IMG/VR virus record: IMGVR_UViG_3300024344_003209
Span: 35,224-99,223 of that record
DNA from: a virus
Length of the DNA: 64,000 nucleotides
Direction: 5' to 3' (one strand)
Positions 1 to 64,000 of this stretch are shown here, one piece after another (within the stretch, counting starts at the first letter, position 1; every line of letters starts with the position of its first letter). Under the pieces are notes generated by a model that saw only the letters and a list, made by a program, of their open reading frames with translations, searched no databases and was not told the origin of the DNA. The position numbers and the translations under genes were made by a program.

Positions 1-916
1 ACTCTGATCCTTTATGGAAAAACACCCCATCAGCTGAATCTATTTTAGAATCTGGCTCAAGTAAAACGCTGTTTGCCTCGTTAGCCCATTCCTTATACCC
101 TGTAGCATTTGTTATAACTGCATGCTTACCTATAGCTACAGAGTGAAACTCAGGCAAACCCCATCCTTCGCCGCCAGAGCAACCTAGGATTATGTCAGCG
201 GAGTTTAAGTAATCATTGTATACATCATTCTTAGACATGAAATCAAGAAATTGTATATTAAAATATTTCTTTCCGCCTAACATTCTATTGATCAATACTG
301 GCATTTCTTTTTTTAGAAAATGATTGTGTATCGAACATTGCAGGTGGTACTTTTTATCTCCTCCAAATCTTTTAGCCCAAGACTGAATTACTTTCTGATG
401 TCTTTTTCTTTTTTCTAGCTTTCCGCAAAGATTGAACACTATTCTTTCGTCATCGTAATACTGCTTGTCTAGCTTAGAAAAATGTAACGAATCAAAACCT
501 AAAGGTATTACGGTGGTGTGACGAACGTCTTCTTTAAGAAAGACATCTTTTGAGTGTTGGCAGGTGAAGGCTAGCTTATCAATATTATTAGCTATGTTAA
601 TTTCTGACTCAGTTGGGGAATCTAACTCATAAAATGAAAGCATAACATTCCTTCTTGAAGGATTGTCTAATGCAGTAGCGTTCAAATGCCATAATTGAAA
701 AACTGGATTTTCTTTACTATGTTTCGAAGATGATTTTCTTATGCAGTCCTTAAGCCATTGAATAAATTTAGGATCCAAACTGTAAGCGGAAATATCTTCG
801 TTTATAGGGAATAAGCAAGGCTCAAGCCCCTGTTTGTATAGCTCATTTAAGATACAAATAGAGACTTGGCCAAAGCTTAGACCGTTAACAGGTAGTTTTA
901 AAGCGAAATCGCTCAC
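1..916 (-). CDS. GT4-type glycosyltransferase, C-terminus cut off by window edge
   Basis: An open frame of 305 codons starts at a GTG (914-916) and leaves the window at position 1. The GTG overlaps the stop of the upstream 98-residue gene (GTGA), which is why I chose it, and implies translational coupling. The product looks like a GT-B fold, family GT4 glycosyltransferase. The second half carries a VFNLCGKLEKRKRH strand near the domain junction and a GCSGGEGWGLPEFHSVAIGK stretch. The latter is the usual nucleotide-sugar-binding E-x7-E region (E of GEG and E of PEF), followed by a HAVITN strand. An acceptor site cannot be predicted. It is one of four glycosyltransferase-like proteins in the window. 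The sugar and the target (virion protein, phage DNA or host surface) are unknown. Family assignment is fairly secure; role is inference. Confidence 0.8.
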   Translation of the reverse strand, partial: MSDFALKLPVNGLSFGQVSICILNELYKQGLEPCLFPINEDISAYSLDPKFIQWLKDCIRKSSSKHSKENPVFQLWHLNATALDNPSRRNVMLSFYELDSPTESEINIANNIDKLAFTCQHSKDVFLKEDVRHTTVIPLGFDSLHFSKLDKQYYDDERIVFNLCGKLEKRKRHQKVIQSWAKRFGGDKKYHLQCSIHNHFLKKEMPVLINRMLGGKKYFNIQFLDFMSKNDVYNDYLNSADIILGCSGGEGWGLPEFHSVAIGKHAVITNATGYKEWANEANSVLLEPDSKIDSADGVFFHKGSE

Positions 917-1209
917 AGCAATGCTTCGCTTGTCTCCTCCTGAGTTTGTGTTTCCGCAGTGGCGGTTGTTGCCTCTCCTGTTGAACTAGCGGGCCTAGAA
1001 AGATAAATCCTAAAGTCAGGAGAATTCTCAGACTTCTTATCTTTATTATGGAAGGCCACTACGTTAATCTTTTTCTCCTCACCAAAATCTGTTTGGATTT
1101 TAATGTGCCCTGAGAAGTATTTACGGCCAGAACCTTGTGCTTCTTTTGTCCACAAGGCTCCTAGCTCTCTCTTCTCCCAATCGTTATTAGACTTACTTGT
1201 ATCAGCCAT
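913..1209 (-). CDS. Small conserved phage-type protein, DUF736-like
   Basis: Encodes 98 residues. The pattern GALWTKE, then GRKYFSGHI, then NSPDFRIYLS resembles small DUF736-type proteins, a family with no established function. The last 25 residues are a low-complexity Thr/Glu/Gln/Ala tail. It starts at the ATG at 1207-1209, nine bases after a consensus-like -10 box, so its transcript has almost no leader. It lies downstream of the sigma-factor gene and is followed by the glycosyltransferase with a four-base overlap, so the two are probably co-transcribed. The family resemblance is from memory and not certain. Confidence 0.65.
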   Translation of the reverse strand: MADTSKSNNDWEKRELGALWTKEAQGSGRKYFSGHIKIQTDFGEEKKINVVAFHNKDKKSENSPDFRIYLSRPASSTGEATTATAETQTQEETSEALL

Positions 1210-1218
1210 ACTCCAATC

Positions 1219-1247
1219 AGTATATTACAAACCTAAACAGTTGTCAA
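1219..1247 (-). promoter_or_regulatory. Sigma-70-like promoter for the 98-residue gene
   Basis: On the minus strand TTGACA (1247-1242), a 17-base spacer and TATACT (1224-1219). The start codon of the 98-residue gene is nine bases further on. The expected transcription start falls about three bases before the ATG, so a GGAG in this gap would be mostly or wholly outside the mRNA. The -35 box lies inside the 3' end of the sigma-factor gene. Confidence 0.75.
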
Positions 1248-1811
1248 GTTTTTTATTTTAATTTTTAGTATATCTGCTCCTCTCCTATGTAGATTTATCG
1301 CTGTCTGAGAACTAAAACCCAATTTTTTTCCTATCTCAGACCAAGTCATCTTTTTTTCAGAGAAATACCTAAGTGAGTATACTTCTGAAACCCTTTTATC
1401 TTTTATAGATGATAAAGCCTTGTTTAGCTCTTGCATTAGGCTTATTCTTTCCATAGGGTTTATTACGAATAAATTATCATCAGTATGTATTTTATTTTTA
1501 TACCTCTCCTTTAAAGCACATTGCTTTCTAGACTTATTCATTAAATGCAAACATTTATATTTAGTTATATTGCTTAACCAAGTACAAAAACTAACACCTT
1601 TATCTTTTTTAAAGCTTTTTACGGCTTCATAAATAATCATGTCTTTATCGTCTAAAATATCCGAAGGGTCAGCTCCGGACTGCTTTATTGAAGATATAAA
1701 CCTTGAATACATAGAGAGGAAAACTGGAGAGTATCTCTCTATCACAGAAGATAGAGAATCTTCGCATTCTTCATCTTGTACTTTTTTTATTTGGATATAA
1801 TAATTTTTCAT
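1233..1811 (-). CDS. Phage-encoded sigma-70-family sigma factor
   Basis: Encodes 192 residues, the size of a small (ECF or sporulation-like) sigma factor. Residues about 52-95 match region 2: an acidic helix, then SFKKDKGVSFCTWLSNITKY, the aromatic Trp-containing segment typical of region 2.3/2.4, then a basic helix. Residues about 125-185 match region 4, with a helix-turn-helix around TWSEIGKKLGFSSQTAINLH. There is no sign of regions 1.1 or 3. The start at 1811 has no Shine-Dalgarno sequence; a hairpin with a U-tract occupies the space before it. A transcript reaching this gene must pass that terminator (see 1814-1853). Divergent from the nucleotide operon. Likely role: redirecting host RNA polymerase to a phage promoter class, perhaps the late genes; that target is inference. 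Confidence 0.85.
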   Translation of the reverse strand: MKNYYIQIKKVQDEECEDSLSSVIERYSPVFLSMYSRFISSIKQSGADPSDILDDKDMIIYEAVKSFKKDKGVSFCTWLSNITKYKCLHLMNKSRKQCALKERYKNKIHTDDNLFVINPMERISLMQELNKALSSIKDKRVSEVYSLRYFSEKKMTWSEIGKKLGFSSQTAINLHRRGADILKIKIKNLTTV

Positions 1812-1813
1812 AA

Positions 1814-1853
1814 TTTAAAAATAAATAAAAAGGAGGATTCCGCAAGCGGAATC
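1814..1853 (-). terminator. Intrinsic terminator or attenuator just before the sigma-factor gene
   Basis: On the minus strand, GATTCCGC TT GCGGAATC (1853-1836) is a perfect eight-base-pair inverted repeat followed by CTCCTTTTTATTTATTTTT. The hairpin ends 24 bases before the ATG of the sigma gene. A segment 20 bases upstream in the transcript (CGCAAGCG, 1881-1874) is complementary to the heart of the hairpin (CGCTTGCG), so an alternative pairing that destroys the terminator is possible. Confidence 0.7.
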
Positions 1854-2219
1854 GGCGTATTTTTTTAGTGTTTCGCTTGCGAGACGAAAGAAAGCTTTTT
1901 GGTAATAGGCACACCTCACCCAACTTACATAAGTAACAAAAACAATTACAAAAGAACGCCTTAGCTTCCATATTAGTTCTATTCGCAGGGGCTTATACCC
2001 TTTTCGACCCTTTTATTAAGAGCCTAGCTAATGACTTTCGTAATCTATTTTACTATATGATCTTGTAACAGTAGAACTTTCTTAGATGTTACTCCTCTCT
2101 AACGCCGCCTGCACCCGCTTGTAGCGTGCTACTATTCAGTAGCTTGAGAAGCCCCTTCGGGGTTGTTGGTCTCTTAAGAGTTTCCAGACTTGCTTACGCT
2201 TAAACTGTTAATCATACTT
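1815..2219 (-). ncRNA. Candidate structured leader RNA or small RNA upstream of the sigma factor
   Basis: This 400-base stretch lacks a convincing gene. It begins just after a consensus promoter (TTGACA, 17 bases, TATAAT) and ends at an intrinsic terminator. Between them are several hairpins: GCTACT/AGTAGC with a GAAT loop (2143-2128), GCAC-GCT/AGC-GTGC (2129-2111), GTAACA/TGTTAC (2092-2065), and ACCCC-GAA-GGGGCT (about 2163-2149) enclosed by CTTAAGAG/TTCTCAAG with one mismatch. The region is visibly more GC-rich than its surroundings. It is not tmRNA (no CCA-ended tRNA-like domain), not RNase P RNA (no conserved core), and not a tRNA. Either an independent small RNA of about 390 bases or an attenuated 5' leader of the sigma gene. 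Confidence 0.55.
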
Positions 2220-2224
2220 TGAGT

Positions 2225-2253
2225 ATTATAAAATTAGCTTGACTTTTTGTCAA
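2225..2253 (-). promoter_or_regulatory. Consensus sigma-70 promoter firing leftward
   Basis: On the minus strand TTGACA (2253-2248), a 17-base spacer and TATAAT (2230-2225): both hexamers and the spacer match consensus exactly. Expected start of RNA about 2218-2220. It drives the structured RNA and, on read-through, the sigma-factor gene. Its -35 box overlaps that of the rightward promoter within the inverted repeat CTTGAC-TTTTT-GTCAAG. Confidence 0.8.
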
Positions 2254-2267
2254 GTCTTTTTTAAAAT
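2239..2267 (+). promoter_or_regulatory. Sigma-70-like promoter of the nucleotide-metabolism operon
   Basis: TTGACT (2239-2244), a 17-base spacer and TAAAAT (2262-2267), then six bases to the ATG at 2274. The RNA should start at or next to the start codon, giving a leaderless mRNA; there is no Shine-Dalgarno sequence. The inverted repeat CTTGAC/GTCAAG followed by TCTTTTTT could also act as a weak terminator for rightward RNA. Confidence 0.65.
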
Positions 2268-2273
2268 TTAAAA

Positions 2274-2678
2274 ATGAGCAGATTGAATTGGTTTCAGTAT
2301 GGCATGCAGCTAGCTAGGACAGCTTCTTTAAGAAGTGAAGATCCATACATACAAGTTGGCTGTTGTATTCTTAGGCCTGATAACAGTATAGCATCTTTAG
2401 GATACAACGGAGCTCCTCCCGGAGTAGATATCGATTGGTCAGACAGAAACGATAGAAGAAAACGAGTTATCCATGCTGAAACAAATGCTTTAAGGTTTAT
2501 AAGACCGGGAGAAGGAGATAGAATGTTTGTCACATTAATGCCTTGTTCTGAGTGCCTTAAGAATGCAGTGTCATACGGCATTAAGCGAATATTTTATGAA
2601 AAAATTTACGATTTTGATACATCTTCAGAAGAGCTAGCGGTAGAGTTTAAAGTAACACTACAACAAATAAATCCATGA
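2274..2678 (+). CDS. dCMP (deoxycytidylate) deaminase
   Basis: Encodes 134 residues of the zinc-dependent cytidine/deoxycytidylate deaminase family. Motif HAE at 67-69 supplies the zinc ligand H67 and the proton-shuttle E69; PCSEC at 90-94 supplies the zinc ligands C91 and C94. An N-terminal SLRSEDPYIQVGC and GYNGAPPG are also typical. It converts dCMP to dUMP (substrate assigned from family and context), feeding thymidylate synthesis. It is the first gene of the operon, four-base overlap (ATGA) with dUTPase, and probably translated from a leaderless mRNA. A role on free deoxycytidine cannot be excluded. Confidence 0.88.
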   Translation: MSRLNWFQYGMQLARTASLRSEDPYIQVGCCILRPDNSIASLGYNGAPPGVDIDWSDRNDRRKRVIHAETNALRFIRPGEGDRMFVTLMPCSECLKNAVSYGIKRIFYEKIYDFDTSSEELAVEFKVTLQQINP

Positions 2679-3100
2679 TACTAGTAAAAATAAAGAAATT
2701 AAATAGCGAAGCTCAAATACCATCTAGAGCTACTTTGTCGGACGCAGGTTACGACCTTTACTCAAACGAATCGGGCTGTATACCACCTAACAGTAGATCA
2801 ATAGTAAAAACAGGTATCTCTATAGCTATACCTACGGGTTATTACGGCAGAGTCGCTCCTAGATCGGGTTTAGCAGTAAAGTTTGGCATAGACGTACTAG
2901 CGGGAGTAATAGATTCAGGGTATAGAGGAGAAATAGGAGTTGTTCTACAAAATCTTTCTAAGGATTCTTTTAACTTCAGAGAAGGAGATAGGATAGCTCA
3001 ATTGATCCTAGAACAGTGTAATAGTGTGGAGTGGGTTGAGCTAGACCAACTAGAGGACTCACAAAGATCAGATGGAGGCTTTGGCAGCACAGGTAATTAA
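2675..3100 (+). CDS. dut: dUTP diphosphatase (dUTPase)
   Basis: Encodes 141 residues, the normal length for a trimeric dUTPase. All five conserved motifs are present in order: DAGYDLYS (23-30), GRVAPRSGLA (58-67), GVIDSGYRGEIG (77-88, with catalytic D80 and the uracil-stacking Y83), GDRIAQLILE (104-113) and RSDGGFGSTG (131-140). It hydrolyses dUTP to dUMP and pyrophosphate, preventing uracil incorporation and supplying dUMP together with the deaminase. It overlaps the deaminase by four bases and the next gene by 29 bases. Confidence 0.95.
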   Translation: MILVKIKKLNSEAQIPSRATLSDAGYDLYSNESGCIPPNSRSIVKTGISIAIPTGYYGRVAPRSGLAVKFGIDVLAGVIDSGYRGEIGVVLQNLSKDSFNFREGDRIAQLILEQCNSVEWVELDQLEDSQRSDGGFGSTGN

Positions 3101-3446
3101 GACAGTAGCGGCTTCTTTTGCTGCTTCTGGAATTTTATTAATATGGTTTAATACTGATTCTTTTGTTCAGTATATTAAGTTGTTTAGGCTATCTAAGTTT
3201 ACTTATATAAAAGAGTATGAACAAGAGCTTTTCGAAAACCCTGATTTAAAATATTTAGATTTTGCTTATTTTAAAGAGCCATCTTTTTTTAATAAATTAA
3301 TTAGCTGTCCTTATTGTTTATCTTTTTGGATATCTTTAGTGTCTGCTTTTATAGCTACTGATAACTTTTTATTAGGTTTTGTTGTCTACCCAATATCTCT
3401 AATAATCTACTTTAGTTTTATTAAAATTTTTTTAAAAGATGCCTAA
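3072..3446 (+). CDS. Small membrane protein with a CPYCLSFW motif
   Basis: Encodes 124 residues with hydrophobic segments at about 8-26, 88-103 and 105-120. Between the first two is a charged stretch, and a CPYCLSFW motif begins the second. Similar Cys-x-x-Cys-x-x-Phe-Trp membrane proteins (DUF1360-like) occur in phages and bacteria without a known function. The start lies inside dUTPase (29-base overlap); its end overlaps the next gene by eight bases. It probably sits in the host inner membrane. Function unknown. Confidence 0.65.
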   Translation: MEALAAQVIKTVAASFAASGILLIWFNTDSFVQYIKLFRLSKFTYIKEYEQELFENPDLKYLDFAYFKEPSFFNKLISCPYCLSFWISLVSAFIATDNFLLGFVVYPISLIIYFSFIKIFLKDA

Positions 3447-3741
3447 AGGACTACTAGTTTTAAACGGTTGCGGTAAATTTTGTTCTTTACTTTTGTCTAA
3501 GCCTATGGTAATATTAAAAATACCGGCGCTAAAGCGTTTAATTGATCAATGTTCAGTTTCTTTAACAGGCTGTAATTGCAGCAGGAAAGACAGAAACAGA
3601 CTAGCTCAGAAAGGTGCATTTGAAATACTTTCTAAACTAGATAACGAAGACAAAGATCATTTAAAGCAGCTCTACGACGAAAAAGAATACAAAGGCATAA
3701 ATGTTCAATTCGAAAGTATAAATAAAAATATCGTAATATGA
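3439..3741 (+). CDS. Hypothetical protein, Cys-containing, 100 residues
   Basis: Not recognised. The N-terminal half is basic and hydrophobic with five cysteines, including a CNC near residue 45 followed by a charged SRKDRNRLAQ helix. The C-terminal half is mixed-charge helical. It overlaps the upstream gene by eight bases and the downstream gene by four (ATGA), so it belongs to the operon and is very likely expressed. The cysteines might bind metal, but no known ribbon pattern fits. Confidence 0.6.
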   Translation: MPKGLLVLNGCGKFCSLLLSKPMVILKIPALKRLIDQCSVSLTGCNCSRKDRNRLAQKGAFEILSKLDNEDKDHLKQLYDEKEYKGINVQFESINKNIVI

Positions 3742-3941
3742 TAAGATCAGACGAAGAAAAAAAGAAGATGGTAGACATCAACAGGAAGATGGTAGACAAA
3801 GTAGTTAAAATCGTCGACTTGAATGACTCCTATTGGGTGGGCAAAATCATGGACGTAATAGATCATGAAACATTCTCTATACGAAAAAATAAAAATAGCG
3901 ACCCGAAAGACGTAAACATATTTAACGTACGGTCAATGTAA
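3738..3941 (+). CDS. Hypothetical protein, 67 residues
   Basis: Not recognised. A charged helical N-terminus is followed by a short alternating beta-type segment (KIVDLNDSYWVGKIMDVI), reminiscent of small SH3-like barrels, though too short to assign. Its start overlaps the previous stop by four bases, and its stop (TAATG) overlaps the next start by one. Expression as part of the operon is likely; function unknown. Confidence 0.55.
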   Translation: MIRSDEEKKKMVDINRKMVDKVVKIVDLNDSYWVGKIMDVIDHETFSIRKNKNSDPKDVNIFNVRSM

Positions 3942-4507
3942 TGAACTTGTCTGAATTAAACATGTTCGATAGAGTATACTTCGAGGCAGACTTACCCTTA
4001 GATAAGCTGCCAGAAGAAATCCGAGGCCAAGATTTTTCTGAGTTAGAATTCCAAACTTCTGACCTAGGAAACGGTATGGACACTTGGTCTGTGTCTTCAG
4101 CAGGAGAATTATTTTTTCATGAAGTGGATCAGGAAATAGTTAAAGACTGCGATGAAGGCTTTGAGATTAAATCGAACCATAAAGGAATACGCAAGGCAGA
4201 AGAAACAACTTCTATTAATTTTTATAGAATTTTCGAAGGCGAAGAGAAAGACTACTGGGTTTCTTTTGATACCCTTTTTCACAAAGGAAAACTTGTATTG
4301 GTGGAGCTGAACGAATTAAATGAAGTAGATAAAGAAGAAAGGCAAAAAGCTAAGTCTCACGCAGAACAATTCATGAATGACATGAAAGCTAAGATGAATA
4401 AAAAGACTAATGTATTTTTCTCTCCTTTTAAATTTATTATAGGGCTGTCTTTAGTTGCTTTGAATTGGCTTGGCAGAAACTTATCTAAAATCCATTCTAA
4501 AATATGA
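3941..4507 (+). CDS. Hypothetical protein with C-terminal membrane anchor
   Basis: Encodes 188 residues. The first 140 are acidic and appear to be a soluble alpha/beta domain. A charged helix (about 128-155) leads to a single hydrophobic segment near the C-terminus (FKFIIGLSLVALNWLG, about 163-180) with a basic tail. This topology suggests a tail-anchored protein facing the cytoplasm. No family recognised. Tight overlaps with both neighbours place it in the nucleotide operon. Confidence 0.55.
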   Translation: MNLSELNMFDRVYFEADLPLDKLPEEIRGQDFSELEFQTSDLGNGMDTWSVSSAGELFFHEVDQEIVKDCDEGFEIKSNHKGIRKAEETTSINFYRIFEGEEKDYWVSFDTLFHKGKLVLVELNELNEVDKEERQKAKSHAEQFMNDMKAKMNKKTNVFFSPFKFIIGLSLVALNWLGRNLSKIHSKI

Positions 4508-5094
4508 TCGGAATTAGTGGAATAGCAGCGTCTGGTAAGGATTTATTTTGCCGTCTCTTATTAAGAGAGGTTAAAGGGCACAGGATAGCTTTAGCAGACC
4601 AACTCAAGGAAGAGGTAAGACCTTACATCGTTTCTAAGTTCGGTATTGATGTAATAAATTGCTCAACTGAATCTAAAAACAAAGTGAGAGACCTCTTGGT
4701 TTTTTATGGAGGCTTAAAAAGATTCCAAACAGGAGGCAAATATTGGACTGATATAGCTCAGAAAAAAGTACAAGGGTGCAAAGGGACACCAATTGTAACA
4801 GACATTAGGTATGACGATCATAAAAATGACGAAGTCGACTGGGTAAAAGGAAAAAATAAAGGGGTTTTAGTTCATATAAGAAAATATTGGGAGACTGAAG
4901 GTTTATTCGAGATGAAAAGGCATTACTTTGACCCCCCAAATGAAGACGAAAAAAGAAATGATCCAAAACTTAGGTCTAAAGCAGATTATCATATTGAATG
5001 GCCTCATTTAGAAAACCAAACAACCAAACAAATCGAAGATACTTTAGAGCCATTTGCAAAAGAGTTTGCTGAATGGTATAAAAACAAGAGCTAA
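4504..5094 (+). CDS. Deoxynucleoside monophosphate kinase-like P-loop protein
   Basis: Encodes 196 residues. A Walker A loop GIAASGKD lies at residues 6-13, followed by a RIALADQLKEE segment and a central VTDIRYDDH strand. These match the layout of phage dNMP kinases (T4 gp1-like) and related P-loop kinases, which phosphorylate dNMPs to dNDPs. Position after dCMP deaminase and dUTPase supports nucleotide metabolism. It overlaps the previous gene by four bases. The exact substrate cannot be read from the sequence; another small-molecule P-loop kinase is possible. Confidence 0.75.
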   Translation: MIGISGIAASGKDLFCRLLLREVKGHRIALADQLKEEVRPYIVSKFGIDVINCSTESKNKVRDLLVFYGGLKRFQTGGKYWTDIAQKKVQGCKGTPIVTDIRYDDHKNDEVDWVKGKNKGVLVHIRKYWETEGLFEMKRHYFDPPNEDEKRNDPKLRSKADYHIEWPHLENQTTKQIEDTLEPFAKEFAEWYKNKS

Positions 5095-5096
5095 TT

Positions 5097-5354
5097 ATGT
5101 TTTATAAAGCATTAAAAAAGAAATACGAAGCGGAGATCGAAGAGTCTTTAGTTACCCTTGGGATCTATATGAATAAAAGCGTTGGCATCGGGGAACATTC
5201 TGATCTAATCACAGAATTAGACAAATATGTGAATAAGCTTGCAGCGGCAGAAGATAGCTTAGAGACACTAGAGAGACATAAAGTCTCTATTTGTGCGACA
5301 GCCACCGGGACAGAAAGTACCGAAGCACTTCAAACCCACACCCTAAACACCTAA
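5097..5354 (+). CDS. Small helical phage protein, 85 residues
   Basis: Encodes 85 residues, mostly helical, with VGIGEHSDLITELDKYVNKL in the middle; similar IGEH-containing small proteins occur in marine phages, as I recall, without a known function. The last 20 residues are Thr/Ser-rich. It starts two bases after the kinase stop and ends the operon. No terminator hairpin is visible in the 56 bases before hsp20. Confidence 0.6.
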   Translation: MFYKALKKKYEAEIEESLVTLGIYMNKSVGIGEHSDLITELDKYVNKLAAAEDSLETLERHKVSICATATGTESTEALQTHTLNT

Positions 5355-5382
5355 AACCTTAGGAAATAATAGTTTTTTAGTT

Positions 5383-5399
5383 TGGCACGGAAATTGCAT
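5383..5399 (+). promoter_or_regulatory. Sigma-54-type (RpoN) promoter of the hsp20 gene
   Basis: TGGCACG-GAAA-TTGCAT matches the sigma-54 consensus TGGCACG-N4-TTGCW at every specified base, with the GG and GC dinucleotides 12 bases apart as required. The expected RNA start is about 5409, two bases before the ATG at 5411. No good sigma-70 promoter fits: TTGGCA and TATAAA are only 13 bases apart, although an extended -10 (TGCATATATAAA) remains possible. No activator gene is visible in the window. Confidence 0.65.
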
Positions 5400-5410
5400 A
5401 TATAAATACC

Positions 5411-5836
5411 ATGAGTAATACATTATCATTTAACAATATGGGCCTAAGTAACATATCAGACATGTTCAGATGGGCAGACGAAGCGCTTAGTCATACTTAT
5501 GACGATGACTGGATTAGTGCTTGGAGGACAGGAGCACCTAATAGAGCTACAGGAAAAGGTAACTCTATTTTTGAAGAATCAGAAGACTCCTATTCACTTT
5601 ACGTACCTTTAACTGGGCTCGGCAAAGAAGACGTTAATGTCTCCGTTTTAGATGGAGTCACTAAGCTAACAGCGAAAGGAAAAGTCGCAGGGCAGGAACT
5701 AGACATTTCTAAAACCTTTCCTCTTCCCGCAAAAGCCGACCCAGAAACTTTGGAAGCTAAAATGGAAAAAGGATTGCTGAGTATCTCAGTGCAAAAAAGG
5801 CAAAAGGATAAGCAAAAAGTAATAACAGTATCGTAA
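5411..5836 (+). CDS. hsp20: Small heat-shock protein Hsp20 (alpha-crystallin family)
   Basis: Encodes 141 residues. The C-terminal 90 (about 52-140) form an alpha-crystallin domain: SYSLYVPLTGLGKEDVNVSV, then SKTFPLPAKADPETLEAKME, then GLLSISVQK, the normal order of strands in Hsp20 proteins. The N-terminal arm (Trp-rich) is variable as usual. It holds unfolding proteins in solution, and phage copies are common in marine T4-like phages, where a role in virion assembly or host stress is proposed. It is a single-gene unit with its own sigma-54-like promoter and a strong terminator. Confidence 0.88.
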   Translation: MSNTLSFNNMGLSNISDMFRWADEALSHTYDDDWISAWRTGAPNRATGKGNSIFEESEDSYSLYVPLTGLGKEDVNVSVLDGVTKLTAKGKVAGQELDISKTFPLPAKADPETLEAKMEKGLLSISVQKRQKDKQKVITVS

Positions 5837-5867
5837 GAGACAAATAGCAACCTTAAGCTTCTATTAA

Positions 5868-5898
5868 ATCGCCCCCCGAGAGGGGGTGATTTTTTTTA
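5868..5898 (+). terminator. Intrinsic terminator after hsp20
   Basis: ATCGCCCCC, a short loop, then GGGGGTGAT form a nine-base-pair stem (one G-U), followed directly by eight T residues. It isolates hsp20 from the next operon, whose promoter begins at the last bases of the T-tract. Confidence 0.9.
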
Positions 5899-5927
5899 TT
5901 GACATTTAGTTAAGTTCATCTTATAAT
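5899..5927 (+). promoter_or_regulatory. Consensus sigma-70 promoter of the SSB-like/glycosyltransferase operon
   Basis: TTGACA (5899-5904), a 17-base spacer and TATAAT (5922-5927), both perfect. The ATG follows eight bases later at 5936. The RNA is expected to start one or two bases before the ATG, hence leaderless or nearly so. Confidence 0.85.
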
Positions 5928-5935
5928 CATAGGAC

Positions 5936-6478
5936 ATGATACAGTTTTACAAAGCAAACCCAAAGGTAACAGGAACAGCTTGTTCGTTCTCAGTAAACCC
6001 TAAAGACAAGTCTGTCTACGCCAGTTTAATTAAGCAAAAAAGCTGGGACGACAAAACTAAGACAGGAAGATTCGATGCGGACAGTAAGTGCATTACCAAA
6101 CTCAGCACGATGGAGCTTGGAGCTTTAATTCATGCTATAGAAAGCAAAACAGATTGGTCTGCATATCACGGAACGCAAACCAGAGCTACTAAAATGAACT
6201 TTTCTCCATATTCTCAAGGAGGTAATGAGGGTTTTAACTTTAGAGTTACGGCAGACTCAAAAGAAGATTCAGAAAATAAATCCACTTACTCAATGGGTTT
6301 CAGGTACGGAGAAGCAGAAGTTTTAAAGCAATACTTTGGTTTTTCTATGCAAGCTATATTCCAACAATCACACGAAGATATGCTAGCGTCAATGTCAGGA
6401 AATAAAAAGACTCCTTATTCTAACAAGTCTCAAACTCAAAAGAAAGAAGAGAGTGTAGACGAAGATGTCGTCTGGTAG
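5936..6478 (+). CDS. Putative single-stranded-DNA-binding-like protein
   Basis: Encodes 180 residues with no family that I recognise firmly. The first 140 residues alternate short beta strands (CSFSVNPKDKSVYASLI; NEGFNFRV) with a helix. The last 30 are a polar linker (Ser/Gln/Lys) ending in EESVDEDVVW. An acidic tip closed by hydrophobic and aromatic residues is the hallmark of SSB proteins, which use it to recruit partners. The strong leaderless promoter and the nearby annealing-type recombinase fit. This is inference from architecture; there is no direct DNA-binding motif. The stop lies inside the next gene (14-base overlap). Confidence 0.5.
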   Translation: MIQFYKANPKVTGTACSFSVNPKDKSVYASLIKQKSWDDKTKTGRFDADSKCITKLSTMELGALIHAIESKTDWSAYHGTQTRATKMNFSPYSQGGNEGFNFRVTADSKEDSENKSTYSMGFRYGEAEVLKQYFGFSMQAIFQQSHEDMLASMSGNKKTPYSNKSQTQKKEESVDEDVVW

Positions 6479-8384
6479 AAAAAAAAGAGTTTTATTCCAT
6501 AGTGATTCAGCCTTAGCAAAAACAGGCTTTGGAAGAAACTCTAAGGAGATCCTCTCGTACTTATACAAGACAGGTAAGTATGAGATATTTCATTATTGCT
6601 GCGGCACATCTAAGAAAGACAAGAATTTAAATAAAACCCCATGGAAAAGTATGGGGACTATGCCGAATAACAAACAAGAACTGGCAAGATTAAACCAAGA
6701 CCCCGAGCAAGGAAGAGATTTAAGCTATGGTGGGTACTTTATAAATGAAGCGATTAAAGAATCAAAACCAGATGTTTATATAGGTGCTCAAGACATATGG
6801 GGTTTGGAGTCTTGTACGAAAAAAGACTGGTTTGATAAAGTAACTTCCGTTGTATGGACAACACTAGACTCCTTGCCGCTTTACCCAAACGCTATAAAAG
6901 TAGCCAAAAAAATAAAAAACTTTTGGGTATGGAGCTCTTTTGCTGAAAAAGAATTTAATAGGTTAGAAATTAAAGGAGTAAAAACTGTTCATGGAGCTTT
7001 AAATCCTGAAAATTTTTGCAAGTTGCCAGATGAAGCCAGACTAACGCTAAGAAAAAGATTTAATATAGAAGAAGATGCTTTTATTATTGGTTTTGTTTTT
7101 AGAAATCAATTAAGGAAGTCTGTGCCTAATCTTATTGAAGGTTACGCATTATGGAAAGAAACTTATAAACCAGATAAAAAAACTTATTTATTATTTCATA
7201 CTCACTGGGGGGAAGGCTGGAATATTCATAGATTATGTGAAGAATATAAAGTGCCAAAAGATGAAGTAATAACTACTCACATTTGCTCTAAATGTAAAAA
7301 CTATTTTGTTAAGCCTTACAAAAAACAAGGAGACACTTGTGATATTTGCAAGTCAGAAAAAAGTCAAGTAACTTGTTCTGTTTCCTTAGGTATAGAAGAA
7401 AAAGAACTTAACGAAGTTTACAACTTAATGGATGTCTACTGTCACCCATTCACTAGTGGCGGTCAGGAAATACCAATCCAAGAAGCAAAGTTTACGGAGT
7501 TAATGACTCTGGTAACTGATTACAGTTGCGGAGAAGAAAGTTGCGAAGAAGGATCTCAATCTATTCCTCTCGCTTGGTCAGAGTATAGAGAACACGGAAC
7601 TCAATTTAGAAAAGCATCTACGTGCCCAACAGATATATGCGAAAAACTTCAAAAGGTATACGAAATGCCAGAGGGAGAAAAGAGAGAGAAAGGTAAACTA
7701 GCAAGAGAATGGGCAATTAAAAATTTTTCTATAGAGACAACTGGAGCTATACTCGAGAAATTTATTGACGACGCTCCTTATACAGATTTCGACTTTGACA
7801 GCCTAACGTGGAAACCTAGAGACCCAGAGGCTAAAATACCAAGTATAGCCAGTGACTCTGAATGGCTTACATATATGTATAAAAACATATTAAAAATGGA
7901 AGTATGCGATCAAAACGATGGACATAAATACTGGATGAACCAAATAGAAAATAAAGTTCCCAGAAATAATATAGAGAGCTTTTTTAGAAATAAAGCTAAA
8001 GAAGAAAATAAAGAAAATATTCCTTTTAAAATAGAGGACTTGTTAGATAAAGATGATGAGAGCAGAAGAATTTTAATTGTAATGCCCGGAAGCATAGGGG
8101 ATGTTTTCCTTTGCACTTCCGTCTTAAAGAGCCTGTCTGAGACTTATCCAGACTATAATATATATTTTGCCACTAATCCGTCTTACTTTCAAATATTAGA
8201 AGGTAATGATTTCATACATAAGGTTATACCTTATAACTCTAAAATGGATGACCTATTGTGGCTTGAAGGAAGAGGGGATCATCAAGGCTTTTTTGAAATA
8301 GCTTATTTACCTCACATAGGAACACAAAGAATGTTTAATTACCAACACAACGGTAAAGATAAAATAGCACTAAATCTTTCTTAA
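6465..8384 (+). CDS. Fusion glycosyltransferase: GT4 with zinc ribbon plus N-terminal half of GT9
   Basis: Encodes 639 residues. Residues 5-440 are a GT4-like GT-B enzyme, starting RVLFHSDSALAKTGFGRNS and holding HPFTSGGQEIPIQEAK, the nucleotide-sugar region near 325-345. A four-cysteine zinc ribbon (CSKCKNYF...CDICKSEK, about 273-300) is inserted before it. After a linker, residues about 530-639 read as the N-terminal half of a GT9 (heptosyltransferase-like) domain: RRILIVMPGSIGDVFLCTSV, then YFATNPSYFQIL. It stops there; the matching C-terminal half is in the gene at 9064, beyond an FkbM gene. The stop overlaps the FkbM start by one base (TAATG). Acceptor unknown. Confidence 0.8.
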   Translation: MSSGRKKRVLFHSDSALAKTGFGRNSKEILSYLYKTGKYEIFHYCCGTSKKDKNLNKTPWKSMGTMPNNKQELARLNQDPEQGRDLSYGGYFINEAIKESKPDVYIGAQDIWGLESCTKKDWFDKVTSVVWTTLDSLPLYPNAIKVAKKIKNFWVWSSFAEKEFNRLEIKGVKTVHGALNPENFCKLPDEARLTLRKRFNIEEDAFIIGFVFRNQLRKSVPNLIEGYALWKETYKPDKKTYLLFHTHWGEGWNIHRLCEEYKVPKDEVITTHICSKCKNYFVKPYKKQGDTCDICKSEKSQVTCSVSLGIEEKELNEVYNLMDVYCHPFTSGGQEIPIQEAKFTELMTLVTDYSCGEESCEEGSQSIPLAWSEYREHGTQFRKASTCPTDICEKLQKVYEMPEGEKREKGKLAREWAIKNFSIETTGAILEKFIDDAPYTDFDFDSLTWKPRDPEAKIPSIASDSEWLTYMYKNILKMEVCDQNDGHKYWMNQIENKVPRNNIESFFRNKAKEENKENIPFKIEDLLDKDDESRRILIVMPGSIGDVFLCTSVLKSLSETYPDYNIYFATNPSYFQILEGNDFIHKVIPYNSKMDDLLWLEGRGDHQGFFEIAYLPHIGTQRMFNYQHNGKDKIALNLS

Positions 8385-9073
8385 TGACTAAAAAGAATTA
8401 TATGATAGCGGTAAGAGAAGGTACTTCCGACGAACAAATCGTCCACGAAGTATTCGATCAAGACTGTTATAAGCTATCAGAGTGGAATCCCAAAAGATAT
8501 CCTAAATTTATAGTGGATGTAGGATGCCAAGTAGGATCCTTCTCCATACTAGCTAACCATCTTTACCCAAAATGTTCTATCCTTGCTTTTGAAATGATGC
8601 AAGAAAATCACGAGATTGCCTCAAAGAACTTAGAAGAATTAGAAAACACAACATGCTTTCACGGAGCAGTAGTCGGCAAAAATAAACCCATAGGCTTCAT
8701 GAAGAACGAGAATAACACAGGAGGCCACAAAACAATATACGAAGGCAAAAGCTCTTATTTGAGTGAATCAAGATTCGACGCGGACTATAAATTAAAACAC
8801 GATTTTAAATCTTTTGATTTCTTAGAAATCTTTTCTAATAATAATATAGATAGAATAGACTTTCTTAAGATGGACTGTGAGGGCTCAGAATACGAAATAA
8901 TACCTCATTTGATAGAAACAAATTTAATTAAAAAAATAGATAATATTTCAATAGAACTTCATGGAAGAGATCAAAAAGAATATAAAGAAACATTAGACTT
9001 TCTTTCTAAAAGTTATGAAAAAGTAACAATGGACGGAGACTACTTAGGTCATTTTAGAAACTTATGCATTTAG
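8384..9073 (+). CDS. FkbM-family methyltransferase
   Basis: Encodes 229 residues. The SAM-binding motif I is VDVGCQVGSFS (44-54) with an acidic LAFEMMQEN end of strand 2 near 68-75. The FkbM signature FLKMDCEGSEYEI lies at 160-172. Such enzymes methylate hydroxyl groups of sugars or other small molecules. It sits between the two halves of a GT9 domain, overlapping both neighbours (one base before, ten bases after), so it seems to have been inserted there. Probably modifies a glycan made by the flanking glycosyltransferases; the substrate is inferred. Confidence 0.85.
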   Translation: MTKKNYMIAVREGTSDEQIVHEVFDQDCYKLSEWNPKRYPKFIVDVGCQVGSFSILANHLYPKCSILAFEMMQENHEIASKNLEELENTTCFHGAVVGKNKPIGFMKNENNTGGHKTIYEGKSSYLSESRFDADYKLKHDFKSFDFLEIFSNNNIDRIDFLKMDCEGSEYEIIPHLIETNLIKKIDNISIELHGRDQKEYKETLDFLSKSYEKVTMDGDYLGHFRNLCI

Positions 9074-10248
9074 TAGAACAGTACGCTTTAGCTTGCGGCG
9101 CAAAGATAAACAAACCTTATATTTATGAGAAGTTTGCTCCTTTGCCATTTAACAACTATGTAACTTTTTCTCCCTACTCTAAACCAGCAAAAAACTACGA
9201 CTATTGGCGCGAAGTTTTATTTATGCTTTTAAAAGATTTTCAAAAACTTGGTGTTAATATAATCCAACTAGGATTAAAAGACGAAAAACTCATAGAAGGC
9301 TGCTACGATATGAGAGGTAAGCTTGATATAAACCAAACAGCCTACCTAATAAAAAGGAGCCTGCTCCACCTAGGAACAGACTCTTTCCCAACTCACATAG
9401 CTTCTTCTTTCGGTAAGAAAATAGTCTCTCTATATTCTAATTCTCCAACCCAAAACTGTGGACCTTTCTTTTCTGACAAAAAAGACACCTTCCTTATCTC
9501 AAGCCCGAAAGAAGGAAACAAACACTCTTACGCACTCGAAGAGAGCCCTAAAACAATAAATAAAATTGGACCAGAATTTATAGCACAAAAAGTTTTTGAG
9601 CTTATGGGCCTTGAGGCTAAGATAAAAAATAAAACAGTTAATATAGGCCCTAAGTGGATTCATGAATTCATAGAAGTTGTTCCTTCTGCTGTTACGAAGT
9701 TTAGTAAAGAGGTCCCAAAAGATAGGCATATTATCAGAATGGACTACCATTACGATGTCAACGTAATGAAAGAACAACTAAAAACAAATAAGGGCGTAAT
9801 AGTAACTGAAAAGCCTATACCCATAAAAGACTTAGCGGAAGTAAAAGAAAGAATAAACCAAGTCATCTTTCTTGTAACAAGTAAGTCTTATGATAAAAAC
9901 TTTCCCAGAGATCTGGAAAAAAATAATGTTCCTAATTGTATATTTTCTAAATTAGAAGGAGAAGACTTAGAGAAGCTTAAGTTTGATATATTAGACCTAG
10001 ACAAAAACATTCAAATAATAGACAAAAAAAGCAAGGAACTTTTGCCTAACTATGATAATCTAGATCTAAACAAACTAACGTTTAGAAGCAGAAAATTTAT
10101 TATAGAAGGAGATACTATTTACCCCGGTAAAGCCGCTTACATTAACAAAGTTAGTATTCCAAACTTTTTCACTAAACCTATCCCAATAATCGATAGTCCA
10201 GAATTCTGGGAAGAAATGGATTTTTTCTGGATAACAGAATCAGTATAG
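9064..10248 (+). CDS. C-terminal half of a GT9-like glycosyltransferase fused to an unknown domain
   Basis: Encodes 394 residues. Residues 1-160 match the C-terminal nucleotide-sugar half of GT9 enzymes: FSPYSKPAKNYDYW, NIIQLGLKDEKLIEG, then LLHLGTDSFPTHIASSFGKK, where the GxDS...H motif binds the nucleotide sugar in this family. There is no N-terminal Rossmann half; that half ends the protein at 6465-8384. Residues about 190-394 are not recognised; they look like an alpha/beta domain. The start overlaps the FkbM gene by ten bases. The two halves may assemble as separate chains. Confidence 0.7.
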   Translation: MHLVEQYALACGAKINKPYIYEKFAPLPFNNYVTFSPYSKPAKNYDYWREVLFMLLKDFQKLGVNIIQLGLKDEKLIEGCYDMRGKLDINQTAYLIKRSLLHLGTDSFPTHIASSFGKKIVSLYSNSPTQNCGPFFSDKKDTFLISSPKEGNKHSYALEESPKTINKIGPEFIAQKVFELMGLEAKIKNKTVNIGPKWIHEFIEVVPSAVTKFSKEVPKDRHIIRMDYHYDVNVMKEQLKTNKGVIVTEKPIPIKDLAEVKERINQVIFLVTSKSYDKNFPRDLEKNNVPNCIFSKLEGEDLEKLKFDILDLDKNIQIIDKKSKELLPNYDNLDLNKLTFRSRKFIIEGDTIYPGKAAYINKVSIPNFFTKPIPIIDSPEFWEEMDFFWITESV

Positions 10249-10259
10249 GTATATTTTTC

Positions 10260-10288
10260 TTGACTTTAAGTTTAGTTTGTCTTATAAT
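10260..10288 (+). promoter_or_regulatory. Sigma-70 promoter of the annealing-protein gene
   Basis: TTGACT (10260-10265), a 17-base spacer and TATAAT (10283-10288), then six bases to the ATG at 10295. Again the RNA should start at the start codon. This placement also argues that an in-frame TTG at 10277, between the two boxes, is not the start. Confidence 0.85.
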
Positions 10289-10294
10289 AGTCAA

Positions 10295-11008
10295 ATGTCT
10301 GAAGCACAAAAACTTTCAAGAGACGACAAAGGACTTTTAGTCAACCCAACAATAGATTATCTTTTTAACGAAGATGGTAGCGTTAACTGGCGCAAGATGG
10401 TCCGTAAAGAGTTTTTAGTTGCAAACAAACAAAGAACTAATGAGACTGACGTTTCCGTGCTAGAAGACAGAGACTTACTTATTTTATTGGGCGGCATTAA
10501 AGAGTTAGCTCAAATCAGAGGGTATTCCAATGTTAACTATACTGTTCACGCTGCAACGCAAGATTATTTTTCTACAACTTGCACGATTGAGTGGATACCA
10601 AATTACGAGACAGATAATAAGATTGTTTCGTTCTCAGCTATAGCAGACGCTCATCAAGAAAACACATACAGCTTTGCTTCTAACTTTTTAGCCGCAACAG
10701 CAGAAAATAGAGCTTTTGTTCGTTGCGTAAGAAACTTTTTAAAGATTAACGTTGTAGGCCAAGAAGAGATGGGGGGAGGTCAAAAAACAAACAGGGCTTT
10801 CTCTCAAGCATCTCCTAAAGCTGACTCTAACCCAGCAACGCTTCTTCAGTCAATTATGTCTAGTAAAGGCATACAGTTTGAAGCAGTCAAAAGCAAGCTA
10901 GTAGAAGAAGGATATTCAGGCGCAGAAAGCTTGACCTCTGTAAATGAGATTTCTAAAAGTAAAACGTTCGAACTTATAGGCAGACTGAAAAAAGCAACCG
11001 CAAAATAA
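10295..11008 (+). CDS. Putative single-strand annealing recombination protein (Rad52/ERF-like)
   Basis: Encodes 237 residues from the ATG at 10295 (MSEAQKLSRDD). A segment ATAENRAFVRCVRNFLKI near residues 145-162 resembles the conserved A-x-x-RA-x-x-R region of phage annealing proteins of the Rad52/ERF superfamily. A Gly/Gln-rich linker follows (about 167-175), then a helical C-terminal domain (SSKGIQFEAVKSKLVEEGY). Expected role: annealing of complementary single strands in phage recombination or replication, next to an SSB-like gene. Resemblance is partial; an alternative DNA-metabolism role is possible. It is monocistronic and convergent with the virion operon, with six bases between the stops. 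Confidence 0.5.
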   Translation: MSEAQKLSRDDKGLLVNPTIDYLFNEDGSVNWRKMVRKEFLVANKQRTNETDVSVLEDRDLLILLGGIKELAQIRGYSNVNYTVHAATQDYFSTTCTIEWIPNYETDNKIVSFSAIADAHQENTYSFASNFLAATAENRAFVRCVRNFLKINVVGQEEMGGGQKTNRAFSQASPKADSNPATLLQSIMSSKGIQFEAVKSKLVEEGYSGAESLTSVNEISKSKTFELIGRLKKATAK

Positions 11009-11014
11009 AAAACT

Positions 11015-11353
11015 CTACCATTTGTCAATAGGACATTTCTCTTGAGTAAAGTACGCTTTAAGCGGCACTACGCATCCACACTTTTGGCATCTTTCTCCTT
11101 TGTCTGAAAACCAAGGGCAGCTTCTGCATATGGAAGTTCTTTTTGAGTAAAGTTCCTGTTTAGCTACTATTTCTTTTCCTTGTAAAGCTGCCTTTGTAGT
11201 ATTAGCGATACTTCTTGTTATATTTTTCGCCATTTTGAATCCGCTAGGCATCTTCACTACTTCTTTTTTTTCTAAATTTTTTAAAGATCTAGTTCTAGAT
11301 GTACTTCCGAAGGAAGGCTCTTCTCCCGCTTTTTCTTTATACTCGTTAGCCAT
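11015..11353 (-). CDS. Small zinc-ribbon-like protein at the end of the virion operon
   Basis: Encodes 112 residues. The N-terminal 70 are basic and helical. The C-terminus holds a Cys cluster: C76, C79 (CRSC), C89, C92, C94 (CQKCGC) and C107 (CPIDKW). This C-x2-C...C-x2-CGC...CP-x2-W pattern occurs in many small phage proteins of unknown function and probably binds zinc. Its ATG lies inside the end of the giant gene (eight-base overlap), so it is translationally coupled and last in the late operon. No terminator hairpin is visible between it and the convergent gene. Confidence 0.7.
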   Translation of the reverse strand: MANEYKEKAGEEPSFGSTSRTRSLKNLEKKEVVKMPSGFKMAKNITRSIANTTKAALQGKEIVAKQELYSKRTSICRSCPWFSDKGERCQKCGCVVPLKAYFTQEKCPIDKW

Positions 11354-14300
11354 TTTTCATCAAGTCGAACCTTAGTTGCTCATCACTAATCATAAAGACT
11401 TTTCTACCAAAAGGCGAACATTTATGAACACAAGGGCCTGCTTGGAAGTTTTGGTTAAACAAACCATCGGATCTTCTAACTATCATTTCTGTTTTGTTCG
11501 TACCGTAAACAGCAAGAGCCTGAGTAAATTCTGGCTCTATTTTAAATGTTTGTTTTCCAGCAGACGGATCTATTCTTTCTCTTGATGAAAACTCAAATTC
11601 TTGCATAGATGGCCCTATGATATCATCTCCATCAGCTAAGCCAAAATATTCTTCGTAACTTTGTACGTTACCTGTTCCACCTCTAACATCTCCGTCGGTG
11701 CATAAGCTGTGATAGCCTTGTTCCTTGTCGACTGTTCCTATCTTTTCGTTTTTACATATACCTCTAGTTTGCAGAATTGTTCCATTTATGTTTTCTATCT
11801 TACCTAATCCATCTTCTCCTACAGCGCTCTTAAGGAAGCTAGGCGAAGGCACTATCTCAAATTCTGTCCATTCTATAGTTGTCTTTAAAAACGTAGACCA
11901 AAAAGGTTTTCCGCTTATCTGACACCCAAATATTATTTCGTTCTCGTAAGAAGTGTCTATTATTTCAGATCCAGCTATATTGACAATAGAAACATCAGTA
12001 TCCATAGTTTCGCTTGTAATATCATATTCCTCACTTGTATAAACTAGTTCGCCCCCGAACGCAAAAGCTCTTCTTTTATTTAAGTTTGGCAAATCTAATC
12101 CTTTCTCTTGCGTAAGAACTTTTCCAGCACTATCTCCAGATACATCTCCATACGAAGCAGGGAAACAAAATACCCCATTCTCTTCTGGTATATTTACCTT
12201 ATTAGGCAGGCCTATATCTTTGGGAATATAATTTGCATCAAACACTTGATCTGTTTTAAACTCTTCAATATCATAAGTAGCTTTAGTTATATTTGACTTT
12301 ACTTGACCCTGCAGCCCTTTAAAGCCGGAGAACCAAGCTCTCTTATATTTCTTTTCTTTATGGTCGTAAAAATCTATAAAATTTTGCTTAGATAAAGCTT
12401 CGTATGTTAATGCTTGATAACTTTCATTTATTCTAACAATCTCTTCTCCTGCATTGCTAGGATCTTCCGGAGAGAATGTCATATTAGCCATATCCTCTAC
12501 ATACCTATATTCATATTTTCTATATTTTCTTACCTTTGCGAACACAGGAACATAAGCCCCCAAGAATCTCATGTTATTAATAGTTCTAACATAATTATTA
12601 AAGACTTCTCCAGTAACAGGAGACGTAGGATTAATACCAAACCCTTTAGGTAGGCTAGGATTTTGCTCTCTTGAAAAAGAACTTAACCAAGGTTGAGATT
12701 TATTGGCTATCTCATTTTTTACAACTCTATATTCCGCTATAGAATTATTATTAACTATTGCTGTTAAGACAGGTTTAGTTGGTTCTGGGAAAACTTCCTT
12801 CTCGCAACTGCCGTCTTCTTTTATAGTTACAGATATCTCTTGAGTAGCTTCTCTTTCGTCTGCTTCATATAGCCCTAAATGCTTACTGCTTTCTGTGCCT
12901 TGTAAATCGCTATATTCATCTTCTGTTGAAATTGCGTAAGATTGAGTATCTTTTATTTCTATGTTACGTTCGTTTAAACTATCTTCTCTTGCTTTAATTT
13001 TTCTTTCTATATCTTCTACAGTGTTCCAGTTATCGCTTTCTGATACAGCATTTAAAGTATTAACATATTTAGTTAATGTAGTTTTAAAATCTGCTATGGC
13101 TTGAGCACTTTCTGAGTCATCTACCCCAAAAGACTCCTCGACATATTCTGCTAAAGCTTCTGCCTCATCAGCTAATATACCAAAATTCTCTTGGCATTCT
13201 CCCGTATCTTCTGTAATATTATTAACTGTGACATCGGCCGTCTTTACCCCTTTATGCTCTGAAAGCGATATATAAGGCATCTGACGCTCTTTATAGTCTA
13301 TTGAAATCGAAGAAGCCTGAGTGGCAGTAGCCTGTTTACTTAGTGTGAATTGAGTCAAGCTGTTTATCTTTTCTACTCTTGTGTCAGAGGGTACGCCAGT
13401 TCCCGAGACTCTAGCTCCTAATATTATATTCTTTTGTCCATCGTGATTAACTAGTTTACTATTGTTAGTTAAATTAAAAGTATGAGTAAAGCTAGAATCC
13501 TGTATAACCATACTATGAAAAACAAAAGGAATATCGCCCTTCGCCCTATCTATAACTTTTTGCTTGCCTGCTTCAGAACTTACATCAGAATATCCAGCCC
13601 CCGAGTCAGAAACCTCTACATAAATAACTTTTCCTGACTCAATATGAGCTATAGCTTTCGAGGTTTTAGTTAGTAATCCTTTTTTAGGCTCCGGATCTTC
13701 TATTACAATGTCAGGAGCGACCCTGTAGTCAGAACCACCGGACTCTATAACTACCTTAGATATTCCTCCTACTGCTATTTTATCTACATAGGATGCTTTT
13801 AGTCTATGGGAGAGTCTATACTTATATAATCTCTCATGAGGTATATTAATGTCGTAATTATCAGCTACCCTAGAGTATTCATGACAACCAAAAAGACTTA
13901 CCCCTTCCTTAGGAATAGATATAGAATTCCCTATTAAATGGTTCTCAGCGAGATCAAGGCTAAATATCCCATCTACAGACTCGCCTATATCAGACTGCCT
14001 TATTACAGATCGCCAATCAAAGGGAAGCCTCATTAACTCATTGCGTCTAAAGTGTTTTAACACCCCTTCGTCGTAATACTGGAAAGTCTCATTTTTTATA
14101 GCCATCCTGTAAGTGCCAGTAAACGAACCCGCAGTACCAGAAGAACCAGAACTTCCCGAGCTCCCTGAAGGACTAGCCCCTAAGGAGACTCTAAAATTTT
14201 GTTTGTCGTCTATCTCTATGCTTAAATTTTCCTTTCCTGAAACCTGAACCCAGCTACCAGACTCTAATCTCTGTAAGTTAAATCTTATTGACTTAGGTTT

Positions 14301-17300
14301 ATTTCTAAACGAAGAAGAGCCATCGTCTTTAGGAGGCTCGAAACCGTTAATAAACCCTTTGACATGGTCCTCCGTTAAGCTAAAAGACAACTCCATTCCG
14401 CCGTCAAGTAATACTGGGTATATGTATTTAACTGTTGCTGGTAAAGGCCCGTCATAAGCTAGCCCGTGATCAGTTGTAGTACTCCTTAATAATTCATATT
14501 TTTTATCAAGACTAAATAACCTATCTAAATTTTCGGTATAAGAAAATGAAGAAGGAGTAAATAGAACGTGCTCTGAATCTGCATTGTAATTATTTAAATT
14601 AGGTACTTGATAGTCCATATAATCAGCAGCTATGGTATCATCGTTAGTTGTTTTCTTTATTTGGTCAACATAGTAAGCTGACTCAGTTATAAATATAGAA
14701 GTATATAGAGTTTCTAGTAAATCTTTCTTTGCGTCACTAAATAAAAACTCCTCTGTGTCTTGCGCATCAAAATGAAAAAATGTTTCAGTGTTAAAATCCT
14801 TATATTTATAAAGTATTTCTATTTCTCCATTTTCACAGATAAAATAATCTAACTTCTTGCCGCTAATAGAAACTTCAGCCCCATTAATTAAAATCTTAGC
14901 TTCGTCGCCTTCGCCCTCTATATTGCCTCCATTTAATATATATCTATATTCTTTTCCTTTCGTTAGCTTGACTACTACTCTAACCTCTTTGTTAAAAATA
15001 CTTACAAAATCTATAGTAGTATTATTTCGGAATAATATATTTTTAAAGCTTGCAAATATATCTAAGTCATGCCAATAAATATTCTCATCCAAATCTATTA
15101 AAGATGTTCTAGCTTTAGTTTTGTCTCGGTTATTTCCTGTTAAGTCACTTTCGTTAGAGACTAAACCCTCAGCGACAGCAGATAACTCTAAGTTCGCTCT
15201 AACAGAAAATACATTTCCTTCTTGGGTGTATATATTATCTGAAGTTGTAGCAAAAGCTTCGGCTGTATTCGGGCTTTCGTAACTATCCTCATTTTCCTCG
15301 TCAGAAACCCCGACTGAATAATCTTTATAAGAAGGTCTTTCTAGATAAAATCTCTTATTGTTCACTATAATAGGAAAGTTAAGAGACGTATATTGAGTAT
15401 CGTCTATTCCGTGATCGTATATTTTATTAATTACCGGATTCTGTCCCCTGTAACCATCTACTCTTCGCCCTTTGTTATCTAGTTGAGGCTGCAGGTTGAA
15501 GTAGTTTACTATTTTGTATTTATTACCAGAGAACCCTGCGCTGTCTATAATATTAACAGCATCGTAAGTTAAATCTGTATTTCGTTCGTCGTTATCAAAT
15601 ACATTTAGCACTTCATATAAATTAGAGCCCTTTTCTTCCCCATCTGCTGCTACAGCAAAAATTCTTAAAAAGTACACTCTCCCTGCTTTTATTTTATTAG
15701 GCCCAGATGTTCCTGCATCATGTTTGAATACTATAGCATCTCCGTTATCTACATTATTTAATCTTATAAAAGTCTTTCCATTATCAGTAGTCGCTTCTAT
15801 ATCGTTCCATCCACCAAAAGTATTAAGTTTTGCTACTCCTCCGGGTCTTGCTATGTCTTGATAAGATATTGATTCTAACTCAGAATCTAATATATATCTA
15901 AGTTTAGCTTTGCTTGTATTATTTGTTAGGTATGTTCCTATTTTAGCATCTTTAGTTAAATCATTAAATACTATTTTTTTGTTAGTTAATTTTTTTAATC
16001 TAAACCTAACGCTACTATAAGAAGCTTTATCTCTATTTAAATTAAATCTGAATCCAACCATTGGGTCAGGCCCAGAATGCACCCCAAAAGGAACAAAAGA
16101 ATATCCATGATTATTTTTTAAAGACAAATGAGCTTTATGATTTCTTTGGTTTATCTCTATTTGATTAGCCTTCATGTACTCATCAAGAGGCAGGAGTCTT
16201 TCGTCTGCATCTCTAACCTCCTTGCTTTGTTGTTCATATCGAGCTTTTATTCTGTCCATAGCTTTTACGCTTTGCTCTTCTGATATGGCTGAAGAAAAAT
16301 CTTCATTAAGGCTTCTTACAACCCCGTCGGGAGCAAAAGGCGCACTGTCTTTATCTTCTATAGATAACCTTATTAAGTCGTGAGGAGCAGAATTTAACTT
16401 TAAGGAAGATTTTATCTTGTACTCATAAGCAGGAGATTCTATGTTAGACTGATTTCTTTGATTCTTATATCCAACTAAATTAACTCTTACCCTTATAACT
16501 TTTTCAACTTTATCTTCTATTGTTATCTTTTCATCCCCTGATTGAATTATTGTATAATCTGAAGCTAAGGTGCCCTCTAGCAATGGTATAGTAAATTCAA
16601 AATTTCTCGTGTGGTGCCAATTACCTTTTTCATATTCGTTAATAACAAAAAGACCACCACCTTTTTTATCTACTTCATTAATATATCGCCCCTCTATATT
16701 TTTTATTTTTCTTCCCTGTATGAGTTCATAAGCAGCGCCGCTTGACACTTTTTCTTCTACCACCGCATTTAGAAAATTATTTCTATGTTCGTTAAGAGAA
16801 ACCTTACTCCAAGCGGGAGATTTAACAGCACTAGTGGGGTCATCTATTTTACTTTGAAATATTTTAGCAAAATCTGTTTTTTCGTCAGATTTAATAGAGG
16901 CGTCTTCAGCTGAATCATCTATATCTTCTACTCCGTATTGAGAAAATTTTAGATCAAAATGATAAGGCATATTTAGCTTATATTCAGTTAATCCAACACC
17001 TTTTATTTTTTCTCCGGGTCCGTAAACTTCTCCATTATACGTTAAAGTAACCTCTTCTGAGTAATCTTTTTGTTCGTATTCCTTTTTATTAAAGAGTCTA
17101 CTGAAATTATCTATTTCAATATTATTTAAATCATAAACAAAATCATAATCAAAAACTTCTTCCGACTCAAAAGAATGGTATCTATCCGGCTTAAAGCCTG
17201 ATAAAGTTATTTCGCCTGTTCTTTCGTTAAAGTGAGAGCATTTTGTTATTCTTTCGTGGCCAGTATTGAGACCGTAAGCAATTATATCTTGCTTCATATC

Positions 17301-20300
17301 CCAAGGTATTTTTAAATACATTGGGCTAGTCATAGACGATATATCTTTCTTAAAAAATACATCTCTTTTCACGCCCCTTTGATTACTAAAGAAAGTAACA
17401 CCAAATTTATATGCATCATTGTAATCTTCTATAGTTTGAAACCCTGTCTGGCCTTCTTTAGGCTCGTTTTTATTAGTGTTGAATATATTTGAAAATTTAT
17501 ACCTAGCTCCCTCATATTGAACATTAATGCCTCTCTTCTCTAATGTCCTCTCCATTTGCCATTCTTTTTCGTCAAAGTATGTTGGGTCTTCTATTAGATG
17601 AGGTATATCTAAATCTGTAAGCTTAATAAACCAATCTTCTCTTCTTTGCTTTCTTATTTCTGAATATGTTATATCGGTAGATGAAGTGAAGTCGGCTCTT
17701 TCACACGAGTAAACAGGAGAACTATAATTAATCAATTCATCCTCCTCGTTACTTTCTGAGTATTTTACATTTATTTCTCCATTTGAAATATTTGCTATCT
17801 TTAAATTATCAACACTTGCTACTTCTACATCTGCATTATGAGTTAAAATAAATACCTTGCTTGCGTTTGGAGTTATAGAGTATTTAGGTCTTACTAATTT
17901 TGTTCCTGCTCCCCAACTTCCAACTACATAAGAATTTTTAGAAAGTTGTAAATCCAAGCCTTCCTTTAAACAATCATTCCCTGATACGTTTAAAAACACA
18001 GTTCCAGACTGTATAGTTCCCTCTACCTCAAATGGATCTTTAAATACTATAGATTTATTCGCATAAAGAGACTTTCCGCAATAAAATCTACGAAGAAACG
18101 TTCTTTCCTCATCTAGGATGTCTTCATTATATAAGTACCTAATTAGGTCAACATAGGATTGCTTTTTAGTAATGTTGCCAACCGCAGCTTCTCCGGCTTG
18201 AGTTATGTTATATAAGTTCTTGCCTGATAAAGACGCAAACCTATATGTGTCCTCATCGGCATCATAATCCACTGTTCCTTCTAGATTGAATTTGTATACA
18301 TTTGTATCTTTTAGATTTCCCTCTATATCAAACCTATTATACAAAGACAAAGATATATTAGCTGACTTATCCAAAATATAATCAAAGTTTTTCTTTGGCA
18401 ATAATATTTTATCATTCGCCTGAGACAACCTAAACTCATCCAGCCTACAGCCTATATCCACTAAGTCAAAGCTCGTTGAACCATTATTAGCCACGCTAAA
18501 AGAAATTGGGCCTACTGCGGGTATATTTTTTACAGAGCTAGCGGCATCCATTATAGAAAATCCATTAAAAGACATAGAAATAACAGAAGGAATCCCGCTT
18601 TTTCGGTCTTGATCTACTGTATCGCTAGAAATAAAAGGAATAAAGTCAGCGCTAAAAAACTGCGGAACGCTGAAAGATCTAATGACTTGATCATTAAATA
18701 AAATAGCCTGTTTCTCGTATAACCCTTTGTCTAAATTTACTGTACCGTCTTTAATCTGCTTTATTAATCTATGTACGTTGTCTTTGTTTTTTAATACTAG
18801 AGCAGCAGAGCTAACTAGCATGTGCTTATCTTTATCTACTTGCAAGGTTTGGCTACTACCTATCAGCTTAAGGCCAAGGTTTGCTCCTGAGTTATTTATT
18901 ATGTTTGTTTGTGGTATTTCATTATTTATAATAAAACTTGAGCTCTGCCTAGTCACGGTGAAAGCCTTTAAATCTTTCCTATAAATGCCCCTCTCTACTA
19001 CTGTGCAATCAGAAGGGCCAGAAGATGCGAAAGCGTTTGAAGCATAACTTATTTTTATAAACTTACCCGACGCTAATGTTGTGTTAAAAACCGCAGACCC
19101 TTCAGGAGAGGTTATCTGTATTGAGTCTCTAGATCCATTTATTATTATAAAATCAAAATCTCTTGTTATTAACTTTCTTCTCGGTAAGGATATGTTAGTG
19201 TTATCTGCTACAGATATTATAGCTCTATTTTTTTGTTCGCCATCTACTGAGGAATCAGAGAACAAAGCTTTAGATTCTTTTATTTTTAATAACTTTGCAT
19301 CTCTTAAATCTACATTAACTAAATTTGATTGATAAACTTCTACTTCCGATTTTTCTCCTATGTCTCCTAGATTAATATCGCCATTTATATAAAAAGCAGA
19401 GAACCCAGTATCATTGTAAGCAGAAAAGTTTGGCGAAAGCAGCTCTGCTACAGAAAACTGCAAAGCTTTATTTTTTGGCAACAAAGCAGGAGTTAAATCC
19501 TGATCGTAATATTTATCAAACCTACCGCCACTGTGAGTAAAAGATCTGTAAGCCCCTCTAGACGGTATAATTTTTTCATTGATAAACGACTGCAAATGAG
19601 AAGAGAGAACAGCCGATTCAGCTCCACCGTTACCATCATAACCCTTAGCTGTAACAGACACATCCTCATATACAGTATTGACTAAATTAAGTTTAACCAA
19701 ACCCTCTTCCCCCACTCCCATGATCTTATAAATTGATTCATCGGCATGAGAAAAGTCTGTTTCGTCAGGAAGGACTAAGTAATCATTTATTTTCTTTGAG
19801 TCCGCAACGCTTAGACCTTCGTAATAAAAACCAATAGTAATTGGGCATTGAATACCAAATATGTTATATTTTTTCTCAGAATTTAAGTCTGCAGAAGAAT
19901 AAACAAAGTCATCAGAAGTGTTTGCTGGATCAGTATCTTGCTCTATCTCTATATAGGTAAAGTATTCTCCAGAGTCGTCATCAAAAGCAAATTGAGCCAG
20001 TTCAGCAGTATAAAATTTAGAGGAATGCAATTTACCTTCAGAAGTTAAGTTCTCTATACCGTAGCTATCTGCTGATTCATAATTTATATTAACATTAATT
20101 GGCTCTTTAGATATATTAGATATAAAGAATTTTGTGTTTTCATCATACGCAGCTTTACCATAGTCATCCCCTATATTACTTGAGACGTATGGCCTTAAGA
20201 AATTAATATCTCCATCTACTAAAATCTTCTTATTGTGATGTATGCTATGGTCAATAATTATATCGCCGGGTTTCATTATGAAAAACTCAGCCGTCGATCC

Positions 20301-23300
20301 TTTTGTGACTTTAGCTATTTTGCTATCTTCGTCTATATCAAAAGTATAACCATTAACTTCATTAACATTAAACAAAGTATGATTTGTTGGATCACCGTAA
20401 TTATTTTTGTCATTTATGAATGCAACTGAATCTGAGTTTAAAGTAAACCCTGTAGTATTATTAAAATTTTCAACCCTAACAGGCCTATCATGAAGATTAA
20501 CAACAGCTACCTTACCACCATTAGAGCCAACTAAATCTTCTAGGTTAGCCCAATTATTTGGTAAAACTATTTTTAAATCATCGCTATGCTCATCTGGCTT
20601 AAAGAATATAAAATTATGTTCAAGTCCTGAATCATCAGCCTTACTCAAATATTTTCTGTCTAATACGTGAAGCTCATTTTTTGGATAGTATATTATATCG
20701 CTAGCGTTAGCAACGGTAGAGTTTTGATCCTGCTCAACAAACGTGCCACCGCTAGTGTGTTTTGCAACTCTGTTCTTTTTAATTTCATACTTAGCGTTAT
20801 TATTAGTGTTAGATATAGCGACTTTACTTAAGCCCGCATTTATATAATAATCACCATCAAAATTAGAATCAGACAAGTCTGCCTTAGCATGAAACTTACC
20901 ACTTAAAAATACAGTATCCTTACCTTGAAGGCTCTCTACAGAGCAGGTATCAGTGCTGCCATCCTCTGTGTACCCTGTTACGTAATGAACGCCGGAAGGA
21001 GTACTACTGCCACTTGTGTATACGTTAGAGTAATGCTGTTGCAATGATGCAGTTTTATTTATTTCTAGAGACTCAATTAGCTGAACATTGTCAGAGAAAG
21101 TCTTTATAGCTTCCGCAGGGGCGTTATTAACTATGTCTAAACTAGAAGTGTCAATATTGTTTACATAAAAGGTATCAGTCAACCTTGAGTCCTCTTTTTC
21201 CAACCTTTCGTTAGTACTTAGAGCAGAATCTAAGTAAAGCTCTATATTATTACCATCTAAAACTTTTACAAAATATGTTTGCTTTCTAGATTCAGAAGAA
21301 TCATCATCTGCAGAAATAGTCAAGCTGAACTCAGTAGCGGTTTCTGTAGAAAGGCCTGTTTTATTTCCAAAGAAATCGTACATCTTAGTTGTACCTTTTA
21401 TATAAGCAAAAAGCCTATTTACCTCTACGTCGCCAGCCACTAACTTCCTAGAGCTAGTGTTTAAACCTAAAACATCAGAAAAACTATAAGGATAATCAAA
21501 GTTGGTTTTAATTAATTTGTAATCCGCCCCTCTATAGTAAGTAAAGTAATATGCACCACTAAGATAACAAAGAACGCTATCACCATCAGAGAAGCCTTGT
21601 GGGTTCTGCGGGGAAGTCTGGTTATGGTAATCATCCGGATCTCCAGCATAATAATGATCTGCTACTATAACCTTTTCGCAATTAAAAGTCAACTTTTGAT
21701 ATGTAGTCAAACCATGGTTTTTAAAATTAAATTTATTAGTACTAAAAGACAGGTATTCAATAAATTCACCTTCAGCATTAAACATTGTTTCCATGTTTTT
21801 CTGCGAGTACTTGTGCTCTTTTTTTGTATAAATGTCTTTTTTAATCGCCGACTCTAAATATACATTATCTACTGATCCATCTAAAACAACAAAGTCGCCA
21901 TCAGATAAATCTTGTGAATGATTTTGCGTCTTATTAGTATATACAAAATTATTATAATCAGTTTCTTTTCTTTCCGACTTATCGTACAAAAAGTTAGTAG
22001 AACTAAATTCTGCAACTTCTGATATATCAAGCAAAACATCACGAGAAGAAGATTCTGCAGGTAAGGAAGCTTTAGCTCTAGTTTTAGCTAGATTGCAAAA
22101 CACTAAATCAAACGGGTGATCATAAGTGTTGTCATTGATCGTAGGTAACTCAAGACCTAGGTCTTCGCTTCTGTTCACTATCACTTTTTCCCCAGTCGAA
22201 GAAGGTTGATCAAATTTATACCTATCTGACTGGTCTAGCTCTTCGATCACAAAAGTAAATTGATTTTTACTTCTTATAGATATAACTCTTTCTTTTGACA
22301 GCGGGGTATTATAGTAAAATCCAATCTCATCACCATACTTATCCACAAACTTAACCGACTCATCATCGGAAGATAAACCAATCAAAACATCCTCATCGAC
22401 GTCTTTTTTAGAAGTAACAAAAATTTCAAAATTACTATCGTATCTATCAGAGGCGAACTTAAAGTCTATTGAGCCACCTTGACCTGAGTAGGAATATACT
22501 CCCTGAAAGTCCTCATTGCTAACTGAGACCTCGTTAAAAACTATAGGTTTTATATCTTTAAACTCGAAGTCAGACCCATTAAATTTAATTCTAGTGCCAA
22601 GACTATTGCTTGGGGCAGTGTACTTCAAGACTCCATTTATAAAAATTCTCATCACAGGAGTAATCCAGTCCTCCCTGCTACCCTCTATATTAAAATTTTC
22701 TATTTGATTTCTAACTACATTTACGTATCTACCACTAGCTATAGTCCCTGTTATTTTTATGTCTACGTCTTCGTTGTGAACTATAGTGTTACCTGCAGAT
22801 GCGAAATGAGAACTAGTTAAATTTAATTGATTATAGCTTACTACTTCGATATCACTTGCCGCCCAGTTGTTATTATTATAAGTAAATTTTCTAGCTGCTT
22901 TGGGTGGTATATAATCTGTCAGTTTAGAGTTAACTGTATGACTAGAATTTTCTGCTAAAACTTTAGTCTCGTAATTAGTTGCGTTAAGGAAAGTTATATG
23001 CTGGCTGTTAGATAAGTTGTTTGGTAATATTAAATCTGCACTGCAATCAATAACCCCTGTTATGTTAGCATCATCGTTTGTCAGCTTTATCTTGTCGTGC
23101 TCCATTATTATAGCATTGCTATCTACGCTACCATTAGTAACACTAAGAGAACTAGTCGAAAGATTGATCACTTTATTAGTGCTGCCGCCAGCTATCGTAA
23201 CTTTAGAGCAATCTTCTACGACAACTGGGTCATTTGTATCTGTTATTGTGGCAACAGGAATAGGTGTTTCTACGCTTCCGTCATTAGCTGTTATATTTAA

Positions 23301-26300
23301 TACATCAGCTGGAATCGAGCCAACAGGATTTGATGATGCGGTATTAGCTACACTAGCCCCGGAAACTATAAAAGTTTTACCTTTGTCATCTTCTGTGGCT
23401 ATTAAGTTGCTAGTTATAATTGGGGGGTTGTAAAAGTTGTCTACAGGAGAAAAAGTGAGACTACTAACGCTTGTTAGGGTTGAGGTGCCTCCATCACCAG
23501 TAGTAGCTGAAGAGCAAGAAAAATTAATTATTTTGTCATTATTATCTTTTAGTTCGTCGAAATGACTTCCAGTTATAGATGGGGTTACAAAAGCTCTTGT
23601 CTCTTCAGCAGGAAGTCCAAAAAGCTCAGCGTCTCTTTGGGTTCCTAAATAGCTATCTTCTTTTCTTGTCAATAGTAAACCGCTAGGCTTAGGCCCTAAT
23701 ACGGTATTTATGTTAGATAGAGAACTAGAAAAGCCTCCATTTTTACGTATCCTGACACCAGTTAAGCCAGCTAAAGATATAGGTTTAGATGTTAAAGACG
23801 ACTCACTAGATACAACATCACCATCTACGTTAGTTTGCAAAGTTTCTATTTTTAACTCGCTAACCAAGTCTTTATATATATTTTCACTTGTATTTTTTAT
23901 TAAATAATACTCCCTTGTAGGATCAAGAGTAACGACAGCATCTCCGGCTGAATCTATAACTGTATCGCTAGCCTGCTGTGTTATATTCACAAGAGTCTGG
24001 CTAGTTGGCATAGTCACATCTAAAGGTAAGAAATTAATCTTTTTGATTACTTTAGTTAAATCATTTTCTAATTCTATATTCTGTTTCTTTTTTATTCTAA
24101 ACTCTATTTCTTCTGGTCTATACTTTCTAGTTATATCTGTCCTCATTAATATATAAGGTATGGAGTTTACTACTTGTATATTATTGAAAGAGTCGGCTCT
24201 GTTTTCTGTATAATCATTATTATAAAAAATTCTCTGCTCAACAGAAGTTGATGTAGGCTCGACATCTGACCAAGTCGTACCGGAATTCAAAGAGTATTGC
24301 AATTCATAATCCCAACCCCTTTGAGAGCTATAAGAATCTTTAGTGCCAAGATCTCCTATTAGTACCGCATTTTTAGTATATATTTTATATACGTATTTAG
24401 TTATTCTTAATCTAGATCCAGCGGAGAACGCTCTTCTGTCTATGTCGTCTCTACTTGTTATGTAGTTGCCTCCCTTAATGTTGGATCTTATAAAACCTAT
24501 ATCTTCCCCCGCCACATCTTCATAAAGGTAAGGGGCAGCTAGGAAGTCTTTCTTTGCGTCTTTTGCTCCGTCTTTGTATTTATAACTTTCAAATCTTATT
24601 CTGTCTATATCGCTTATTGATGTTATAGGAGAACCTTCATAATTTTTATTTATATGAGGGTTATTTGGTGCTTGATATGCGTACCCCCTTATATAATTAA
24701 TCATAGCCCTACTTGAGCTAACGCTTAAATTATCTGACTCTGAAGATGAAGCGAGCCACTCACCCATATGGTAGGTATCTTCCTCGTTTGTATTTTCTTT
24801 GTACTCGTTAGGTGGAGCTACATTGTTAAAAGAATTTTTATTTGTTATCCAGTTTCCGGGAACAACTTCTCTTCTAGATAAGAATCTTAAAAGCTTATAC
24901 GACCTAGGGTTAGCTTCTTTCTCTAATACTGGCGGAGAAGGCTTAGCGAACGTCCCATTTATCTCATTCGATTTACCAACATAAAGCCTAATGTTATAAA
25001 GCCTACCAATAAAACCATCCCCAATAACTAAAGATTTATTATTTTTTGCCTCTAAGTCATTAAATTCAAAAGCATTATTTGTTTTCTCTTTGCCATCGAC
25101 AAATAATTTTAAATCTATTTGTTTAGTTGACTTATTAAAAGTTGCAGATATAGCAACATGATGCCAAGTATCATTAGTTAAAGCTGACCACGTTATCGCA
25201 TCTTGTCCAGATATTTTAAATTCTAATACATGGTTAGGCTTCATTGAAACTTCTATAACACCAGATTTGGTAATTATTTTTTTATCTTGAGATCCGTTAG
25301 GCTTTATCCAAAAGTCCAAAGAGAAATTACCTTTTAAGATATTAAAAGATCTATGGCTACCTAAATCAAGCTTATCTCCGGCATCAAAGACCATAGCTTG
25401 GACAGATGTGCCAGATACAGTATCTGAAGTTGTAGTTACATGAGGATTATTGCTATCATCTTCATTTACGTTGTCTATCTTATGCTCAAACTTAGACCAA
25501 TCATAAATAGAGTTGCTGGCTTTAGATTTTAATATTAGACTATCAGCGGATTCATTAACGGTCCTTATGTTGGTTTTATTAGTAGTGATCCTTGACTTAG
25601 TCCACTCGAGAGCCCTTATTTTAAGGTTGCTTGAAGGATTATTAAACGTTGAATTTTTTAAATTCACAGTTAAGCTAGAAGAGTCTAAAGCTTCTAAAGC
25701 TGGGCATACTTGAGACCAATCGCTAGTTCCGTCCTTTGCTTGTATCTCATAATAAACTCCCGCAGTGGGATTCTTTATTGTTATGCTCCTTTCTCCTGCA
25801 GTTGACCCAGCGAAAGTCAAAGGGTCGGATGCATTTCCCTCTCCAGTAACAGAAATACCATCGTAAGACAAAACCCCTATTGCTTCATTTGCCCTAGAGA
25901 CCCTATTGTTAACCAAGCTACATCTAAAATTGTCAGGCTGGTAAGTGTATACGCTATCTGTGTTAACTAAATCTATGTCAGTTATTTCGTAGTTGCTATT
26001 ATTAGAATAGTGAAACTCATCTCTAACTTCGTTATTCAACAAAAAGTAAGAAGGGTCTTTAAAAGGAAACACTTGTTGTGAAATATGAGGCTTTTGGTAG
26101 ACCTGAGTCATATATAACTTCTCCTCACCTAAAGCTTCTGGGTTTCTGGTAGAGGGGTTAATAGAGAATGGACTTAGAGCCTGCCCTTGTTTAGAAGAAA
26201 AAACAGAAGGAGAATAGTTATTAGCCTGAGTAGAATTATCAGAATCAATATATATATCTCTTTCTAAATAGAAAACAGTAGAGTCACCTAATTCACTAGC

Positions 26301-28412
26301 TTTAGCTTCTCTAACTATATCTTTTAATAAATTTAAATCTTTTTCAGGATTTTGCCCTGTAGCTAATATAGTTAATTCTCCTACGTAATTCTTTTCAAAA
26401 AATAAATTTGTTTTTCTTTCAAAGTCTTCTTTAGTTGATTTTAAATTTGATATTTTTATAGAGCCATCGCTAGCATCTATACCAAATAAATTAGCGTTTC
26501 TTAATATATTTCTACTCTCGTAATCATAATCAAGTATTTTAGTTTTTCCAACATCTCTATCTCCTAGCTCAGAAGCTGATTGGCCCAAACATAAAGAGTC
26601 TTCACTTATTCTTATTTGTTTTGGCTTTTGGTAATAATATTGCTCATCAGTATTAGCGTTAGAGTCAAATGTCCTGTATTCAGTCAAAGCGTAATGACTA
26701 TCTTCAGAGCCGTAGTTCTGACCACCTTGGTAAAAAGTTACCCTTGTCTCCCCGGCAGAGTAAAGAGCGTTGCCTTGTTCGGAATCTATCGAGTTATATC
26801 CTCCTTTAGGAACAGTAAGATACATCTCTCCTGAAGTATGTTCAGAGTAACCTATTCCACTAGATTCAAAACTAACAACTTCTTGAGGCTCTAAGGAATA
26901 AAAAATGCCAGAGTTAATAGTCGGGCCATAATACTCCTCTCTGACTTGATTAACAGAATCTTGTAAAGCCGGGATCATTTCGTCAACCTCGGCTATGCTA
27001 TTTCCATGAACGTCAATCTCTATTTCGTCGTAAGCTCCATCTTCCTTTATTCCAGTATTTAAAAATACCGAATCTCCAACAGAAACTGTACCAACCCCTA
27101 TGCTTCCATTACTAACTTGAGGTTTGGCATAATAAAGTTTCTTAGAAGATCTATCTTCTGGAACAAATTGATATTCTAGCTCATAAAAATTTTTATAATT
27201 ATTTTCCCCCGTAATAGATCCGCTTACACCAGTCGTACTAGGCGAAAACGCCATCTCTACAGTCCCCATTATGTCGTGCTGTTCGTTTAAGCCTTGGCTA
27301 AAAAAAGAAACCCCTTTTTGTGTTACCCTTAAGCTTTCTCCGCTTTTAAAAATTAAATCTTTAGTCTCTTGACCGAAGGTATAGTCTTTCTTTTCTGACT
27401 TGCCCCAGTCTTCTATAAGATCAACCTCAAAAAAATCTTTTTCAACAGTGTGAGTATCTTCAGCTGAGCCAGTCGGCACCACATCATAAACACCTTCGAT
27501 TTCAAAATCTATATTTTTAGTAACTGTATCAGAAAATATTTCAGAGTCTTTGTATGGAAACGTAGCAGCAGTATCTATAATCTCCCAAGTTGCAGGATTG
27601 TCCTGTGTTAAGTTACTTTCTCTGGTGACTTTTCTCTCTATAGTATATGCCTTGCCCGGATCAGCCGGATGATTAATTACTCTAGGTTCCTTAAGATGAC
27701 TGTCATCTTTAGCGACTTCAACAAGACCACTATCTAAAATTTTGTACTCTGTGAAAAGCTCATTTGTCCAACCAGAAAAACCAGACTCTCCTATATCTAT
27801 GAATCTTCTAGCTACATTTGCTTCCTCATCTATACCTACAGCGTGAATGTCTTCACTACTAAACTCATGAACCTTATTCCAGCCCGACTGTATTTCTGTA
27901 AGTTTATCGTTCTGCTTTTGAACTGCTGATGTTTTCCTATAAACATACCAGCCTTTTTTATTAGAATCTCCTTGAGGCGGTATCTCACCAATAGGATAAA
28001 CCACAGCAGGAGGATCTGCGGTAACAAAATCTTTGTCATTTAAATTCACCGGATAGACAGTGTAAGTCTTCTCGTCATCCGATAATATGCATTTTTCTAA
28101 AAAAAGTAAAGTCTCAGGTATCTTTCCGTCTTTATACTCGCTATTAATAGAAAGCCCTGATACGTTAATATCTGAATTAACTACATCATTTAAAAGTATT
28201 TCTTGCTCTTCATAAAATTTACCAGAAGTATTTACTCTTGCGTTATATTCACTATCTGTTTCTGAAGAGAGCTTAGAAGCTTCTGAAAAGTAAGGCTCAA
28301 AGGTTGTTAGACCAGCAAGACGCAGTCTGTAATTAGTTTTAGGATAGTTTTCCCCAATTGTTTCATTAGGAAAAAACTTTTCTATAAATTTTTTATTAAA
28401 TTCGTTGGCCAT
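11346..28412 (-). CDS. Giant distal-tail/fibre protein, about 5688 residues
   Basis: An unbroken 17-kb frame, roughly 620 kDa. I use the ATG at 28410-28412 (MANEFNKKF), with AAGGTTTAAGG upstream; a TTG one codon earlier is unlikely. Visible parts: a laminin-G/concanavalin-like domain at about 1015-1150 (NFSLDFWIKPNG, WHHVAISA, then GRLYNIRLY); GSGY-type repeats at about 4880-4945 (VVIESGGSDYRVAPDIVI; VEVSDSGAGY); a GTGVPSDTRVEKINSLTQFT segment near 5000-5030; a Ser/Gly linker near 4755; and a charged helical stretch near 5080-5150. Most of the rest is beta-rich with no recognised fold. Position after the hub genes suggests a baseplate, tail-tip or side-fibre protein for host binding. Function is inferred. 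Confidence 0.8.
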   Translation of the reverse strand: MANEFNKKFIEKFFPNETIGENYPKTNYRLRLAGLTTFEPYFSEASKLSSETDSEYNARVNTSGKFYEEQEILLNDVVNSDINVSGLSINSEYKDGKIPETLLFLEKCILSDDEKTYTVYPVNLNDKDFVTADPPAVVYPIGEIPPQGDSNKKGWYVYRKTSAVQKQNDKLTEIQSGWNKVHEFSSEDIHAVGIDEEANVARRFIDIGESGFSGWTNELFTEYKILDSGLVEVAKDDSHLKEPRVINHPADPGKAYTIERKVTRESNLTQDNPATWEIIDTAATFPYKDSEIFSDTVTKNIDFEIEGVYDVVPTGSAEDTHTVEKDFFEVDLIEDWGKSEKKDYTFGQETKDLIFKSGESLRVTQKGVSFFSQGLNEQHDIMGTVEMAFSPSTTGVSGSITGENNYKNFYELEYQFVPEDRSSKKLYYAKPQVSNGSIGVGTVSVGDSVFLNTGIKEDGAYDEIEIDVHGNSIAEVDEMIPALQDSVNQVREEYYGPTINSGIFYSLEPQEVVSFESSGIGYSEHTSGEMYLTVPKGGYNSIDSEQGNALYSAGETRVTFYQGGQNYGSEDSHYALTEYRTFDSNANTDEQYYYQKPKQIRISEDSLCLGQSASELGDRDVGKTKILDYDYESRNILRNANLFGIDASDGSIKISNLKSTKEDFERKTNLFFEKNYVGELTILATGQNPEKDLNLLKDIVREAKASELGDSTVFYLERDIYIDSDNSTQANNYSPSVFSSKQGQALSPFSINPSTRNPEALGEEKLYMTQVYQKPHISQQVFPFKDPSYFLLNNEVRDEFHYSNNSNYEITDIDLVNTDSVYTYQPDNFRCSLVNNRVSRANEAIGVLSYDGISVTGEGNASDPLTFAGSTAGERSITIKNPTAGVYYEIQAKDGTSDWSQVCPALEALDSSSLTVNLKNSTFNNPSSNLKIRALEWTKSRITTNKTNIRTVNESADSLILKSKASNSIYDWSKFEHKIDNVNEDDSNNPHVTTTSDTVSGTSVQAMVFDAGDKLDLGSHRSFNILKGNFSLDFWIKPNGSQDKKIITKSGVIEVSMKPNHVLEFKISGQDAITWSALTNDTWHHVAISATFNKSTKQIDLKLFVDGKEKTNNAFEFNDLEAKNNKSLVIGDGFIGRLYNIRLYVGKSNEINGTFAKPSPPVLEKEANPRSYKLLRFLSRREVVPGNWITNKNSFNNVAPPNEYKENTNEEDTYHMGEWLASSSESDNLSVSSSRAMINYIRGYAYQAPNNPHINKNYEGSPITSISDIDRIRFESYKYKDGAKDAKKDFLAAPYLYEDVAGEDIGFIRSNIKGGNYITSRDDIDRRAFSAGSRLRITKYVYKIYTKNAVLIGDLGTKDSYSSQRGWDYELQYSLNSGTTWSDVEPTSTSVEQRIFYNNDYTENRADSFNNIQVVNSIPYILMRTDITRKYRPEEIEFRIKKKQNIELENDLTKVIKKINFLPLDVTMPTSQTLVNITQQASDTVIDSAGDAVVTLDPTREYYLIKNTSENIYKDLVSELKIETLQTNVDGDVVSSESSLTSKPISLAGLTGVRIRKNGGFSSSLSNINTVLGPKPSGLLLTRKEDSYLGTQRDAELFGLPAEETRAFVTPSITGSHFDELKDNNDKIINFSCSSATTGDGGTSTLTSVSSLTFSPVDNFYNPPIITSNLIATEDDKGKTFIVSGASVANTASSNPVGSIPADVLNITANDGSVETPIPVATITDTNDPVVVEDCSKVTIAGGSTNKVINLSTSSLSVTNGSVDSNAIIMEHDKIKLTNDDANITGVIDCSADLILPNNLSNSQHITFLNATNYETKVLAENSSHTVNSKLTDYIPPKAARKFTYNNNNWAASDIEVVSYNQLNLTSSHFASAGNTIVHNEDVDIKITGTIASGRYVNVVRNQIENFNIEGSREDWITPVMRIFINGVLKYTAPSNSLGTRIKFNGSDFEFKDIKPIVFNEVSVSNEDFQGVYSYSGQGGSIDFKFASDRYDSNFEIFVTSKKDVDEDVLIGLSSDDESVKFVDKYGDEIGFYYNTPLSKERVISIRSKNQFTFVIEELDQSDRYKFDQPSSTGEKVIVNRSEDLGLELPTINDNTYDHPFDLVFCNLAKTRAKASLPAESSSRDVLLDISEVAEFSSTNFLYDKSERKETDYNNFVYTNKTQNHSQDLSDGDFVVLDGSVDNVYLESAIKKDIYTKKEHKYSQKNMETMFNAEGEFIEYLSFSTNKFNFKNHGLTTYQKLTFNCEKVIVADHYYAGDPDDYHNQTSPQNPQGFSDGDSVLCYLSGAYYFTYYRGADYKLIKTNFDYPYSFSDVLGLNTSSRKLVAGDVEVNRLFAYIKGTTKMYDFFGNKTGLSTETATEFSLTISADDDSSESRKQTYFVKVLDGNNIELYLDSALSTNERLEKEDSRLTDTFYVNNIDTSSLDIVNNAPAEAIKTFSDNVQLIESLEINKTASLQQHYSNVYTSGSSTPSGVHYVTGYTEDGSTDTCSVESLQGKDTVFLSGKFHAKADLSDSNFDGDYYINAGLSKVAISNTNNNAKYEIKKNRVAKHTSGGTFVEQDQNSTVANASDIIYYPKNELHVLDRKYLSKADDSGLEHNFIFFKPDEHSDDLKIVLPNNWANLEDLVGSNGGKVAVVNLHDRPVRVENFNNTTGFTLNSDSVAFINDKNNYGDPTNHTLFNVNEVNGYTFDIDEDSKIAKVTKGSTAEFFIMKPGDIIIDHSIHHNKKILVDGDINFLRPYVSSNIGDDYGKAAYDENTKFFISNISKEPINVNINYESADSYGIENLTSEGKLHSSKFYTAELAQFAFDDDSGEYFTYIEIEQDTDPANTSDDFVYSSADLNSEKKYNIFGIQCPITIGFYYEGLSVADSKKINDYLVLPDETDFSHADESIYKIMGVGEEGLVKLNLVNTVYEDVSVTAKGYDGNGGAESAVLSSHLQSFINEKIIPSRGAYRSFTHSGGRFDKYYDQDLTPALLPKNKALQFSVAELLSPNFSAYNDTGFSAFYINGDINLGDIGEKSEVEVYQSNLVNVDLRDAKLLKIKESKALFSDSSVDGEQKNRAIISVADNTNISLPRRKLITRDFDFIIINGSRDSIQITSPEGSAVFNTTLASGKFIKISYASNAFASSGPSDCTVVERGIYRKDLKAFTVTRQSSSFIINNEIPQTNIINNSGANLGLKLIGSSQTLQVDKDKHMLVSSAALVLKNKDNVHRLIKQIKDGTVNLDKGLYEKQAILFNDQVIRSFSVPQFFSADFIPFISSDTVDQDRKSGIPSVISMSFNGFSIMDAASSVKNIPAVGPISFSVANNGSTSFDLVDIGCRLDEFRLSQANDKILLPKKNFDYILDKSANISLSLYNRFDIEGNLKDTNVYKFNLEGTVDYDADEDTYRFASLSGKNLYNITQAGEAAVGNITKKQSYVDLIRYLYNEDILDEERTFLRRFYCGKSLYANKSIVFKDPFEVEGTIQSGTVFLNVSGNDCLKEGLDLQLSKNSYVVGSWGAGTKLVRPKYSITPNASKVFILTHNADVEVASVDNLKIANISNGEINVKYSESNEEDELINYSSPVYSCERADFTSSTDITYSEIRKQRREDWFIKLTDLDIPHLIEDPTYFDEKEWQMERTLEKRGINVQYEGARYKFSNIFNTNKNEPKEGQTGFQTIEDYNDAYKFGVTFFSNQRGVKRDVFFKKDISSMTSPMYLKIPWDMKQDIIAYGLNTGHERITKCSHFNERTGEITLSGFKPDRYHSFESEEVFDYDFVYDLNNIEIDNFSRLFNKKEYEQKDYSEEVTLTYNGEVYGPGEKIKGVGLTEYKLNMPYHFDLKFSQYGVEDIDDSAEDASIKSDEKTDFAKIFQSKIDDPTSAVKSPAWSKVSLNEHRNNFLNAVVEEKVSSGAAYELIQGRKIKNIEGRYINEVDKKGGGLFVINEYEKGNWHHTRNFEFTIPLLEGTLASDYTIIQSGDEKITIEDKVEKVIRVRVNLVGYKNQRNQSNIESPAYEYKIKSSLKLNSAPHDLIRLSIEDKDSAPFAPDGVVRSLNEDFSSAISEEQSVKAMDRIKARYEQQSKEVRDADERLLPLDEYMKANQIEINQRNHKAHLSLKNNHGYSFVPFGVHSGPDPMVGFRFNLNRDKASYSSVRFRLKKLTNKKIVFNDLTKDAKIGTYLTNNTSKAKLRYILDSELESISYQDIARPGGVAKLNTFGGWNDIEATTDNGKTFIRLNNVDNGDAIVFKHDAGTSGPNKIKAGRVYFLRIFAVAADGEEKGSNLYEVLNVFDNDERNTDLTYDAVNIIDSAGFSGNKYKIVNYFNLQPQLDNKGRRVDGYRGQNPVINKIYDHGIDDTQYTSLNFPIIVNNKRFYLERPSYKDYSVGVSDEENEDSYESPNTAEAFATTSDNIYTQEGNVFSVRANLELSAVAEGLVSNESDLTGNNRDKTKARTSLIDLDENIYWHDLDIFASFKNILFRNNTTIDFVSIFNKEVRVVVKLTKGKEYRYILNGGNIEGEGDEAKILINGAEVSISGKKLDYFICENGEIEILYKYKDFNTETFFHFDAQDTEEFLFSDAKKDLLETLYTSIFITESAYYVDQIKKTTNDDTIAADYMDYQVPNLNNYNADSEHVLFTPSSFSYTENLDRLFSLDKKYELLRSTTTDHGLAYDGPLPATVKYIYPVLLDGGMELSFSLTEDHVKGFINGFEPPKDDGSSSFRNKPKSIRFNLQRLESGSWVQVSGKENLSIEIDDKQNFRVSLGASPSGSSGSSGSSGTAGSFTGTYRMAIKNETFQYYDEGVLKHFRRNELMRLPFDWRSVIRQSDIGESVDGIFSLDLAENHLIGNSISIPKEGVSLFGCHEYSRVADNYDINIPHERLYKYRLSHRLKASYVDKIAVGGISKVVIESGGSDYRVAPDIVIEDPEPKKGLLTKTSKAIAHIESGKVIYVEVSDSGAGYSDVSSEAGKQKVIDRAKGDIPFVFHSMVIQDSSFTHTFNLTNNSKLVNHDGQKNIILGARVSGTGVPSDTRVEKINSLTQFTLSKQATATQASSISIDYKERQMPYISLSEHKGVKTADVTVNNITEDTGECQENFGILADEAEALAEYVEESFGVDDSESAQAIADFKTTLTKYVNTLNAVSESDNWNTVEDIERKIKAREDSLNERNIEIKDTQSYAISTEDEYSDLQGTESSKHLGLYEADEREATQEISVTIKEDGSCEKEVFPEPTKPVLTAIVNNNSIAEYRVVKNEIANKSQPWLSSFSREQNPSLPKGFGINPTSPVTGEVFNNYVRTINNMRFLGAYVPVFAKVRKYRKYEYRYVEDMANMTFSPEDPSNAGEEIVRINESYQALTYEALSKQNFIDFYDHKEKKYKRAWFSGFKGLQGQVKSNITKATYDIEEFKTDQVFDANYIPKDIGLPNKVNIPEENGVFCFPASYGDVSGDSAGKVLTQEKGLDLPNLNKRRAFAFGGELVYTSEEYDITSETMDTDVSIVNIAGSEIIDTSYENEIIFGCQISGKPFWSTFLKTTIEWTEFEIVPSPSFLKSAVGEDGLGKIENINGTILQTRGICKNEKIGTVDKEQGYHSLCTDGDVRGGTGNVQSYEEYFGLADGDDIIGPSMQEFEFSSRERIDPSAGKQTFKIEPEFTQALAVYGTNKTEMIVRRSDGLFNQNFQAGPCVHKCSPFGRKVFMISDEQLRFDLMKNG

Positions 28413-28431
28413 CAAACCTTAAACCTTGCAC

Positions 28432-28442
28432 TTAATTACACT
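28432..28442 (-). promoter_or_regulatory. Late-motif copy before the giant gene
   Basis: Minus strand reads AGTGTAATTAA, just after the stop of the upstream gene and 19 bases before the start codon. One of six similar motifs in late intergenic gaps; possible -10 element of a phage-specific promoter. Confidence 0.4.
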
Positions 28443-28445
28443 ATT

Positions 28446-31400
28446 CTAAGAGGTTATCTCCCTAGGATCTACATAATCAAATAATGTTGGGTCCTCTTCT
28501 GAAGATCTTGATGCAATTTCGCTAAATTTCCAGTTAAGAGAGCTCGTCTGGTTGTATAAATCTAACTTTAGCGAATAAGGGTTAATGAACGCGCCACTCA
28601 TAGCCCTAAAATAAAAGTCCATTTGAGCATAAGGCTCAGTATCCAAAATAGCCCCATTTGGAACTCTAGGAATTAGCTTAAGGAAGTAAAACCTCGGATA
28701 ACAAGCTCCGAAAGGTCTATATCCGTCACCTTCGATAACCTCAGAATCAGAACCGTAATCGCCTACCATATTCCTCTTACAAGAATGTTTCCCGAAACTA
28801 TGGTGTAGATACTCTATTATGGCGTTCTCATCGGTCCTGTAAGGCTCTTTTTTAAGCAGGGACCGTGAGACACCCACCCAGCCTCTAGAACCCACTGAGA
28901 GCCTTCCTGTGCCCCGTAATGGCTTGTTTAGAGTCACTTTAACTATCTCGTAAGGCGTATGACCATTTATATCCCTAGAAGATGGGTTAAAATCTGATGC
29001 GCCAACTCTTGCTCGGCCACTATTACTCACAATCTCAGTCTTTGTGACTCTATAAGGCCTAGGTGTTACAGCAGGACAAGAGCTTAAATAATCAGCTCTA
29101 CCGTCTCCAGTCTCCGAATAAAGATTTACGTTACCCTGCTCTGGGTCATTTGTATTAAAAATATAATTAAAATTAGGAGAGCTTTTAGAAAGAAAAATTT
29201 GCATTTGGCCCGGAACATTCCAAGGTTTAACAGGAGTTCTCATTAACTCACTTCTTATCATGTCGTACTTATCTCCGTAGCTGTTCTCATACTCTTTAGA
29301 CCTATGATGACATCTATTATTCAAGAAGCCCATTATATCGTTATAAATACTAGGTTTGTAAATATTACTGTTAGCCCAATGATAATGAGAAGATGTCATA
29401 AACATAACCCAATCATTAGTGATTCTTTTAAGATTGTCTCCTGTTTTGCCTTCAGCTAAAGTGATCCCATCCAACTCAAAAGCGCCCTCGCACCAAGGTC
29501 TTGTTACTGTATTAGAGTCTAAATGATCTTTTTCATTTCCTATAAAAATTGAACCATGAGCACTACCCTTGCCGTAAGGTCTTCCTTCATAGTAAACACC
29601 AGTGCCTTTAGTGGAAACTACTTTATATTTTTTACCTTTTTGTATAGGTACGAACTTGCAGTGACCGGGATTCATAGGGTCAACAGTATTTTCATGAAAC
29701 CATCCCGCTGGATCGATGGAAGGCTCCATATTCCTTAATATAGTAGCTTTGTATCTTTTACTTAAACCCCAAGCGAATCTTTTAAAGTATAGCACTCCCT
29801 TTCCATTTTCAACTTTATAATTTACTATCTGCTGCCTATCAGCGAAACGCATGAAGCTACTTATAAATTTCCTCATAGACTCATATACAGGATTAGCTGA
29901 AACGAACTGAGATAAAGCAGGCACAGCCGAAGATCCATATATATTCATAGCGGACCCATACTTATAATAATTTCTAAATATCCTGTTGGATTCCGAAAAA
30001 TGGTGACCAACAACACCTACCCCGGGCTGGTCGCCTAATATAATGTTTGAAAAAACATTTGATCTATTCTGTTTGGCGGTAGCCACTCTTAGTAGAGCGT
30101 AAGCATCTTGGAAAGAAGGCTTTCTCTTTTGTAATATAGCTAAGTCAACTTTAGCCTTGAACACGTGCTCAGGTGGCGTAAGTTTTTCTACAACTAAAAC
30201 TTCAAAATTACAATGCCTCTTACCCTCAACGAACAACTCTTCATATATATTTGCTATTCCATCAAAAGAGGCAACGTCTTCGTCAAGTTTCGAAATTATG
30301 TTTGATACCCCTAACTCCTCATGTTTAGTCTTAACCAAAGAAGGTTGATTTAACCTATCGTCTTGTCTTCTAGAAAAATAAAGCTTATCCTTGTTTGAAC
30401 CTGACGTGCCAGAGCTGGCTTTTCTAACAAACAACACGTTACCGTCTTGCAAATGAAGAGTTCTTGTAGCAGGAAAAGACCCATCTTCATTTTTAGGGGG
30501 AAAAGTATTTAAATAGTTTATGTAAGCTGTATCTATTTGGGCCTGTGTTCTATCTCCATTAGGATTAAATTTTGAGTGAGTCTTAGGTAATGTATTATCC
30601 CACTTTAAGCATCTTACCCTTACTAAATCTCCGGTTTCAAAATTATTAGCAAAATCTACATTTTTTATATGAGAATTTTCATCTGGTATAGGTACAGATC
30701 CAAACAACGGGTTAGTAGTTCCGGCTCCGTGAGCAACAACACTTGGCCAAACACCTGCGTCTCTATCCACTTGGCTAGGATCAATAATTAAAAAATGTGT
30801 ATCGCTAACTGTAGCAGACCAAGGATTACCTAAAGGAATATATTTCTTAACCTCTCCTTCTCTGTCCTTAAAGTCAACATTGTTAACAACAGGGACAATT
30901 TGAAATCTAAATTTATGATTTTCTCCTTTTGGCTCCAAGCCTTCCTTGAAGTAAAACATTTTATTAAAAACGTATGCTGACCTTCCTGTACCTTTTCTAT
31001 TAACTCTATAAGAATGAGTATTAGTGATAATAGTTTCGTGAACTATTTTGCTTCCAGAAAATATTCTAAATTTAAACCTGCATTCTTTGTCTTCTATAGG
31101 GTTTGTTTCTAGATAATAACCAGCAATACAAGACTTTATATAGTTTGAAGTGCCTCTGCCGGATGTTGAATCAAAATTTAAATAATCCCTTCCCTGCCTG
31201 ACAGATTTATGACTATCGTAATCGCACTCAAAGACTCCAGTATTTTTTTTATTATAATCTGATAAATCTTTTTTAGAGAAGCCAATAATTTTACCATATC
31301 GACTCTGATCTTTATTTCTTTTATCCACAGATAATTCATGCATTATAAGATCGCTGTTGTAGACATGCGGTCTAGTACAATAAAGCATTGACTTTACAGT

Positions 31401-32603
31401 CTCTTTCTCAGTACCGTACATTATATTAGATTGATTATGTTTTATAAAATAAGAAAAGCTTACTCTATAAGGCTCAACTTTCATGTTACCTATTTCGTCT
31501 AATTCGTAATAACCTTTATGAGCTACTGTTCCGTCAGTAGCTTTAAATTTAGTAGGTATACCTAAGGCCGGGGCAAATACATTTTGCCTAGTGAAATATT
31601 TATAAAAGTCGAAACCAACTTTACATATATTCAAAGGCCCACTCCTATCCTCTCTGAAATTAGCTATAGAAAGCTTGTAACTGGTTGTAGACTGAAAATC
31701 AATAACCTTAGTTTGCCAAGACTTCTCCTCGCAAAACAAACTTCTTTGAACTTCTGAACCTCTAAAGTAATAAACGTAGCACCATAGCCCCCACTGCAGT
31801 AAATCCTTAGCAGCATTCTTTCTTTTTAAAACTCCATCTGGGGCTCTGTAGGCTTGCTGATATTTTATAAAATTACCTCCCTGTATAGCAGGGGGATATC
31901 TCATATATGAATAAGTGCTAGCGTACTCTTCAAAATACCTATCCGAAGAAACAGCTGCAGCCGTCAAACTAGTACTTAAAAAAGTGCTATCGTAAGGGTC
32001 CGGTAAGTATTTAGCCTCTACTCTTCTACCTGCCCCGAAAACAGAATAACCATCCCATTTTGTATCATATAACAAATCCATTCGGGCGTGATTCTCGTAT
32101 TTACTGTTTCTGCCTATAGCCCCTCTTTGTATATAAGCATCTTCCCAGTATTGCTGGTTACTAAGTATAGCTCTTGAAGAAGCTACTAGTCCGTCAAATG
32201 AATTACCTTCAGCCCAAGGGCCTTGCTTTGTTAAAATTTTATTTTCTGCTGTTTTTCTTCCAAATATAAAAGCATTGAGCGGGTTCAGTGTATTGGCTCC
32301 TTGAGGGTGCCCCGCTAAAGTAAGAGGCCAATTACCAGTGCCCGAAGCCGCCACAGGATACTCTATCGTCATGTATATTTTCCACCATTCATCTTCAGGG
32401 GGATTAACCCCTATAGGGAAGCTTGGTGTAGCTGTATTTCGCATACCGGTAAATATGCTATCAGCAAAATAAAATATCCTCCATAGACAATCAGGTCCAG
32501 ATCTAGTAAGCCTTAAATTTACTTGCCTAGCTAGCCTGTTATGATCTTCGTTATCTGGGCATTTTTTAGGGTCTGCCAAAGGTACACTAGAGAAAAATTC
32601 CAT
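28446..32603 (-). CDS. Large distal-tail/baseplate structural protein, 1385 residues
   Basis: Encodes 1385 residues. No family recognised. It is rich in aromatic residues and beta-type segments with many Tyr/Arg/Asn, typical of a virion protein that binds carbohydrate or forms a baseplate. No signal peptide, coiled coil or membrane segment is seen. The sequence begins MEFFSSVPLADPKKC and ends in a polar tail with SSEEDPTLFDYVDP. It is three bases downstream of the 138-residue gene and 33 bases before the giant gene, in the distal-tail cluster. Structural role from position only. Confidence 0.7.
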   Translation of the reverse strand: MEFFSSVPLADPKKCPDNEDHNRLARQVNLRLTRSGPDCLWRIFYFADSIFTGMRNTATPSFPIGVNPPEDEWWKIYMTIEYPVAASGTGNWPLTLAGHPQGANTLNPLNAFIFGRKTAENKILTKQGPWAEGNSFDGLVASSRAILSNQQYWEDAYIQRGAIGRNSKYENHARMDLLYDTKWDGYSVFGAGRRVEAKYLPDPYDSTFLSTSLTAAAVSSDRYFEEYASTYSYMRYPPAIQGGNFIKYQQAYRAPDGVLKRKNAAKDLLQWGLWCYVYYFRGSEVQRSLFCEEKSWQTKVIDFQSTTSYKLSIANFREDRSGPLNICKVGFDFYKYFTRQNVFAPALGIPTKFKATDGTVAHKGYYELDEIGNMKVEPYRVSFSYFIKHNQSNIMYGTEKETVKSMLYCTRPHVYNSDLIMHELSVDKRNKDQSRYGKIIGFSKKDLSDYNKKNTGVFECDYDSHKSVRQGRDYLNFDSTSGRGTSNYIKSCIAGYYLETNPIEDKECRFKFRIFSGSKIVHETIITNTHSYRVNRKGTGRSAYVFNKMFYFKEGLEPKGENHKFRFQIVPVVNNVDFKDREGEVKKYIPLGNPWSATVSDTHFLIIDPSQVDRDAGVWPSVVAHGAGTTNPLFGSVPIPDENSHIKNVDFANNFETGDLVRVRCLKWDNTLPKTHSKFNPNGDRTQAQIDTAYINYLNTFPPKNEDGSFPATRTLHLQDGNVLFVRKASSGTSGSNKDKLYFSRRQDDRLNQPSLVKTKHEELGVSNIISKLDEDVASFDGIANIYEELFVEGKRHCNFEVLVVEKLTPPEHVFKAKVDLAILQKRKPSFQDAYALLRVATAKQNRSNVFSNIILGDQPGVGVVGHHFSESNRIFRNYYKYGSAMNIYGSSAVPALSQFVSANPVYESMRKFISSFMRFADRQQIVNYKVENGKGVLYFKRFAWGLSKRYKATILRNMEPSIDPAGWFHENTVDPMNPGHCKFVPIQKGKKYKVVSTKGTGVYYEGRPYGKGSAHGSIFIGNEKDHLDSNTVTRPWCEGAFELDGITLAEGKTGDNLKRITNDWVMFMTSSHYHWANSNIYKPSIYNDIMGFLNNRCHHRSKEYENSYGDKYDMIRSELMRTPVKPWNVPGQMQIFLSKSSPNFNYIFNTNDPEQGNVNLYSETGDGRADYLSSCPAVTPRPYRVTKTEIVSNSGRARVGASDFNPSSRDINGHTPYEIVKVTLNKPLRGTGRLSVGSRGWVGVSRSLLKKEPYRTDENAIIEYLHHSFGKHSCKRNMVGDYGSDSEVIEGDGYRPFGACYPRFYFLKLIPRVPNGAILDTEPYAQMDFYFRAMSGAFINPYSLKLDLYNQTSSLNWKFSEIASRSSEEDPTLFDYVDPREITS

Positions 32604-32606
32604 TTT

Positions 32607-33023
32607 TTAACTCCATTTTGCGCAACCTTCTCCACCGTCTGCAGCTTCGGTATTTCCGCCCCTCCCTCTTCCTTCCACATTTATATCTATGAAAGCAAGA
32701 TCTTCCCCATGACCTGTCATCTTAACCTTTAGTCCGTCACCTTTCTTATAGGAAGGTTGGGCTACAAACTTCCAAGAAGAGCTAAAGAAAAAACTTGGTA
32801 TATTAACGTTGAAGTGAAGCCTAGGGTCGTTAGCTTGATTTCTCGTCGTAACATTAGGCTTAACTCTTAATTTTTTTATCGATACGTTTGACCAATCATC
32901 ATTATCTGGTATCTGCTCGTATTCATGGTCAAAGTAAATAGCTTTGTTACCGTCCATGTCCGCAGTCGCAACGCCTACAACAATTACGCTTTTTACATAT
33001 TCTCTTGGTGAATGTCCCGGCAT
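32607..33023 (-). CDS. Hypothetical tail-cluster protein, 138 residues
   Basis: Not recognised. Encodes 138 residues, beta-rich (YVKSVIVVGVATADMDGNKA; KFVAQPSYKKGDGLKVKMTG), ending in a Gly/Arg-rich GRGRGGNTEAADGGEGC tail. It lies between the 595-residue and 1385-residue tail proteins with gaps of five and three bases, so it is co-expressed. A small structural or adaptor subunit is plausible; nothing in the sequence decides it. Confidence 0.6.
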   Translation of the reverse strand: MPGHSPREYVKSVIVVGVATADMDGNKAIYFDHEYEQIPDNDDWSNVSIKKLRVKPNVTTRNQANDPRLHFNVNIPSFFFSSSWKFVAQPSYKKGDGLKVKMTGHGEDLAFIDINVEGRGRGGNTEAADGGEGCAKWS

Positions 33024-33028
33024 TTTAA

Positions 33029-34816
33029 TTAAATATTAGTTTGTAATGGAGGATTATAGCCTGTCTCCATAACAGTACCTGTTATACGGACCTTATCTCC
33101 GTACCCGTCTGCGCCACTAAACACTAAATTATACACCATAGGATCAGTATCTAAATAATTTTTCGCTTGAAGTACTACCCCTAGGAATGTTTCATCGTTG
33201 CCTTTATGTCTCCTTAAGGGTGTATTCTCTATTCCTGTCACGGTATGCTCTATATAATCAGAAGTATCGTCTCCATAGGTCCCAGTAAACAACTTCCAAT
33301 CTGAAGCAGGTTTTTTGTATGAATAGACCTTAGCTATTCCGCTAGGCTTTTCAGATACATTATCCGATGTAGAAGTGCTAAACACAGTCACAACATCTAA
33401 AACGTTAGCGTGTTGAGATATAACAGTCCCATCTTGCATTTTTTGTATGTTGTTTTCATGAGATCCAAGCCCGGCTCCCGGTTTATGTAAGTTAGTTCTT
33501 ATTGAATCTATATTAGCCTCAACCAGCATCCCTTGGTATTCAACTCCATCACTAATAAGTCCAGTAGCTTTTTCCTCTAGCTGACTTCCAAAAGTAGCAC
33601 CGTTTGTCGAACTTGCTGCCCCGCCAATTTCCCCTTTTCTAAAAGTAACCTCTCTAGTAAGGTCTCCACCAACAAAGGTGCCTTCGCTATTGACGGCATA
33701 ACCTTTTCCGCTTCCGCTAAGCTGAACTCCCGTTATAAAAGAATAGTTCTTATCATGATCTCCTTCTACATGCTCTAAATATATCTTATAAGGTATACCA
33801 TCAGAAAGATCTACACCTTCCGGGATATCGACAGAATAATTTACAGCAAGTTCTCCACTAACTAAATCTCCATTTTGACTTAAAAGAGAATGGGTTGTAT
33901 TCTGTCCGCTCTGCAGAGGGTAAGCGTCTCCACCTATAGACACTTTGACTCCGCTAGGGTTATCCTGTGATCCGCCCAATACAGTAAAATTTCTAGTTAT
34001 ATTACCAAACGTAGTATAAAAATTTATTTCGACTGGATATGCACCATCTGTTAAATCAGTGTTCGCTTTTAATATTAAATCTTTTACATTCTCGCCTACT
34101 GAAAATCCGGGTAAGCCGCCGCCATTTACCCCGCTTAAAGTTTTTAAAGTACTCTCTCTATTATCGAATTCAAAAAACTCTGACCCCAAAGTAACTTCTC
34201 CTGAGATTATGTCTCCTTTTATATTTTGCGTTTTATTAAATACTATTGCGTCCGGAAAAGTAAGATATTGACCAGCGCTAGAATTAGATTGATATATATT
34301 ACTACCATCGCCTACGTTTCCGTCACCTATATTGCCAGCAACTCCTATATTTCCTCCATCTATATTAGCCGCAAATATCATTGGGCTATTTATATCTAAA
34401 GTACCAGTTGGTCCATAAAAATTTAAATCATTTAATTCTATTTCGCAATTTTCTGATTCAAAAAATATCTTATCAACATGGTATTGCTCCTTAGTCCCTA
34501 AAGAAGATATTAAATTATCATCTATGAAATAATCGTAAGTGGTAAGACCTATAGTACCTTTTAAATTTATTGGTGAATTTCTTTGATAAGAATATACATT
34601 ATTACCATTAGGGTCAAAAATTCTACCACTTTTAAAATTAAATAAAGTTGACTCAGGAGTTGTTGGATTATTATTTTGGTCTACTTTAACACCAGAGACA
34701 CCAAAGGAAGCTTCGCCGGTCAAGTTAGTCAACTCCATATCTAGCTCGAAAGCCAATACGCTATTGCTATATTGATTGCCATATATTCTCCTTATGTTTC
34801 TTCCTGATAGCTTCAT
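33029..34816 (-). CDS. Beta-rich tail structural protein, 595 residues
   Basis: Not recognised as a family. Encodes 595 residues, strongly beta-rich and Gly/Ser/Asn-rich, with repeated SGVK-type turns (GVSGVKVDQ, NPSGVKVSIGG) and a Gly-rich stretch GNIGVAGNIGDGNVGDGSN near 155-175. This composition fits stacked beta domains of a tail tip or fibre. Its ATG shares the last bases of the hub gene (TAATGA-type one-base overlap), indicating coupled translation with the hub-like protein. Confidence 0.65.
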   Translation of the reverse strand: MKLSGRNIRRIYGNQYSNSVLAFELDMELTNLTGEASFGVSGVKVDQNNNPTTPESTLFNFKSGRIFDPNGNNVYSYQRNSPINLKGTIGLTTYDYFIDDNLISSLGTKEQYHVDKIFFESENCEIELNDLNFYGPTGTLDINSPMIFAANIDGGNIGVAGNIGDGNVGDGSNIYQSNSSAGQYLTFPDAIVFNKTQNIKGDIISGEVTLGSEFFEFDNRESTLKTLSGVNGGGLPGFSVGENVKDLILKANTDLTDGAYPVEINFYTTFGNITRNFTVLGGSQDNPSGVKVSIGGDAYPLQSGQNTTHSLLSQNGDLVSGELAVNYSVDIPEGVDLSDGIPYKIYLEHVEGDHDKNYSFITGVQLSGSGKGYAVNSEGTFVGGDLTREVTFRKGEIGGAASSTNGATFGSQLEEKATGLISDGVEYQGMLVEANIDSIRTNLHKPGAGLGSHENNIQKMQDGTVISQHANVLDVVTVFSTSTSDNVSEKPSGIAKVYSYKKPASDWKLFTGTYGDDTSDYIEHTVTGIENTPLRRHKGNDETFLGVVLQAKNYLDTDPMVYNLVFSGADGYGDKVRITGTVMETGYNPPLQTNI

Positions 34817-37800
34817 TATATTGACCTTAAGGTTGCCTTCTTGGCTCCATACTCTTGAGACACAGGCCCAACCTTTCTGTATATCTCTTCTAGCGCAACA
34901 TCAGCAGAAGCCCTATTACTTAAATTAACATTAATACTGAATCCTGCCTCTGCCATTGATATGGATAGAGAGTCTAGTCCATTTTCTGGTTTTAATAAAG
35001 CAATTAAAGTATTAAGACCATCTACGCTATCAACATATACATTAAAAGAATAACTTTTTCTTGGCTCGTCTACTTGAAGATCAACAAGATTACCTTTTAT
35101 TTTTTGGTGATACTCATCAGCGCTCATGTTTTGTAGCTCTGTATATGTAACATCTCCTTCAGTTTGCTGCACGTTCTCTACATCTGCAACTATATTAGTA
35201 GGGATTTCTCCTCTTAGTATTTTTTGTTTGTTATTTTCGTTTATGACACTAGTTATATCTTGTGTTATATCTTTTATTTGATATTTAACAGAGGAAGCTG
35301 TTTTTGCTATTGGCACCTTGTTTCCGTTTATAGGGTCAAAGACTTTTCTGACCCCTAAATCAGTTATGGTACTATTTCTATTGTAAATAAGCATTCCGTT
35401 GTGAGCGTTTTCACTTGGATATATTATATCAACTTTGTTCTTCCCTTCCGTACCTACTTTAATATCAGAGTAAAGGTTCTCTTTTCCCGCTGTAAATTCA
35501 TTTAAAATGCTAACACCAACTCTCCTATTGCGCCTAAATAAAGTTATACAATCTGCGTATATGCCCTCTTTGTCGCTAAACAAAGCTCTTTTATCAGTCT
35601 GAAGCTCTATATCGTATAAAGAATCAGCTATAGCCTGAGCCTCCCCACATGTTTTGTCTTCTTGGTTAAAAAGCTTAGAAGAGCAAATTTCCTCAACAAA
35701 GTCTCTCTCGCAGACAGTCTTGAGTTCTGCTGTCATGTCACTCATAGCATCAGTTGATCGGTCGCACAAACTTTTTAAAGCGTTTATTTCTTCTATTGGA
35801 TTTCTTACTCCGCCTTTGGTTTGATTGATCCTTCTTCCTGATCTATCGTAGTCAACAACATCATCTTTAAAATTATAACTTATGCCTAAATCCCCTATTT
35901 TACTTAAAGTAATCGTGCCCTTGACATCTTCCCCTTTGACCATGACTATTACGAATTTTTTATTAGAAGCTTCTCCCACTTGCATCATATGATGAATCTT
36001 AGCTGGTAAAACGCTAGTCATTAATGCCATCAAAGGTGGCTCATTCATAAAAGGCGTATATTCTTTAAGTAATGGAGTTTTGACTCTTTCTTTTACTGAG
36101 TCGCTATAATGAGTGACTTTTCTAGCAGCCGCTCCGCTTCCTACATCAAAAGCGGGCCTTCCGCAAAGTTTATAAGGATTTAACAAAGATTCTATATCTT
36201 CTTGAAAAGTGGCCCAAGGAGCGTCCCTTTCAAAATGATAAAAACCTCTTTTAAAAGCATCTTTGTATAAACTTTTATCTGTTTTCTTTTGGTTGCATTC
36301 GTCTATCGCATCGAACTGCATTTGGTTTAACTCGTCGTAGAGTTTATTCCTATAAACCTCATCATTATCCATCATCCTATTAAGCCTAAGGTCATTTATC
36401 TTTTGCGCAAACTTAGACATAGGCGTCTTATAGTGTTGGTTTAAGGAGTAATATTGAGAAGAAGGTCTAGTCTCGGTAGTCTCCTCTATTTTGCTATTTC
36501 CTGTAAAATCAAAAGTTGCAGATTTTGGAGCACCAAGTAGATAATGTCTGCCCAGAAAAGATTCAGCTATTTCGCTTTCTATAGATTCAGATAGACCCTT
36601 TAAAGATTCGTCATATACCCCTAGAAAGATTTTATAGCCGTCTATGATTCCATTCATAGCCTCTTCCGCAGTGCCTTGGTAAGCTTGATGAGAAGCCATC
36701 ATCTGAACTAAGGCTGCGTTATCTATAACATGAGCTCTAAGAGCTTGACTCACCGAGTCTTTCGCGTAATTAACTGGCACTACATCGTCAAAGCCTATAG
36801 CTCTATAATACCCTCTTGCTGCATCAAGACCAGAAGTCATATGGGTTTCGATAGCTTTTCTTGCGTTCCATACGTCTCTTAAGTCTTCAGAATACTTTCC
36901 TAAGCCAGAACTTATTTTTATGTCGCGAGGAGTTCTCCCGCTAGATATACCTGAAGCCATTATTGACTCTATGGTTTGGCAATCAAAAAATATTTTGCTT
37001 GTCTTTCTTTTCGATTCGTTTTTAGCTCTTGGTCCAACGCTGAAAGTAGAGGAGAAAGCCTGAGAGAAAGTCCCATTAAGGTCTACCTTCTCATTTTGTG
37101 AATTAATAATCACCCCACTTGCCCCTGAGCCTGAAGTACTTCCTTCTTGTCCTAAATCTAAAGTTGTTATAGCCGCTGCTGTTTCTTCTACCTTTGCATC
37201 TACTGATCTATCCGCATTGCTTATTATAGAAAGAGTAGGAAAATCTTGAGTAAAGTCCCAGTAATAAGATATACCTAAATCGTTACCCCAATTCTGTAAC
37301 ACATCTCTAACTGTTCCCGTATAAGACCTAAGCAATAGATTAGCGTCTTCCACATAAACATATCTACTTAAGTCTATATTTATCCCAAAACCATTTTTTC
37401 TGTCACTTAGAGCTTTCCTAAAGTCTTCAAACGAGTAGCTAACATCTTTTATGTCACACTCGACTTCGCTAAACTCTTCCCTACCTAATACCATATACCC
37501 TCCCTCCCATATATTACTTTTATTTTGGGGGTAAATCATATAAGGCCTCCCGGCTACACCAGTAGGCGAAGCTAGCTTTTTCATTACTTTAACATCTTTA
37601 TGTAAAGTGGTTCCCTCCTGACTACATACAGGGCCAGTATTAGTTTGCTCTAACTGAGGACAAAAAACATCGAACTTAACTAAGTTAGGCACTAAATGTT
37701 TTTCTTTATCTATTTGGAAATGTTGATGAATTAAACCTACAAAAATTCTATCTAAAAGAACTGATCCATCGCTATATGTTAAATTTAAAACTTTATTATT

Positions 37801-38085
37801 TACTTGCGTATTTATTGAATATGAAGTTAAAAACATATTTCTGAACATCTCGCTTTCTGATATGTTTATATTTACCGGAGATGTTAGATCTAAATTGTTT
37901 TTATTTATTAAAAAATTTCTTGATTTAGAAAGCTTAGTATCTAAAACAGCATTTATATTTAATTGTGTTGGTTCTGCGTTGTACCCAACAGTCACATCAG
38001 AAGAATATATCACGCCGCCATAAGCCATGCCTGCTTTTTGGTTGCTTATATTAATTGTTGGTACCTTTGCTCTATCCGTTGCCAT
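34816..38085 (-). CDS. Putative tail hub / baseplate protein, 1089 residues
   Basis: Encodes 1089 residues. At about 255-285, LLLRSYTGTVRDVLQNWGND followed by LGISYYWDF matches the hub motif seen in siphoviral and gp27-like tail hub proteins, in which a segment beginning with an S-G-T-x-R-x-V-L pattern precedes a strand ending in F-x-W-D. The N-terminal 220 residues are beta-rich, the middle (450-760) helical and charged, and the C-terminus (about 1000-1089) alternates again with a NVYVDSVDGLNTLIALLK helix. The position after the tape measure and distal tail genes agrees. It probably forms the ring that closes the tail tube. No peptidase or lysozyme motif seen. Confidence 0.6.
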   Translation of the reverse strand: MATDRAKVPTINISNQKAGMAYGGVIYSSDVTVGYNAEPTQLNINAVLDTKLSKSRNFLINKNNLDLTSPVNINISESEMFRNMFLTSYSINTQVNNKVLNLTYSDGSVLLDRIFVGLIHQHFQIDKEKHLVPNLVKFDVFCPQLEQTNTGPVCSQEGTTLHKDVKVMKKLASPTGVAGRPYMIYPQNKSNIWEGGYMVLGREEFSEVECDIKDVSYSFEDFRKALSDRKNGFGINIDLSRYVYVEDANLLLRSYTGTVRDVLQNWGNDLGISYYWDFTQDFPTLSIISNADRSVDAKVEETAAAITTLDLGQEGSTSGSGASGVIINSQNEKVDLNGTFSQAFSSTFSVGPRAKNESKRKTSKIFFDCQTIESIMASGISSGRTPRDIKISSGLGKYSEDLRDVWNARKAIETHMTSGLDAARGYYRAIGFDDVVPVNYAKDSVSQALRAHVIDNAALVQMMASHQAYQGTAEEAMNGIIDGYKIFLGVYDESLKGLSESIESEIAESFLGRHYLLGAPKSATFDFTGNSKIEETTETRPSSQYYSLNQHYKTPMSKFAQKINDLRLNRMMDNDEVYRNKLYDELNQMQFDAIDECNQKKTDKSLYKDAFKRGFYHFERDAPWATFQEDIESLLNPYKLCGRPAFDVGSGAAARKVTHYSDSVKERVKTPLLKEYTPFMNEPPLMALMTSVLPAKIHHMMQVGEASNKKFVIVMVKGEDVKGTITLSKIGDLGISYNFKDDVVDYDRSGRRINQTKGGVRNPIEEINALKSLCDRSTDAMSDMTAELKTVCERDFVEEICSSKLFNQEDKTCGEAQAIADSLYDIELQTDKRALFSDKEGIYADCITLFRRNRRVGVSILNEFTAGKENLYSDIKVGTEGKNKVDIIYPSENAHNGMLIYNRNSTITDLGVRKVFDPINGNKVPIAKTASSVKYQIKDITQDITSVINENNKQKILRGEIPTNIVADVENVQQTEGDVTYTELQNMSADEYHQKIKGNLVDLQVDEPRKSYSFNVYVDSVDGLNTLIALLKPENGLDSLSISMAEAGFSINVNLSNRASADVALEEIYRKVGPVSQEYGAKKATLRSI

Positions 38086-38097
38086 AATCCTTATTAA

Positions 38098-38107
38098 TAA
38101 TTACACT
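38098..38107 (-). promoter_or_regulatory. Late-motif copy before the hub-like gene
   Basis: Minus strand AGTGTAATTA, 12 bases before the ATG, with AAGGA between. The GTGTAA part is also the last codon and stop of the upstream gene, so coding constraint may explain part of this match. Confidence 0.35.
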
Positions 38108-40377
38108 TTTTCAAATAAATTTTGTTTCTGGTTGACGTTATCCAGAGAAAACACTTTATTATTTTCGTTCTTTCTTTCAGATAAAATAGAAACATCTATA
38201 GAATTTTCTTTATAATCCATAACAAAAGACTTTTCTTTGTTACTGATGCTATCTCCACCTAAAAGGCTATGATTAGGAACTTTTTCATAATCAACTCCGG
38301 GTATCATTCTTTTTCCATTTACCCATACTTGTTCAAAAAATACGTTGTCCATTTCCACTTCTTTAATTTGGTAATCAAGAGGCTTAACAAGCCCAGATAC
38401 TCTAGTGTAATATTTAGAAGCGGGAGGAACAAACACTAATTTATTATTCGGGTCAACGATAGCAATCTCAGTTTCTCTTGAGGGGGTATTTGTTTGAAGT
38501 TCGGCCGAGTTCATATAGTAAGCAGGGTCACCATTAGAGTCTTGTATATGAGTATAGTGTATTCCTGAAATCAACTTTTGTCCATTGTAATAAATGTCTT
38601 TGCCGTGATAGTCTCCTCCGAATGTCTTTTCAGCGTCTCCCCCCGCGTTATACTCACCTGTTAATGCAGCGCCAGAAGCTAGATCTAAGATTAAATTATC
38701 ATTTTCTGCATCCCAAGTGGCTGATTCACTATTTAATGCTATGTGGTATGTATTGTTTTTGATTCTTTTAGCTTTGAATTTATCTCCATCCACGCCCGCA
38801 ATAGAGTCATGTATGAAATACCCTCCATCGTAAGCGCTAGTTACGTCTTCTTTCTTTTGTTTATTATATAAATAAAAAATAGAATCTACAGTATAGAGGC
38901 CAGAGACTTCCTGTTGATATAGCCCATTTCTAAATAATTGGAAAAACGGCTGCAAAGAAGTTGGATCGTAACTAAAATTTTCACTTTTTATTTTAGCAAA
39001 AAATTTCTCACCCTCTCTAGGGTTATCTATATTACTATCAGATGGAGTAAAAGTGCCAAAGCTTTGAAGGTTTAATTTACCCCCTATGGCTTCTGCTTTA
39101 TTAGCCAAAGAATTGTTAAAGCTGTCATGACTATATATTTCATAGACATCGCCGACCTCTAGAGGGTTAGAGAATTTTATTTTTCCGGGTACTCTTTCTA
39201 AATTATTTATATAAGCTGTTTTCTCTACTGATTTTTCTGAAACATATTTTCCAGTTATAGATTTTACATCTACATCACTAGTTAAATCAACAAGAACATT
39301 TTGATATACATTACCTAAGACAGGAACCTCACCATAAAGAGGAACAGTTTGTGCAGATTGATTCACATAGCTACCAGTTTGCTCCATATTATAAGAAACT
39401 ATGCCTTGGCCAGATAAAACAGTTTGAACCTCCACCCCAGTAACCTCTTTGTGAGTAGATTCTCCCGTCTCTAATGTTTCAGGAGTATAAGAATCCACCC
39501 AGAAACTCTCTGCTATAGTGCTTCTCGAAACCTCAGGAATATAATCATTAAATAAAATAAAAGTATTTACGTATCCAGAAAAACCAGTATAATAATTTGT
39601 GTAAATCTCTTGGTTGCTTTCGTACTCCGCAGACATACCGCCTAGTATCATATCATTAGACCCAGAAAACTCCGGAGTTAAAGTCTTCAGGCTACTTAAA
39701 GGTTCGTTTCGTTTGTGCAGGGAAAACTCTATACCATTTTTATTTTTAGATAAAGACACTATATTCACAGTTTTCAAATGATCGCTTAAAACCTGAGTCT
39801 CCCTTTGGTAGCAGGGGCTTATATTTAATTGTTTTTCTGTACCCTCTTCGTCATAATATGTGTTCTCTCCTCCACTTATGTATTCATAATAAAGTCTGTT
39901 GCTTCCGTTTATGCCGAAGTTGAAGCCAGACAAAGAATTTTCTGACTTCATTGTTGAAAATAATACTTGATCCAAATCAAGAGTATCAGAATCAATATCA
40001 TAACCAGAAAAATCAAAAAAACAAGTCCAAGAATCTTTTAGCGCAGCGTTGGCAATCCTTAAAGAACAAGAGCCATCAAAATGCCCACTGCCCGTTATAG
40101 AGGTAGAGCTACTTGCGATTACAGCAGGAAACCCTTCTGTTGACATCAAAGGGTTATTTTCGGAATTCCTTTTTAATTGAGATCCAGTAGGTAGAAGCTT
40201 GTTGTAAACAACATAGGTGTCAAAGGCTTGAGTTGCCCCACTAGTTAATTTGTAGTTAGAGTCTCTATCTGCAGGTAAAACAGTATCGACACTACCGCTA
40301 AGATCATAGAAAGCTTTAAGATTTCCGGTTTCTACCCCGGCTTTTTCTACATAGTCTAAGAGAACAGATTTTACCAT
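38101..40377 (-). CDS. Tail protein with a LamG-like domain, 758 residues
   Basis: Encodes 758 residues. Residues about 60-285 look like a laminin-G/concanavalin-type jelly roll: GHFDGSCSLRIANAAL, SWTCFFDFSG, then NMILGG-type and GFSGYVNTFILFNDYIP strands in the usual order. The remaining residues are beta-rich. Such domains bind sugars, and two proteins in this cluster (also the giant one) carry one, which suggests glycan-binding tail tips. Abuts the upstream 591-residue gene with one base between the stop and start. Assignment of the domain is by pattern. Confidence 0.65.
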   Translation of the reverse strand: MVKSVLLDYVEKAGVETGNLKAFYDLSGSVDTVLPADRDSNYKLTSGATQAFDTYVVYNKLLPTGSQLKRNSENNPLMSTEGFPAVIASSSTSITGSGHFDGSCSLRIANAALKDSWTCFFDFSGYDIDSDTLDLDQVLFSTMKSENSLSGFNFGINGSNRLYYEYISGGENTYYDEEGTEKQLNISPCYQRETQVLSDHLKTVNIVSLSKNKNGIEFSLHKRNEPLSSLKTLTPEFSGSNDMILGGMSAEYESNQEIYTNYYTGFSGYVNTFILFNDYIPEVSRSTIAESFWVDSYTPETLETGESTHKEVTGVEVQTVLSGQGIVSYNMEQTGSYVNQSAQTVPLYGEVPVLGNVYQNVLVDLTSDVDVKSITGKYVSEKSVEKTAYINNLERVPGKIKFSNPLEVGDVYEIYSHDSFNNSLANKAEAIGGKLNLQSFGTFTPSDSNIDNPREGEKFFAKIKSENFSYDPTSLQPFFQLFRNGLYQQEVSGLYTVDSIFYLYNKQKKEDVTSAYDGGYFIHDSIAGVDGDKFKAKRIKNNTYHIALNSESATWDAENDNLILDLASGAALTGEYNAGGDAEKTFGGDYHGKDIYYNGQKLISGIHYTHIQDSNGDPAYYMNSAELQTNTPSRETEIAIVDPNNKLVFVPPASKYYTRVSGLVKPLDYQIKEVEMDNVFFEQVWVNGKRMIPGVDYEKVPNHSLLGGDSISNKEKSFVMDYKENSIDVSILSERKNENNKVFSLDNVNQKQNLFEKV

Positions 40378-40378
40378 T

Positions 40379-42154
40379 TTAGTCTATTTTTCTTTCTAAA
40401 GTTATGTTTTCTACAGCCTTTTCTTGGCTAAAGGATCTACTGTAGGTTATATTAGCTAGCTCTCTATTTTCCACTTTATTTTCCGCATCTAATCTTGCGA
40501 CTTCACCATCAATAAAAGAATCTTTTAGAAAGTCATTTACCGACTTAACATCCGACACTGAAGCACTAAAGCTAGAAGCATCTTTCTTGAAAGACTTAGC
40601 CCTTGTGCTAACTGTCACTCCTTCTCTTTTTTGTTTTAAATCTAAATCATAAATAAGATAATGCCCGTCTTGAAGGCATGAGGCAGCAGGTCTATACTCT
40701 TGTAAAGCTGGATTAATATCAACTGAATAGTCTAACGACAAGAGGCTAGAATTTTCAGGAAAGTCTCTATCAGAAAAAGATGCAGAGTAAGTTATAGTTC
40801 CATCGAATTCATTTTTTCTAATTTGCAAGTCTGAAGGCTTGGGGCTTAGTTTATAATTAGATCTAGAAGGAAACATATTTTGATATATTCTTTGCGCTTC
40901 GTCTCTTATCACTTTAGAGTCATTGACTAATATAGTATTGTCTAACAAGTTTTTTGCAGCAGAATTTTTCTTATGTAAAGCCGCTCTAGTCCGTATTGTT
41001 CCATTGCAAGAAACACTAACAATATCTGTTATGTTGTCATGTTGAAATGATATATTATAATCAAAGTAAGCACCATCACTATTTTTTATCTTAGCCTTGG
41101 AATATAAATCATTATTATCAAAATTTAAAGTAAAAGATATAGTTCTAGCTTCTTCATTTGGATTTATATTAAATGTTACAGGAGATTTATTTAATTCTAT
41201 GTTTTGGCCTGTTCTTTGTATATAGTTTTGGTAAGCTTTATTAGCTAAGTCATAAAAATTTCTAGATCTAAAATCTTGCTTTATTTGATCCCAAGTAACT
41301 GCCCTGTCTTTAGTTCCTGCAACATTTCCTGATAATCCAACGTTGACGAAATCACTTCCTTGTTGATCTGTTATAGAGAGGGAATAAGTCAAGAGTATAT
41401 TAGCTGTTTGCATTGCCGGGATTCCGTTTTCTAGCCCGGCTTCCTTTGACGACTCATTAGTAGCGAAAGAATAATTTTCGGTTACTGCAAACGTACCAGA
41501 AAATCTATCTACTTGCTCGCTTACGCTGTTTAATATTAAAGCAGAGTCTGGGTGAACATTCTTTATTAAAAAAGGAGCTATCTTTCCCGATGTCCCTCTT
41601 TTACTATTCACGAATTGCTTAGCGTTTAAAAATCCGTTTTGCCCATTAGTATTATATCCAGCAGCTGATATACTATGGACAAGAGATGCGATTCCATTAT
41701 TTTCGCTGTACTGCCAGTTGTCCGTTGGTTCAGTAACCCCAAAATTAGATAATGTATTCCCGTTGCTTTTATCGTATCCAGTCAATACTATAGAGTAAGA
41801 CACTATCCCTCTGTAGGGAGATGAGGCAAACTGTAGACTTCGTACAACACAATTTTCTAATTCGAAACTAGTACCATGACCTGTTACCGAAAAAGTCAAA
41901 TAATTGTTTCCTAAAGCCCCAGCAAAAGCCTTAGCTATTTCTTCCCTCTTGTCGCTTAAAGCCTTATACTGGTATCTATCTACAGTATCCCTATCAGGAA
42001 GCAAAGCTATCTCCCCGGTTAAAGAAATTTCTACTACAGTAGCCCAAAGATTACCTCCATACTTTTCAGTGCTATAGTTCCTAGATACAAAAGGAGAAGG
42101 AACAGGGAAAATAAATTCTCCGTACTTAACTTTTATGTCTTGTTTATAGGCCAT
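40379..42154 (-). CDS. Beta-repeat tail protein, paralogue B (591 residues)
   Basis: Encodes 591 residues built of repeated beta modules that share a G-T-I-T-Y-S-x-S-F-x-D/N signature: FDGTITYSASFSDRDFPENS, ANITYSRSFSQEKAVENITL, and a degenerate ARTISFTLNFDNNDLY. The first 120 residues (KYGEFIFPVPSPFVSR; FELENCVVRSLQFASSP; SYSIVLTGYDKSNG) differ in detail from the gene upstream but occupy the same place. It is a tandem duplicate of the 616-residue protein, separated by one base. Position immediately after the tape measure suggests a distal tail or tail-tip ring protein. Confidence 0.6.
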   Translation of the reverse strand: MAYKQDIKVKYGEFIFPVPSPFVSRNYSTEKYGGNLWATVVEISLTGEIALLPDRDTVDRYQYKALSDKREEIAKAFAGALGNNYLTFSVTGHGTSFELENCVVRSLQFASSPYRGIVSYSIVLTGYDKSNGNTLSNFGVTEPTDNWQYSENNGIASLVHSISAAGYNTNGQNGFLNAKQFVNSKRGTSGKIAPFLIKNVHPDSALILNSVSEQVDRFSGTFAVTENYSFATNESSKEAGLENGIPAMQTANILLTYSLSITDQQGSDFVNVGLSGNVAGTKDRAVTWDQIKQDFRSRNFYDLANKAYQNYIQRTGQNIELNKSPVTFNINPNEEARTISFTLNFDNNDLYSKAKIKNSDGAYFDYNISFQHDNITDIVSVSCNGTIRTRAALHKKNSAAKNLLDNTILVNDSKVIRDEAQRIYQNMFPSRSNYKLSPKPSDLQIRKNEFDGTITYSASFSDRDFPENSSLLSLDYSVDINPALQEYRPAASCLQDGHYLIYDLDLKQKREGVTVSTRAKSFKKDASSFSASVSDVKSVNDFLKDSFIDGEVARLDAENKVENRELANITYSRSFSQEKAVENITLERKID

Positions 42155-42155
42155 A

Positions 42156-44006
42156 TTAGTATTCTAAAGCCTCCGCAGCAAAGCCCCTTCTGTCTATAAA
42201 TGACATTTCAGAAGAAGAGGTTAGATTATAGTCCGAATTAAAGTTGTAATTAATTTCCTCTAAGAAAAACGAAAGCTGGTTACTGACGTTTTGTTTTGCG
42301 CTCACAAAAGCTGACTTTTCGACCTCGCTTTTTATACTACTAAATACATTTCTGGAAGAAGTTTTTAAATAATCAGTATGTGCTTTATTTATTAGATTTG
42401 AGTTAGGGTTTCTTTTTAAAATACAATCAAAACTTATTGCTTTTCTTCCAAGTCTAGTTTGGTTTGAATCGTAATTAGTTTCTTTTATATTTGGAGCTAT
42501 AATAGAACCTCTTATTTTAGTAGGGGAAACATAACTTTCTTTTTTTGTTAATTTTCTTAAGTAAGTATCGTCTTTTAAAGACTTATCATCAGAGTAGGCA
42601 AAATTATAATTTATGGTTAAGCCATAAGCAGGGAAACTTACCCCTGAAGAGACTAAGTTTCTTGGGTATTGCAAGTCTACTGCATCTTCATCTTTTAAAG
42701 AGTCATGTAGAGGCCTCATTCTAGAAATAACGTCAGCAGGACTAGTGAACTTATCGTAAAGACTTTTAGTAGATAAGTCAAAATCTAAGTTTTTATTTTT
42801 GTCGTAAGGGGTTATAGTTCCAGACTCTGTAATTCGTACGTAACCATTTTCATCTTTAGAAGAGTTTAGATTATAGTCAAATATAGCTTCTTCATGCATT
42901 CTAGGGTTATTAGTAAAAGAAATATTATAACTTATGCTACCTGCTATCCTGTTTAAATTTTTTCCAAAAGAAACAAACTTCTTTTTTAAATCGTCGGATA
43001 AATTCCAAGATTCAGACCCTTCAACCCAGTCAGGTTTATCTTTTATCATACTAGACATTAAAGCTTGACACCTATCATACGCTCCAGATTTTAGCGACTC
43101 AAAACCGGAATAAGCGTTACTATATAAATCCTCAGGTCCATCATTATCCCCTAGGTTCGTTCTGCCTTTTACGTTTGCATTTTCTGTTATTGTTATAATC
43201 CCGTTTTGATCTCTCTGTATAGAGTAACTCAAGTCTGCAGACCAATTTGCATTCTTTTGTTCGTCTTTGTAAGCTCCACTCATAGTCTGAACTGACCTTG
43301 AAAAAGCATAAATGTTTCTTATTGAATCGTAAGACTCTGAAAAGTTTCCGCGAGTCTTTATAGTTTGCATGAATCCATCATACCTGCTATCTAAATAGCC
43401 TAGTTTTGGAGGGTCACTGAAAAACACATCTTTTATTAAATTTTTTGCCTGCTGTGATAAGTCAGATGGGTCACCGGAAGAGTTCCTTGTTAACTCTAAG
43501 TTTACATTTTGCTGAAAGCTAAACTGCCCAGTCTCACTTAAAGAAAAAGAAAAGCTTTCTGCTAGAGACTGAATATAATTTATATGACTAAGTGCTTGTA
43601 AATTCTTATATACCTCTGGATCAGCACCTTCTAAAGCATCTTTATTGTTAAAAGATTCTACATACTGCAAAGTCATAGATACTCTATGTACGGTAATTTT
43701 ATTGTTTGTTACGTCTGTCGGAAAAGAGTAAGCTGATATCTTAACATTATTAATTGTCTCTTGGTTCTGTCCTTGGCCTAAGGTGATCGACTCAGCAAAA
43801 CCGTTATCAAGTACCTCTTGAACATGAGCCTCTTCCGCAGAAGATATAGAAGAAAATTTTGCAGGCTCAGAAGAAGTGTCTGTAGGCAACATAAAAGCAG
43901 TCAGAGTTAGATTAACCGAGCGACCGTATTGAAATTGGCCAATATAAGCTAACTCATGACTATAATCTAAAACTTCTACATTAGTTAAATTTAAAGTGCC
44001 TGCCAT
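42156..44006 (-). CDS. Beta-repeat tail protein, paralogue A (616 residues)
   Basis: Encodes 616 residues, the first gene after the tape measure (16 bases apart, with AAGG before the ATG). It shares the modular layout of the following gene: N-terminal strands with VHRVSMTLQYVESFN, then modules such as IAGSISYNISFTNNPR, LTINYNFAYSDDKSL and ADLSYSIQRDQNGIITITEN. Siphovirus distal tail proteins occupy this position, but neither sequence shows a clear Dit motif. Two tandem copies might form two stacked rings or a hetero-ring. Confidence 0.6.
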   Translation of the reverse strand: MAGTLNLTNVEVLDYSHELAYIGQFQYGRSVNLTLTAFMLPTDTSSEPAKFSSISSAEEAHVQEVLDNGFAESITLGQGQNQETINNVKISAYSFPTDVTNNKITVHRVSMTLQYVESFNNKDALEGADPEVYKNLQALSHINYIQSLAESFSFSLSETGQFSFQQNVNLELTRNSSGDPSDLSQQAKNLIKDVFFSDPPKLGYLDSRYDGFMQTIKTRGNFSESYDSIRNIYAFSRSVQTMSGAYKDEQKNANWSADLSYSIQRDQNGIITITENANVKGRTNLGDNDGPEDLYSNAYSGFESLKSGAYDRCQALMSSMIKDKPDWVEGSESWNLSDDLKKKFVSFGKNLNRIAGSISYNISFTNNPRMHEEAIFDYNLNSSKDENGYVRITESGTITPYDKNKNLDFDLSTKSLYDKFTSPADVISRMRPLHDSLKDEDAVDLQYPRNLVSSGVSFPAYGLTINYNFAYSDDKSLKDDTYLRKLTKKESYVSPTKIRGSIIAPNIKETNYDSNQTRLGRKAISFDCILKRNPNSNLINKAHTDYLKTSSRNVFSSIKSEVEKSAFVSAKQNVSNQLSFFLEEINYNFNSDYNLTSSSEMSFIDRRGFAAEALEY

Positions 44007-44022
44007 TTTTATACCTTAAACA

Positions 44023-47000
44023 TTAAGCAACTGGCGCTGCTGAATTCAGCGCTGCGGGGTCTTGTATACTCTCTAGTCTATCTAATCTATCAGCTAAAGA
44101 TCTCATTTCGTCTGCTCCCGCACGTAAAGCGCTAGGTGTATTGCTGCTTACCATCGTTGCACTATCAGGAGCACCACCCATTTCAACAACAACATTAGTT
44201 GTATTTGTGCTTTGGTCATTACTTGTGTTATTATTAGTTACGTTAATAGGTTTGCTATCAAGTTCTTTTATTCTACCTTGAGCTTCCCCTCTTTTTTCGG
44301 AGTTTGTGTCGCGTACTCTTTGCCCAGCTTTTTGAATCTCTTCTTGGTCCGCGCCACCATAGGCATCATCATAAGCGTTGACTGCGGCTCCGCCTAAAAG
44401 CGCACCGCCTACCCACCCAGCGACCATGCCTATACCCCCTCCTATTGCTGTTCCAATTCCGGGAGCAATCATTGTACCTAAAGCCGCTCCAGCTTTTGCG
44501 CCTCCCCAAGCTCCAACACGAGAGCCTACTTTTTTACCCACATAAGCTCCTGCGACACTCCCTGCAACGTTTCCTGCTATCTTTCTGTCTTGTTTTTCGG
44601 CATCGCTCAGTCCTTTACCTGACTCATTTGCAAGAGCCTCAATTTCTTCAATATCCATATCTGTTAAAGAAGACATTGAATCTCTATAATCCTTCATCCT
44701 AGTCCTAAGAACGCCTCCTTGTGCGGACCTTCGCTGGGCATTTCGTTGTTGTTCTTTGTTTATCTTTAGCTGATCTTCAAGTGATTGAGTTTTTAATTCT
44801 ATACCGCTTTTGAGAGTGTCGTTTAAACTCTGTAGAGCTTTAGTATTCTGCTCTTGAGGGTTTCCTTTAAACAAAGCTGAAGCTTTTTCGGAAGCTGTTT
44901 TTCTTATATCTTTCTCCGACATTCCTAAACCTAGCGCTCTGTTCATTAGTCTAGTATCGTTTAATGCAACTCCAAAAGCTTCTTGTCTAGCTCTACCTCT
45001 CATATGATCGGGTAGTTCTCCCCCGGCTAGTTCCTGTATAGCTGCAAACCTATTAATTCTAGCTCTACCTACACCCACTCTGCTACCAGCGGATCTCGCT
45101 GTCATTTCAGCTTGGCCAGAGGCTCTTATTGTGGAGAACTGAGCGTTTAATTTACTTGGGTCAAGCAAAGCTTGCGTGCCGCCAAAAGACCTAAGTCTTT
45201 GAGCTTGTCTTGCTGCTTCTATTTGAGCTTTAGTCTGTTCGTTGATTTCTTTAGTTTGCAACTGCAGCTCTTCTTTCATTCTTTCGCTGGTTCCGCCTAA
45301 ATTTTCTACAGCTATTTTTGTGCCCTCAAGTAAGTCTGCTTGGGCTGTATCTTCAGCTATTTGCTCATCAGTTTTCCCTTCTTTTGATCGAAGTTCATCC
45401 ATTCTAGCCTGTATTCTATTTGCTTCTCTTTGGGACTCTGCTGCTGAAACGGACCCTATCCCGCCTCTTGCCGCTTGATTCATTAATTTACTAACTGACT
45501 TTTCTATATCTTCTCCTAGTATCCCGTCTGTCTGCCCTAAAGCGGTTTGGACTTCCTGAACTGTTCCGCCAAACTTAGTATTAGCGTCCGCTGTTATTTC
45601 TGAAATTTTATTTATATTGTCTAATTTTATTGAACCTACTTCTGTTAAGAATGCCTTTGCGGCCTTAGACGTTATCTCCATCACAGCTTTTCTCGTCTTC
45701 AGCTCTGACTCCATAGTCCTCTTCATTCTATTGACCCTCATAGTAGCTTCTCTATTGGCTTTAGCAAAAGCTTCTAATTCTGGCCTCATTTTTTCTCTTA
45801 TTTTTAGAGTCTGTTGAGTCTCAAGCGCTGATTTTGATAAACCTCTTATAAATTGCTCAGCAACAAAGCCTCCTTCTTGAAAAATATTTCTTAAGCTTGC
45901 GAATGCTTTTGCATCTTTTTCAGGATCTAAATTTAAAAGCTCTCCTGCTTTTTTAACTCGAGCGTCTACGTTATTTTCGTCGATTCGAGCTAAGTCCTTA
46001 AGATCTTTAGAAAGGCTTCCGTCATCTCTGAACGAATCTATACCTTGTCTAGTTATACTAGCTTGAACAAAGTCTGAACCTACTCTTTTTAAGTCTTGAC
46101 TAATAACTTTAAGGTCCTCTTCACTTCTGCCTAATATATCGTTGCCCGCAGTTTTATTTAATATGCTCTGCAGAGGAGAAGAGAAAAATTCTGCGAATCC
46201 TGCATCCCTGCCTCCTCTGACAGTATCTGCTGCAAACTTACGTTTTTGGGCTGCGTCCGCTAAGTCTCTTTCTTGCTGCTGAAACTGTTGTATCATACCT
46301 CCAATAATTTTGGGATTTATCACTCCAGCTAATTGTTTTTGATATTTTGCTGGGAGTTTAGCTAATTCCTTTTCAACCGCTTTAGTGGCGTTTAGCATCT
46401 CCGTTACTGTTGAGTTGGCGTTATTGAATACGTCTGTAACGTTTTGAGTTGCGTTACTGAATTTATCTAAAGCTCCTATGTTTTTCTCTGTAGCTTCTCT
46501 TACTTTTTCAAATTCTTTGGCTGCTAGCCTAGCCTCTTTAAAAGTTGCATCAAGATCAGACTCAGAAAATAAGTCGCCTAAAACTTTACCTAACGCTCCA
46601 GCAGCTAAAAGTCCTCCGCCGATCTTTGCTGGTCCTGCACCTCCAAGAAAACGTCCAGCGCCCGCTACTGCTCGTCCTGCGCCTCCACGAACGAAGCCAG
46701 CCGCTCTTCTACGCCGAGACCCAGCTGGTCCGAAAAATGGACCCCCATCTCGGTTATTAACGAAAGCTCTGTTTCGTCCTTGCATTCTTCTACCGAGTCG
46801 ATCCATCAAAATTGGAGCCCCTCCCATTCTTCTTCTTCTAGCTCTACCTAATTGCGAGTTAAATTCATCTGTGCCCCTTGATGCAGTTATGCCTCTAGAT
46901 TGATTAAATTCACCCATTGCATATCGCAAAGCAACACCCACCCCGACTAAAGTAGCTATACTATTGGTAAGAGATTTAGCCACTGTGTTGCTTTCGCTAA

Positions 47001-50000
47001 CAGCATTATTTAATCCAGATGCAGCCTGCTCAACTAAACCCATAATGAGAATAGTCTTCATTGCGCTATTGGTGTTTTCTTTTACTGCTCTAGTGTTTCT
47101 GTTCGTAGAAGAATCTTTCCCTCCGCTACCGCTTCCCGGCCCTGTTAATAATTTAGGTTTGTTTTCAGGTACGTCAACGATAGTGGCTCCTCCAAATTTT
47201 CCACCTCTTCCTCCTCCAGAGCCCGAAGCAAGCCCCGGATCGTGTCCGGCATATTTCTCTCCTGCTCTTTGAGCGCTCTTAAAGAATTTTTCGCTAAATG
47301 CTTTTTCCCCCTCTTTGAAGGCTCTAGTAAATGTATTAACTAGACTTGTTTCTAATGTGTCTAAGTCAAATGCTGGTCTAACAGCAGGTAAATTATCGCT
47401 AAAGTTAGGTACATACCCAGCAGCTCTACCTTGTCTTTTCGGGTCAACACCGGCGGCTATGCTATTATTAATCCCCTGACTTAAACCCATAGGTTCGTCT
47501 CTAGTATTGTAAATACCTAAACCAGCCGGGTTAGCTGAGTTTCTTAATCTATCACTTTGGCCTAATCTAATTCTTCCTGAAGGAACGCCTGCGTCTCTTT
47601 CTCTTCTAACGGCTTCGTGCAGCGCATTAAAATTTGGTATAAAGCCTGAAGATCTAGCTCCAGCGATAGCTTGTTTAATGTCAGTAATATAACCTTTAGA
47701 ATCTTGGCCAAATGCACTAGCGGGTGTAGAGTATATTTTTTTAACTATAGAGCCTGTGGCTGAATCGGTTAGTGTCCTTTTGGCGTCTGCTTTTTTCAAC
47801 TTATTGTTAAAGTCGAAATAGTCCATGAAGTCTTTGCCTCCTCCTGAAAAATCCCAAGTTTGTTGTTCGTCTGCGCCCAAAGCGTCTTCGAAAGCTGGTG
47901 ATGATCCTGAAGTTAATGCGTTTGCTACAGTTTCAAATATGTTGCCTTCTGCGCTAACAGAAAACAACGGTCTCCCATTACCTGATATATTAGCAGATAT
48001 AGCTTTGTTTTTTAATAATTTTTTACTAAAAGCATTAGCTAAATCTTGCATAGGTTGGGAGAATTGAGATCTAACTTCCTGACTGAACCAACCTTTTCTG
48101 TCGTTATCGTCTAAATTATTTCCAAGAGATCTAAATTGAACATTTTTAAATCCAACTCTGTCGTAAAAGCCTTCCAGCTGTTGTTTACTTAATTTTTTCC
48201 CTCCAAATGTTATTTCCTTTGAGCTCGTCTCTATATAGCCTCTGTCTGTACTTGTTCCATATAAACCTAAAGCTCCAATTTGATTCTTTGCGTCGTAAAC
48301 CCTAATGCCTGCTGCTTTTTCTTTTGTGTTTACGTTAGCTCCTTGGCCCGTAACCGCATCCCCTTTGAGTTTTTTGTTTCTTAAGTCAACTAACCCTTGG
48401 TCTTTAATTTTCTTACCTCTTATTCTTGCTGCGTTAAGGTCGTCTTCAGAAAGACCCAAATCAGGTCTTCCAGCATTAAGTACGTTTGCCGACATTTCTC
48501 CGCTTGCTACGCCTGACTCTATTCGCTTTAGTAAGTCTTCCTTTCCGAGTTTGGATTTCCTTATGAAAGGAGCTAGCGACACGCCAGCAAAGTTAGGTAC
48601 AAATCCTCCGCTTAAAGAAGACATATACTCTTTGTAAGCATCTGTATTTCTAGGCGGAACCACAAAGGTAGCTTTTCTACCCATAGAATTTCTTGTGTTT
48701 ATAACGTCTTCATATCCATTTATAGTAGCGTTAAATGAACCGCCTCTGCCGTCGTGTACTTTTTGCCTTTTTACTTTTGGGTTTCTGATTTGTGACCTAG
48801 AGTAACCGGAGGCCATCATACCCCCGACTTCGTCAGCAAAGTTAGGAGCGTACCCACCAGAAGCTCCAAATCTTGGTTTAGAACCTCCTGTGAAAGCTCC
48901 GAAATCAGGACTGAACCCAACTCCCGAACCAGATAATCCTTGAGCTAGTCTTTGGGACATTCTAAGTTGTTCTTCTAGAGCGTCAGTGTTTTTACTTATT
49001 TGGCTGAATATTTCTCTGTGTGCGTCTTCTACCGATATAGCCCCATCTTTAATCCTCCTCATTAAGTCAGGATTTTCTTCTAGGACATTGAAAATTTGTT
49101 TTTGTAAGTTGAGTTGAGTTTGGAAATTTTTATTAAGTCCTGTTAAAGTCTTGAAAGCATCTGCTGCAAACTTACCTAGTTGAGAAAACGTTTTAAATAG
49201 AGTGAAGCCTATGATTAGCAAACCGGGGCCTGCTATGAAATTACCTATACCTTCAAAAATACTTTTAGCTATTGCTCCGCCAATCTTACCTCCGTCAGTT
49301 TCTCCTAATTTTTCAAAACCCTCTACGATGCCAAAAAGCCTTTCTAAAGCTGGACCAAATGTTAGCTGACCTAACTCTGCCGCTCCTTCTTTGAATGTGT
49401 TTACTGTTCTATTGAACTGAGCAGCTAGAGTCTTATTTAACTCTTCATTCCTTTTTATAGCTTGATCGCTAGAGCCCAAAGATATTCCTAAAGCTCTATT
49501 GTATATACTGGTTTCTTTACTTAAGTCGCTCATTGCAGCTTTAAGTATGTTAACTTGGAACACACCACCAACGAGCTCTGATATTTGCGACCTTTGAGAC
49601 TGGCTTAAATTATCAAATTGTTTAGCTAAGTTATTTAGTACTTTAATGGCTGGCAATACATCACCCTGAACGTCTCTAACTGCTACGCCTAAGTTCTCAA
49701 GTTCTTTTATTACTCTTGGCCTTTGTATCCTAGTGAAAATAGTTTTAAAGCTGTTTCCTATTACCGCTCCACCCCTAGCTGTCTTTTGTTGGACTGTTGT
49801 TACTATAGCTAGAAGTTCGTCTAGGCTTACTCCTGCGCCTTTAGCTGAGGAACCTACACGACCTAAGGCTTTAGCTAGGTCATCTGAGCTAACAGCAAAA
49901 GCAGCGTCTACGTTAGCAAGTTTATTGATTATAGTCGTGCTATCTAGCCCAGCTTTATTAAAAGTGTTTATAGCCGCAGTTAACGAGTTTACAGCTTCAG

Positions 50001-50427
50001 CTGCGCCCATACCAGATAATCTAGCTAATATAAGAGCATCTCTGGTTCTTTTTAAAGTCTCTTCAGTGCCTAGACCTTGTCTTGCTAGCTCTGCAGCAGC
50101 TTGAGCAGCTACTTGAAAACTTTGTCCAGTCTGAGAAGCTATATCGAAAAGATCAGAGCCAAATTTCTTAAGGTTAACAGATGTGGCTTGAAGTATTACA
50201 TTGATATCTTTTAGGCTTTTTTCTACTTCAATTGCAGCTTTTACTGTAGCAGTAAGCGCTTTTCTGACGGCAAGAATTGCTCCCGCTGAAGCGCCGAAAG
50301 CCAAAACACGAGCGTTAGAAGCGTCAAGAGACTTCTCAAACTCCCCGAGTTGACCATTTATTCTACCAAGAGGCCTAAAACCCTTAGCGTTTAACACAAG
50401 ATCAATATTAATTTTGCTGCTTGCCAT
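44023..50427 (-). CDS. Tail tape measure protein, 2134 residues
   Basis: Encodes 2134 residues. Residues about 30-330 are the TP901-type tape measure core: KSLKDINVILQATSVNLKKF, AQAAAELARQGLG, GGAVIGNSFKTIFTRIQRP. Downstream are four PNF motifs (about 527, 610, 929 and 1006: GYAPNFAD, GFVPNFAG, GFIPNFNA, GYVPNFSD), an Arg/Gly-rich stretch (about 1195-1265), long coiled-coil-prone helices (1290-1900) and a glycine-zipper membrane-like segment (about 1945-2025: VAGSVAGAYVGKKVGSRVG; GTAIGGGIGMVAGWVGG). It sets tail length and probably reaches the host membrane through the glycine zipper. The ATG has AAGG five bases upstream. Confidence 0.92.
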   Translation of the reverse strand: MASSKINIDLVLNAKGFRPLGRINGQLGEFEKSLDASNARVLAFGASAGAILAVRKALTATVKAAIEVEKSLKDINVILQATSVNLKKFGSDLFDIASQTGQSFQVAAQAAAELARQGLGTEETLKRTRDALILARLSGMGAAEAVNSLTAAINTFNKAGLDSTTIINKLANVDAAFAVSSDDLAKALGRVGSSAKGAGVSLDELLAIVTTVQQKTARGGAVIGNSFKTIFTRIQRPRVIKELENLGVAVRDVQGDVLPAIKVLNNLAKQFDNLSQSQRSQISELVGGVFQVNILKAAMSDLSKETSIYNRALGISLGSSDQAIKRNEELNKTLAAQFNRTVNTFKEGAAELGQLTFGPALERLFGIVEGFEKLGETDGGKIGGAIAKSIFEGIGNFIAGPGLLIIGFTLFKTFSQLGKFAADAFKTLTGLNKNFQTQLNLQKQIFNVLEENPDLMRRIKDGAISVEDAHREIFSQISKNTDALEEQLRMSQRLAQGLSGSGVGFSPDFGAFTGGSKPRFGASGGYAPNFADEVGGMMASGYSRSQIRNPKVKRQKVHDGRGGSFNATINGYEDVINTRNSMGRKATFVVPPRNTDAYKEYMSSLSGGFVPNFAGVSLAPFIRKSKLGKEDLLKRIESGVASGEMSANVLNAGRPDLGLSEDDLNAARIRGKKIKDQGLVDLRNKKLKGDAVTGQGANVNTKEKAAGIRVYDAKNQIGALGLYGTSTDRGYIETSSKEITFGGKKLSKQQLEGFYDRVGFKNVQFRSLGNNLDDNDRKGWFSQEVRSQFSQPMQDLANAFSKKLLKNKAISANISGNGRPLFSVSAEGNIFETVANALTSGSSPAFEDALGADEQQTWDFSGGGKDFMDYFDFNNKLKKADAKRTLTDSATGSIVKKIYSTPASAFGQDSKGYITDIKQAIAGARSSGFIPNFNALHEAVRRERDAGVPSGRIRLGQSDRLRNSANPAGLGIYNTRDEPMGLSQGINNSIAAGVDPKRQGRAAGYVPNFSDNLPAVRPAFDLDTLETSLVNTFTRAFKEGEKAFSEKFFKSAQRAGEKYAGHDPGLASGSGGGRGGKFGGATIVDVPENKPKLLTGPGSGSGGKDSSTNRNTRAVKENTNSAMKTILIMGLVEQAASGLNNAVSESNTVAKSLTNSIATLVGVGVALRYAMGEFNQSRGITASRGTDEFNSQLGRARRRRMGGAPILMDRLGRRMQGRNRAFVNNRDGGPFFGPAGSRRRRAAGFVRGGAGRAVAGAGRFLGGAGPAKIGGGLLAAGALGKVLGDLFSESDLDATFKEARLAAKEFEKVREATEKNIGALDKFSNATQNVTDVFNNANSTVTEMLNATKAVEKELAKLPAKYQKQLAGVINPKIIGGMIQQFQQQERDLADAAQKRKFAADTVRGGRDAGFAEFFSSPLQSILNKTAGNDILGRSEEDLKVISQDLKRVGSDFVQASITRQGIDSFRDDGSLSKDLKDLARIDENNVDARVKKAGELLNLDPEKDAKAFASLRNIFQEGGFVAEQFIRGLSKSALETQQTLKIREKMRPELEAFAKANREATMRVNRMKRTMESELKTRKAVMEITSKAAKAFLTEVGSIKLDNINKISEITADANTKFGGTVQEVQTALGQTDGILGEDIEKSVSKLMNQAARGGIGSVSAAESQREANRIQARMDELRSKEGKTDEQIAEDTAQADLLEGTKIAVENLGGTSERMKEELQLQTKEINEQTKAQIEAARQAQRLRSFGGTQALLDPSKLNAQFSTIRASGQAEMTARSAGSRVGVGRARINRFAAIQELAGGELPDHMRGRARQEAFGVALNDTRLMNRALGLGMSEKDIRKTASEKASALFKGNPQEQNTKALQSLNDTLKSGIELKTQSLEDQLKINKEQQRNAQRRSAQGGVLRTRMKDYRDSMSSLTDMDIEEIEALANESGKGLSDAEKQDRKIAGNVAGSVAGAYVGKKVGSRVGAWGGAKAGAALGTMIAPGIGTAIGGGIGMVAGWVGGALLGGAAVNAYDDAYGGADQEEIQKAGQRVRDTNSEKRGEAQGRIKELDSKPINVTNNNTSNDQSTNTTNVVVEMGGAPDSATMVSSNTPSALRAGADEMRSLADRLDRLESIQDPAALNSAAPVA

Positions 50428-50450
50428 AGTACCTTACACCGTAATTTTTA

Positions 50451-50461
50451 TTAATTACACT
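50451..50461 (-). promoter_or_regulatory. Late-motif copy before the tape measure gene
   Basis: Minus strand AGTGTAATTAA in the 45-base gap between the chaperone-position gene and the tape measure, 23 bases before the ATG. Confidence 0.4.
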
Positions 50462-50472
50462 AAAATAACTTA

Positions 50473-51483
50473 CTATAACCCATGCAGATCCATTAAATCT
50501 TCAAAACTTATTTCTCCCTTTTCTTTGGCTAATTTGTTTAAGTCAATAACCTCCTCTCCGTCTTGAGCTACTGCGCCTAGCTCTTGTTTTGTTGCTCCTA
50601 CTACTGTTGAAGCACCAGCTTCGCCTTTTTGGTTGAGTCCGTCTTTTACTTGCCTACTTTTATCATTTAATTCATACCACTCAAAAAGAGATTTAGGTGC
50701 TTTGTAGTATTCTTCGGGGGGAGATTTTGAGTTACCCATTAGGGATTTAGTATATTTTGCTGTGTTAAGTAAAGATATTTGAAAATTAGTGAGCTCAATT
50801 ATAGGCTTGCCAAAATATGCATAAGCATCATCCCCACAAAGAGAGAAATTATTCATAAAAAAAGGGCAAACAGAGATTAACTTTACTTGATCATCATTGA
50901 ATATAGCGTAAGTATCAGCAAAACAATTCATTATTTCTGCTAAATCAGTATTACTTAATACATCAAACTCTTCTTCTGTATATAATAACTCTTTTAATTC
51001 CTTATCTTTGTAAAAAGCTTTATATACCATAAATTCATTTATTTTTTTAGAAGCGAACCCTTCTGCTGTCAGACCTATACTATCATTTCTTTCCTGACTT
51101 AATAAATAAACTTCTTGTTTTATAGGTTTTATTCTTTTTTCGATTGGTTTTTGTTGGACTTTTACTATTAATTTTTTTTTAGTAGCTTCTAAAGTTGATA
51201 ATTCTTCTTTTAAGCTTTCAAGATTTTGTTCTTGCTCCCAGCTCCATAACCCTTCTTCTATCATGAAGTCTAAAGCGTCTTTTTCGTTTTTAAGCCCGCT
51301 TTCTTGAGCTTCATGTAGGTAGTCCTCGTACTCTCTATCAGTAGTGTTAGAATCCATTTCGTCAAGGTGTTTGACGAAAACTTTATTCTCAACAGACTCA
51401 AGTCTGACTTCAGAATAACCAAAGATTATGTCCCTATATAGTTTTTTGCACTCAGAATAAGAATTTTTAAGTTTATCCCTCAT
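50473..51483 (-). CDS. Hypothetical protein in tail-assembly-chaperone position, 336 residues
   Basis: Encodes 336 residues, helical and charged. A short coiled coil lies at about 80-110 (QNLESLKEELSTLEATKK). The C-terminal end has an acidic EISFEDLMDLHG helix. No family recognised. It lies just before the tape measure and overlaps the upstream 331-residue gene by 11 bases (ATGAGGGATAA), which suggests coupled translation. Siphovirus tail assembly chaperones sit here and are often made as a frameshift pair, but no slippery heptamer stands out in the overlap. Chaperone role is inferred from position only. Confidence 0.55.
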   Translation of the reverse strand: MRDKLKNSYSECKKLYRDIIFGYSEVRLESVENKVFVKHLDEMDSNTTDREYEDYLHEAQESGLKNEKDALDFMIEEGLWSWEQEQNLESLKEELSTLEATKKKLIVKVQQKPIEKRIKPIKQEVYLLSQERNDSIGLTAEGFASKKINEFMVYKAFYKDKELKELLYTEEEFDVLSNTDLAEIMNCFADTYAIFNDDQVKLISVCPFFMNNFSLCGDDAYAYFGKPIIELTNFQISLLNTAKYTKSLMGNSKSPPEEYYKAPKSLFEWYELNDKSRQVKDGLNQKGEAGASTVVGATKQELGAVAQDGEEVIDLNKLAKEKGEISFEDLMDLHGL

Positions 51484-52468
51484 CTACCTTAGGCTCTTCT
51501 TTTGGTTCGTCCTCAGGCTCTTGGGGTTGTGGCTCTTCTGTTTCTTTTTGTTCTTCGTTGACTTCTTGCTGAAACTCTACCTCTAAGCCAGCTAGTTGCT
51601 TTATTTTTTCGTCATAGACTTCCTGAAGAGTTTCGTCTTTCCTTACTTCTTCTTTAATAAACTCTAAAGAATCATCAACCCTTTTAAAGTCTTCGTAAGT
51701 CTTTGCGTTTCCGCCGTTCCAAGCAGCTAAAATATAACTAGCTCTTTCTATTAGATCAGACCCGAACTCGTTGTCCGTTTCGGCAATAGTCTCTTCTAAT
51801 TTTTCGTAAAACTCTGATTTCTTATCAAAGGTCTTTCCTTCAAAAAAAGGAGTGAAATCGTCTATGCCGCCTTTTTGGTCATTCTTAAACTTTATATAAG
51901 TTAAAAAGAATAGCCACCACATGTTCGTTCTTCTTGCTGCTCTGGCTTCAGCTGTGTGTTCGTATAGACTCTCAGCAGCGACCTCGTATTTTTCCATGTC
52001 GGCTTTAATCTCTTCTATTTCTTCTACTAATTTTTTAAGCTTGTCTTGCCTCTCTTCCAAGGATAGGGTTTCGTCTTCTTGTAAATTCAATTGAACAATT
52101 TGAAACTCCCTTTCTTTTAGCATCAAGTCATTATATTTTCTGCCAAAATCTTCTTGTTCTTCCTTGCTTAGCCCGCCGCCGTCATTTTTATATCTCTTAG
52201 CTATCATAGCTCGAGTCATCATTCCGAGCTTAACTCCTTTCGATATTTCAACAGAATAAAAAAGATTACAGTCGTCGTACATTTTTCTTGTTGGCCTTTT
52301 AAGGTACACCTCGACTGTTTCTGTTATGTCTTTCTTCTTTTTTACGACTACTTCTTCTCCGTTTTCTTCTCTTGTCTCTTCTACTTCAGTTTGAGACTTT
52401 CTTTTTAACGGAAAAGCGTATAGCCATTTCTTTGTGTTGATCGGTGGTTTTTCTTTTTCTTCGGACAT
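51473..52468 (-). CDS. Hypothetical coiled-coil protein in tail-assembly-chaperone position, 331 residues
   Basis: Encodes 331 residues. An N-terminal part with YAFPLKRKSQTEVEETREEN leads to a long coiled coil (about 110-170: QDKLKKLVEEIEEIKADMEK), an aromatic TNMWWLFFLTYIKF segment near 180-193, and an extremely acidic Pro/Glu tail (about 295-331). One base separates it from the upstream 99-residue gene's stop. No family recognised. The order major tail protein, small protein, this gene, next gene, tape measure fits a chaperone set. Confidence 0.55.
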   Translation of the reverse strand: MSEEKEKPPINTKKWLYAFPLKRKSQTEVEETREENGEEVVVKKKKDITETVEVYLKRPTRKMYDDCNLFYSVEISKGVKLGMMTRAMIAKRYKNDGGGLSKEEQEDFGRKYNDLMLKEREFQIVQLNLQEDETLSLEERQDKLKKLVEEIEEIKADMEKYEVAAESLYEHTAEARAARRTNMWWLFFLTYIKFKNDQKGGIDDFTPFFEGKTFDKKSEFYEKLEETIAETDNEFGSDLIERASYILAAWNGGNAKTYEDFKRVDDSLEFIKEEVRKDETLQEVYDEKIKQLAGLEVEFQQEVNEEQKETEEPQPQEPEDEPKEEPKVDEG

Positions 52469-52469
52469 A

Positions 52470-52769
52470 TTATTTTTCTTTTAAAATTACAGTGACAAAT
52501 TCTAAAGTTTTGTCTATTTCCCTAGCTGCGTCATTTCCCGCATCTAAAATCTTTTTTCTTGTTTGGGTGAATCGGTCTTCCGTGAAGTAGTCCAGATCAT
52601 CTATTGCGTTAGCATCGTCAAGAGAACTTTTTTTGATCCTGTCTTTATAGAGCTTATGTTCTCTTAGTAAATCTTCGGTGATTTCGAAATATTTTTTATA
52701 TAGGTTAACTATATTCCTGTGGACTTGGAAAGATATGATATCTTTAAGCTCTGTTTTTTCCTCGCTCAT
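52470..52769 (-). CDS. Small helical protein, first gene after the tail-tube terminator
   Basis: Encodes 99 residues, almost all helical and charged, e.g. IVNLYKKYFEITEDLLREHK. Not recognised. The start has two AAGG copies upstream (AAGGTAAAAGG). It begins the segment between the tail-tube terminator and the tape measure, so its expression depends on read-through of that terminator or on a promoter that I do not see. A small tail-assembly factor is a reasonable guess from position. Confidence 0.55.
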   Translation of the reverse strand: MSEEKTELKDIISFQVHRNIVNLYKKYFEITEDLLREHKLYKDRIKKSSLDDANAIDDLDYFTEDRFTQTRKKILDAGNDAAREIDKTLEFVTVILKEK

Positions 52770-52804
52770 AAACCTTTTACCTTAACAAGTTATAAAAATT
52801 TTTT

Positions 52805-52845
52805 TAAAAAAAACAAAAAAAATCCCCACTCAAAGAGCGGGGATC
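52805..52845 (-). terminator. Strong intrinsic terminator after the major tail protein
   Basis: On the minus strand ATCCCCGCTC, a TTT loop and GAGTGGGGAT form a ten-base-pair stem (one G-U), followed by eight T, a G and eight T. It lies about 30 bases after the tail-tube stop. It would reduce expression of the tape measure and distal-tail genes relative to the abundant tube protein. Confidence 0.9.
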
Positions 52846-52874
52846 TAAAAAGAAAAGGATGATTAATTAGCGTA

Positions 52875-54017
52875 TCAAGCTCCTCCTGAAGCAGAGCCCA
52901 AGAAGAATCCTGCGGAAGTCTCAGAGCTACTATACAATTTTCCGCCACCATCTAGCTGGACTGCATAATCGAGGGTGATGGATTTGTTCGCTCCGATGCT
53001 AGAACTAATAGAGTGTCCCTCTATCTTAGCGTTTTTAAATCTTAGTCTCATTCCATCAACACCGGCTGCTACTCCTGCTGAGTTTTTGCCTTGATCAAGT
53101 TTTATGTCAATGTCATATCCGGGGTCAGGTGCCGCTCCGCCAGCTCCAATGTCAGTTGAACCAACGATATCAGATAAATCACTTGCTGCCTGAGCAGACA
53201 CGATAGCCTCAACAGACATAGTTGCTTGAATAGGGAAAGTAATGACTCGAGCGTACTCGTATCTATCGCCCAATCTCTGGATAGATTCACGAGGAACATC
53301 CATGGACACTGTAAAGCTTTGAACGTGTATATTGTTAAAGCCCATAACTGGTAAGTCGCCTCCGCCCGAAACACCGCCTGCACTTACTTGGCCACTGGCT
53401 AATCCTGTTTTATTAGGGTTGGTTACGTTTGAGTGAAACGTAACGTTGCCGGGTCTAAGAACAGTGGGGTCAGATGAACTAGTTGCAGGAACTGCGACGT
53501 TACTCTGGGAACCGACTTTCATTTGGGTTGATTCTATATTAACTGTTGAGTTAGGTACGTCTCCCACAGCACCTGTCCAAGAATACGAAGATATGTGGCC
53601 TTTTGGTATAATAATTTGAGTAGAGCCACCTGTATTATTATTGTTATTATAATCTATACCTTCGTCAGAAAGGCCTATAGCAAAAGTTTGTTCGTACTTG
53701 CTGCTTCCAGAGTCATTGACTTCTTTTAGTACCCCAAAGCCCTGAGCGCCAGTTCCTAGCATAGCAATTTCGTTAGTTCTGCCTGCCAAATGATAAGTAA
53801 AGTCCATGTTGACAGTTGGAACCTCTGTAATAATTCTTTCTATCTGTCCTAACTGGCCATATTGGTTAACGTCAGTTCTGGGTACAGTAAAACCGTAGTT
53901 TATGCTTTGAACCCTCTGAACATTAGTGCTTCCAGCATACAGAGCCTCGCTCTGGTAAATGATTCTTCTGCGTGATCCAGTCGCGCTTTCTTTTGTTCCT
54001 GCGTATTGTATTGCCAT
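52875..54017 (-). CDS. Major tail tube protein
   Basis: Encodes 380 residues. IQRLGDRYEYARVITFPIQA near 255-275 is typical of marine phage tail tube proteins, with beta-rich flanks, Gly/Ser-rich linkers (VSAGGVSGGGDLP) and a small-residue C-terminus. The N-terminus MAIQYAGTKESATGSRR is short and polar with no signal. It lies between neck-type genes and the chaperone/tape genes, and has its own gap with an SD-like AAGGAG and a strong terminator directly after it, as expected for the most abundant tail subunit. No sheath gene accompanies it. A major capsid identity is unlikely from sequence and position. Confidence 0.7.
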   Translation of the reverse strand: MAIQYAGTKESATGSRRRIIYQSEALYAGSTNVQRVQSINYGFTVPRTDVNQYGQLGQIERIITEVPTVNMDFTYHLAGRTNEIAMLGTGAQGFGVLKEVNDSGSSKYEQTFAIGLSDEGIDYNNNNNTGGSTQIIIPKGHISSYSWTGAVGDVPNSTVNIESTQMKVGSQSNVAVPATSSSDPTVLRPGNVTFHSNVTNPNKTGLASGQVSAGGVSGGGDLPVMGFNNIHVQSFTVSMDVPRESIQRLGDRYEYARVITFPIQATMSVEAIVSAQAASDLSDIVGSTDIGAGGAAPDPGYDIDIKLDQGKNSAGVAAGVDGMRLRFKNAKIEGHSISSSIGANKSITLDYAVQLDGGGKLYSSSETSAGFFLGSASGGA

Positions 54018-54045
54018 AATATAAAAATCTCCTTACTCTTTAGTT

Positions 54046-54056
54046 TTAATTACATC
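54046..54056 (-). promoter_or_regulatory. Late-motif copy before the major tail protein
   Basis: Minus strand GATGTAATTAA, a weaker form of the AGTGTAATTA motif, in the 76-base gap before the tail-tube gene and 28 bases from its ATG. AAGGAG lies between. Confidence 0.35.
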
Positions 54057-54093
54057 TCTAAAGGTATCTAGAGAAATATTTTCTGATCCACAT

Positions 54094-54960
54094 TCATTGC
54101 CTTGGATAGCGATGACTATGCAGCTCAAAATCCACGAACGCCGAAAAAACATTAGGGTTTAAGTTATTAAAATCTCCCCTATTTGATATGTTTTTCGATA
54201 CCGTTACCCTGTCTATATGACAATAATTTCCTGTAGCCGAACCTGTATAGCTATAATTTACACCTGTAAATGCGCCTAGAGCATTTAAATTTAAATCGGA
54301 TTGATCTAATATTGGCATGTTTGTTCTAACTGTATCTTTTAAGATCCCGCATACTGCGTCTAATGAAAACATAGAATCACCTAATACTATAGCTCTAGCA
54401 TTTATTATAGTATCATCCATGCCGCCAAAAGCGAACTCCTCATTTCTTCCTCCATTGTCTTTTATGAAAACAGCCGGGTAAGTCTGAGTGCTTGAGTCTA
54501 CCCCAGTAGTCACGTTTATGTCGCTTGTCTTTGGGTTAAGTGTCAGTTTAGTCTCAAAAAGTAACTGTTCTTCTGGCATGCTTGTTAAGAAAACATTAAA
54601 ATCTTTTATTGAGTAATTTCCGCTTATTGTTTTGCCAGCCATAGGATCTGTTTCTCCTTTGAAATAAAGCTGACCTTGCATAAAATTTATAGAATCAAAT
54701 CCACTATTTCCTACTTCGAGCGGACCATCTCCATCTACATATATACCAGTCATTACCGTAGGAGCAGAGCCCCCTGTAACGCTTACGTCGGATACCATTT
54801 GCTTGAATGGAGCGGCATAGACATGATAGTCTTTAAATAGGCTATCTATTTTAAAAAAATTACTTTTTGTATTAGTAAAAGCTTCACCTTTTTGAGTTAC
54901 TTCGTGGTCCACGAACATTAAAAGGCTACTCATTACTTTGTTTTCGAACTGTACCTTCAT
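54094..54960 (-). CDS. Virion protein of the neck or tail-completion region, 288 residues
   Basis: Encodes 288 residues, beta-rich with Asn/Gly turns (VSDVSVTGGSAPTVMTGIYV; ISGNYSIKDFNVFLT). Not recognised as a family. Its ATG overlaps the previous stop by one base and it ends 76 bases before the tail tube gene. Tail terminator or neck proteins usually sit here; another tube-like protein is possible given the beta-rich composition. Function from position only. Confidence 0.6.
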   Translation of the reverse strand: MKVQFENKVMSSLLMFVDHEVTQKGEAFTNTKSNFFKIDSLFKDYHVYAAPFKQMVSDVSVTGGSAPTVMTGIYVDGDGPLEVGNSGFDSINFMQGQLYFKGETDPMAGKTISGNYSIKDFNVFLTSMPEEQLLFETKLTLNPKTSDINVTTGVDSSTQTYPAVFIKDNGGRNEEFAFGGMDDTIINARAIVLGDSMFSLDAVCGILKDTVRTNMPILDQSDLNLNALGAFTGVNYSYTGSATGNYCHIDRVTVSKNISNRGDFNNLNPNVFSAFVDFELHSHRYPRQ

Positions 54961-55595
54961 TAGCTTTCTAACCTCCTTCTGTAGTTACTTAATATTTCAG
55001 TTATATAAGGAGTAGTTCTAAAAATCCCACTATTTATTTTTTTCTTTAACTGTATTGCTTTTCCAGATCTAGATTTAGCTGTTAATGATTCTTTTCCTTC
55101 TCCAAATTTAAAATACATATAATTACTATATCCGGAGATGCCTTTCTCTATTCCCTCTACCCAACTATTACCACTTTCCCAAGGCATTCTAGATACTAAA
55201 TCAAAAGCAGCAAAAGTAGGAAAGCTAAGCTCATATCTAAAGCCGGTAACTGCACCTTTAGGTCCCCTGTTTTTTTTCTGTCTTCCTGTAAGAGTAAGGC
55301 TAGATTTCAATATTTCCCTAACAGGCAGCAATGGATCTGAAGACTTATTGAATCCTATAAAACTAAATAAATTACCTTCTCCGCTTAGAGTGTTTGATAA
55401 ATTGATTCCGTCTGGGCCTTGAGCTATTTCTTTAGTTACTACGTGGCTATCAAACTCTCTTAAAGCTACTCCTTTTAGACCTCCTACTCTTTTTCGCAAT
55501 ATAGTGTCTGCCTGAGAAGCTACGGCCGCAGAATTCCTAACAGCCTTTTCTAGAAAATCTTTTTTTAGAAACTGTTTTAAAGTAACTACAGCCAT
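54960..55595 (-). CDS. Putative neck / tail-completion protein, 211 residues
   Basis: Encodes 211 residues with a basic, helical N-terminus (FLKKDFLEKAVRNSAAVASQ) and an alpha/beta remainder. Siphovirus neck proteins of the gp10/HK97-like type start with a similar basic helix. One-base overlaps with both neighbours (TAATG type) show a translationally coupled set of connector genes. No motif is decisive. Confidence 0.55.
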   Translation of the reverse strand: MAVVTLKQFLKKDFLEKAVRNSAAVASQADTILRKRVGGLKGVALREFDSHVVTKEIAQGPDGINLSNTLSGEGNLFSFIGFNKSSDPLLPVREILKSSLTLTGRQKKNRGPKGAVTGFRYELSFPTFAAFDLVSRMPWESGNSWVEGIEKGISGYSNYMYFKFGEGKESLTAKSRSGKAIQLKKKINSGIFRTTPYITEILSNYRRRLES

Positions 55596-56035
55596 TATTT
55601 TGTAGCCTCCAATCTATATACAAAAAACTTACTATCAAGGAAACTCCTATTTGCGTCTTCAGAAACGATTTTAAACGATTTATTATCAAAAGTGATTTTT
55701 TCTGTTTTGCCTTTGTCTATATAATTCCTAGCGTTTTCCTGTACTTTTATGTAAACGTTTCCTACTGATATGTTTTGTGGGATATCAGCTAGCCTCTCCG
55801 TCTCTTGGTTCATGTCGTACCTTATCGTGGCGCTATAAATTCCAGAAACAGGCTCGTAGGTATAATTTACAGAACTAGCAGGATCGCCATACCCGAATAG
55901 AGAAGCAGTATTGACCTGAGAAATTACCTTACGCGGCTCTTTGTGTACGACAATTTCCCTTTTAAAAGTATCGAATATGTCAGTAAAGATTCCGGTAAGT
56001 TTTTGTTTCTCTGCATCTGATATAAGACTAGGCAT
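55595..56035 (-). CDS. Putative head-closure protein, 146 residues
   Basis: Encodes 146 residues. A short N-terminal helix (DAEKQKLTGIFTDIFDTFKR) is followed by beta strands (GIYSATIRYDMNQETERL; GNVYIKVQENARNY; FKIVSEDANRSFLDSKFFVY), the layout of small head-completion or stopper proteins in siphoviruses. It overlaps the adaptor-like gene by one base. Assignment by size, layout and position. Confidence 0.5.
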   Translation of the reverse strand: MPSLISDAEKQKLTGIFTDIFDTFKREIVVHKEPRKVISQVNTASLFGYGDPASSVNYTYEPVSGIYSATIRYDMNQETERLADIPQNISVGNVYIKVQENARNYIDKGKTEKITFDNKSFKIVSEDANRSFLDSKFFVYRLEATK

Positions 56036-56571
56036 TAGTTATATGTATATACTTGAGTTCTTATGAACTTATCATCTCCCCCATGGTGCCCCTTAATAGT
56101 GTCGTCTCCGACAACTTGTCTAGGCTTAAGTTGGGCTCTTCTGTAATCACTAATAAGATCCTTCATTTCTTGATACTCTTGTTTTTTAAGAGTAGTTAAA
56201 GATCTAACAACTTCATTTTTATTAATTTTTCTTACTGTTGAGCCTTGGTCAGTAACCTGAATAATAGTATCATCATTTGCACTAGTTATATTTGTTCTTA
56301 TTTCTCTATCATAGTAATGAATTAAAAACATCTTTTTGAGAACAGAAGCCTCATCAAAAGTTATTTCTTTTGTAACTAATGTATTATCGTTTTTTTCGTC
56401 TATTTTTTGGGTTATTTCGTACGAAGAAGAATCTACTTCAAAAAAAGTATTAATATGATTATTTAATCTGCCAATATTAGACCTAACCCAATAAGAAATA
56501 GAAGCTATGGAATAAGTAGACGGCTCGCCTATTTCTCTATAAAGCTCGTCAGCTATGTCAACTACTTTCAT
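56035..56571 (-). CDS. Putative head-tail adaptor protein, 178 residues
   Basis: Encodes 178 residues. Mainly helical with the opening VVDIADELYREIGEPSTYSI, a central ITFDEASVLKKMFLIHYYDR helix and a charged C-terminal helix. Adaptor proteins that dock on the portal are short helical proteins with a similar start. It is the first gene after the terminator at 56590-56627, its ATG directly preceded by the late motif, and coupled with the downstream genes. Assignment is by layout and position. Confidence 0.5.
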   Translation of the reverse strand: MKVVDIADELYREIGEPSTYSIASISYWVRSNIGRLNNHINTFFEVDSSSYEITQKIDEKNDNTLVTKEITFDEASVLKKMFLIHYYDREIRTNITSANDDTIIQVTDQGSTVRKINKNEVVRSLTTLKKQEYQEMKDLISDYRRAQLKPRQVVGDDTIKGHHGGDDKFIRTQVYTYN

Positions 56572-56578
56572 CTGTAAA

Positions 56579-56587
56579 TATTACACT
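56579..56587 (-). promoter_or_regulatory. Late-motif copy directly before the adaptor gene
   Basis: Minus strand AGTGTAATA, seven bases before the ATG and just after the U-tract of the terminator. A promoter here would restart transcription immediately after termination, with a nearly leaderless mRNA. Confidence 0.45.
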
Positions 56588-56589
56588 AA

Positions 56590-56627
56590 TAAAAGAAAAA
56601 AGGGCAACCTAAAAGAAGGTTACCCTT
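56590..56627 (-). terminator. Intrinsic terminator between the 67-residue and adaptor genes
   Basis: On the minus strand AAGGGTAACCT, loop TCTTTT, AGGTTGCCCTT form an 11-base-pair stem with one G-U, followed by TTTTCTTTT. It separates the fibre/GT9/small-protein block from the connector-tail block. Confidence 0.88.
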
Positions 56628-56668
56628 GATATCGGAACATACCCTTGTTGTGAACAACAGCTCCTAAA

Positions 56669-56872
56669 TTAAGCCTGAGAGCCTTGTACTAGCTCAGCTA
56701 GGACTCTAGCGCAACCATCAACAGCGGCATGCTCTTCGTATGTCAATCTTGCTTGACGAGCAGCAGCAGCAAGCGTATTAAGCGCCTGCTCTGGTGTTGG
56801 CGTCTGCGCAGACGCCTCTTGAGGGGCTGCATCTTCAACAGTTGGGGTATCGATTACGTTTTCTTCACTCAT
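56669..56872 (-). CDS. Small acidic Ala/Pro/Thr-rich protein, 67 residues
   Basis: Encodes 67 residues. An acidic, Pro/Thr-rich first half (VIDTPTVEDAAPQEASAQTP) leads to an Ala-rich helix (EQALNTLAAAARQARLTYEE). Not recognised. No clear Shine-Dalgarno and no late motif before it. It is last before a terminator, in a block of small virion-region genes. Coding is likely from position and compact composition, but small. Confidence 0.5.
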   Translation of the reverse strand: MSEENVIDTPTVEDAAPQEASAQTPTPEQALNTLAAAARQARLTYEEHAAVDGCARVLAELVQGSQA

Positions 56873-56915
56873 ATCACAAAGTCATACAAAGAAACGATAA
56901 AAAAATCAAAAAAAA

Positions 56916-57230
56916 TTAACTTACTGATGGAGCAGTTAATACTCCAGTATACAAATCAGGTGCGTCTTTTTGCGCATCAATTTGACCAGCTAAGTTAGTT
57001 TTCCAATCTCCAAAGTCAGCAGCTCCATTACATATAGAAGATAAATCTAAGTCTTCTCCTGCTACCCTTTCTACTCCAGTTAACTGCACTGTTGTGTCTA
57101 TATAAGCGCTATAATCACCGTCTGTAGCCGACATACCTACTACTACTTCGCAGATTTTTCCTTCGTCAGGATCTCCTGCCTTACAGACGCATTTAGCTTC
57201 TATTCTTGAAAATGTATATTCTATTGCCAT
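56916..57230 (-). CDS. Small structural-region protein, tandem paralogue 2 (104 residues)
   Basis: Encodes 104 residues. N-terminus MAIEYTFSR and C-terminus YTGVLTAPSVS are nearly identical to those of the upstream 107-residue protein, while the middles differ. This copy has a CVCKAG and extra cysteines. Related short proteins with an MAIEYT start are found in marine phages (DUF7936-like, from memory), function unknown. 17 bases after the first copy, with AAAAGG before the ATG. A minor decoration or capsid-associated protein is possible. Confidence 0.7.
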   Translation of the reverse strand: MAIEYTFSRIEAKCVCKAGDPDEGKICEVVVGMSATDGDYSAYIDTTVQLTGVERVAGEDLDLSSICNGAADFGDWKTNLAGQIDAQKDAPDLYTGVLTAPSVS

Positions 57231-57247
57231 TTTATAAACCTTTTAAG

Positions 57248-57571
57248 TTAAGAAACGCTAGGAGGACTTAAGACTCCTGTCCATTCATGAGGCACTTCCT
57301 GTTGTCCAGAAATGTTTTCCTGAATTACATCTTTAACGTTATTGTCTGATACGAATCCATTAAGCAGGGCATCCAAATCAAGTGCAGACGGAGCAACGCT
57401 AGCGTCACCAGAAAGATTTATGTCATGGTTAGCATAAGCTTCGTAAGTTACCCCATTTACTGTTTCTTCGCCTTTTAAAGTGAACTCTACCTTTGTTGTT
57501 TTTTCGTTAGAGCCATCTGTATCGCTTGTGCAAAGAGGATTAACTCTACTAAATGTATATTCTATAGCCAT
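57248..57571 (-). CDS. Small structural-region protein, tandem paralogue 1 (107 residues)
   Basis: Encodes 107 residues. Starts MAIEYTFSR and ends WTGVLSPPSVS, matching the next gene at both ends. The middle is alternating beta (TKVEFTLKGEETVNGVTYEA; NHDINLSGD) then helix (LDALLNGFVSDNNVKDVI). The pair arose by duplication. The 38-base gap before it carries a late-type motif and AAAAGGA. Confidence 0.7.
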   Translation of the reverse strand: MAIEYTFSRVNPLCTSDTDGSNEKTTKVEFTLKGEETVNGVTYEAYANHDINLSGDASVAPSALDLDALLNGFVSDNNVKDVIQENISGQQEVPHEWTGVLSPPSVS

Positions 57572-57597
57572 TTTATCTTAAAATCCTTTTCTTTTTA

Positions 57598-57608
57598 TTA
57601 TTACACAT
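57598..57608 (-). promoter_or_regulatory. Late-motif copy before the paralogue pair
   Basis: Minus strand ATGTGTAATAA in the gap before the 107-residue gene, 26 bases from its ATG; AAAAGGA lies between. Confidence 0.4.
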
Positions 57609-57609
57609 T

Positions 57610-58710
57610 CTATGTAGCCTCGAGAACCTCTGGCTGAAGTACCGGCTGTTGTTGTTGAGGCATTGGTATGCCTTGTGGTTGACCGCCAAACAAGCCCTGT
57701 TGAGGAGGCATCCCTTGTGGTGGCATCCCTTGTGGAGGGCAAGGTTGCCCCGGGCCACATCCTTGTTGTTGAGGTGGAGGAGCCATACTCATTAGACTTT
57801 TAGGGAATTTAGTATCTTTTTGCCTTTTTAAGCTTTTAACAACTTTATCTATATCAAAAATATTATCATCTTTAAATGGGCACATGTGAGGTTGACCAGA
57901 TATATCTAAATCTCCTAAATAGCTATCAATTAAATGAGTTTTCTTTAATGTTACATTACTTACTATATTATCATGAAAATGCTCATAACCTAAAGCTTTA
58001 ACATTATCCATTGGCCATAATACAGTAGATTTTTTGCCTAAAGCCATAGCTGCATGCTGAGCAAAACTATCAATAAATAATCTTTTACTAGACCATTTTA
58101 TTAATGCTATTAATTCTCTAACATTTGGGCTTGAAACCCAAGACATATTCTCAAAACCGGGTTGATGTTCAGTCCTTATTTGAACTAGATTATAATTTTC
58201 AAAAAACGGCTCAATCATTTTTAAGACATTTGGCAACGGTGCATCCCTTACCCAAGACATAGGAGCTCTGTCCGCAGTCATAGCCCCGCCGTTAGTTTGA
58301 ATTAAAAAAATTGGCTTATCTGAAGAACCAAATTGCATCCTAGCCTGTTCGGATTCTGAATGAGTTAAGTAAATTTCAGGTTTTTCTCCACTATAATCAA
58401 CCCCTAAAAGCTCGCACCAAGCTTGAATACAATGAACTTTTTTATTAATGTAGCCATGGTGGTGGTATGGCTCTTGTTTCATAATTAGAGTATCTTTATC
58501 TCTAATATAATCTTCGAAAATGTAAGGGGTATTACCTAATTGATAAAATCTTTCAACATTTGGGTTGTTAAACCAAATAGCTGGCCATGAGCCAATAGTG
58601 ATAATATCTCTGTCTGGGTACTTCTTTTTGATAGCCGCGGCAACCGCAGTTGCCATGATATTCTTACCGATTCCGCCTTCTACATGGAAGATAATATTCT
58701 TGTCATTCAC
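57610..58710 (-). CDS. GT9-like glycosyltransferase with a Pro/Gln-rich tail, in the virion module
   Basis: Encodes 366 residues from a GTG at 58710 (no in-frame ATG; the nearby ATG at 58706 is in another frame). Residues 1-300 follow the GT9 heptosyltransferase layout: IIFHVEGGIGKNIMATAVAA at the N-terminus, a FLIQTNGGAM linker strand, then LFIDSFAQHAAMALGKKSTV, the nucleotide-sugar DS...H motif. From about 309 the chain becomes a low-complexity Pro/Gln/Gly tail (PPPQQQGCGPGQPCPPQGMP and similar). Inside a structural block, it may glycosylate a virion protein or itself be a virion component. The fold is likely; activity is not shown. Confidence 0.75.
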   Translation of the reverse strand: MNDKNIIFHVEGGIGKNIMATAVAAAIKKKYPDRDIITIGSWPAIWFNNPNVERFYQLGNTPYIFEDYIRDKDTLIMKQEPYHHHGYINKKVHCIQAWCELLGVDYSGEKPEIYLTHSESEQARMQFGSSDKPIFLIQTNGGAMTADRAPMSWVRDAPLPNVLKMIEPFFENYNLVQIRTEHQPGFENMSWVSSPNVRELIALIKWSSKRLFIDSFAQHAAMALGKKSTVLWPMDNVKALGYEHFHDNIVSNVTLKKTHLIDSYLGDLDISGQPHMCPFKDDNIFDIDKVVKSLKRQKDTKFPKSLMSMAPPPQQQGCGPGQPCPPQGMPPQGMPPQQGLFGGQPQGIPMPQQQQPVLQPEVLEAT

Positions 58711-58758
58711 AAATAGTTATATTATTATCTTGTGATTTAGACTAAAAAATATTTTTGC

Positions 58759-61700
58759 CTAGTCGCCATTAAGTGCTTGATAATCCGACATATTCCTAAC
58801 TAACGTATGGGAAGAAACACTCCTATTACCTTCTTCGTTTTCTTCTCCTTCGTATTCTACTGAAGATTTCACAAAAGGAGAATCTCCATTAATATCCCTA
58901 GAAGTTCCCGCCCATGCGTTTACAGCCGCCGGGTCTTTTCTTGTACCGATCAACAAGACATTATAACACCCATCAAAATTAGAACAGATAACTAAACAAC
59001 ATTGATCAGCAGTGACTTCTCCATAAGCAGATCCAAAATTTTTGTACGGAGATACCCAAACCATATCGTCTTTGTTCAAATGTCTGTAATAATCTGGTAA
59101 AATTATTGTATTAGTACAATTTGTTGTTTCTACTTGCCATCTATATATATTGTCTCCTTCGTTTGGAGACTCGACAAATGAATGCCATAAATCTTTTGTT
59201 GCTGATTTTGCAGGATCTGGGTGCACAATCCTAAATGATCCTGATGATTTGGCTACGGTACCAGAAAAAGTAAAACAGTTTACACATATGCGACCGTTTT
59301 GCATACTGCTATTACCAATAATCATGCAGTTAGATTCTGTGTCAATAACGGTCTCCATCCCGGCGCAATATCCGATCAAAATATTGTTAGACCCGCTGGT
59401 GATATGCCCGCCTGCGCACGCCCCTAAAAAAGTATTACAAGACCCAGTAGCTTGAGCAGAACCTCCAGCAATTCTCCCCACAGCCGTGTTCATATGACCA
59501 GTTGTAAAACCGAATCCTGCTGCAGATCCAACGAAAATATTGCAACATCCGGTGCACAAACACGCTCCTGCGTTGTTCCCCAGAGCCAGATTTTTTTTGC
59601 CAGTTGTTAGAACGCAAAGCGTCGAATCACCCACACTAGTATTGCAATCCCCCGGACAATTATTACAACAACAGCCAACTACACCCTGCATGGAATGAGA
59701 TCCTATAGCGGTATTACGATTCCCTCTAAACACTGACAATGCCTTATGGCCAACAGCAGTATTTTGGCAGCCCGCAGCACAACACAAAGCTTGGTACCCA
59801 AAAGCCGTGTTACACTTAGCGTTAGCCACTTTACATTTAAAAGAGCAGGATCCAAAACCTTGGTTAACACAACCACTTGACTCAGTGCAGCCAGCACTAA
59901 TACCAGTTAAGTTAGAACCATCGCCATAAAAATGACTAGCGCACATATGCTGAGATGCGCATATACAATTTGTTGATTTTATAGTGCCAGCCATGGACAG
60001 ACAGTTACTACAAAGGTAAGAAGATCCAGAACAGAACTTGCCACTATTCATAAAACTAGTGCCACAAACAACAGGACTTTGAACGCAAGTAGGAGCACAT
60101 AAAGTAGCAGCTTCAATCTTAGAGCAATGACAAAGGCACGCTGAAAAAAGCGCCATTTGTCGATTATTATTTATTCTCCAGTCATGACAAGTATCGCATT
60201 TTGCAAAATAAGTCCATTGCCCATCTGCATCAAGGAAGCCCATGTGTTTACTATCAGCGTATGTGTAGCCTTGAATAGTAGTATCGGATGTCTGAAATCT
60301 TATACCAGCGACGGTTCCGTGAGCACTCTTATAATTTAGTAAGTGGCTATCTTGCTTATGAAGACACAAACCATTTATATTTAATATATTAGCAACGTAA
60401 AAATTATTAAGGGCACAGGTGTAAGTACTAGTCAGACATAATCTTGCACTGCCAGCAGCCGAAAGTAACATATTGCCTGATGAATTAATTCTAGCGGAAT
60501 AATTATTGTGAACGTACATGGATAAACATTGCGCATTGTCCGCAGCGTCACCAGAAGACTTCTTAATCCTTAGTATAGAATGGCCAGTACCCATCATGTT
60601 AAGCTGAGTATTCCAGCTTCCCTCATTAGAGTAAGCTTCCCCAATTGCTAAACCTAGATTATCACCAGCCGTAGAAATGCTAGCGCAACCAGTAGAACAA
60701 AGTACAGTAGACTTCACGCAAGTAGTAGCGCAAACCCTAGGAGTATGAAGACAGGTCATAGCACATTGGTATCCAGCCATACTCTTTGAACTAGTTCTCA
60801 AGTCTGTACTAGCGCAATTATAATAACTATCAGTACAAGTTACTCGCTTAAGATACCAAGGAGTACACATGTTCATTGCGTTACAATAGAATAATCCATT
60901 TGTTATGCTTCTTACATGAACCGAGCCGTAGCTCCAAGTACTATCACATTCTCCAAGTAGTATCACGTATCGACCGTCGGAAGTACCTCCACAAGAATGA
61001 TAAGCTAACTTAATACTCTTGTCTGAACAGCCACCTGTTATATGAGCTCCACAGTTGTACCATCGGCAATTCCAGTTGTGCCCACCAACAATAATAGTAG
61101 TAGCATTATTATTATTGTATTCATAAACATCAATAGCTACGTGAACCATTCCATGATGAGTGCTACCGCCTTCTCCATCTAGAGTTGGCAGACCAATTTC
61201 TATGCGGCCAGTTGTGCTGCCGCTTTCTCCCCAAAGAGCTTGAGGCAATCCTCCGGTACGACCTAAGGTAACACCATTTGCCATGTCACCACTCGGATCA
61301 CCAGCTAAACATAAGCGCGGGGAATTCAAATGCCCTGTGCTACAAATTGTAGGCGCTTTCATCGAACCAGTAGCGCAAAGAATAGCAGAACACATACAAC
61401 TACCAGCATATACAAATGTTTCGGAATGCAAATACTTTCCATATATATTACAAGAAAAGTTCGCGCATCTAAATCTATTATTAGTAACTCCTACATCAAT
61501 TTCTGCATCATTATAACCTGATAAGTGGCCGGTATCAAAGGCAAACCTACCTTGCTGTGTTTCTAAGTACATTCCATTAGCGTTATTAACACTTTGTATG
61601 TACCCCCAGCCATTATCATTAGCTGGGCCATAAATCATATAGTTGTCACCTGATCCGCAGAGCTTCAAACGAGTATCATTTGAATTAGTTAAATCAACGT

Positions 61701-63933
61701 TCCCTATTCTAACTCTAGTCTCAGCACAAAGTAAAGGAGATTTAACACAAGTAAGAGCACAAAGAGGATGGTAAGCACACATCATACCGGATGAATGATT
61801 CCCTTCTATCCTAAGCCCCCACTGCCCACTACAATTCAATAAACCAAAGTTAGACGTACCATCAAAATATACATAACCCCTTGCCGTACCGTCACAAGCG
61901 CGAAGATATATTCCACCCGGAGCAGTACAACCACTATATACATTAAGATAAGGGTTACCTGAGTGATTTCTTAATATATTAGTCTGAACACAGCTAGTAC
62001 CACAAAAGACATTAGAATAAACCTGAGAGTGAAAGTAGAAAGTACCAGAACCATCTCCACTATGGAAATTGAGATTACCGCCGGAAGCGCATACTTTCCA
62101 AGACCTTGTACCGGTTTGATCAAACTGCAAACAACCAGAAGGAAACACAACAGGAGTCACAACGCACGTCGCCGCACAAAGCCTATTAGTATCCCAGTGG
62201 CCACCTGCGCCACCTACGGCATAAAGAGTACCCTCAAATAACATGTTTGAAGTAGCGCAAATACATGTAGACTTCATGCAAGTAGTAGCACAAACATTTT
62301 GTATCTTTAAAGTGTTTTCAACATTTGAAGACTTGTTATGAGCAGCAGGATTACCATTTAATAATTCTCCGAAACTAGGCTCCATACCATTCATTTCGTA
62401 AAAACCCGGCCCCCACCATTGCACAACTTCATCGCCACCGTCAGAGTAGTAAAGATAAACTCTATGCCCATTACTATGGCAAGTAGAAGAGCCCATTCTG
62501 TACGTGGTGTTTGTTCTTGTTTTTGTGCCATCACACAATCTATAGACTCCACCATTATAACTTGAGCTTGTATCATCGCAACCAACTATATATCCAACAG
62601 ACACATACCATTGTCCTTCTTCAAAATTAGATATGCCTGAACTCATGAAATAAGGATTAGTATTAGCGCTTCCGTCAATATTTCTTATATCGTTTGCTCC
62701 AGAACCTGTTCCATGATAAAACGAACCGCTGTTGTTACCAGCAACCAGTTTTTTCAAATATATAACAGATAAATAAGATCTTTTTGGATCAAGATTACAT
62801 ATACCTTTAGTCCAACCGCCATCAGCGTCACTAGCTGTATCGTTTTGGTAACTATGCCATATTAAAGATCTGCGGCCCCAAGGGTCAATACCATAGCAAG
62901 TCCTATTGCACTCAGCTACAGCATGGAAAGCGTTGCTGTCAGGTGAATCTTGGCTATTATTACCAGTAGGGCAATATCTCCAACAACTAGAAGGGGCGTA
63001 GTTCCATCTTACGTGTTTTGCTACTTCTCCTCTTGGGCTTGCATTGTCTCCGGTCGATCCACTCAAACAAAGTTTTACGCCTTGTGATGTACCACAACTA
63101 ACTATACTAGTATTAGCGCAAAGAACACCACATGCCTGAACAGCTCCTCCGTTATGTATTACAAGTCTGCCACTGTTGTTGGTGCCAAAGCATATAGCGT
63201 TATTAGATCTATTCCATATGCATATATGAGATGCGGCTTGATCATTTTCAATTTTTAACACCTTACTGTTATCATGCCTAATCCATGCATAGTCAGAACC
63301 AGAAAAATCTCCATCAGAGCCGTCTAATAATAAAGTTGCGGTGTTATCAGTTGAGCCTATATATACAGCCTTTGCGCCTGCACCGTATGTTTTAAAACAA
63401 GTACCAGCACAAATTATAGGAGAATACAAACAAGTGTCTGCTTTTGCAATTGCAGTAGAACAAAGCATAGCAGACCTAACACAGTCTGCACCACACACAG
63501 AGGAGTGAGAACAAAGATACGTAAAAGCTGTAATCCCTCCACTAGATTCAAAATCGCCTGCTATATCTAGATCGCCTGATACAGCTGCATTGCCTCCGGA
63601 GTAAAGACAACTAGTAGCACAAAGTTTAGCAGACTTAACACAGGAAGTACCACAAAGAATAGGAGTCTGAAGACAAGTACAACCATAAACACATGTTCCT
63701 AAAATTCTAAGGGCGTCGTTCCATCCTCCGCCGCTATACGTTCTTATCTTAAAATCTTGACTGGCTGCTCTTTGGAGACTTATATCTACAGAGCCATGGG
63801 AAGTCCCCATGTAGATATCATGAGCGCTGCTATTGACAAACCTTGCGCTGCCGCAAACCATCAAATGTTCTGGCGCTGTAGTTGTGCCATTTACCGTTAA
63901 TTTTGTCGCACAAGTTGCTAATAGATTTGCCAT
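58759..63933 (-). CDS. Cysteine-rich fibre protein with YadA-like beta-roll, 1724 residues
   Basis: Encodes 1724 residues. A recurring C-x3-C-x6-C pattern (LCGTSCVKSAKLCATSC and many variants) runs through the first 1350 residues; the first 300 contain about 22 Cys. Residues about 1364-1530 are YadA-like head repeats, each an NTAxG-type unit: NTAFGYQAL, NTAVGHKAL, NTAIGSHSM, NTAVGRIAGG, NTFLGACAGG. They are preceded by FYGDGSNLTGIS. A GSFRIVHPDP...LWHSFVESP...YRW motif near 1560-1590, frequent in phage fibre tips, precedes a C-terminal domain. A trimeric fibre is likely. It lies with capsid-side genes, so a head fibre or a neck fibre is as possible as a tail fibre. ATG directly follows the upstream stop (TAAATG). 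Confidence 0.8.
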   Translation of the reverse strand: MANLLATCATKLTVNGTTTAPEHLMVCGSARFVNSSAHDIYMGTSHGSVDISLQRAASQDFKIRTYSGGGWNDALRILGTCVYGCTCLQTPILCGTSCVKSAKLCATSCLYSGGNAAVSGDLDIAGDFESSGGITAFTYLCSHSSVCGADCVRSAMLCSTAIAKADTCLYSPIICAGTCFKTYGAGAKAVYIGSTDNTATLLLDGSDGDFSGSDYAWIRHDNSKVLKIENDQAASHICIWNRSNNAICFGTNNSGRLVIHNGGAVQACGVLCANTSIVSCGTSQGVKLCLSGSTGDNASPRGEVAKHVRWNYAPSSCWRYCPTGNNSQDSPDSNAFHAVAECNRTCYGIDPWGRRSLIWHSYQNDTASDADGGWTKGICNLDPKRSYLSVIYLKKLVAGNNSGSFYHGTGSGANDIRNIDGSANTNPYFMSSGISNFEEGQWYVSVGYIVGCDDTSSSYNGGVYRLCDGTKTRTNTTYRMGSSTCHSNGHRVYLYYSDGGDEVVQWWGPGFYEMNGMEPSFGELLNGNPAAHNKSSNVENTLKIQNVCATTCMKSTCICATSNMLFEGTLYAVGGAGGHWDTNRLCAATCVVTPVVFPSGCLQFDQTGTRSWKVCASGGNLNFHSGDGSGTFYFHSQVYSNVFCGTSCVQTNILRNHSGNPYLNVYSGCTAPGGIYLRACDGTARGYVYFDGTSNFGLLNCSGQWGLRIEGNHSSGMMCAYHPLCALTCVKSPLLCAETRVRIGNVDLTNSNDTRLKLCGSGDNYMIYGPANDNGWGYIQSVNNANGMYLETQQGRFAFDTGHLSGYNDAEIDVGVTNNRFRCANFSCNIYGKYLHSETFVYAGSCMCSAILCATGSMKAPTICSTGHLNSPRLCLAGDPSGDMANGVTLGRTGGLPQALWGESGSTTGRIEIGLPTLDGEGGSTHHGMVHVAIDVYEYNNNNATTIIVGGHNWNCRWYNCGAHITGGCSDKSIKLAYHSCGGTSDGRYVILLGECDSTWSYGSVHVRSITNGLFYCNAMNMCTPWYLKRVTCTDSYYNCASTDLRTSSKSMAGYQCAMTCLHTPRVCATTCVKSTVLCSTGCASISTAGDNLGLAIGEAYSNEGSWNTQLNMMGTGHSILRIKKSSGDAADNAQCLSMYVHNNYSARINSSGNMLLSAAGSARLCLTSTYTCALNNFYVANILNINGLCLHKQDSHLLNYKSAHGTVAGIRFQTSDTTIQGYTYADSKHMGFLDADGQWTYFAKCDTCHDWRINNNRQMALFSACLCHCSKIEAATLCAPTCVQSPVVCGTSFMNSGKFCSGSSYLCSNCLSMAGTIKSTNCICASQHMCASHFYGDGSNLTGISAGCTESSGCVNQGFGSCSFKCKVANAKCNTAFGYQALCCAAGCQNTAVGHKALSVFRGNRNTAIGSHSMQGVVGCCCNNCPGDCNTSVGDSTLCVLTTGKKNLALGNNAGACLCTGCCNIFVGSAAGFGFTTGHMNTAVGRIAGGSAQATGSCNTFLGACAGGHITSGSNNILIGYCAGMETVIDTESNCMIIGNSSMQNGRICVNCFTFSGTVAKSSGSFRIVHPDPAKSATKDLWHSFVESPNEGDNIYRWQVETTNCTNTIILPDYYRHLNKDDMVWVSPYKNFGSAYGEVTADQCCLVICSNFDGCYNVLLIGTRKDPAAVNAWAGTSRDINGDSPFVKSSVEYEGEENEEGNRSVSSHTLVRNMSDYQALNGD

Positions 63934-64000
63934 TTACTTAATTTTTTCCTTTATTTCTTTTAGTTCTTTGTACATCTGTTTGAATCCATCAAATAGAACT
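63934..64000 (-). CDS. 3' end of an upstream virion-region gene, partial
   Basis: The last 21 codons before a TAA at 63934-63936 read as an amphipathic, Lys/Glu-rich helix (FKQMYKELKEIKEKIK) and run off the right edge in frame. The stop abuts the ATG of the fibre gene, and an AAAGGA inside it serves as the fibre gene's ribosome-binding site. Too short to identify. Confidence 0.55.
   Translation of the reverse strand, partial: VLFDGFKQMYKELKEIKEKIK

What the first reader, a model, noticed from the sequence alone, without database searches (positions are those of the whole stretch)
1812..2273. Structured 400-base RNA with perfect promoter and terminator, in front of a phage sigma factor
The gap between the sigma gene and the deaminase operon is the largest non-coding stretch here. 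Leftward it starts with a consensus promoter (TTGACA-17-TATAAT), has several clean hairpins, and ends at a hairpin plus U-tract only 24 bases before the sigma start. CGCAAGCG (1881-1874) can pair with CGCTTGCG inside the terminator, an alternative that would open the gene. This could be a regulatory leader (attenuator or riboswitch-like) or a stand-alone phage small RNA. It matches no RNA class I know.
Basis: partly seen in the sequence, partly recalled or inferred. Interest (0 to 1): 0.78.

Follow-up and report, generated by a model that had tools for sequence, protein, structure and literature searches.

The report
New structured phage noncoding RNA family
The gap next to a phage sigma-factor gene encodes a real, folded noncoding RNA of roughly 320-390 bases that belongs to an unrecorded RNA family found in many uncultured phages; its function is unknown, but it is conserved better than the genes around it.

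Summary
The structured RNA is real and homologous to RNAs in other phages. Three phages with the same gene order keep the promoter, ~325-base core and end hairpin; the core is 72-77% identical to the two more distant ones, against 57-65% for neighbouring genes. In distant relatives a structured RNA lies upstream of a dNMP kinase-sigma operon. A covariance model built only from those "type A" RNAs finds the window RNA and its three relatives as the top four hits (E 7e-8 to 3e-4). Type A helices show compensatory changes (10 of 19 pairs; 0/500 shuffles). There is no Rfam match and no tRNA or tmRNA.

The proposed antiterminator (CGCAAGCG) is missing from two of four close relatives. Across the family the RNA is not tied to sigma: extra genes separate it from the kinase in some phages, and a third, unlinked RNA type sits in the same slot where no sigma gene remains.

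Best reading: an autonomous phage noncoding RNA gene transcribed from a host-type promoter, folding into two domains with a probable pseudoknot, acting in trans. Coupling to sigma by readthrough remains possible in the window type. The molecular role is unknown. The kind (large structured phage RNA, like GOLLD/ROOL) is known; the family appears undescribed.

The parts
2225..2253 (-). sigma70-type promoter of the RNA, TTGACA-17-TATAAT
   Evidence: conserved in L002, L005, L007
2237..2255 (.). inverted repeat CTTGAC-AAAAA-GTCAAG overlapping the -35 box, conserved in all four window-type phages; candidate operator or hairpin
1836..2218 (-). the noncoding RNA, from about the predicted start to the end hairpin; the region past ~1896 is variable or deleted in relatives
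   Evidence: start inferred from the promoter, not measured
2204..2209 (-). P1 5' strand (AACAGT), long-range
   Evidence: pairs with 2072-2067; two compensatory pairs in four sequences; type A equivalent GCGGUG/CACCGC also has two
2067..2072 (-). P1 3' strand (ACTGTT)
2090..2184 (-). core segment found by the type-A covariance model (helices P4-P7)
   Evidence: 39.4 bits, E=7e-7; covariation
2072..2078 (-). proposed pseudoknot strand AGTTCTA, next to P1 3' strand (first base shared)
   Evidence: pairs with 1981-1975; nearly invariant in window types; AGUCC/GGACU in type A, a U-A to C-G difference between the types
1975..1981 (-). proposed pseudoknot partner TAGAACT in domain 2
1944..2045 (-). 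domain 2: P8 (GATTACGAAAG/CTTTTGTAATT) closing P9-P12
   Evidence: P8, P10 and P11 show compensatory changes
1836..1853 (-). end hairpin, terminator-like, GATTCCG-CTTG-CGGAATC
   Evidence: two compensatory pairs in L005 (CACTCCG/CGGAGTG)
1233..1811 (-). sigma factor gene (192 aa), region 2 and weak region 4 matches
2274..2678 (+). dCMP deaminase, first gene of the divergent operon

Best explanation
A phage-encoded noncoding RNA gene. Shown by computation: a host-type promoter at a fixed place upstream; a core about 325 nt long that folds into a 5' domain closed by a long-range helix P1 and containing P4-P7, and a second domain closed by P8; homology of the core segment to type A RNAs of other phages; conservation above the flanking genes; persistence when neighbouring genes move or new ones are inserted. 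Proposed: a pseudoknot between the P1 3' flank and domain 2. Inferred: host RNA polymerase makes it early, it ends at or near the last hairpin, and it acts in trans as a folded RNA, probably by binding a protein or other RNA copies rather than by base-pairing to mRNA. In the window type some transcripts may read through into sigma. What it binds is unknown.
For: CM from type A only finds the window RNA family as the top four hits in 95.7 kb, filters off. Covariation: 10/19 pairs, 13/19 with the window types added, 13/44 over 13 full type A RNAs, 13 pairs in four window types, hand-chosen helices; 0/500 shuffles. Consensus fold 0/200 column shuffles. RNA core 72-77% nt identity vs 57-65% for sigma, p98, deaminase, dUTPase at the same distance. 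Promoters in front of all types. RNA kept although the kinase has moved (window type) and although genes are inserted (L187). No conserved reading frame: the 66-aa ORF ends in 36-51 residues in relatives.
Against: No transcript data. In the window type sigma has no clear promoter of its own and starts 24 nt after the hairpin, as expected of a leader. Type A lacks a classical U-tract terminator before the kinase. Phages with the kinase-sigma operon but no RNA in front of it exist (L093, L104, L108 and others), so the RNA is not universal in the group.
Confidence: 0.62

Rival explanations
1. Cis-acting leader of the downstream operon: the RNA senses a signal (nucleotide, protein or replication state) and controls readthrough at its last hairpin into sigma (window type) or kinase-sigma (type A).
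For: Always on the same strand and upstream of these genes; end hairpin 24 nt before sigma; no strong sigma promoter seen; two identical copies of a 14-16-nt segment in every full-length type A RNA examined could compete for one partner.
Against: Downstream gene changes (sigma; kinase; 242- or 269-aa genes) and sigma can be absent with type B; proposed antiterminator deleted in L005/L007; type B ends in a strong GC hairpin followed by a kinase promoter candidate; 300+ conserved bases is large for an attenuator.
Confidence: 0.25
2. DNA- or replication-level element (for example an origin primer transcript like ColE1 RNAII, or R-loop origin), the structure serving primer maturation.
For: Divergent junction with host-type promoter; local minimum of cumulative GC skew near the RNA in two window-type contigs and G012.
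Against: The skew change also coincides with a switch of gene strand, so it is confounded; no such minimum stands out in G001; no other origin feature was found.
Confidence: 0.08
3. Chance hairpins in a non-functional spacer.
For: Single-sequence folding energy equals that of shuffled sequence.
Against: Covariation, CM homology and above-gene conservation.
Confidence: 0.01

Closest known systems
GOLLD RNA (RF02032)
   Same: Large, pseudoknotted, phage-encoded noncoding RNA of unknown function, first seen in environmental sequence (PMC12286853)
   Different: No homology (10 bits vs 150 needed); less than half the size; no tRNAs nearby in the loci scanned
ROOL RNA
   Same: Phage/prophage ornate RNA with complex structure and pseudoknots, no known partner (PMC12286853)
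   Different: No Rfam match; not beside tRNAs; fixed place at a nucleotide-metabolism/sigma operon
ICP1 ~800-nt noncoding RNA (PMC7567579)
   Same: Phage noncoding transcript in an ORF-less gap
   Different: Different phage and locus; that RNA lies beside the lysis cluster; sequence not compared here
Transcription attenuators / riboswitch leaders
   Same: Promoter, structured leader, hairpin close to a start codon
   Different: Proposed antiterminator not conserved; downstream gene not constant
tmRNA, RNase P RNA, 6S RNA, group I introns
   Same: Structured RNAs of similar length
   Different: No Rfam or ARAGORN match

Membership tests
GOLLD (RF02032) | Match to the Rfam model at its gathering score | tested here: not met
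   none in the window; best 10 bits vs 150; none in relatives
ROOL | Match to the Rfam model | tested here: not met
   no match at gathering threshold
GOLLD/ROOL-like ornate phage RNAs (as a kind, not a family) | Large multi-helix RNA with covariation and pseudoknot, in phages, no conserved ORF | tested here: met
   the pseudoknot rests on near-invariant pairs plus a difference between types
GOLLD/ROOL-like ornate phage RNAs (as a kind, not a family) | Homo-oligomeric RNA cage | not testable with these tools
   needs cryo-EM or native gels
Transcription attenuator / riboswitch | Conserved mutually exclusive terminator and antiterminator | tested here: not met
   the proposed CGCAAGCG segment is absent from L005 and L007
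Transcription attenuator / riboswitch | Constant association with the regulated gene | tested here: not met
   the gene after the RNA varies; the sigma-less loci carry type B RNA, whose kinship is not shown
Transcription attenuator / riboswitch | Ligand-dependent readthrough | not testable with these tools
   needs in vitro transcription
tmRNA | tRNA-like ends and tag frame | tested here: not met
   ARAGORN: 0 genes
Type A RNA family (this work) | Hit by a model built without the window type | tested here: met
   E=7e-7 for the window
Type A RNA family (this work) | Duplicated 14-16-nt module | tested here: not met
   longest direct repeat in the window RNA is 8 nt; so homologous core, but a diverged subtype

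The most novel reading that the evidence does not exclude
A new class of phage RNA machine: a two-domain pseudoknotted RNA (window type and type A, perhaps with type B as a third form in the same genomic slot), whose type A form carries two identical copies of a recognition module that change together between phages, acting as a scaffold for a symmetric protein or RNA assembly during infection.
Probability: 0.25. Interest if true: 0.9.

Novelty: new member of a known kind. Interest (0 to 1): 0.7.

Why it matters
Covariation-supported large RNA families of phages are rare and their functions are open. This adds one with no Rfam match, about 20 distinct homologous loci (window type and type A), a fixed operon context and, in type A, a repeated module. 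These make partner searches and RNA-seq tests possible once a host is in culture.

Tried and rejected
Deaminase query and the four-sequence sigma alignment gave no new relatives; sigma and a 100-aa neighbour had no cultured-phage match. Blastn of the RNA and of the operon found no homologous region in cultured phages. The genome contigs pattern gave 51 matches, none extending as the RNA. TTRCNNAAGTCATTAGCTA gave chance matches besides the known relatives. Sequence-only nhmmer between types was not significant (best E=0.21), hence the CM. The repeat as a genome-wide phage promoter: rejected, only two copies per full-length type A contig. Origin of replication by GC skew: inconclusive, confounded by gene strand. 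Type B model does not reach type A or the window type and finds the left-out L159 only at E=0.11, so common descent with type B is not claimed. Terminase and most structural genes not recognised, so the phage was not classified.

Full report
WHAT IS THERE. The window is bases 35224-99223 of a 99,223-base IMG/VR virus contig. Between a divergent dCMP deaminase (2274-2678, +) and a sigma factor (1233-1811, -; Pfam region 2 E=6e-6) lie 462 bases. On the minus strand they hold a 12/12 sigma70-type promoter (2253-2225), a long hairpin-rich stretch, and a GATTCCG-CTTG-CGGAATC hairpin ending 24 bases before the sigma ATG. There is no Rfam match in the window at gathering scores and only chance-level matches below them, and no tRNA or tmRNA. 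The folding energy of the single sequence is not unusual (z = -0.08), so comparison was needed.

CLOSE RELATIVES (window type). A sigma query gave L002; a pattern from the most conserved RNA block gave L005 and L007. All have deaminase - RNA - sigma - 98-aa gene in the same arrangement. Promoter, core and end hairpin are conserved. The core is 72.5-76.9% identical between the window and L005/L007, while sigma, the 98-aa gene, deaminase and dUTPase are 57-65% identical in nucleotides. A small ORF in the RNA is not conserved. The consensus fold beats all 200 column shuffles (z = -4.1). Hand-chosen helices give 13 pairs with changes on both sides in four sequences, among them the long-range P1 (AACAGT/ACTGTT, AAAGGT/ACCTTT, AATGGT/ACCATT) and the end hairpin; these helices were chosen with the alignment in view.

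DISTANT RELATIVES. Alignments of the 98-aa gene brought in L080-L085 and then L086-L159. In many the order is deaminase (-), then on the plus strand a ~150-aa gene, a noncoding gap of about 400-500 bases, dNMP kinase (phrog_139), sigma, 98-aa gene. The gaps hold structured RNAs of two sequence types, A and B. None matches Rfam in the loci scanned.

HOMOLOGY. A 99-position covariance model R1 was built from seven type A RNAs only. Its pairs show 10 of 19 with both-side changes, 97.7% of cells paired, 0/500 shuffles as high. Searched without filters over the window, L002, L005 and L007 (95.7 kb), its four best hits are the four window-type RNAs (E 7.1e-8, 7.2e-7, 1.7e-5, 3.1e-4); the next is 0.05. 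With the window types aligned to it, 13 of 19 pairs covary (that alignment is fitted to the structure). Thirteen full type A RNAs give 13 of 44 pairs with both-side changes, including two in the long-range helix P1. A pseudoknot crossing P1 is proposed: AGTTCTA/TAGAACT in the window type and AGUCC/GGACU in type A. Its evidence is near-invariance inside each type plus a U-A to C-G difference between types, so it is weaker than the nested helices. More type A loci came from a pattern scan, all upstream of the kinase; in L187 two extra genes intervene.

TYPE B. Eight loci carry a different, equally covarying RNA in the same slot (13 of 21 pairs, 0/500 shuffles), with a GC-rich end hairpin and, after it, a kinase promoter candidate (read). 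Its model does not hit type A or the window type, so it is a positional counterpart, not a shown homologue. In L099, L147, L102, L103 and L107 type B is present although no sigma gene lies between kinase and 98-aa gene; L099 and L147 show no sigma in their 20-37-kb fragments, and the others only weak matches elsewhere. Low-GC relatives (L093, L104, L108 and others) have the operon without an RNA in front.

REPEATED MODULE. Each of 15 type A RNAs contains one exact 14-16-nt direct repeat, 185-242 nt apart. Its sequence differs between lineages (AAAGGATAAGCAGTCA; GAAAGCTGGGAGTCA in L122; AAAGCTAAGAGTCAGT in L187) but both copies match inside a genome, and the type A contigs that span the RNA have just these two copies (L122's own version was checked only over its 10-kb locus). 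Something must recognise both copies alike. The window RNA lacks it.

MECHANISM. Shown: structure, homology, promoter, slow evolution, independence from any one downstream gene. Inferred: transcription by host polymerase, an end near the last hairpin, action in trans as a folded RNA. A cis role through readthrough into sigma stays open for the window type (rival, 0.25). The 155-162/433-440 complementarity (alignment columns) of CAAGCGGG and the end hairpin is invariant in all four and so neither supported nor excluded.

KNOWN THINGS. The nearest kind is the large ornate phage RNAs GOLLD and ROOL, of unknown function, shown to form RNA cages (PMC12286853); an abundant ~800-nt noncoding RNA is known from phage ICP1 (PMC7567579). 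This family is shorter, unrelated to GOLLD and ROOL by Rfam models, and not near tRNAs in the loci scanned. Three literature searches of the open PMC library found no description; subscription papers and preprints were mostly not searchable.

Noticed in passing
L092:3478 and 3676; L122:3519 and 3704; L187 (type A RNAs generally): Two identical 14-16-nt copies inside each type A RNA, differing between lineages but matching within each genome; no further copies in the type A contigs searched.
   Followed up: partly
L086, L088, L099, L102, L107, L115, L147, L159 upstream of the kinase: A second RNA type (B) with strong covariation in the same genomic slot, and an imperfect ~20-25-nt repeat (by eye) on either side of its GC-rich end hairpin; kinship to type A not shown.
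   Followed up: partly
window 2237-2255: Inverted repeat CTTGAC-AAAAA-GTCAAG over the -35 box of the RNA promoter, kept in all four window-type phages; looks like an operator or a hairpin for the opposite strand.
   Followed up: no
L093, L086, L092 and window 1247-1219: Several genes start only 5-10 nt after a TATAAT-like box, suggesting leaderless or very short 5' UTRs in this phage group.
   Followed up: no
window 5866-5927: A strong terminator-like hairpin followed at once by a perfect TTGACA-17-TATAAT promoter on the plus strand.
   Followed up: no
window 52592-52674 (-): Weak R1 model hit (18.6 bits, E=0.05) inside the long minus-strand gene region; probably chance.
   Followed up: no
window 11346-28415 and 28446-54960 (-): A 5689-aa ORF (not scanned) and a run of further large ORFs; of the nine scanned, none between 28446 and 54960 had a PHROG match and no terminase family was found in the contig; the lineage looks far from described phages.
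   Followed up: partly
L099, L147, L102, L103, L107: The sigma gene is absent between kinase and 98-aa gene; weak matches to sigma-like 280-285-aa frames elsewhere in the L102, L103 and L107 contigs.
   Followed up: partly
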